A stretch of DNA of 22,858 nucleotides from a virus: IMG/VR virus record IMGVR_UViG_3300042907_001414, positions 1 through 22,858 of that record; one strand, written 5' to 3'. Positions 1 through 22,858 of this stretch are shown piece after piece. The position numbers and the translations under genes are program-made. The notes under the pieces were generated by a model. That model made no database searches and was not told the DNA's origin. It worked only from the letters and a program-made list of their open reading frames with translations. Numbering within the stretch: the stretch's first letter is position 1; each line of letters begins with the position of its first letter.

Positions 1-38
1 GCGGGCGTAACTTTAGCTTGATGTAAAGTTACGCCCGC
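1..38. repeat. Perfect hairpin made of two inverted dyad motifs
   Basis: A 15-bp perfect stem (arms 1-15 and 24-38, GCGGGCGTAACTTTA and its complement) closes an 8-base loop, GCTTGATG. The stem tips carry inverted copies of the TGTAA-type motif that recurs through the first 2.4 kb. Its sister is at 866-901, with the same loop length and nearly the same loop. There is no T tract next to it, so a plain rho-independent terminator is less likely than a protein or RNA structure site. Confidence 0.75.
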
Positions 39-80
39 CGTGTAATAATACGGGCGTGTAATTTTAGAGGGGATAAAAAA

Positions 81-108
81 ACACGCCTGGCTAAAGTACC
101 AGGCGTGT
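81..108 (-). terminator. Rho-independent terminator of the leftward small-gene unit
   Basis: A 10-bp perfect stem (81-90 with 99-108, ACACGCCTGG and complement) has an 8-base loop. On the minus strand it is followed by seven T (complement of 74-80). It lies just beyond the last leftward gene (129-221). Confidence 0.8.
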
Positions 109-128
109 AATTTTACCAGCTTGTAAGT

Positions 129-221
129 TTAGTCTCGTTCCATATACCACGCTAACGCTATCGGTAAGATTAGCCATGACCAAAGGACTACAACCCCGTA
201 GATTATCTTTATTACATTCAT
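129..221 (-). CDS. 30-aa single-pass membrane microprotein
   Basis: A small ORF of 30 residues with one hydrophobic stretch at about residues 3-24 (IIYGVVVLWSWLILPIALAW) and a short charged tail, MERD. The ATG follows the stop codon of the upstream gene (228-455) by six bases, so the junction reads TAA-AATTAC-ATG: the operator-like dyad supplies both the stop and the spacer. Its own TAA stop is also part of a dyad copy (122-131). A GGAAGGG Shine-Dalgarno sequence lies about 12 bases upstream of the ATG. It is the last gene before the terminator at 81-108. Function is unknown; the membrane segment is seen, the role is not. Its size makes this a tentative call. Confidence 0.5.
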   Translation of the reverse strand: MNVIKIIYGVVVLWSWLILPIALAWYMERD

Positions 222-227
222 GTAATT

Positions 228-455
228 TTAGTACCCTTCCGTTTCGCCTAAGTTTGATAGGTATGAGTGTTCGCTATCTTCAATTTGTGTAGTGGTATTG
301 AGTACACCGCAAAACTTACATACGGCGTGGATTTGAGTAAGTGTAAACTTACCGTGTTGTACTTCTACGGAATTGCTACCAATGAATGAATATTCATGGG
401 GTAGGTTATCCCGATAATTTATGCGGTTACGCATTTTGCAGGTTAGGTATGACAT
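228..455 (-). CDS. Hypothetical protein with a CxxC pair
   Basis: 75 residues and no family recognised. The only motif is CKFC near residues 46-49 with another Cys at residue 6, so a single metal or redox site is possible but unproven. It starts with ATG at 455 after a GGAAGGA Shine-Dalgarno sequence; the 9-base spacer is a variant of the dyad (ATATTACAA). It is the second gene of a leftward trio (475-690, 228-455, 129-221) with short spacers. The TAA stop lies inside the dyad copy at 221-230. A further copy (342-352) is inside the coding sequence. Confidence 0.65.
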   Translation of the reverse strand: MSYLTCKMRNRINYRDNLPHEYSFIGSNSVEVQHGKFTLTQIHAVCKFCGVLNTTTQIEDSEHSYLSNLGETEGY

Positions 456-474
456 TTGTAATATTCCTTCCGTG

Positions 475-690
475 TTAGTTTTGGTCTAGTTCAATGTTGT
501 ACATTTTGCGAAACTCACGCACCAAAGGCTTCACGCACTTAGTCGTACCGTGTGTGAAGTATGGAGTTTGGTTTGTGTAATCTTTCGGCGGTGTAATTTT
601 ATAACCTTTCTTTCTATTGTCAATAGTAAAGCCTAGTGACCTTAGTAGTGCGAACAATTTTTTCACACTCTTATCGTTATGAGCGCCCAT
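475..690 (-). CDS. Small HicA-like (YcfA-fold) protein
   Basis: 71 residues. The pattern K-L-F-A-L-L-R-S-L-G-F at 11-21, then a basic turn and GYKI near 29-32, a His at about 47 and a K-P-L-V-R-E-F motif near 54-60 resembles HicA proteins. Those are small dsRBD-fold mRNA interferase toxins whose catalytic His follows a G-S-H or G-Y/H strand. Here the usual G-S-H position reads G-Y-K, so activity is doubtful. No HicB partner is adjacent. ATG at 690 abuts a dyad copy (690-699), with an AAAGG Shine-Dalgarno sequence before it. It is the first gene of the leftward trio. The fold call is from pattern only; a phage protein of unrelated role is possible. Confidence 0.6.
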   Translation of the reverse strand: MGAHNDKSVKKLFALLRSLGFTIDNRKKGYKITPPKDYTNQTPYFTHGTTKCVKPLVREFRKMYNIELDQN

Positions 691-704
691 GTAATTTTAG
701 CCTT

Positions 705-733
705 TCTCTAACCCATTGGGCGGGATTGCCCAA
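705..733 (-). promoter_or_regulatory. Possible promoter of the leftmost trio
   Basis: On the minus strand TTGGGC (728-733) and TAGAGA (705-710) are 17 bp apart. The -35 also lies in a 6-bp hairpin (716-721 with 728-733). The hexamers are only moderate matches. Confidence 0.35.
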
Positions 734-865
734 CAACTAAATCTTAGCCGATAGTTTCATGTAAGTTTAGGTAATTTTAGGATTAGTTTTTGGACACAAA
801 ATGTCTTGTATTATTACATCCCCATAAAGATATTAAAGTATTATTACATGTGTGTAATTTTAAAA

Positions 866-901
866 CGGGTGTAAGTTTAGCTTTATGTAAACTTACACCC
901 G
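866..901. repeat. Second dyad hairpin
   Basis: A 14-bp perfect stem (866-879 with 888-901, CGGGTGTAAGTTTA and complement) has an 8-base loop, GCTTTATG. The first hairpin of the window has loop GCTTGATG. Both arms contain the TGTAA dyad, and two more dyads follow directly (905-916 and 921-931). Confidence 0.75.
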
Positions 902-950
902 CCCTGTAAACTTACATGCGTGTAACTTTACAAACGGGGACAAAGAAAAA

Positions 951-971
951 CCCCTGCGGAGGGCGCAGGGG
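951..971 (-). terminator. Rho-independent terminator after 994-1233
   Basis: CCCCTGC (951-957) pairs with GCAGGGG (965-971). On the minus strand the stem is followed by TTTTTCTTTG. It sits 23 bases past the stop of the leftward gene. Confidence 0.85.
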
Positions 972-993
972 CTAATCTTACTTGCTTGTAACT

Positions 994-1233
994 TTAGTCA
1001 GCAAGAATATCTTCGGGCAGTTCATCTGTAATGTCTCGGTCATCAGCGTCATCCATGTCATCATCCATGATCTGTGCAAAAATTACACTCATGTCAGGAT
1101 CATCACCGTTGTTATTTTTGATAGAGCGCAAGATCTTACCTAGTGCGTCTACGCTCTCGGCTTCGTACAGAAAACTATCTGCCCATTCTGCATCGCCTTG
1201 TTCAAACTGCCAGGATACTTCGTATAGGTTCAT
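994..1233 (-). CDS. Acidic hypothetical protein
   Basis: 79 residues with a strongly acidic C-terminal third (a run of D and E from about residue 55, DDDMDDADDRD). The N-terminal half (MNLYEVSWQFEQGDAEW) looks like a small beta/alpha domain. No family recognised; DNA mimicry is a thought for acidic phage proteins but nothing here proves it. The start ATG is preceded by AAAAGGGG and then the spacer TAAAATTAC, which is a dyad copy (1233-1243). The TAA stop is inside another copy (987-996). It is a single-gene unit with its own promoter (1281-1309) and terminator (951-971). Confidence 0.7.
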   Translation of the reverse strand: MNLYEVSWQFEQGDAEWADSFLYEAESVDALGKILRSIKNNNGDDPDMSVIFAQIMDDDMDDADDRDITDELPEDILAD

Positions 1234-1280
1234 GTAATTTTACCCCTTTTGTCTAAGAGCGACTTGTGTCGCTACGCTCC

Positions 1281-1309
1281 ACCCTATCAGATCCCTAAGG
1301 CAATTACAA
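1281..1309 (-). promoter_or_regulatory. Promoter of the 79-aa acidic protein gene
   Basis: On the minus strand TTGTAA (1304-1309) and extended -10 TGATAGGGT (hexamer 1281-1286) are 17 bp apart. The 20 bases 1301-1320, covering the -35 and upstream flank, match 16 of 20 with 2121-2140, the same place in the promoter of the 142-aa gene. Both read AAAATAGGT(A/G)CTTGTA, which suggests a shared activator or sigma preference. Confidence 0.5.
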
Positions 1310-1472
1310 GTACCTATTTTGAGGCTATAAAAAGCAGCTGTATTATTACATTCCCATAAAGGATGAGTTTTGTAATATTACATTACATAAAGGTATTAAA
1401 CTAATGTTACATTTGTGTAATATTACCACGGGTGTATGGGGTCGCTACGCTGGGGAAGACACCCGCCCGTTT

Positions 1473-1488
1473 GTTGTAATATTACAAC
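1473..1488. promoter_or_regulatory. 16-bp perfect palindrome, probable operator
   Basis: GTTGTAATATTACAAC is self-complementary. It fuses a TGTAATATTACA dyad with GTTG/CAAC ends. It lies at the boundary between the TGTAA-rich and GTTGC-rich zones. Confidence 0.6.
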
Positions 1489-1516
1489 GGTGTACCAAAA
1501 ATGGTGTGTACCAAAT

Positions 1517-1560
1517 ATGCAACACGCATGTTGCAAACATGCAACACACATGTTGCGCAT
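1517..1560. repeat. Two tandem 22-bp units with GCAACA dyads
   Basis: Unit 1 (1517-1538) and unit 2 (1539-1560) both read ATGCAACAC(G/A)CATGTTGC followed by four variable bases. Each contains TGCAACA-4-TGTTGC(A/G). A repeated dyad 25 bases past the terminator of the leftward 142-aa gene suggests a protein-binding site. Confidence 0.7.
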
Positions 1561-1584
1561 TTGCAACAACACATGCAAAAAAAA

Positions 1585-1606
1585 GCGGGGGCATTTCTGC
1601 CCCCGC
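1585..1606. terminator. Strong bidirectional terminator
   Basis: GCGGGGGCA (1585-1593) pairs with TGCCCCCGC (1598-1606) across a 4-base loop. On the minus strand it is followed by eight T, on the plus strand by AATTCTTTTTTG. It ends the leftward 142-aa gene. Confidence 0.9.
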
Positions 1607-1625
1607 AATTCTTTTTTGTTCATTG

Positions 1626-2054
1626 TCACATTTTGACAATGAACACCTTTTCGGCTTGTACCGAAAATGGTTCACGCAATGCTGTTGCGTGGTTGCATGC
1701 CCAAACAATGTCAAGCGTTGCACTGGCGATGTTTTCTTTTTGCCATGACTTCAAGCGCTGACGCATTGCGTTATCGGCACGATAGTTGGTTGCTTTTCGG
1801 CAAACAATGTTTCGCTGTACCGATGGGGCATTATTGGTAATGCACCACTGGCGCATTTCTTCACCACTTGCCAAACCCTTAGGCATGGTTGGCAATGTCA
1901 TTGCAACAGCAATTGCTTCAGCCAAAATCTTTGTACCGTTATCGGTATAAAACTTTTTGACTTGAGCTTTGGAATTGCGTTGCGACTTTGCAACAAGTTT
2001 TTTTTCCAATGCAACAACTTTGGTTGCATCGGCTTTGCGTTTTTTCTGTGCCAT
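1626..2054 (-). CDS. Basic protein of unknown family (142 aa)
   Basis: 142 residues with a Lys/Arg-rich N-terminus (KKRK at 4-7, KK at 18-19 and 33-34). No named family recognised. By eye it shares spaced features with the protein at 2951-3421: LVAKS at residues 20-24 and R-x-D-N-A-x3-R-L at 92-101, against LVAKS at 19-23 and the same pattern at 104-113, so the two may be distant paralogues. The charge suggests nucleic acid binding; that is inference. The start ATG follows AGGGAAAAAAA. It has a promoter (2102-2129) and a strong terminator (1585-1606). The gene and its flanks are crowded with the word GTTGC/GCAAC, in both coding and non-coding sequence. Confidence 0.7.
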   Translation of the reverse strand: MAQKKRKADATKVVALEKKLVAKSQRNSKAQVKKFYTDNGTKILAEAIAVAMTLPTMPKGLASGEEMRQWCITNNAPSVQRNIVCRKATNYRADNAMRQRLKSWQKENIASATLDIVWACNHATALREPFSVQAEKVFIVKM

Positions 2055-2101
2055 TTTTTTTCCCTATCTGTGAAATGTGAAGCGGTTGCTTCAACAACCA
2101 A

Positions 2102-2129
2102 ATTCTAACCGATATCCGTAACAATACAA
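2102..2129 (-). promoter_or_regulatory. Promoter of the 142-aa gene
   Basis: On the minus strand TTGTAT (2124-2129) and TAGAAT (2102-2107) are 16 bp apart. The upstream flank shares the AAAATAGGT(A/G)CTTGTA block with the promoter at 1281-1309. Confidence 0.6.
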
Positions 2130-2463
2130 GCACCTATTTTATGCACTATTTATGCATAAACATGCATAATTATTCATGTCCCATAATGGGGATAATGCCG
2201 TTGCGAATTGACAACTCATGCGTTGCGATAAAGCAACAATTGAATTACTTTTGTGTACTAAAAATGGTACATAGTGTTGCATTTATGCAACGGGTGTGCG
2301 TCTGCTACATTCTTGGGCAGCTCCACACCCGCCCGCCGTGTAATTTTACAGGCGTGTAATTTTAGGTTGAAAAATGGGGGGTTTGTAAACTTACATAAAG
2401 GTAATTTTTGTACGCATTAAAGCTGGATAAAGGGGTATCAGTGTTTTGCTTGGTGCATGGAAA

Positions 2464-2487
2464 AGCCCCCCGATTTCTCAGGGGGCT
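2464..2487 (-). terminator. Terminator after the 46-aa membrane protein
   Basis: AGCCCCC (2464-2470) pairs with GGGGGCT (2481-2487). The minus strand then reads TTTTCC. It lies 10 bases past the stop at 2497. Confidence 0.7.
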
Positions 2488-2496
2488 CATTCCCGT

Positions 2497-2637
2497 TTAT
2501 TTCTTATTGTTTAGGTCTAGCCAGGTCTTAGACATTGTTACATCTTTGACCGCCTTCTCATAACCTGCCTCGTATGCGAACCATACGGCTACGGCTGTCA
2601 CCATGAGGAACATGGTGAACATACCGAACCAATTCAT
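2497..2637 (-). CDS. 46-aa membrane microprotein
   Basis: An ORF of 46 residues with an N-terminal hydrophobic segment (about residues 3-22, WFGMFTMFLMVTAVAVWFAY) and a charged soluble tail (KAVKDVTMSKTWLDLNNKK). Its ATG overlaps the TGA of the gene upstream (2634-2834) in an ATGA arrangement, typical of translational coupling, and a terminator follows at once. The pair is thus a small two-gene unit. Function is unknown; such single-pass proteins in phages are sometimes holins, spanins or superinfection-exclusion factors, and nothing here chooses among them. Confidence 0.6.
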   Translation of the reverse strand: MNWFGMFTMFLMVTAVAVWFAYEAGYEKAVKDVTMSKTWLDLNNKK

Positions 2638-2834
2638 ACGAGACCCCATACATTCAACCATGTCTCCATGATAACTTCGGCTTGTGCCTCATTGACACAT
2701 GGCATGGTGAATAGGTGACTATCTGAACTATCTCCCGTAGGGCTTGAGACCCATATGGTCAGGATATGTCCTGTCTTTACTATTGCTACTGGCATACCCT
2801 TCATTCGGATATTTGGTCTAATTTCGGTATTCAT
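2634..2834 (-). CDS. Hypothetical protein (66 aa)
   Basis: The reading frame is open from 2876, but the better start is the ATG at 2834 (MNTEIRPNIRMKG), which has AAAAGGAAAAACC just upstream; the 14 residues before it look like leader sequence. The product is 66 residues and probably beta-rich (MPVAIVKTGHILTIWVSSPTGDS), with one Cys. No family recognised. It is coupled by a 4-base overlap to the membrane microprotein 2497-2637, so the two may work together. Confidence 0.6.
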   Translation of the reverse strand: MNTEIRPNIRMKGMPVAIVKTGHILTIWVSSPTGDSSDSHLFTMPCVNEAQAEVIMETWLNVWGLV

Positions 2835-2898
2835 AATGGTTTTTCCTTTTCTGTTGTTTTGTGTGTGTGTAATCATGTACTAAATTATCCCCCGATAA

Positions 2899-2943
2899 CC
2901 CCCTACGCCCACGAGGGGGGGGGTAGGGGGGCTTTCGCCCCCC
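2899..2943. repeat. G/C-tract hairpins
   Basis: GGGGGGC (2926-2932) pairs with GCCCCCC (2937-2943) around TTTC. An alternative pairs CCCCCTA (2899-2905) with TAGGGGG (2924-2930). It lies just past the stop of the leftward 156-aa gene. It lacks a T run, so it would be a weak terminator or an RNA stabiliser. Confidence 0.6.
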
Positions 2944-2950
2944 CTTTCGC

Positions 2951-3421
2951 CTACCTCTTGGCGAATACCACGAGGTCGGCTATTTCAGGGTCAGTACCCT
3001 TGACCTTCATGCCGTAGGCGAGACCTCGGCGTGCCTGTACTGCCTTGACCCATGCCATGCCCTTGACCGTTGCGAGGCTATCCAAGCGTACTTGGATCGC
3101 ATTGTCGGGGCGGTCATTGACCTCACTAGCGGTCTTGCCTGCCTTGCCCTGTAGGTGCTGGTATCGCAGTACCGCTGGCACGGTCACGGGCTTGCCTGCC
3201 TCGTATGCCATTGACACTTGAGCCTGTAGAGCCTCTACGCTCTCGCCTCGTACCCATGCCTCGGCTACTGCGGTCAGTAGCACTAGGTCTACATAGGTAG
3301 CCTTGTGTCCTGCCTTGAGGTCTCTGCCTCGCTCTGCCTCTACTGCCTTGAGGCTCTTGGCTACTAGAGCCTTTGCCTCGGTGCTCACCGTGTAGGTGAA
3401 CCTTGCCTTTGCCTTTGCCAT
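2951..3421 (-). CDS. GC-rich, Ala-rich basic protein (156 aa)
   Basis: The start is placed at ATG 3421 (MAKAKARFTYTVS), preceded by GCGAAAGGGTCAGTA; the open frame continues upstream to 3520 through a hairpin and is not needed. 156 residues, rich in Ala and Lys, with long helices (TEAKALVAKSLKAVEAERGR, EALQAQVSMAYEAGK). It shares LVAKS and R-x-D-N-A-x3-R-L patterns with the 142-aa protein at 1626-2054. The gene is clearly more GC-rich than its neighbours and uses a narrow codon set (mostly GCA for Ala, AAG for Lys), so the word AGGCA recurs. Function is unknown; DNA binding is a guess. It has a long structured 5' leader with two hairpins. Confidence 0.7.
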   Translation of the reverse strand: MAKAKARFTYTVSTEAKALVAKSLKAVEAERGRDLKAGHKATYVDLVLLTAVAEAWVRGESVEALQAQVSMAYEAGKPVTVPAVLRYQHLQGKAGKTASEVNDRPDNAIQVRLDSLATVKGMAWVKAVQARRGLAYGMKVKGTDPEIADLVVFAKR

Positions 3422-3440
3422 TACTGACCCTTTCGCTAGG

Positions 3441-3461
3441 GGTTGAGCCCGTTGCTCAACC
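3441..3461 (-). repeat. Leader hairpin next to the ribosome site of 2951-3421
   Basis: GGTTGAGC (3441-3448) pairs with GCTCAACC (3454-3461), a perfect 8-bp stem with a 5-base loop, about 20 bases before the start codon in the leftward mRNA. Confidence 0.6.
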
Positions 3462-3556
3462 TCATGTAATAAACGATACAGGGCATAGGGCAGACATAGC
3501 AAGTACTGACACTCTCGCAAACCCTTATGGAATAAGGGGTTTAGAAATTGTTTGGT

Positions 3557-3565
3557 AATATATCA
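3557..3565 (-). promoter_or_regulatory. Possible extended -10 promoter for the 156-aa gene
   Basis: The minus strand reads TGATATATT. It would start a leader of about 130 bases containing the hairpins at 3519-3542 (AAACCCTTAT with ATAAGGGGTTT) and 3441-3461. No good -35 is seen. Confidence 0.4.
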
Positions 3566-3767
3566 CGAATTGGGTCAAGAATTGGCTCAATGTGACCCCG
3601 TAGGGCATTGACCCTACCCAACATACCAATTCAGGTACACCGTAAAATACGGCATAACACTGTTTTAATATATACTCAATTTTTCTAAAAAATGGCGTGG
3701 GCGGGATTCGGGCATGGGCGGGTTTAAAATTCGGGAGGAAGGCTGGAAGTGTGCTTAGAATAGAAAA

Positions 3768-3790
3768 GAGACCACCTTGCGAGTGGTCTC
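3768..3790. terminator. Terminator of the FmdB-like gene
   Basis: GAGACCAC (3768-3775) pairs with GTGGTCTC (3783-3790) around a 7-base loop. The minus strand continues TTTTCTATTC and the plus strand TCTTTCTTCT, so it can work both ways. The leftward FmdB gene is the obvious user. Confidence 0.75.
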
Positions 3791-3805
3791 TCTTTCTTCT
3801 CAGTG

Positions 3806-3835
3806 AACTATAACGGTCCTAAGATAGCGAAATTC
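3806..3835 (+). other. 30-base near-copy of 23S rRNA helix 69-71
   Basis: The plus strand contains CTATAACGGTCCTAAG, then A, then TAGCGAAATTC. From memory this matches E. coli 23S rRNA from about A1912 to C1941 with one change (G1930 to A), and includes most of the I-CeuI homing-endonuclease recognition sequence. The match stops sharply on both sides: the 5' strand of the helix 69 stem is absent and the bases after AAATTC differ. It lies in the 3' untranslated stretch of the FmdB gene, so that mRNA would be antisense to 23S rRNA. No rRNA gene and no endonuclease ORF is nearby. Confidence 0.8.
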
Positions 3836-3903
3836 GTTCTGCTCTGGTGATAGTGCAGATCACGATTGCCGCTTGACACTTTTAGGGTGCCATAAGTATT
3901 ATA

Positions 3904-4080
3904 TCACTTCTTAGAGTTACGGTAAAATCCACTGCCTTTGAGTTCTATCATCGGCGGGGAATAGATTTGTTTTAGCGTAGCGTTGCATTCGGGGCAAACA
4001 TCTGTTTTACTATCTTCCAGAATGGATCTAAACTCTTCATGAGTATGTCCATTAGAACAGCGATAGTTGTATTGTGGCAT
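3904..4080 (-). CDS. FmdB-family zinc-ribbon protein
   Basis: 58 residues: MPQYNYRC at the N-terminus, a CPEC knuckle at 29-32, then a Ser-Pro-Pro segment and K-G-S-G-F-Y at 48-53. The order Y-x-Y-R-C, CPxC, KGSGFY is the hallmark of the FmdB/CxxC_CXXC_SSSS small zinc-ribbon family, which occurs in many bacteria and phages with no settled role. The first knuckle is altered: the family's CxxC reads C-S-N-G-H, leaving C8 and H12 with C29 and C32 as likely zinc ligands. The start has consensus TATAAT six bases upstream and no Shine-Dalgarno sequence, so the mRNA is probably leaderless. A terminator follows at 3768-3790. Confidence 0.8.
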   Translation of the reverse strand: MPQYNYRCSNGHTHEEFRSILEDSKTDVCPECNATLKQIYSPPMIELKGSGFYRNSKK

Positions 4081-4117
4081 GTTCCCATTATAGCGTAAGG
4101 ATGGTATACTTCCTATT
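4081..4117. promoter_or_regulatory. 37-bp divergent promoter pair (FmdB and ferredoxin)
   Basis: The minus-strand -10 TATAAT (4087-4092) ends 6 bases from the FmdB ATG. The plus-strand extended -10 TGGTATACT (hexamer 4105-4110) ends 7 bases from the ferredoxin GTG. Each -35 region falls on the other promoter or in the other gene, so both cannot be fully occupied at once. Confidence 0.65.
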
Positions 4118-4363
4118 GTGAGAGTTTGGATTGATCAAGACTTATGTACTGGAGATGGTCTGTGCGCCGAGATAGCACCCGATGTGTTTACGATGATGCC
4201 CGATGGTTTGGCGTATGTACGAGAAGGAGACAAAATATTTGCCTCCTCTGTGGGAAACCCCGAAGGCGCAGCTGGCTTAGCTTCTTTCGCTGATGATCGG
4301 CTGGAAGATGTCATTGAAGCCGCCGAGGAATGCCCTGGCGAATGTATTTTCATTGAACCTTAA
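4118..4363 (+). CDS. Single-cluster ferredoxin, 3Fe-4S type
   Basis: 81 residues. C10-TGDGL-C16 near the N-terminus and C72-PGE-C76 near the C-terminus, with A-P-x-V-F and an A-A-E-E-C-P block, match the small Fer4_13/Fer4_15 ferredoxins that hold a 3Fe-4S (or Asp-ligated 4Fe-4S) cluster and often donate electrons to cytochrome P450s. The middle of the usual CxxCxxC is Asp/Gly here, as in 3Fe-4S forms. There is an insertion of roughly 10-15 residues around 40-58. The start is GTG, with no Shine-Dalgarno sequence but an extended -10 seven bases before it, so a leaderless mRNA is likely. It is first in a rightward unit with 4415-5026 and 5044-5442. Which phage or host enzyme it feeds is not visible. 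Confidence 0.85.
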   Translation: MRVWIDQDLCTGDGLCAEIAPDVFTMMPDGLAYVREGDKIFASSVGNPEGAAGLASFADDRLEDVIEAAEECPGECIFIEP

Positions 4364-4414
4364 ACTCACAAACAAAAGCAGGTAAGTTCACTACCTAGTG
4401 CTTTCGTGCCACAC

Positions 4415-5026
4415 ATGATAAAATTGAGTGTGCATAACGATTATGATATGTGGTCAATTGCTGACCATGACCACCTCTGGGTGTTTGACAAGCTGATTGT
4501 AGCAAAGAAAGCTGGGCATGTGTGTGGACCAAGGGGTATGCCCGTTCCCAAGCCCGACTTTTACATGGTAAGACCCATCTCCAACTTTGAGGGTATGGGT
4601 GTAGGAGCTCGCAAGGTCTGGTTAGACTTCTGCACTCTTGAACTGCATCCTGGAGAGTTCTGGTGTGAGTTCTTCACGGGCGATCACATTAGCGTTGATT
4701 ACCACCTGTACAAGCCTGTGTTGACTGTTAAAGGTACTCCACACCCGAATGCACCTCATTCAAAATTTATAAAATGGGAGAAGCTAGAAATATCTATTCC
4801 GCAACCTGCGATGTTGGGTAAGATACCACTCTTTTACAAAACAATCAACTGTGAATTTATCGGGGGTAAACTTATTGAGATACATCTGCGAGGCAACCCC
4901 GACTTTGTGTACGGTAATAACATTGCAATACCCGTGTGGGAAGGAGAAGAGATCAACCCCCCACAATCCATGAGGTTTGTTGAAGCTGAAGATACCAATA
5001 GGCTTGGGTTCTATATAGACAGTTAA
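4415..5026 (+). CDS. Unknown protein, possibly ATP-grasp-like
   Basis: 203 residues from ATG 4415 (MIKLSVHNDYDMWS); a GTG three codons earlier (4406) is the alternative, and neither has a clear ribosome site. The stretch YMVRPISNFEGMG near 50-62, then WCEFFTGDHISVDY near 88-101, and GGKLIEIHLRGNPDF near 152-166 recall the order of nucleotide-binding strands and the terminal (I/V)E-(I/V)-N/H-x-R block of ATP-grasp ligases. That likeness is weak and the usual metal-ligand pair is not certain. It lies between the ferredoxin and the thermonuclease, in the same direction. Call it a conserved-looking phage protein of unknown function. Confidence 0.7.
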   Translation: MIKLSVHNDYDMWSIADHDHLWVFDKLIVAKKAGHVCGPRGMPVPKPDFYMVRPISNFEGMGVGARKVWLDFCTLELHPGEFWCEFFTGDHISVDYHLYKPVLTVKGTPHPNAPHSKFIKWEKLEISIPQPAMLGKIPLFYKTINCEFIGGKLIEIHLRGNPDFVYGNNIAIPVWEGEEINPPQSMRFVEAEDTNRLGFYIDS

Positions 5027-5032
5027 TCGTGA

Positions 5033-5043
5033 TATAATATATC
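5033..5043 (+). promoter_or_regulatory. Leaderless-type promoter of the thermonuclease
   Basis: Extended -10 TGATATAAT (hexamer 5033-5038) lies five bases before ATG 5044, leaving no room for a Shine-Dalgarno sequence. It starts within 10 bases of the preceding stop codon, so the nuclease can be expressed apart from its upstream neighbours. Confidence 0.65.
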
Positions 5044-5442
5044 ATGTACGAATATAGAATTAAGAAGGTTTTGAAAGTTGTTGACGGAGATACCATTGAT
5101 GTGGACATTGATCTGGGGTTTAATATCTCCTATACCCAAAGAGTTAGACTGGCGGGAATTGATACCCCTGAATCTCGCACAAAAGACGCACGAGAGAAGG
5201 CATTGGGGCTTGAGGTAAAAGACAAGCTGAAGAAAGCAATTGACGCTGCCAAAGATGTAGTCGTGAAGACCGAACTCCCCGATAGCTCTGAAAAGTACGG
5301 GCGTATCTTGGGTTGGGTATATCTTGATGGCGCTGCCAAGTCAATCAATGAACAACTCATTGATGAGGGTTATGCTTGGGGATACATGGGTGAAACCAAA
5401 GTCAAAGACTTTGACGCACTCCTGGCAAAGCGAAACAAATAA
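5044..5442 (+). CDS. Thermonuclease-like (SNase) endonuclease
   Basis: 132 residues with the full staphylococcal-nuclease pattern: DGDT at 14-17, R-V-R-L-A-G-I-D-T-P-E at 33-43 (catalytic R35, D40, T41, E43) and K-Y-G-R at 84-87 (catalytic R87), then the N-E-Q-L-I-D-E-G-Y-A helix at 102-111. The OB-fold enzyme uses Ca2+ to cut DNA and RNA. There is no signal peptide, so it acts inside the cell or is packaged; breaking down host DNA for nucleotides fits with the RNR encoded downstream. It is complete and of usual length for a bare domain. The promoter abuts the start (TATAAT five bases before ATG). Confidence 0.92.
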   Translation: MYEYRIKKVLKVVDGDTIDVDIDLGFNISYTQRVRLAGIDTPESRTKDAREKALGLEVKDKLKKAIDAAKDVVVKTELPDSSEKYGRILGWVYLDGAAKSINEQLIDEGYAWGYMGETKVKDFDALLAKRNK

Positions 5443-5443
5443 A

Positions 5444-5464
5444 ACCCTTTAAACCCTTTAAACA
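5444..5464. repeat. Short tandem repeat after the thermonuclease
   Basis: The unit AAACCCTTT occurs twice, followed by AAAC. It sits in the convergent gap between the nuclease (ends 5442) and the leftward unit (ends 5501). No hairpin terminator was seen here. Confidence 0.6.
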
Positions 5465-5500
5465 TCTAGTATTTTCGGAGCCCACATTTTAGAGCCCGAT

Positions 5501-5635
5501 TTATTCATCAAATGATTTACGGAAATTGATCCATGCATCACGATTGGACATTCTGCGAATTCGGGATTGTCTTGTGAAGTAGGCACTTCCTCTAACAACA
5601 ATAAACCCGACCCATATCATAAGTAAGTATTTCAT
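5501..5635 (-). CDS. 44-aa membrane microprotein
   Basis: A 44-residue ORF: a hydrophobic N-terminal helix (MKYLLMIWVGFIVVRGSAYF) followed by a basic tail (RQSRIRRMSNRDAWINFRKS). The start has a strong AAGGAGG Shine-Dalgarno sequence three bases upstream of the ATG, and the ATG overlaps the oxygenase stop codon (ATGA), so translation is coupled. It is the last gene of the long leftward unit. One membrane segment with a positive cytoplasmic tail is seen; function is unknown. Confidence 0.7.
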   Translation of the reverse strand: MKYLLMIWVGFIVVRGSAYFTRQSRIRRMSNRDAWINFRKSFDE

Positions 5636-6186
5636 TTGCCTCCTTGAAAATCAATATTGATAACCATTCTGAATGGAGAACGAACTGGGTTTGAAGCGGC
5701 ATGAATGTTGTTACCATCAAAGATAATAGCTCGCCCTGGTTTTGGATACACAGTGTCCTGAAGTTCATAAGAGTCATTAAAGAAATAAGTTGGTCCATCT
5801 GAATCGTTTATGTAATACAGAAGAACTTTGTGATCAACGGGGTCTCCGTTGTCGTACTGCAAATCAATATGAGGGACTTGAGATTCATACTTCATCATTG
5901 GGGGGTATGGAGAAGTCACATTTACCTTAGCCCGCAAAAGATTAATGTTGCCAAACCTATCTACCAGATTACCGACAAGCTTGCCGATTGCAGGCAGGTG
6001 ACTAGAGGCGATATCTGATTCAGACTCATACAGGTGATGTGACATTTGCATTGGTGCATGATTCCACTTTTCACCCTCGTGATAGATATGGCTGCGGTAG
6101 AACCGATAAGGAACTTGAGGGTCGGTGAAGTATTCATACAGATACCCCTGTTCTTTTATAGGTACATAATTATCAATAATTAACAT
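5632..6186 (-). CDS. Fe(II)/2-oxoglutarate oxygenase, prolyl-4-hydroxylase type
   Basis: 184 residues. The iron ligands are H106 and D108 (V-P-H-I-D) and H162 (G-N-N-I-H), with R169 or R173 as the 2-oxoglutarate anchor (N-P-V-R-S-P-F-R). The layout, starting LIIDNYVP and with Y-I-N-D-S-D-G before the last strands, is that of the P4Hc-like oxygenases common in phages; the substrate is unknown (protein, nucleic acid or a small molecule). The start is ATG 6186, whose A is also the 3' terminal A of tRNA-Asn; the frame stays open through the tRNA to 6246 but that extension is tRNA sequence. No Shine-Dalgarno sequence precedes the ATG. Confidence 0.85.
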   Translation of the reverse strand: MLIIDNYVPIKEQGYLYEYFTDPQVPYRFYRSHIYHEGEKWNHAPMQMSHHLYESESDIASSHLPAIGKLVGNLVDRFGNINLLRAKVNVTSPYPPMMKYESQVPHIDLQYDNGDPVDHKVLLYYINDSDGPTYFFNDSYELQDTVYPKPGRAIIFDGNNIHAASNPVRSPFRMVINIDFQGGK

Positions 6187-6261
6187 GGCTGGCGAGGTAG
6201 GGTTTGAACCTACGACCCAGGGATTAACAGTCCCTTGCTCTGCCAACTGAGCTACTCGCCA
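6186..6261 (-). tRNA. tRNA-Asn (GTT anticodon)
   Basis: The minus strand folds as a full cloverleaf of 76 bases: acceptor TGGCGAG with CTCGCCA, a D-arm with AGCTCAGTTGGCAGAGC, anticodon stem AGGGA/TCCCT enclosing loop CTGTTAA (anticodon GTT), T-arm with GGTTCGAACCC, discriminator G and encoded CCA. It sits inside a protein-coding transcript, between a 26-codon ORF (6267-6347) and the oxygenase whose ATG shares the last A of CCA. It would be cut from the polycistronic RNA by RNase P and 3' processing. Phage tRNAs usually supplement codons the phage uses more than its host. Confidence 0.95.
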
Positions 6262-6266
6262 TTGTA

Positions 6267-6347
6267 TTACTTAATTAACAGTATAGCAATTGTAATTGCA
6301 TGAAGTGTGAAATACACTGCATGAGTAATTTTATCTTGTTTAGACAT
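6267..6347 (-). CDS. 26-aa membrane micro-ORF
   Basis: MSKQDKITHAVYFTLHAITI plus AILLIK: a short polar start and a hydrophobic helix. The ATG overlaps the end of the FkbM gene by 8 bases, and GAGGTG lies 7 bases upstream, inside the FkbM coding sequence. The stop is 5 bases before the tRNA. The placement, ribosome site and hydrophobic composition support a real gene, but at this length chance is not excluded. Confidence 0.45.
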   Translation of the reverse strand: MSKQDKITHAVYFTLHAITIAILLIK

Positions 6348-7101
6348 TCTTAATCACCTCAAATCTAAATTCTATTTGCGGATGGGTGTTGTGTTGAGCA
6401 ATATTGTTTTCACCGATAGTAGTGATGTTATAACCAAGAGATTCAACAAACTTAATAAGCTCTTTTCTCCTATCCTCATACCAGGGCTTATAAGTCCAAG
6501 CTTCAAAAATAATCGGAGGAAAGTTGTTATCTTCAATTGTTTTTAATGCCCCCTTAAGAACTTCCATCTCAAGACCTTCAACATCAATTTTTATCAATCT
6601 AACATTTTTAAAAGATTGCTCATCAAGAATTTTAATTTCAATCTCTTCCATCAATCCTTTAGTTGTACATTCATAATTATTCTCACGAGTTTGTTCATCA
6701 AGGCTAAACGCACCAACATTTGTTTCAGTGGCATAGTCTGGCATTATTACCATAAACTTATCATTGCGATCTGATATACCATAGTTATGACAAACAACAT
6801 TATGCAGAGCATTAATTAAAACATTTGAACATAGCTGATAAAAAATAATTCTTTGCGGCTCAAAAGAGTGAAAAGTTACATTAGGAAATTTCTGGGCGAG
6901 AGGAACCGAGTAGCTTCCTAAGTTAGCTCCGATATCCAGTACAGAACCACCAAAGGTGTTCACAAGAAACCTTTCTGAGATAGTTTCCAGATGCCCTTCC
7001 CAGCCATTACCATTTCTGATTCCATTTGAAACCACATCTGGTTTATCAAACAATAAAAACTGAGTTTCGTTTCTCTTTACGATCACGCAGTTTGGAATCA
7101 T
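6340..7101 (-). CDS. FkbM-family methyltransferase
   Basis: 253 residues. SAM-binding motif I is SVLDIGANLGSYSV at 53-66, an acidic residue follows (E81 in F-E-P), and the family's late block KIDVEGLEMEVLKGA at 171-185 is intact, followed by P-P-I-I-F-E at 195-200. FkbM enzymes O-methylate sugars or other small hydroxyl groups; in phages their target is usually unknown. No membrane segment. ATG 7101 is adjacent to the stop of the metallopeptidase gene, with GGAAG upstream, so it belongs to the same leftward mRNA. With the oxygenases nearby and the distant glycosyltransferase it suggests modification of a glycan, a virion part or a nucleotide. Confidence 0.9.
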   Translation of the reverse strand: MIPNCVIVKRNETQFLLFDKPDVVSNGIRNGNGWEGHLETISERFLVNTFGGSVLDIGANLGSYSVPLAQKFPNVTFHSFEPQRIIFYQLCSNVLINALHNVVCHNYGISDRNDKFMVIMPDYATETNVGAFSLDEQTRENNYECTTKGLMEEIEIKILDEQSFKNVRLIKIDVEGLEMEVLKGALKTIEDNNFPPIIFEAWTYKPWYEDRRKELIKFVESLGYNITTIGENNIAQHNTHPQIEFRFEVIKNV

Positions 7102-7584
7102 TTATTTTTTCTTCCTTACTGCTTTTTTAGCAACTCTTGGCTTAGTTGTTTTTGCCCTTGGCATGTCGGGTGTAGGCATCCATTTACCAAGCGACTCAGA
7201 TATTGCATCAATGATTCTTTCAATTTCATAATCAACAACTGATATTGTTGCTTTATGAATAGCTTTACCTTTTTGATCATCTTCTTCTGGCTTAAGGATT
7301 TCATGAACAACTTCTGATATATGACTCATGTGACAATGAAGAAGTTCATGAACCATCGTTGCACGAATATCTTCAGGCGTATCTTTACGAAAATCTTTAT
7401 GTAAATAAATTGTTGCAAGATTCTGAGCATGTATAACTTCTGTTTCACCTAAAGCATCAACATTGCATGGCTTAGAACTCATGTGAATTGTCCAATGAGA
7501 AAGACCCATCATGTTTTTAAGCTTATTCGCATATCTCTGAATCCAGGGATCAATTGGTTGCACAAGTGGAGTGTTTTTACTCAT
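7102..7584 (-). CDS. Zincin-type metallopeptidase
   Basis: 160 residues with HELLH at 79-83 (M-V-H-E-L-L-H-C-H), the zinc-binding and catalytic motif of gluzincin/minigluzincin-like peptidases, preceded by I-Y-L-H-K-D-F strands. The third ligand may be in the E-V-V-H-E or D-Y-E-I-E-R helices (about 91-95 and 119-125). The C-terminus is a Lys/Arg-rich tail with K-K-A-V-R-K-K-K, which could contact nucleic acid. The fold resembles SprT-like or phage ImmA-like proteases, but no helix-turn-helix is fused. Start ATG 7584 overlaps the upstream stop (TAATG). The target is unknown. Confidence 0.75.
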   Translation of the reverse strand: MSKNTPLVQPIDPWIQRYANKLKNMMGLSHWTIHMSSKPCNVDALGETEVIHAQNLATIYLHKDFRKDTPEDIRATMVHELLHCHMSHISEVVHEILKPEEDDQKGKAIHKATISVVDYEIERIIDAISESLGKWMPTPDMPRAKTTKPRVAKKAVRKKK

Positions 7585-7859
7585 TAGTGTCCACCGTTAA
7601 AACCATTCATATTTTCCATAACAAGCATTCTCTCGGCTTCATCAGAAAAAAGACGAACTGCATAAATACATGGGTCACTACCCTCTTCCCATTCTAAATC
7701 TTCATCATGAGTTGTTGGAATGCCATCATGAGTTGAACATACTGGTCTGCTGATCCAACCGTTGTTTATCCCAGTATTAATCCATTGTTCAAAATTCACT
7801 TCCATTGTTCCAAGAAATGGATTAAAATTTTTTTCTGTGTCATTAAAATTATTTGTCAT
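7584..7859 (-). CDS. Small acidic hypothetical protein
   Basis: 91 residues from ATG 7859 (MTNNFNDTEKN), with GAGGA a few bases upstream inside the previous gene; a GTG one codon earlier is possible. The core WINTGINNGWISRPVCSTHD followed by G-I-P-T-T-H-D-E-D-L-E-W-E-E-G-S-D-P-C-I reads like a conserved phage protein seen in actinophages, but I cannot name a function. Two Cys and two His could bind a metal. It overlaps the hydroxylase gene by 11 bases and the peptidase gene by one. Confidence 0.75.
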   Translation of the reverse strand: MTNNFNDTEKNFNPFLGTMEVNFEQWINTGINNGWISRPVCSTHDGIPTTHDEDLEWEEGSDPCIYAVRLFSDEAERMLVMENMNGFNGGH

Positions 7860-8643
7860 CACTGTCCTCTTTGTATTTATTTATTACAGTATATCCAGTT
7901 TCTGGACATAAGTTGGTATCTGTAATAGAATCTATTTCTTTTCTTACAACTACTCTTTTCAACCACCGATCTGATCCGTCATATCTTGCGCTAAATGATG
8001 TTCTACCATGAACAGTTGTTGCGTTGTCAATTATAATTAGATCACCAGTGTTTAAAAAAACTGTTTGTTTATTTCTTTCAATAGCTTTATTAAAAACATC
8101 CAAAGCCATTTGCGCTTCTTCTGTTATTCCCTTCATAACGGTTCTATCATATTTCATTTTGTATTGACCATTTGAATCAGCAGTTAGAACTGGAAGTCTT
8201 ACAAATGTATCTTCTTCCCCATTTAGTCTAAAGCTCTCATCAACAGATGTTTCAAACAAATCTTTCTTTAAAATATTAACAACCCCAATATGTATATCTT
8301 TCAATACATCAGATAAAAGAGCATATGTTGTTCCAGCATTTTCATCTCCACGCAAACACAGCAATAGCAGGTAGTCTGGGAGATGCGGATGAAAAGCAGC
8401 TTCTGTGTGAAGCTCTAGCGTAGCTTTTGATGATGATGATATTTGATCTTCTGCTGATTTTTTAATCGGAAAAATATTTTGAACAATTTTCCCATTTTGC
8501 TCCTGAAGGTACCCAACAGGATGCCCGTATCTTTTCGCATAGGAAAGGATTACTTCGTCAGCTTCATCTGTGCTTGGAATTGTTGATAAGCTAAAAGGTG
8601 TTGATGGAATATCGCCAATATTTAAATCTTTAAATAAAATCAT
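7849..8643 (-). CDS. Clavaminate-synthase-like amino acid hydroxylase (Fe(II)/2OG)
   Basis: 264 residues of the TauD/clavaminate synthase superfamily. H79-T-E81 and distal H212 (D-N-A-T-T-V-H-G-R-T) are the iron ligands; R226 or R230 in the D-R-W-L-K-R block should hold 2-oxoglutarate. The stretch LHTEAAFHPHLPDYLLLLCL followed by R-G-D is typical of the branch that hydroxylates free or carrier-bound amino acids (asparagine and arginine beta-hydroxylases), distinct from the P4H-type enzyme at 5632-6186. The family use of Glu as second ligand instead of Asp is kept. It is coupled by ATGA to the DUF1599 gene upstream. The substrate is not predictable from sequence; an amino acid or a modified base precursor is possible. 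Confidence 0.85.
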   Translation of the reverse strand: MILFKDLNIGDIPSTPFSLSTIPSTDEADEVILSYAKRYGHPVGYLQEQNGKIVQNIFPIKKSAEDQISSSSKATLELHTEAAFHPHLPDYLLLLCLRGDENAGTTYALLSDVLKDIHIGVVNILKKDLFETSVDESFRLNGEEDTFVRLPVLTADSNGQYKMKYDRTVMKGITEEAQMALDVFNKAIERNKQTVFLNTGDLIIIDNATTVHGRTSFSARYDGSDRWLKRVVVRKEIDSITDTNLCPETGYTVINKYKEDSDDK

Positions 8644-9281
8644 AAATCACCCATTGGTAACAAGAACTCTTCACGAATCCACATTATTGCAATCGCAGCG
8701 TAGCCGCCAATATCAAGCAATGTATCATAAATGCTTTCATTTGATACTGCATTAGTTACTCCTTTTGGTTTTGACAGAAGATTTTCTAATCTCGCAACCT
8801 TGTCGTGTAGTCTGATGGTAAGACCATTTAGCCCAAATCTTTCAATATTTTTTGGACCATAGTCTTTTTGTTTCTTAATCAAAGTAGATGTGAGCATTTC
8901 TTTATTCAACTCAATACCATTTACTTTGCAATAATGTAGAGCGACAGCACCAATCATTGACCATAGCCAACTATGGTACTGTCGGCAATACATCAGCTTA
9001 TCATCATTCTCTCCTGGGTAATAATGTGGATCACTCTCCCATGCCTTACTATCAATGCACCAGTCAATAATATTTTTGATATTACTGATGTGGTCATTTG
9101 ATAGCTCAATGTTTAAACCATCCCAATAAAAATTACTCATTCGTGATTTTTGAGAAGTACCGCACTCAAGGGTCATGCCAGTTATATCAAACCTATCTAC
9201 GAACCAAAACAAATCCTTTACGGCTTCTTCCGCACAGAATTCCCATGATTTCATATTTCGCACAACCACTTGCTTCTCCAT
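8640..9281 (-). CDS. DUF1599 (nucleotide-modification-associated) protein
   Basis: 213 residues. The C-terminal 85 (KKQKDYGPKNIERFGLNGLT onwards, with R-L-H-D-K-V-A-R-L-E-N-L-L and E-S-I-Y-D-T-L-L-D-I-G-G-Y-A) carry the DUF1599/Nmad1 signature, an all-helical domain related to MazG-like nucleotide pyrophosphohydrolases, found with phage base-modification genes. The acidic E and D residues of the D-T-L-x-D-x-x-G-Y helix are the likely metal ligands. The N-terminal 110 residues are Trp- and Cys-rich and not recognised. The context with two oxygenases and a methyltransferase fits handling of unusual nucleotides, by inference. Its stop overlaps the next start by 4 bases. Confidence 0.75.
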   Translation of the reverse strand: MEKQVVVRNMKSWEFCAEEAVKDLFWFVDRFDITGMTLECGTSQKSRMSNFYWDGLNIELSNDHISNIKNIIDWCIDSKAWESDPHYYPGENDDKLMYCRQYHSWLWSMIGAVALHYCKVNGIELNKEMLTSTLIKKQKDYGPKNIERFGLNGLTIRLHDKVARLENLLSKPKGVTNAVSNESIYDTLLDIGGYAAIAIMWIREEFLLPMGDL

Positions 9282-9283
9282 AA

Positions 9284-9739
9284 TTAACTATTTGCTCTTT
9301 CTACTTTTGGATCTACAATTTCAAAATGTCCACGCTTTACTTTCTTAAAGTAACCACGATTAGCATTGTAAAAATTGTAGAATGTTGGCAATGAGATTTC
9401 TACATTCGTAGAAACTTCAATCGGTGTTACTACCTTTCCAACATTGCCTGTCAAAAAACTGACAATATTATCTTGCTTGGATTTTCTTCCAGCCATAATC
9501 TTCTCCCCCCTTTCTGTGAAATCAAAGAGGTCTGCATAGTAGCTATACACTTCCTCTGAAATGTTATAGTGCTTGATTGTCTTAGACGGAGCCCATCCTT
9601 TGTAGTGACCATATATCACACTATAGGCTTCTCTATGACTATCAACAGGGACTTTGGAAATTAGATTGTCGCAAATATTGTCAAAATCTTTAGTTCCAAT
9701 AAAATCATTATCTTCTTCAATAAAGCTTTCATCTGACAT
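9284..9739 (-). CDS. Probable DNA-binding (winged-helix-like) protein
   Basis: 151 residues. The acidic N-terminal 80 residues contain an apparent helix-turn-helix (VYSVIYGHYKGWAPSKTIKH, read from S40). The C-terminal half is basic: a GRKSKQDNIVSFLTGNVGKV helix, then SLPTFYNFYNANRGYFKKVK and R-G-H-F-E-I-V-D-P, which looks like a winged helix with a beta-wing. It is the first gene of the long leftward unit, a usual place for a regulator. It has a promoter (9768-9796) and an AGAAAGAAGAC ribosome site. DNA binding is inferred from pattern, not from a named family. Confidence 0.7.
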   Translation of the reverse strand: MSDESFIEEDNDFIGTKDFDNICDNLISKVPVDSHREAYSVIYGHYKGWAPSKTIKHYNISEEVYSYYADLFDFTERGEKIMAGRKSKQDNIVSFLTGNVGKVVTPIEVSTNVEISLPTFYNFYNANRGYFKKVKRGHFEIVDPKVERANS

Positions 9740-9767
9740 CTTGTCTTCTTTCTCTTAGGTCAATGAG

Positions 9768-9796
9768 AGATTACCACTTATAAAAACGAAAATCAA
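9768..9796 (-). promoter_or_regulatory. Promoter of the long leftward unit 9739 to 5501
   Basis: On the minus strand TTGATT (9791-9796), a 17-bp spacer and extended -10 TGGTAATCT (hexamer 9768-9773). It drives at least nine genes and the tRNA. Confidence 0.65.
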
Positions 9797-9812
9797 GTCA
9801 TAAATAAAAAAA

Positions 9813-9875
9813 TAGCGGGTATCTCCACCACCTACATAACCTTTCGGAAAAATATAAGCCTAGAAATACCCGCTA
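9813..9875 (-). terminator. Terminator with a long structured loop
   Basis: TAGCGGGTAT (9813-9822) pairs with ATACCCGCTA (9866-9875), a perfect 10-bp stem. On the minus strand it is followed by seven T, in the right place to end transcription after 9879-10115. The 43-base loop is unusually long and contains a small CC-GAAA-GG hairpin, so it may have a further role. Confidence 0.7.
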
Positions 9876-9878
9876 AAA

Positions 9879-10115
9879 TTATTTAGTTGTAGTTTTCTTA
9901 ACTGCTTTCTTCACTACTTCTTTAGCCGCTGTTACAGCGTGTGACTCAATATGTCTATCAAGTTTAACTTCTACATTAGAAACATCTTTATGTAGATCGG
10001 TTAGTAAAGATGCGACTACGCCATGATCTTCTTTATTTTCTTTTCTTGTTTGCTGAATTAGTGCTGCTAGGATTCCTCCTACAGCAGCGATTAGGGCAAC
10101 GGTTATAGCTTCCAT
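9879..10115 (-). CDS. Small membrane protein with coiled coil, holin-like
   Basis: 78 residues: a hydrophobic N-terminal helix (about 3-22, AITVALIAAVGGILAALIQQ), then a charged heptad-like segment (VVASLLTDLHKDVSNVEVKL) and a basic Lys/Thr tail. This layout, one anchor plus a cytoplasmic coiled coil, recurs in actinophages beside lysis genes and in DUF2746-like proteins. No lysin is adjacent here, so a holin role is only one option. It is the last gene before the terminator at 9813-9875. No clear ribosome site is seen before the ATG. Confidence 0.7.
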   Translation of the reverse strand: MEAITVALIAAVGGILAALIQQTRKENKEDHGVVASLLTDLHKDVSNVEVKLDRHIESHAVTAAKEVVKKAVKKTTTK

Positions 10116-10124
10116 GTGCCGTGA

Positions 10125-10508
10125 TTACTCTGCAAGCAAGAAACTTGCAATGTCCTCAACTGCCATGTCAAACTTACCGAACTGACCTTCGTGCTCGGAA
10201 AGAATTTCAATCAAATCACTCTTCTTAACAGTTTTTGGGTCAAGAGCAACTTCCTTTGTCGGTGAAGTCATTCCAGCACCAGATGTTGGAGCAGAAGCTG
10301 ATCCGCCAGTCGGTACGCCAGAAACTTTCTTTTCTGGATCAAGAGGAACTTCATTAATCATTCCCTTGATCATATTAACTTGTGAATCGTGCCAAGCAGC
10401 AGCCTTGATGTGATCTTGCATTTGTTCAGCAGCAGCTTTTGCCGATGTCTCATGCCAGGACTTCATTGCGTTGTGGTCAGAAACCATCTTCTTCATATTG
10501 TCTTTCAT
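10125..10508 (-). CDS. Unknown protein, helical N-terminus and disordered linker
   Basis: 127 residues. The N-terminal 50 are amphipathic with many Met, His, Ala and Lys (WHETSAKAAAEQMQDHIKAA). A Gly/Ser/Pro/Thr-rich linker follows at about 62-85, then a helical C-terminus (VKKSDLIEILSEHEGQFGKF). No family recognised. Good Shine-Dalgarno AAGGAG five bases from ATG. It has its own promoter whose -10 lies in a 20-bp palindrome (10528-10547), so it is likely controlled by a dimeric DNA-binding protein. A structural or packaging accessory role is possible. Confidence 0.75.
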   Translation of the reverse strand: MKDNMKKMVSDHNAMKSWHETSAKAAAEQMQDHIKAAAWHDSQVNMIKGMINEVPLDPEKKVSGVPTGGSASAPTSGAGMTSPTKEVALDPKTVKKSDLIEILSEHEGQFGKFDMAVEDIASFLLAE

Positions 10509-10527
10509 AGAATCTCCTTATATCAAA

Positions 10528-10562
10528 GATATGCTTATAAGCATATCATATTTATTATTCAA
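10528..10562 (-). promoter_or_regulatory. Promoter with -10 inside a 20-bp palindromic operator
   Basis: On the minus strand TTGAAT (10557-10562), a 17-bp spacer and TATAAG (10534-10539). The -10 lies inside the perfect palindrome GATATGCTTATAAGCATATC (10528-10547). The 9-mer GATATGCTT also overlaps the -10 of the promoter at 12338-12365. Confidence 0.65.
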
Positions 10563-10563
10563 A

Positions 10564-10575
10564 GGGTGTACACCC
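10564..10575. repeat. 12-bp palindrome GGGTGTACACCC
   Basis: A perfect palindrome 8 bases past the stop of 10583-11521. It may be a weak terminator stem (followed by TTTG on the minus strand) or a binding site next to the promoter at 10528-10562. Confidence 0.5.
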
Positions 10576-10582
10576 CATCTAC

Positions 10583-11521
10583 TTAGCTATCTTCGTAATC
10601 TTCATTGCTTATGTCAACAACCCCATCTGGGATGATGGCAAATCTGCACTTACCTTCTTCTTCAACTTTTTGAGCAATAATCTTGCAAACACCATTGCCA
10701 TCATACAAGACGCAATTTGAACACTTAACACCAATATCTTTTACATCGTTTTCTTCTGGTGAATCATAACCAGCCCAAATACCAGTCTGGTCTTCATTAA
10801 ACTTACCATACAGGTTAGCAAGCATGGTCAGCATGTCAGCAAGAACAGCTTCTTCCTGCGCCAAGTCCTCTGCTACCTTCTCTACTGAATCAATTGATTT
10901 TGAAACTGTTCTGTAACCACCACCACGCTTTTTGTATTCACGGACAAGCCATGCGTTTGCGTAGGCGGATGGATAGACATCAAACTTAGCCTTAGCCTCA
11001 GCTTTGACTCGGGCATAGAGGGCTGGGTTTGTCGGAACATTGCGAGATACTTTCTCAACCTCTGTTGAGACATTGATCGGCTTCTTATCCTGCCTGGTTT
11101 GGGATGATTCAGCTGTGCGCTTACGCCTAACGGCTGATGCGATTTGCTCAGGTGTCATTCTTGCAGCACGAGCGGCTGGAACACACTTTGGGTATTTACC
11201 AGAACTAGCATCGGCTCTACCGCATGGCTCAAATCCACCGCCAGCTTTTGGTCTTGAAAGATCAACCCATTTTTCTTTAAACCATTGCGTGAGACTTTTT
11301 TGAACCATGTATAGATCAATTACATCTTCTGCTAATTGCAGAGCCAGCTCTTCTGCCGTTTTACCAAATTTAAATTCACCCATAGCGGTTGCTTGAGCAA
11401 GTGCTTTCTTTCTTGCATCAGTCATTGATTTTTTATTTCCTTGAGTGTATGTATAACAAGCTCCAGAATCACCCCATTTATAACCTGGCTTTCCATCATT
11501 TGAGCAATTATTAATCGGCAT
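10583..11521 (-). CDS. Multidomain phage protein with DUF5872 and a four-Cys cluster
   Basis: 312 residues in several small modules. At 1-45, INNCSNDGKPGYKWGDSGAC with a Y-T-Y-T-Q-G-N-K-K-S follow-up, as often fused to phage head or portal-associated proteins. At 84-135, WVDLSRPKAGGGFEPCGRAD then P-K-C-V-P-A-A-R-A-A and R-R-K-R, is DUF5872-like. At 166-205, PALYARVKAEAKAKFDVYPS then Y-A-N-A-W-L-V-R-E-Y-K-K-R-G-G-G-Y-R, a motif found beside DUF5872 in phages and giant viruses. At 264-293, C267, C270, C279 and C292 resemble a HiPIP-like or zinc site. The role is unknown, probably virion or DNA associated. No Shine-Dalgarno sequence; TGATAAACT lies 10 bases before the ATG. Confidence 0.8.
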   Translation of the reverse strand: MPINNCSNDGKPGYKWGDSGACYTYTQGNKKSMTDARKKALAQATAMGEFKFGKTAEELALQLAEDVIDLYMVQKSLTQWFKEKWVDLSRPKAGGGFEPCGRADASSGKYPKCVPAARAARMTPEQIASAVRRKRTAESSQTRQDKKPINVSTEVEKVSRNVPTNPALYARVKAEAKAKFDVYPSAYANAWLVREYKKRGGGYRTVSKSIDSVEKVAEDLAQEEAVLADMLTMLANLYGKFNEDQTGIWAGYDSPEENDVKDIGVKCSNCVLYDGNGVCKIIAQKVEEEGKCRFAIIPDGVVDISNEDYEDS

Positions 11522-11532
11522 AGTAACTATTA

Positions 11533-11556
11533 GTTTATCATGAATTATTGATAAAC
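11533..11556. repeat. 8-bp inverted repeat between leftward genes
   Basis: GTTTATCA (11533-11540) and TGATAAAC (11549-11556) flank an 8-base centre, directly before the DUF5872 gene and after the stop region of 11545-11832. It overlaps a possible extended -10 (TGATAAACT on the minus strand). Confidence 0.5.
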
Positions 11557-11832
11557 GCTATATAAGTCATCACGACCCCATCTTTGAACGGGTATCTTTA
11601 CATCGTGATAATAAGCATAAGCGTCTTCAGACGAATAGTATATTCTGGCGTAGGCTTGCAGAGCGCCCTCGTCATAGACTGGACACTCAGGATTTGGATC
11701 TAAGTATAAAGCTTTATAGTGATACTTATCTCCCTCCCAATGTATTGCATTAGCAACGCTTAGTTTCTTAAAGCAATACGGGCAAATTTTTTCAGGATAA
11801 GGAAAATCCTCAATCACTCTCCCCAAAATCAT
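11545..11832 (-). CDS. Hypothetical protein with a CPYC knuckle
   Basis: 95 residues. C17-P-Y-C20 followed by aromatic-rich sequence (HWEGDKYHYKALYLDPNPEC) suggests a small zinc-binding fold with a later Cys at about 50 and nearby His. The C-terminal half has many Tyr (ARIYYSSEDAYAYYHDVKIP). No family recognised. ATG 11832 overlaps the upstream gene by 23 bases, so it is translated from the same leftward mRNA. Confidence 0.7.
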   Translation of the reverse strand: MILGRVIEDFPYPEKICPYCFKKLSVANAIHWEGDKYHYKALYLDPNPECPVYDEGALQAYARIYYSSEDAYAYYHDVKIPVQRWGRDDLYSVYQ

Positions 11833-12097
11833 CTATTTCTTTCTCCTCTTCCTCTGCATTTCTAAATATCTTTTTTCTTAAAAGATAATCAATGATTTCA
11901 TCAAGCCTTGCTTTTGCAATCTCAACTCCATCCATTAATGCATTTATTTCATCAATGTCCATTTGGTAATTATCGTCAGGTGAAATAATTAAAAATGCGG
12001 GAACAAACGAGTTCTCAAACGGAACCGCTTTAATCATCACAGACAAGCTTTCAATGTCTTGTAAATTAATTTCGCTATCGTAGTTACTTATTCGCAT
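11810..12097 (-). CDS. Acidic hypothetical protein (95 aa)
   Basis: 95 residues with a strongly acidic end (NAEEEEKEIDDFGESD). The middle (LSVMIKAVPFENSFVPAFLI then I-S-P-D-D-N-Y-Q-M-D) reads as beta strands, followed by a long helix (INALMDGVEIAKARLDEIID). No family recognised. It overlaps both neighbours (14 bases with 12084-12278, 23 with 11545-11832), a sign of a tight operon. The ribosome site is weak (GAAAG). Confidence 0.7.
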   Translation of the reverse strand: MRISNYDSEINLQDIESLSVMIKAVPFENSFVPAFLIISPDDNYQMDIDEINALMDGVEIAKARLDEIIDYLLRKKIFRNAEEEEKEIDDFGESD

Positions 12098-12278
12098 ACT
12101 TACTTTCAGTAATCACTGCAATAAATAACGCAAAAATACTAAAAATCATCTGGAGAGAATATACAGCAAGTAATGGAGAAATCCAACCGATATCGGTATT
12201 CATACCGAATTCAATAGAATACTTAATACCTAAAAGCGATAAAAAACTCCAGATAATATAAGCAATAAAATTTTTCAT
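12084..12278 (-). CDS. Two-helix membrane protein
   Basis: 64 residues with two hydrophobic segments (about 4-21, FIAYIIWSFLSLLGIKYS, and 32-57, ending in IFALFIAVI), a short loop between and a charged end. The size and two-helix form fit a holin or other small phage membrane protein; no specific family is recognised. It is the first gene of its leftward operon. The start ATG is six bases from an extended -10 (TGGTATCAT), with no room for a Shine-Dalgarno sequence, so the mRNA is probably leaderless. Confidence 0.7.
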   Translation of the reverse strand: MKNFIAYIIWSFLSLLGIKYSIEFGMNTDIGWISPLLAVYSLQMIFSIFALFIAVITESKYANK

Positions 12279-12293
12279 ATGTACATGATACCA
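12279..12293 (-). promoter_or_regulatory. Leaderless-type promoter, leftward operon
   Basis: The minus strand reads TGGTATCAT (hexamer complement of 12285-12290), six bases before the ATG at 12278. It faces the rightward promoters at 12338-12365 and 12515-12520. Confidence 0.55.
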
Positions 12294-12337
12294 GATTGCT
12301 TCGGAAAAAAAATTAGTAAAAAAATATTTTTATCCCC

Positions 12338-12365
12338 TTGACAAGCTCTTAAAAAATGATATGCT
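12338..12365 (+). promoter_or_regulatory. Consensus rightward promoter
   Basis: TTGACA (12338-12343), a 16-bp spacer and TGATATGCT (hexamer 12360-12365). The -10 overlaps the 9-mer GATATGCTT found as a half-site in the operator at 10528. RNA from here would carry the inverted repeat 12386-12481 in its leader before reaching the gene at 12526. Confidence 0.65.
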
Positions 12366-12385
12366 TCGCATGCACAGCATGCTTA

Positions 12386-12481
12386 GTATACTAGCATGCT
12401 TAGCATACCTAGTAAACTTAAGTAAACTATAAATACTCATGTATACTTAGTATATCTAGCATGCTAAGCATACTAGTATAC
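12386..12481. repeat. Large imperfect inverted repeat (26-bp arms) at the divergent junction
   Basis: The arm at 12386-12412 (starting GTATACTAGCATGCTTAGCA) is the near-exact reverse complement of the arm at 12456-12481; only one mismatch and one 1-2 base slip were seen. The 43-base centre repeats related words (AGTAAACTTAAGTAAAC, GTATACTTAGTATAT). Within the block GCATGC occurs three times, with a fourth just upstream, GTATAC three times and CTAG four times. It could be a multi-site operator, an RNA hairpin or a replication or recombination site. Confidence 0.75.
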
Positions 12482-12511
12482 ACGGGACAACTATTGTTTT
12501 TATCAAAGAAG

Positions 12512-12525
12512 TGGTAGTATGTTGT
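12512..12525 (+). promoter_or_regulatory. Leaderless-type promoter of the late rightward unit
   Basis: TGGTAGTAT (hexamer 12515-12520), five bases before ATG 12526. It is a second start downstream of the inverted repeat. Confidence 0.55.
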
Positions 12526-12765
12526 ATGGAGATAATTGCGATTGTTGAGTCTGATGACTATGGACCCGCCGCAATTGTTGATCCAGCTGATATCACTATC
12601 TCTCGTTTTGATGATTTTTACATCGGTGCTGCCCGATGTGTATTCACAGGTTCGCCTATCACTTCTGAAATTTCTGAAGAAGTCGCCCTTAAGCTTATGA
12701 AAAAGGGTGTAAGATGTTTAAACCTTTCATCGGAAAAAGTAATTTTGGAGAACGAGGCAGAGTAG
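12526..12765 (+). CDS. Hypothetical protein (79 aa)
   Basis: The start is set at ATG 12526 (MEIIAIVESDDYGPAAIVDP) because an extended -10 ends five bases before it; the frame is open five codons further (GTG 12511) but that would overlap the promoter. 79 residues with alternating hydrophobic strands, one helix (SEISEEVALKLMKKGVR) and two Cys. No family recognised. It is followed after 6 bases by the glycosyltransferase, so it is in the same unit. Confidence 0.7.
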   Translation: MEIIAIVESDDYGPAAIVDPADITISRFDDFYIGAARCVFTGSPITSEISEEVALKLMKKGVRCLNLSSEKVILENEAE

Positions 12766-12771
12766 CAACAA

Positions 12772-13785
12772 ATGCAAAAAATTTCATGGTTTAGTTTGAA
12801 CAATCAAGATGCCTCTGGCGACCTCTGGTATAGCCAGGGTTACTTCAACGCTGCCCTCTCAACAATCCGTAGCCTCCAGTCAAAACAAGTCGCTGTATTT
12901 TATAACCGAGAAGATATTGATTACCATGTCAACTTCTGTCCACCTCCGTACTATCAGTTTCCTTCAAAGTACAATATTGGCTACACACCCTGGGAGTCAA
13001 CGAAAGTTCCTCACTCATGGATGGATGGAATGAGGAAATGTGATGAGGTTTGGGCTACTTCTAATTTCATCAGAGATGTTTATATTGAAAATAATGTTAA
13101 CGCAAATGTTTACACAATTCCTCACGGTGTATCTCCAGAGTTTGAGATATTTGAAAGAGAGCTGACTGGTCGTTTTAATTTCCTTCATGTTGGCGGAGAT
13201 TCAAAAAGAAAAAATGCACAAATGGTTGTTGATGCTTTTCTTGATCTGTATGAGGGTGATGATAACTTTAGACTTGTATTGAAATATAACAAGTTCTGTT
13301 TTGCAGAATGCTACATTGATAATCAATTAGTTCCTGCATCTAGACATCCTCAGATTATTGCAATCCCAGAAACATTTACAACTGATCAGATGGTTACTCT
13401 ATACCACAAATGTCACTGCATGGTTTATCCAACAAGTGGTGAGGGGTTTGGTTTAATTCCTTTTGAATCAATGGCAACTGGAATGCCAACTATTGTAACC
13501 AACCTTACTGGTTGTGCTGACTTTGCGCAGTATGGAATACCTCTTGACGCTACTTACACTAAAGCTGATTGGCAAGATCATTTATATGCAACTGATGCTG
13601 GAGACTGGGCTTCTCCAGATTTTGAACAACTTCTTGATTTAATGACTCATGTTGTTTCTGAATATGATGATTTTAAAAAGTATGCCCTTAAGTCTGCAAG
13701 AATTATTCACTCGGAGTGGTCATGGGAATCAACTGCCGATAAAATTCTTGAGCGATTGAATTTTTATCAAAATTCTTTATCGTAG
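12772..13785 (+). CDS. GT-B glycosyltransferase, GT4-like
   Basis: 337 residues. The C-terminal nucleotide-sugar domain is clear: F-L-H-V-G-G-D-S-K-R-K-N at 137-148, then TSGEGFGLIPFESMATGMPT at 221-240 with E224 and E232 in the E-x7-E spacing that holds the sugar nucleotide. The N-terminal domain has the usual acceptor-side WATSNFIRD (94-102) and I-P-H-G-V (116-120). It should transfer a sugar from a nucleotide donor; the acceptor may be a virion protein, host surface glycan or modified DNA base. No membrane segment, so cytoplasmic. No ribosome site is obvious; it lies 6 bases after the previous stop, suggesting coupling. Confidence 0.9.
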   Translation: MQKISWFSLNNQDASGDLWYSQGYFNAALSTIRSLQSKQVAVFYNREDIDYHVNFCPPPYYQFPSKYNIGYTPWESTKVPHSWMDGMRKCDEVWATSNFIRDVYIENNVNANVYTIPHGVSPEFEIFERELTGRFNFLHVGGDSKRKNAQMVVDAFLDLYEGDDNFRLVLKYNKFCFAECYIDNQLVPASRHPQIIAIPETFTTDQMVTLYHKCHCMVYPTSGEGFGLIPFESMATGMPTIVTNLTGCADFAQYGIPLDATYTKADWQDHLYATDAGDWASPDFEQLLDLMTHVVSEYDDFKKYALKSARIIHSEWSWESTADKILERLNFYQNSLS

Positions 13786-13859
13786 TCCTTAGTACTAATC
13801 TTTGACTCTGCTAGTCTTAGCATCTAAACTGGTCTCTCTATTATTTCGGAGGTAATTGA

Positions 13860-15788
13860 ATGTCACTATTAACAAAAGAATTTATCGCAAAGTACGATAC
13901 ACAAACCCCTCCTTGGGGTTTTGGCGGTCTAGGGGAGATTGTATTCCTTAGGACATATAGCAGAAAGATTGAAGGCACTGATGCTACGGAGTCCTGGACA
14001 CAAACTATTAAAAGAGTTATTGATGGCGCTGTAGAGATTGGCGTTCCATACACGCAAGAAGAAGCACAGGCTTTGTTTGACCACATGTTTAATTTGCGTT
14101 GCTCCGTTGCTGGAAGAGCTTTATGGCAATTAGGCACACCACTTGTTTCACAATTTTCTGGAACATCTCTTAATAATTGTTTTTACACAAACATTGAGAA
14201 GATTCAAGACTTTGAATTGCTTTTTGATTATCTAATGCTTGGCGGTGGAGTTGGATTCTCAGTTGAGCGTTCTAAGATTCACGATCTTCCGAAAGTGAAG
14301 AAAGTAAATTATATTACTGCAGAAAGATCAGCAGACGCTGATTTCATTGTTCCTGACTCACGACAGGGTTGGAGAGAATTGCTTCACAAAGTTCTTGAGT
14401 CGTATTTCCATACTGGGAAGTCTTTTACATATTCAACAATTCTTATTCGTGAATATGGCGCTCCGCTAAAGACCTTTGGTGGAATTGCATCTGGTCCTGG
14501 CGCTCTTGTTGAGGGCTTAATTGATATTTGTAAAGTTCTTGATGCAAGAGTTGGAAAGAAAGTTCGCTCTGTTGATGTGTTGGATATTTGCAACATTATT
14601 GGTCGCATTGTAATCTCAGGCTCATCACGCCGTTCCGCACAGATTGCAATCGGTGATCCTGATGATGTGTTGTTCCTTCGTGCCAAAAACTGGGGTAGCG
14701 GTAATGTTCCAGCTTGGAGATCAAACAGCAACAATAGTATTTATGCAGACAGTTATGATGAAATTGTTCCAGAATTCTGGAAAGGTTATGACGGAACTGG
14801 CGAGCCATATGGTTTGTTAAACAGAAAGCTTGCAAGAACACATGGAAGACTCGGTGAGAAGTCACCAGACCCAAGTATTGAAGGTTTTAATCCTTGTGCA
14901 GAAATTGCACTTGCTGATGGCGAATCATGCAATCTTGCAACAATCTTTTTGCCAAACATTGAATCGCTTGCGCAGATGATGGAAGTTTCTAGACTTCTGT
15001 ACATGTTGCAAAAGCAAGTTACTAGACTTTCATACCCTTATGAAAAAACAAATAGTATTGTTCACAAGAATGCTCGTCTTGGTCAATCAATTACTGGAGT
15101 GTTGCAATGCAGTGAAGTTCAGATTGGTTGGCTTTCAAAGACTTATGAGTACTTGAAGAATTTTGATAAGGCTTATAGCAAGGAGCGTGGATGGAACCCA
15201 TCTGTTCGCTTAACCACAGTTCAGCCTTCAGGCACATTGTCATTGCTACCTGGAGTCACCCCTGGTATTCACCCAGCATTTGCTAAGTACTACACAAGAA
15301 GAGTTCGTTTTAGCTCTGTAGACCCGCTAGTTGATGCTTGTAGAAAGCGTGGTTATAAAGTTGTTTGGGATATCGGATTGGATGGTCGTGAAGATCACAC
15401 CAGATATGTTGTTGAATTCCCATGCAAATCACCAGAGGGATCTATCCTTGCCTCAGAAATGACAGCTGTACAGCAACTTGAGGTAGTTCAGTCAATGCAG
15501 AAGGAGTGGGCGGATAACGCTGTCTCAGTAACTGTTTATTATCGTAAGGAAGAGCTTCCTGCGATTAAAGAATGGTTGAGTGAGAATTATGATAATGGTG
15601 TTAAGTCGGTATCTTTCCTTCTTCATGTTGATCACAACTTCCCTCTTCCTCCATATGAGGAAATTAGTGAAGATGAATATAACAAATCTGTTGCGAAACT
15701 TGATTTTTCAACACCAATTCATCAAAACGCTACAGACTTAACCCTTGATATGGATAATTGCGCTACAGGTGCATGCCCAGTCAGATAA
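13860..15788 (+). CDS. Class II (adenosylcobalamin-dependent) ribonucleotide reductase, monomeric type
   Basis: 642 residues. The key residues fit the RTPR/NrdJ family: C107 (N-N-C-F-Y-T-N) and C357 as the redox pair, C346 as the radical Cys and E348 (FNPCAEIALADGESCNLATI at 343-362), and the C-terminal C634-x4-C639 (CATGACPVR) for reduction by thioredoxin. C346 to C357 is 11 residues, as from C408 to C419 in the Lactobacillus leichmannii enzyme. It makes deoxynucleotides without oxygen or a second subunit but needs B12. There is no ATP-cone. A strong GGAGGT lies before ATG 13860. No cobalamin riboswitch is seen in the 74-base gap upstream. Confidence 0.93.
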   Translation: MSLLTKEFIAKYDTQTPPWGFGGLGEIVFLRTYSRKIEGTDATESWTQTIKRVIDGAVEIGVPYTQEEAQALFDHMFNLRCSVAGRALWQLGTPLVSQFSGTSLNNCFYTNIEKIQDFELLFDYLMLGGGVGFSVERSKIHDLPKVKKVNYITAERSADADFIVPDSRQGWRELLHKVLESYFHTGKSFTYSTILIREYGAPLKTFGGIASGPGALVEGLIDICKVLDARVGKKVRSVDVLDICNIIGRIVISGSSRRSAQIAIGDPDDVLFLRAKNWGSGNVPAWRSNSNNSIYADSYDEIVPEFWKGYDGTGEPYGLLNRKLARTHGRLGEKSPDPSIEGFNPCAEIALADGESCNLATIFLPNIESLAQMMEVSRLLYMLQKQVTRLSYPYEKTNSIVHKNARLGQSITGVLQCSEVQIGWLSKTYEYLKNFDKAYSKERGWNPSVRLTTVQPSGTLSLLPGVTPGIHPAFAKYYTRRVRFSSVDPLVDACRKRGYKVVWDIGLDGREDHTRYVVEFPCKSPEGSILASEMTAVQQLEVVQSMQKEWADNAVSVTVYYRKEELPAIKEWLSENYDNGVKSVSFLLHVDHNFPLPPYEEISEDEYNKSVAKLDFSTPIHQNATDLTLDMDNCATGACPVR

Positions 15789-15825
15789 AAATTGAACATC
15801 TCTGTACCATTTTTTACAATATTGA

Positions 15826-15841
15826 TGATATAATTTAACTT
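15826..15841 (+). promoter_or_regulatory. Leaderless-type promoter of the head module
   Basis: Extended -10 TGATATAAT (hexamer 15829-15834), seven bases before ATG 15842. It separates the virion genes from the RNR unit. Confidence 0.65.
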
Positions 15842-16174
15842 ATGTCGTCAGATATGATTAAAAGTAAAAAACTTTGGGTTCCAGAAAGAAGATATGGAGT
15901 CTGTGTCTACTTTACAAAAGATGGCGAAGCTTTGTCCGATGGCGATGGGGTTCTCTCAGCAGAAGGTATTGTTGATGACCCATCTATTGAAAGAAGAGTT
16001 CTTCAGGCTGGTAAGTACTGGTCAGGCGATGATGACGGATATATCAGATGGGTTGCTGGTGCTAGAAAGATTAGTGCATCTGAAAGAGATGATCAAACAG
16101 AAAGATTAGCTGCAGGTTTTGTAGCCGATCCTTATGAAGACATGTTTGACGAGCACTTTGGAAATAGGGGTTAA
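15842..16174 (+). CDS. Hypothetical protein upstream of the portal
   Basis: 110 residues. MSSDMIKSKKLWVPERRYGV begins it, with a run of Gly/Asp-rich loops (DGEALSDGDG, GDDDGYIRWV) and an acidic tail (DPYEDMFDEHFGNRG). No family recognised. It is the first gene under the promoter at 15829-15834 and ends one base before the portal start, so it is probably co-translated with it. Small proteins at this place in other phages are often head-assembly helpers or a remnant linking terminase to portal. Confidence 0.75.
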   Translation: MSSDMIKSKKLWVPERRYGVCVYFTKDGEALSDGDGVLSAEGIVDDPSIERRVLQAGKYWSGDDDGYIRWVAGARKISASERDDQTERLAAGFVADPYEDMFDEHFGNRG

Positions 16175-16175
16175 T

Positions 16176-17825
16176 ATGGAAAGAAAAATGGAAGTTGTTG
16201 AAGACTTTATTGTTGAAAATGAAATAGATGATATTTCATATATTGGCAATCTTGAAAAAGTAGAAGAGTATGATCCTTTTGATTCTGTAAAAATTTCTAC
16301 ACTATCGCCAAAAATGAAAAGAAAAGCGCAAAGGCTTCAGAAGAAACACGAAGGCGCTGATGGTACTCCGTCTAAGTACATTGATCCAGAAAGAGTTAGT
16401 GGTTATTCACTTTATGATATTGTAAATCCACCATATGATTTAGATACACTTGCTGGTCTTTATGATCAAAGTTCAATTCATTACGCTGCAATTAATGCTA
16501 GGGTTATGAACACCGTAGGTCTTGGCTATAACTTTACTGAAACATTAAAGGCGAAAAGAAAGATTGAAAGAGCGCAAGATGATCCAGCAAAACTGGAGCG
16601 TGTAAGAAATTCAATGCAAGATCTTAAAGAAGGTCTTGATGAGCTTTTTGAAAATTTGAATGTTGAAGAAACACTTATTGAAACACTAGTCCGTGTTTGG
16701 CAAGATGTTCTGACTGTAGGTAATGGATACTTGGAAATCGGTAGAAACAACTCTGGTCAGATTGGATATATTGGTCATGTTCCAGCAACGCTTGTTCGTG
16801 TAAGAAGAAAGCGTGATGGTTATGTGCAAATTGCAAAAAGCAATAAGATTCAAGCAGTTTTCTTTAGGCAGTTTCAAGACAAAGAAACTCAAGATCCAAT
16901 TAATAACGATCCAAAGCCAAACGAATTAATTCACTTTAAAATTTATTCACCAAACAACACTTACTACGGCGTTCCTGCAGCAGTTTCTGCAGCAGCGGCA
17001 ATTATTGGAGATAAGTTTGCAAAGGAATACAATATTGATTATTTTGAAAATAAAGCCATCCCTCGCTATGCAATTATTCTAAAGGGCGCAAAGCTGAGTA
17101 ATAAGTCTAAAATGGAATTGATTAATTACTTTAGAAATGAAGTTAAGGGTCGCAATCATGGAACTTTGGTTATACCAATTCCATCAAGCATTGGTTCAGA
17201 TGCAGATATTAAATTTGAAAAACTTGAAGCTGGAGTGCAAGATGCTTCTTTTGATAAGTATCGCAAATCAAACAGAGATGAAATACTTGTAGCAAACAGA
17301 GTACCAGCTCCAAAGGTTGGAGTTTATGATAACGCTAACTTGGCAGTGTCAAGAGATGCGGATAAGAGTTTCAAGATGCAAGTAATCGGACCAGATCAAG
17401 CTGTTATTGAAAAGAAACTTAATAGACTGATTGCCGAGTTTACAGACATGGTTCAGATCAAGCTGAACAAGATTGATCTTATTGATGAAGATATTCAATC
17501 AAGAATTAATGATAGATATCTTAGAACAGAAGTTATTACACCTAATGAGGTTAGATCACAAATCGGTCTTCCTGAAAGAACAGAAGGTGATGATGTTCTT
17601 CCTTTCCCAACAAATGTCAAGAAAGAGCAGAACGAATCAGGTAGTGCTGGACCAGGCGCTCCTAGCGGTAATGATAATAACTCTGCTGCGTTTCCTCCTA
17701 AGTCACCAACTGGTGATGGGGCAACGAGTGATCCTAGAGCAGATGGTGCTCAAGCGGAGCGTGGTCAAAATCAAGACTCTGGAGTGAACAATGATTCAAC
17801 CAGTAAATTTAATCAAGGAGAGTAA
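16176..17825 (+). CDS. Portal protein (PBSX/HK97-type family)
   Basis: 549 residues from ATG 16176 (MERKMEVVEDFIVEN), after AGGGGTT; the frame extends 14 codons upstream but that lies in the previous gene. Portal features: an N-terminal stem (YDLDTLAGLYDQSSIHYAAI), a core at GNGYLEIGRNNSGQIGYIGH, and a C-terminal wing and stem (NRVPAPKVGVYDNANLAVSR, PDQAVIEKKLNRLIAEFTDM). The final 60 residues are a Gly/Ser/Asn/Pro-rich disordered tail. Twelve copies form the vertex ring through which DNA enters and leaves the head. It is followed by the small protein and protease genes, the usual order. No terminase gene precedes it. Confidence 0.92.
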   Translation: MERKMEVVEDFIVENEIDDISYIGNLEKVEEYDPFDSVKISTLSPKMKRKAQRLQKKHEGADGTPSKYIDPERVSGYSLYDIVNPPYDLDTLAGLYDQSSIHYAAINARVMNTVGLGYNFTETLKAKRKIERAQDDPAKLERVRNSMQDLKEGLDELFENLNVEETLIETLVRVWQDVLTVGNGYLEIGRNNSGQIGYIGHVPATLVRVRRKRDGYVQIAKSNKIQAVFFRQFQDKETQDPINNDPKPNELIHFKIYSPNNTYYGVPAAVSAAAAIIGDKFAKEYNIDYFENKAIPRYAIILKGAKLSNKSKMELINYFRNEVKGRNHGTLVIPIPSSIGSDADIKFEKLEAGVQDASFDKYRKSNRDEILVANRVPAPKVGVYDNANLAVSRDADKSFKMQVIGPDQAVIEKKLNRLIAEFTDMVQIKLNKIDLIDEDIQSRINDRYLRTEVITPNEVRSQIGLPERTEGDDVLPFPTNVKKEQNESGSAGPGAPSGNDNNSAAFPPKSPTGDGATSDPRADGAQAERGQNQDSGVNNDSTSKFNQGE

Positions 17826-17827
17826 TT

Positions 17828-18079
17828 ATGAATGAAGGTACTTTAGTGTATTCAAATAAAAATTTAGTAACAGCAGATGGTGCTGTAAGTATTGGGCAGC
17901 ATACAAGTGGAGTATATGTTTATAACAAAGGTGCTTCCGATGTTGATATTAAGCTTAATAGTCTCTATACGGTGCTTATTCCAGCAGAATCTACAGAGTA
18001 TGTAGAGATCGGTGGTGACTATACCAGTATTGAAGTAATCACTGCTGCCTCAGCTGTAGCTGTTTTTGCATTAGGCTGA
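17828..18079 (+). CDS. Small beta-rich protein (83 aa), virion-associated
   Basis: 83 residues of alternating hydrophobic and polar sequence with Gly and Val (GVYVYNKGASDVDIKLNSLY), no Cys, and a hydrophobic end (AASAVAVFALG). No family recognised. Its place between portal and protease, with GGAG 6-7 bases before the ATG and a 2-base gap to the portal stop, argues for a head component, perhaps a decoration or head-tail joining protein. Confidence 0.75.
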   Translation: MNEGTLVYSNKNLVTADGAVSIGQHTSGVYVYNKGASDVDIKLNSLYTVLIPAESTEYVEIGGDYTSIEVITAASAVAVFALG

Positions 18080-18085
18080 TTTGCA

Positions 18086-18104
18086 ATATTGTTAAAAACA
18101 ATAT
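18086..18104 (+). repeat. Hairpin between small gene and protease
   Basis: ATATTGTT (18086-18093) pairs with AACAATAT (18097-18104) around AAA. AT-rich and without a T tract, so probably not a strong terminator. It may set relative expression of the protease. Confidence 0.5.
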
Positions 18105-18128
18105 AACATATAGAGTTACGAGGTATGC

Positions 18129-20129
18129 ATGACTGATTTTAATATTTCATTCCCTATTGATATGATCAAAAAGGAACAAAGGATTGTAAGTGGTATTGCT
18201 ACTGCAGACAATATTGATAAGTCTAACGACATTGTTGATTTTGAGGCTTCAAAAGAAGCTTTTGCCAACTGGGGTGGAAACATCCGTGAAATGCATGCAC
18301 CAATTGCTGTTGGTAAGGCTGTTAAGTATGAGCCAGTAACAATTACTGACAAAGACGGAAATACATATAATGCTTTTAAAGTAGAGGCGTATATCTCAAA
18401 AGGTGCCGAGGATACTTGGCAAAAAGTCCTTGATGGTACTCTTCGTTCTTTTTCTATTGGTGGAAAAGTCATCAAGAAAGAAGAGATGGCTGACAAGATG
18501 TATAATGGCAGACCTGTAAATATTATTAAAAAATATGTCCTTGGAGAACTTAGTCTTGTAGACAACCCAGCGAATGCTTTAGCGGTTATTGACCTTGTAA
18601 AGATGAATAACGAGGGTGGTTTGAACTACGCCCTTGACTGCGATTTAGACTGTCAATTGGCAAAAGCAAAGCAACCTTTGAAAGACCCTAAGGGTGGATT
18701 AACCGCTGCTGGAAGAAGACACTTTAAAGAAACAGAGGGTGCCAATCTAAAACCAGGTGTTAGAGGTGCAGCAGATACTCCAGAAAAAATGCGCCGCAAA
18801 GGTTCATTCCTGACTAGATTTTTTACCAATCCATCTGGACCAATGAAAAAACCAAATGGAGAACCAACAAGACTTGCGCTTTCAGCAGCAGCTTGGGGTG
18901 AGCCTGTTCCTCAGAATAGGTCGGATGCAGCAAAGCTTGCTGCCAAGGGAAGAAGACTTCTTGAAAGGTATCAAAACACTAAAGAAAAAGCAGATTTTGA
19001 AGATAGTTTTGAGGATGCAGTTCTTGAAGGCATTTTGGATCTCCTAGAAAAAGATGGTTGCGATTGCGGTTGCGGAACTTGTGAAGATGTAGAGAAGGAT
19101 GGCTTAGGTGCTGGCGGTGGAGCTCCCGCAGTGTCTGTATCTACAGATAATGCAGAATCTAAGTACCCATCAAGAAATGGAATTGCTTCACCAACAGTTG
19201 CCCCTTTCCCGTCTGGATACCCAAAGTTTAAGCCAAAAAAGAAGAAAAAGAAAAAGGAGAGCAATATGGAAAATGAAGAAACCGTTGAAAAACAAATGGT
19301 TGATGGCGATGAAATCACATCTATTCTTGAAGACCTACTTGAGTCACTAATGGAAGCAGGAGTTGAAATCCCTTCTGTTTCTGCGGAGTCTGAAGATTCA
19401 ATGGAAGATGAGATGGAAGATGAGAATGAAATTGAGTCTTCAATGAATGAAATAATTATGGCACTGGCTCAGCTTTTCGGTAAATCAGATTCTGCTGAAT
19501 TAATTGAAGATAATCAATCAGAAACAACACTTGAGGTTTTAGATTTTGATACAATTGATGAAGAAAGTAAAGATATGGAATCTGTTATTAAGCAAGACAC
19601 TGAATTGCAAGCAAATGATAATTATGATAAGATCTCTGACATGAATGAACAAGAAGCAAATAAACTTAGTCTTTTGAAGAAGTTTGTTGGTTGGTTGTTC
19701 CAAGATGTCAAGGAAACAACTTCAACTTCCGTTGAAGTAAGTGGAAACACACAGGAGGAAGAAATGGATATTAACATCCTTAAAGACGCTCTGAGTGCTG
19801 TTGTTGATGAAAAACTGGCTAGTTTTGCTACTTCAATCAAGGAAGAAGTTGAAGCCTCTGTTCAGGAAAAAATTGAAGCAGTTGCTAAGAGTTTTGAAGT
19901 TCAGAGTGCTGAACTGCAACAAAAGCTGGAAACAGCAGAGCTTGCTCTATCAGAGCAAACAGAAAAAGTTGAGGCATTTGCCGCAGCTGGCGCTGTAAAG
20001 AAAAGCGTAGATCCAGAAGACGCTGAAGAAGAGGAGGGTGAAGCACTTGTTAAGTCTGCACCTACTTCTTTCTGGAAGAATACATATTTGCCACAGGAGT
20101 TAATTAGCTCCCTAGGTTATAGGTCATAA
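18129..20129 (+). CDS. XkdF-type prohead protease fused to DUF6321 and scaffold-like regions
   Basis: 666 residues. 1-158: XkdF/S78_2-type serine protease; H56 (R-E-M-H-A-P-I) and S107 or S109 (R-S-F-S-I-G-G-K) are candidate catalytic residues, followed by Y-V-L-G-E-L-S-L-V-D-N-P-A-N. 181-290: DUF6321-like (DPKGGLTAAGRRHFKETEGA, LALSAAAWGEPVP). 311-318: CDCGCGTC, a possible metal site. 368-376: a poly-Lys run. 380-666: acidic, helical, coiled-coil scaffold-like sequence, with two in-frame internal starts (19266, 19764). Protease and scaffold in one gene, with nested starts, recalls lambda C/Nu3. GAGG lies 5 bases before the ATG. It processes head proteins inside the prohead. Confidence 0.85.
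   Translation: MTDFNISFPIDMIKKEQRIVSGIATADNIDKSNDIVDFEASKEAFANWGGNIREMHAPIAVGKAVKYEPVTITDKDGNTYNAFKVEAYISKGAEDTWQKVLDGTLRSFSIGGKVIKKEEMADKMYNGRPVNIIKKYVLGELSLVDNPANALAVIDLVKMNNEGGLNYALDCDLDCQLAKAKQPLKDPKGGLTAAGRRHFKETEGANLKPGVRGAADTPEKMRRKGSFLTRFFTNPSGPMKKPNGEPTRLALSAAAWGEPVPQNRSDAAKLAAKGRRLLERYQNTKEKADFEDSFEDAVLEGILDLLEKDGCDCGCGTCEDVEKDGLGAGGGAPAVSVSTDNAESKYPSRNGIASPTVAPFPSGYPKFKPKKKKKKKESNMENEETVEKQMVDGDEITSILEDLLESLMEAGVEIPSVSAESEDSMEDEMEDENEIESSMNEIIMALAQLFGKSDSAELIEDNQSETTLEVLDFDTIDEESKDMESVIKQDTELQANDNYDKISDMNEQEANKLSLLKKFVGWLFQDVKETTSTSVEVSGNTQEEEMDINILKDALSAVVDEKLASFATSIKEEVEASVQEKIEAVAKSFEVQSAELQQKLETAELALSEQTEKVEAFAAAGAVKKSVDPEDAEEEEGEALVKSAPTSFWKNTYLPQELISSLGYRS
19266..20129 (+). 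CDS. Nested in-frame ORF: scaffold protein candidate 1
   Basis: ATG 19266 (MENEETVEKQMVDGDEI) is codon 380 of the protease frame and is preceded by AAGGAG with 6 bases of spacing (19254-19259), as good as the site of any neighbouring gene. It would give a 287-residue acidic helical protein without the protease, as scaffold proteins are often made in tailed phages. Whether it is used is not shown by sequence alone. Confidence 0.5.
   Translation: MENEETVEKQMVDGDEITSILEDLLESLMEAGVEIPSVSAESEDSMEDEMEDENEIESSMNEIIMALAQLFGKSDSAELIEDNQSETTLEVLDFDTIDEESKDMESVIKQDTELQANDNYDKISDMNEQEANKLSLLKKFVGWLFQDVKETTSTSVEVSGNTQEEEMDINILKDALSAVVDEKLASFATSIKEEVEASVQEKIEAVAKSFEVQSAELQQKLETAELALSEQTEKVEAFAAAGAVKKSVDPEDAEEEEGEALVKSAPTSFWKNTYLPQELISSLGYRS
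19764..20129 (+). CDS. Nested in-frame ORF: scaffold protein candidate 2
   Basis: ATG 19764 (MDINILKDALSAVVDEKLAS) is codon 546 and is preceded by a perfect AGGAGG five bases upstream (19753-19758). It would give a 121-residue protein that is almost all coiled coil, ending TYLPQELISSLGYRS as in the full protein. The strength of the ribosome site makes it the better of the two nested starts. Confidence 0.5.
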   Translation: MDINILKDALSAVVDEKLASFATSIKEEVEASVQEKIEAVAKSFEVQSAELQQKLETAELALSEQTEKVEAFAAAGAVKKSVDPEDAEEEEGEALVKSAPTSFWKNTYLPQELISSLGYRS

Positions 20130-20148
20130 GGTAAGGAGGAAAAACTAC

Positions 20149-21195
20149 ATGGCATCACAAGAAGAAATTTTGGCAAAAGCCAATGAAGTAACCACTACGG
20201 TGGTTTCAAATAGCAGCCCAGTCAGCGGTGGTGGTGGACTTCTCTACCCAGAGCAAGCCAATCGCTTCCTTGACTTCGTTGTTGATCAATCAGTATTGAT
20301 GAAGAACGCACGAGTAATTCGTATGCGTACTCCACAGATGGACATTGACAAGATCTCTGTCGGCACTCGTTTGCTTGCAAAGGCAACCGAAGCAACAGAT
20401 GATGGCGCAAATGCAGCTGTCACATTCAGCAAGGTATCGCTTTCAACTGTAAAGCTCCGTCTTGACTGGAATATTTCAACAGAATCGTTGGAAGACAACA
20501 TTGAGGGCGCTTCGCTGGAAGACCATATCGCACAGATCATGGCTCGCCAGACCGCAAACGACCTTGATGACTTGTTCATCAACGGCAACACATCGTCAAA
20601 CAACGGTCTTCTTAAGGCTTTGGATGGCTTTAACAAGCTTGCAAGAACAAGCGGAGATGTTGTAGATTTCGCAGGAAACAATGTTTCTCGCTCAACCTAC
20701 GATAAGGTTCTTCGTACCTTGCCAAGCAAGTACTTGCAGCGCCGTAATGAACTGCGATTCTTCACAGGTCCAGGCATTGTTCAGGACTCAATCTATAGCT
20801 TGGGTAATCCAAACTCAGCAACTGAGGCAACTGCAGGCGCACCTGCACCAATGTCAACAGCTGGTGAAATGGCATTCTTGCAAGGCTCAATGAGAGCAAA
20901 TGGTGGTCCAGGTGCAACTGGTCTCTCACCATTTGGTATTCCTCTTGTTGAAGTACCTTTGATGCCAGAAACCGCAACTGGTGACTACTCGGGCGCAGCA
21001 GGATCGCATGGCTTTGTGGAACTTACATTCCCAAATAACCGTGTAATTGGTATCCACCGTGACATCACAGTGTACCGCCAGTTCAAGCCAAAGACTGACA
21101 CCATTGAGTACACACAGTACATGAGAGTTGCAAACAACATTGAAAATGCTGATTCATATGTAATCGGTAAGAATGTTAAGTTGCGCTCACTCTAA
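20149..21195 (+). CDS. Major capsid protein, HK97 fold
   Basis: 348 residues. The N-terminal segment (LLYPEQANRFLDFVVDQSVL and M-R-T-P-Q-M-D-I-D-K-I-S-V-G-T-R), the spine-like helix (EDHIAQIMARQTANDLDDLF), the N-G-N-T loop and the C-terminal strands ending in R-D-I-T-V-Y-R and ENADSYVIGKNVKLRSL match HK97-fold capsid proteins of the type found with XkdF proteases and PBSX portals. It forms the icosahedral shell. It has a very strong AAGGAGG and is followed by a strong terminator (21220-21243), as expected for the most expressed gene. No separate scaffold gene lies upstream, in agreement with the fused or nested one. Confidence 0.92.
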   Translation: MASQEEILAKANEVTTTVVSNSSPVSGGGGLLYPEQANRFLDFVVDQSVLMKNARVIRMRTPQMDIDKISVGTRLLAKATEATDDGANAAVTFSKVSLSTVKLRLDWNISTESLEDNIEGASLEDHIAQIMARQTANDLDDLFINGNTSSNNGLLKALDGFNKLARTSGDVVDFAGNNVSRSTYDKVLRTLPSKYLQRRNELRFFTGPGIVQDSIYSLGNPNSATEATAGAPAPMSTAGEMAFLQGSMRANGGPGATGLSPFGIPLVEVPLMPETATGDYSGAAGSHGFVELTFPNNRVIGIHRDITVYRQFKPKTDTIEYTQYMRVANNIENADSYVIGKNVKLRSL

Positions 21196-21219
21196 TCTAA
21201 ACAATTAAAGTAGATAACG

Positions 21220-21247
21220 GGCGGGGTTCACAAGAACCCCGCCTTTT
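21220..21247 (+). terminator. Strong terminator after the major capsid gene
   Basis: GGCGGGGTTC (21220-21229) pairs with GAACCCCGCC (21234-21243) across a 4-base loop and is followed by TTTT. Confidence 0.92.
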
Positions 21248-21278
21248 ATCATATCTAATTGATTTAAATAAATATAAG

Positions 21279-21294
21279 TGGTAAGATTGATAAT
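21279..21294 (+). promoter_or_regulatory. Leaderless-type promoter after the capsid gene
   Basis: TGGTAAGAT (hexamer 21282-21287), seven bases before ATG 21295. It lies just after the capsid terminator, so the tail-side genes start a new unit. Confidence 0.55.
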
Positions 21295-21594
21295 ATGACT
21301 AATAAAAAAACAAGCGTAACATCTGAAGAAATTAACAAACCAAAAAAAGCAGTGGTGAAAAAAGCTGCGGTAAAAAAAGAAATTACTGAAGATATTATTT
21401 CTAAAGAAGGAAAAGTTTTAATTGTATTTGAAAGCGGATCTGGGTATTCAACTGGTTCTGGATTTCGTTTTTCACAAAGGAATAAAATGGGCTTGCTTCC
21501 ATCGGAAGAAGCCAACTTTCTTCTTGCACTAGAAAATTTTAGATTACCTAGTGATGAAGAAAAGGAATTGTATTATACTAATCAGGAGGATTAA
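21295..21594 (+). CDS. Hypothetical protein (99 aa), basic N-terminus
   Basis: 99 residues. The first 30 are Lys-rich and probably disordered (KPKKAVVKKAAVKKEITEDI). The rest is compact with Gly/Ser/Phe (VFESGSGYSTGSGFRFSQRN) and an acidic helical end. The G-x-G-x-F-R-F part could be a small beta domain. No family recognised. Its place between the capsid gene and head-tail or fibre genes suggests a head completion or connector role. No Shine-Dalgarno sequence; promoter -10 seven bases upstream. Confidence 0.7.
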   Translation: MTNKKTSVTSEEINKPKKAVVKKAAVKKEITEDIISKEGKVLIVFESGSGYSTGSGFRFSQRNKMGLLPSEEANFLLALENFRLPSDEEKELYYTNQED

Positions 21595-21597
21595 ATA

Positions 21598-21981
21598 ATG
21601 GCAGGCAATCTTACAAACTATCTTGAGAATAAACTTATTGATCACTTCCTGGGTACTACTTCGTACACAATGCCAGCAGATGTTTATGTAGGATTGTTTA
21701 CCGTTACACCTGGTGAAGCTGGTGGTGGAACAGAAGTTACTGGTGGTTCATACGCTCGTCAAGTAGCGACATTTACTGGTGCTGCAAGTGGTGCAACATC
21801 AAACGACACCAATATTGATTTTACAGGAATGCCAGCCGCTACCACTGTAGCAATTGGTATTTTTGATGCTTCAACTAGCGGCAACATGTTGCTGTACGGT
21901 TCACTCACAACAAATAAAACAACGGATGCTGGGGATACTCTAAGAATTGCAACAGGCGATCTTGATATCAGTATTGACTAA
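21598..21981 (+). CDS. Phage structural protein, tail-fibre-like small protein
   Basis: 127 residues of a common phage type: NLTNYLENKLIDHFLGTTSY, then VYVGLFTVTPGEAGGGTEVT with G-G-S-Y-A-R, and a Thr/Ala/Gly-rich beta-sheet end. Proteins with this opening (L-E-N-K-L-L-D-H, then Y-V-G-L-F) lie near tail or fibre genes in many phages and are annotated as tail fibre or structural. It has a strong AGGAGG eight bases before the ATG. Function within the virion is not known in detail. Confidence 0.8.
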   Translation: MAGNLTNYLENKLIDHFLGTTSYTMPADVYVGLFTVTPGEAGGGTEVTGGSYARQVATFTGAASGATSNDTNIDFTGMPAATTVAIGIFDASTSGNMLLYGSLTTNKTTDAGDTLRIATGDLDISID

Positions 21982-21990
21982 GGAGGGCAG

Positions 21991-22332
21991 GTGCTAAGAA
22001 GAGAATTTAGTGGTGCTGTCCTTAGAACAACTATTACAGCAAATATTTCAAACTCAGCTTCATCTATTTCTGTCCTAGATGGTTCAACATACCCTAGTGG
22101 AAATAATCCATTTGTTGTTGTTATTGACCGTGGTTATGCCGCTGAGGAAAAAATCTTGATTTCTTCAAGGTCATCAAACACTCTTGCTGTTGAGCAGAGA
22201 GGTTATGATGGTACTACAGCAGTAGCCCATACTTCTGGCGCTTATGTTGACCATGTTCTTGATGCTGCTGTTATTCAAGATATGAATACAACAACATATG
22301 ACAATGAAGTATTAATGTGGATGGGGGTATAA
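21991..22332 (+). CDS. Structural protein (113 aa), GTG start
   Basis: 113 residues starting GTG 21991, with an excellent AAGGAGG four bases upstream. The sequence is beta-rich (REFSGAVLRTTITANISNSA, SSRSSNTLAVEQRGYDGTTA) and resembles small virion proteins found beside the previous one, often labelled structural or tail-associated. The motif VEQRGYDGT-A-x-x-H-x-x-G-A is characteristic of this group. It lies one base before the next gene. Confidence 0.75.
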   Translation: MLRREFSGAVLRTTITANISNSASSISVLDGSTYPSGNNPFVVVIDRGYAAEEKILISSRSSNTLAVEQRGYDGTTAVAHTSGAYVDHVLDAAVIQDMNTTTYDNEVLMWMGV

Positions 22333-22333
22333 T

Positions 22334-22666
22334 ATGGCTAATTTAACGCCAAAAAGTTTTTATATTGGCAGTGGTTCTACTACTGATGCCTATACAACAG
22401 CTAATGTTGCTGGTAATTATTCAATTATCAAAAACATCAATCTTTGCAATGCAACTGCATCTAATGCTGTATGCAGCATTCATATTCTTGTTGGAGCAGC
22501 AACGGCGGCGGCGAATAATAAAATTATAAGTAATGTGAATGTTTTGGCAAACAATGTTGTGTACTACAATACATCCATAGTCGTACCTGCTAATAGTAAA
22601 ATCTATGTTGATCAAGTAACAGCTAACGCTGTGACATTTACAATTAGCGGTGTGGAATATGCCTAA
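22334..22666 (+). CDS. Structural protein (110 aa), beta-rich
   Basis: 110 residues, mostly beta strands with Asn, Ala, Val and Ser (VNVLANNVVYYNTSIVVPAN) and an opening of MANLTPKSFYIGSGSTTDAY. This is in the style of small fibre or baseplate-associated proteins. No named family. GGGGGT lies in the end of the upstream gene, just before the start. It overlaps the next gene by 8 bases. Confidence 0.7.
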   Translation: MANLTPKSFYIGSGSTTDAYTTANVAGNYSIIKNINLCNATASNAVCSIHILVGAATAAANNKIISNVNVLANNVVYYNTSIVVPANSKIYVDQVTANAVTFTISGVEYA

Positions 22667-22858
22667 TCTTAATAAAGATTTAATTAACGATGCACTCTCT
22701 GTTGATTTAGACAGCACACAGACGCTTTCTAATAAAACACTTACCACTCCAACCATTAATGGACCAGAAATTACGGCTACTGGTGGAACTCCAAGAATTC
22801 ATGGTATCTATCTCCCAGAACCACATTTCATTACTTTTGAAGGTTCAACAACAGACGA
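22659..22858 (+). CDS. Partial tail-fibre-like protein (runs off the end)
   Basis: It starts at ATG 22659 (MPNLNKDLINDALSVDLDST) and is open to the window end; 66 residues are seen. The repeat-like T-Q-T-L-S-N-K-T-L-T-T-P-T-I-N-G is a hallmark of phage fibre or collagen-like structural proteins that have many L-T-N-K-T-L motifs. The start overlaps the previous gene by 8 bases. The ribosome site is weak. The C-terminal part is not in view, so its length and any receptor-binding region are unknown. Confidence 0.7.
   Translation, partial: MPNLNKDLINDALSVDLDSTQTLSNKTLTTPTINGPEITATGGTPRIHGIYLPEPHFITFEGSTTD

Follow-up and report, generated by a model that had tools for sequence, protein, structure and literature searches.

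Genes A and B of an uncultured-phage record of 22,858 bases in IMG/VR (the window, that is, the whole stretch of DNA analysed) encode, as comparative sequence analysis indicates, small basic proteins that are distantly related and belong to a single phage-specific family. The product of gene A would bind DNA as a dimer and autoregulate through private operators, and that of gene B would be its diverged paralogue in a two-slot pair, a reading to which a probability of about 0.6 was assigned. Both open reading frames of the initial annotation were present, coding for basic proteins of 142 and 156 aa (K+R minus D+E, +15 for A and +9 for B) that carry LVAKS, from residue 20 in A and residue 19 in B, and R-x-D-N-A-x3-R-L, as RADNAMRQRL in A and RPDNAIQVRL in B. 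The two word biases it had pointed out were also found: GTTGC/GCAAC occurs 9 times in gene A and 20 times in positions 1401-2360 (2.6 expected, as derived from window positions 4101-22858), and TGCCT/AGGCA 14 times in gene B (0.7 expected). Its proposal of diverged paralogues with separate recognition zones held for the divergence of A and B within one family and for the recognition-like sites at A, but not for a zone belonging to B. The features are detailed in Table 1.

Table 1. Position and strand of the features described in the window.
Feature	Position	Strand	Remarks
Mixed dyad GTACC-N6-GCAAC	1508-1523	.	
Exact dyad GTTGC-N6-GCAAC	1530-1545	.	Downstream of the terminator of A
Exact dyad GTTGC-N6-GCAAC	1552-1567	.	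22 bp from the 1530-1545 dyad
Terminator-like hairpin	1585-1606	(-)	After gene A
Gene A	1626-2054	(-)	142 aa; A-slot member of the phage-specific A/B family
Exact dyad within gene A	1979-1994	.	Encodes VAKSQ
Near dyad, one mismatch	2200-2215	.	22 bp from the 2222-2237 dyad
Exact dyad upstream of A	2222-2237	.	
Near dyad GTACT-N6-GGTAC	2255-2270	.	
Exact dyad upstream of A	2276-2291	.	Equivalent in L003 is GTACC-N6-GGTAC
Gene B	2951-3421	(-)	156 aa; B-slot member of the A/B family; TGCCT excess confined to the coding sequence
Leader hairpin of gene B	3441-3461	(-)	Sense GGTTGAGC-AACGG-GCTCAACC; stem covaries

Compared directly, A and B gave no BLASTP alignment and a pairwise z of only 2.1, and the small alignments A1 and A2 alone reached 33%. 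These values would suit two unrelated proteins, with common motifs due to chance and both words being codon-use artefacts, a view that is highly improbable in the light of the bridging homologues from other uncultured-phage contigs. As the direct comparison failed, intermediates were required, and the paralogy was borne out through them only. Four other records contained close relatives of A, and five contained close relatives of B; further records were obtained by scanning for the conserved element adjoining B, and the profile of A detected members there, singly or in pairs. In tblastn searches A was matched by members of L026, L019 and L023 at E 2e-11 to 6e-11, and the two members of L026 gave pairwise z values of 18.2 and 21.6 with A and of 7.6 and 7.7 with B; weaker values were obtained for B with L024 (2.4) and for A with the A-slot member of L130 (3.8). 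A profile free of B recovered all five B orthologues at 17.9-21.3 bits, whereas 1500 shuffles, made from two B sequences and one A sequence, reached 12.2 bits at most. The profile-profile comparison proposed in the initial annotation gave 86% (E 4.9e-6) for A3 against B; with the family alignment that includes the A rows it gave 92.9% (E 3.7e-7; best of 60 column-permuted controls, 3.8%), and with that lacking the A and B rows a weaker 65.2%.

The joint profile A4, built with the A and B of the window plus several other members, was applied to 11 records, the window included. Exactly two members, in two fixed slots that both lie left of the small-RNA element described below, were present in ten of them, which also argues against unrelated proteins, and the eleventh, an 8.8-kb record that stops short of the A slot, had one. 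Rows contained in A4 match it by construction; A-slot members of G007, G010 and G011, outside A4, matched at E 7.8e-9 to 7.5e-7. The motif R-x-[DE]-N was present in 21 of 23 rows, the exceptions being the A-slot members of L020 and L027; those of L130 and L134 also lack it and read MRPELAVLAIM. R-x-D-N-A-x3-R-L thus represents a genuine family motif in its local form. LVAKS, regarded earlier as a shared feature, was found in only 8 of the 23 rows, each of them closely related to A or B, and the VAKS of A is encoded by a dyad. The slots did not form two clean clades in a tree in which long branches meet and from which four near-copy rows had been removed beforehand; two changes were required, and a single change was obtained in 0 of 200 bootstrap trees.

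A trio of RGRKSN paralogues, adjoining TGTAA words, was observed in L006 (5038-5310, 5846-6142 and 6588-6929), with homologues; in relatives it lies past the left edge of the window. Its kinship with A and B, suspected from a similar C-terminal pattern, was discarded (hhalign, 0.2%). An array of GTATACC words lies upstream of one RGRKSN gene, at about 7690-7790 of L006.

Searches for folds and domains are counted against the reading of A as an autoregulator, as neither a fold nor a DNA-binding domain was recognised. Predicted models were of low confidence (mean pLDDT 67.8 and 57.5) and had no significant structural match with Foldseek; sequence searches against the PDB gave nothing significant, and the best Z of a VIA structure search for A was 6.0, within the range rated as common by the tool. 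No Pfam family exceeded its cut-off for the A/B family members scanned. The resemblance to small terminase subunits was weak and below the curated cut-offs, both for A with the Sf6-type (PF20901; E 0.078) and for the L029 member with Terminase_7 (PF25673; E 0.019, 15.4 bits versus 27); with 13.5 bits, A fell short of the Pfam gathering score of 27 for an Sf6-type small terminase. The L029 member also weakly matched PHROG 1725, 'DNA binding protein' (E 0.014), which was unmatched by the other five members scanned, and PHROG matches were in no case better than weak. Three family members tried against INPHARED had no match, A3 yielded 15 pattern matches and no relative in a single scan of genome contigs, and literature searches returned no title or abstract opening on the A/B family or the small RNA.

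A scan of the window for dyads with all 5-base half-sites and gaps of 0-16 placed TGTAA-N2-TTACA (7 in 1.5 kb) and GTTGC-N6-GCAAC (5) at the top. The five exact copies of the latter contrast with 0.008 expected locally (2000 simulations), and the best cluster over 360 local shuffles had two. Within the coding sequence of A alone the excess of GTTGC was modest (9 versus 5.8 from its own codons, p 0.03). The dyad was then counted in ten records that include the window and total 452,930 bases; some are close relatives and thus not independent. Nine of them had exact GTTGC dyads, 25 altogether, all 25 inside the A-slot gene or at most 222 bp away; the A-slot gene ±300 bp represents 2.3% of these bases. 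Seven lie within the gene and 18 outside it, a location that codon use in unrelated A and B would not account for. A reversed control pattern was absent from all ten records. A near-identical record of L002/L005 (99.97% over 6,002 bases) was excluded from this count, and L007 and L129 stop before the A slot and are uninformative on the link between dyad and gene. L130, which has no GTTGC dyad, carries GTACC-N6-GGTAC at its A module; all four exact sites of this form are in the A module, in L130 and three records with GTTGC. Both half-sites switched together at two homologous places: GTTGC...GCAAC in the window is GTACC...GGTAC in L003, and GTTGC in L126 is GTACC...GGTAC in L128.

Intragenic dyads fall on different codons, encoding VAKSQ in A and VAFWQ in the L026 homologue. 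Across four orthologues no synonymous change was found in the intragenic dyad of A, whereas 37 of 101 residue-invariant codons do change synonymously, and the longest run of fully identical codons, nine, spans this dyad; taken alone, this codon conservation lends modest support. In positions 1519-1563 five half-sites follow one another in alternation, spaced by exactly 11 bp, and dyad spacings are often 21-22 or 33 bp, together with 16, 27, 28, 36, 38, 46 and 59 bp, none of which is divisible by 11. Viral sequences scanned for runs of three alternating half-sites yielded 98 stretches; among the 80 listed, those of the family were L025 and L004, and none of the other 78 was recognised as family in one tblastn search with the A, B and R proteins.

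Geometry, confinement and paired switching of the dyads are as would be expected from a dimeric regulator with private operators, and A is inferred to be that regulator from the linkage of the sites to its gene. The dyads could instead serve as operators for a different protein, a regulator encoded by the host or elsewhere by the phage, that would control the A module while A acts otherwise. Such an arrangement, for which the lack of a recognised binding domain in A speaks, is considered unlikely: the exact sites of both words in the 452,930 bases, 29 in total, are without exception located at the A-slot gene, while for a host regulator further sites at other places would be expected, and the intragenic sites occupy different codons in different homologues. 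The arrangement in L026 and L027 also speaks for another protein: with the A-slot gene inverted, the cluster is still found between the gene and the right-hand hairpin.

Six of the ten records (L126, L127, L128, L130, L132 and L134) have the A-slot gene in inverted orientation, which speaks against simple promoter repression as a full account. As read by eye in L026 and L027, the inverted gene keeps a terminator, with the dyad cluster behind it and not at the promoter, so the form of any autoregulation at the promoter is not conserved; the inverted orientation would be better accommodated by boundary or looping control. It was also considered that the dyads act in the transcript, as RNA stem-loops that A or a processing enzyme recognises; this appears distinctly improbable. 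Switching of both halves does resemble covariation of an RNA stem, terminator-like hairpins are in excess in positions 1-4100 (16 versus 4.0 expected) and one covarying hairpin is present in the leader of B; on the other hand, the stem of the dyads keeps nearly the same five letters while the loops vary, half-sites alternating at an exact 11-bp period fit DNA geometry, and the sites occur after terminators and in genes of either orientation.

According to the preferred reading, A would bind GTTGC-N6-GCAAC as a homodimer, with half-sites about one helical turn apart, at candidate sites upstream of, inside and after the terminator of its own gene, and would regulate the transcription of its own module. 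The spacings of 21-22 or 33 bp are such that A dimers would line up on one face of the DNA and may loop. Autoregulatory dimeric repressors of phages and plasmids have clustered palindromic operators, in some cases with an intragenic site. Palindromic sites at the own gene, as expected of dimeric autoregulators, are present for A, and the half-sites about one turn apart and the sites upstream of and inside the gene recall this class; unlike it, A has no recognisable repressor fold, sites are also clustered after the terminator, and the gene is found in both orientations. The stoperators of Cluster A mycobacteriophages such as L5 and Bxb1, in the part of the source available (PMC6550527), are many short sites whose sequence differs between related phages, located throughout the genome and oriented with transcription. 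Compared with that account, the A dyads are similar in having a phage regulator, presumed here to be A, many short sites and sequence variation between phages, but they are palindromic and confined to one module (25/25); a stoperator layout as described there was rejected, the sites being neither genome-wide nor one-oriented.

The repeated word of gene B derives for the most part from protein sequence and codon choice. All 14 copies are on one strand, and 11 of the 14 AGGCA copies are at xAG|GCA codon junctions (6 Lys-Ala, 4 Glu-Ala and 1 Gln-Ala), with Ala encoded by GCA in 16 of 28 cases and Lys by AAG in 15 of 15. Synonymous reshuffling yielded 9.2 TGCCT on average (p 0.008 for the 14 seen), so codon use explains most copies but leaves an excess. 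Complete explanation by codon use was to have told against the initial annotation; being incomplete, it does so only in part, and the predominance of codons would suit unrelated A and B. The L003 orthologue, 60% identical, was not enriched (5 versus 5.8 expected), and modest excesses were found in close relatives (L004, 13 versus 9.4; L006, 13 versus 9.3; L007, 7 versus 4.2). No repeated dyad was found around B, with a maximum of one copy in positions 2400-3800. TGCCT was thus discarded as an operator of B, and with the excess limited to the coding sequence the separate recognition zone proposed for B was not upheld. GGTCA was observed eight times in gene B (2.3 expected from its own codons) and is absent from the L003 orthologue.

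The leader hairpin of B was represented by five distinct sequences, all with the loop AACGG and with two-sided changes at three of eight pairs; 8 of 12 leaders had the AACGG form. Its covariation score exceeded those of all 500 shuffles and every slid version, and the number of pairs changed on both sides was unremarkable (as high in 103 of 500 shuffles). B, as a diverged paralogue, may have a target that is not visible in the DNA, and this hairpin could be a control element. A speculative extension, of low probability, is that of a phage-only regulator family with one fixed pair per phage, in which A has a private set of operators in and around its gene and switched its word from GTTGC to GTACC, with the two half-sites changing together, and B moved to RNA-level control via the covarying AACGG hairpin.

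Other elements were observed nearby. A conserved candidate small-RNA gene (window 3764-3906, minus strand; 126-173 nt as folded across loci) was found at 12 loci in total: the window, L003, L004, L006, L007, L126-L130, L132 and L134. Its extended -10 is TGATATAAT in 11 of the 12 and TGCTGTAAT in L129, a terminator is present, and all 12 share the same 26-nt core, the listing being confined to loci with an exact copy. This core is antisense to 23S rRNA helix 69-71, and annotated 23S genes match the region at 31 of 33 bases; the single change relative to the Escherichia coli 23S sequence would presumably leave a G-U pair. The exact core was present in 14 IMG/VR stretches and no genome contig, and the locus had no match in Rfam. 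TGTAANNTTA words are dense in leftward modules, mostly in intergenic positions (window 1-1500 and 2340-2395; L026, L132 and L130), and their central two bases vary by phage: GT in 17 of 43 and neither TA nor TT in L132; TA in 18, CT in 18 and TT in 12 of 75 in L026. A tRNA-Asn gene is located at window 6186-6261 (minus strand).

Although the A/B family has no Pfam match above cut-off and only weak PHROG matches, the sequence by itself is enough to read its candidate sites. In two related genes lying side by side, an operator-like word at A was told apart from a mostly codon-made word in B. The ten records with their half-site variants constitute a ready set for the study of specificity change in a putative DNA-binding protein of unrecognised fold and, if the proposed reading is true, a two-slot family with a switched word would be a natural series for the co-evolution of a regulator and its sites.
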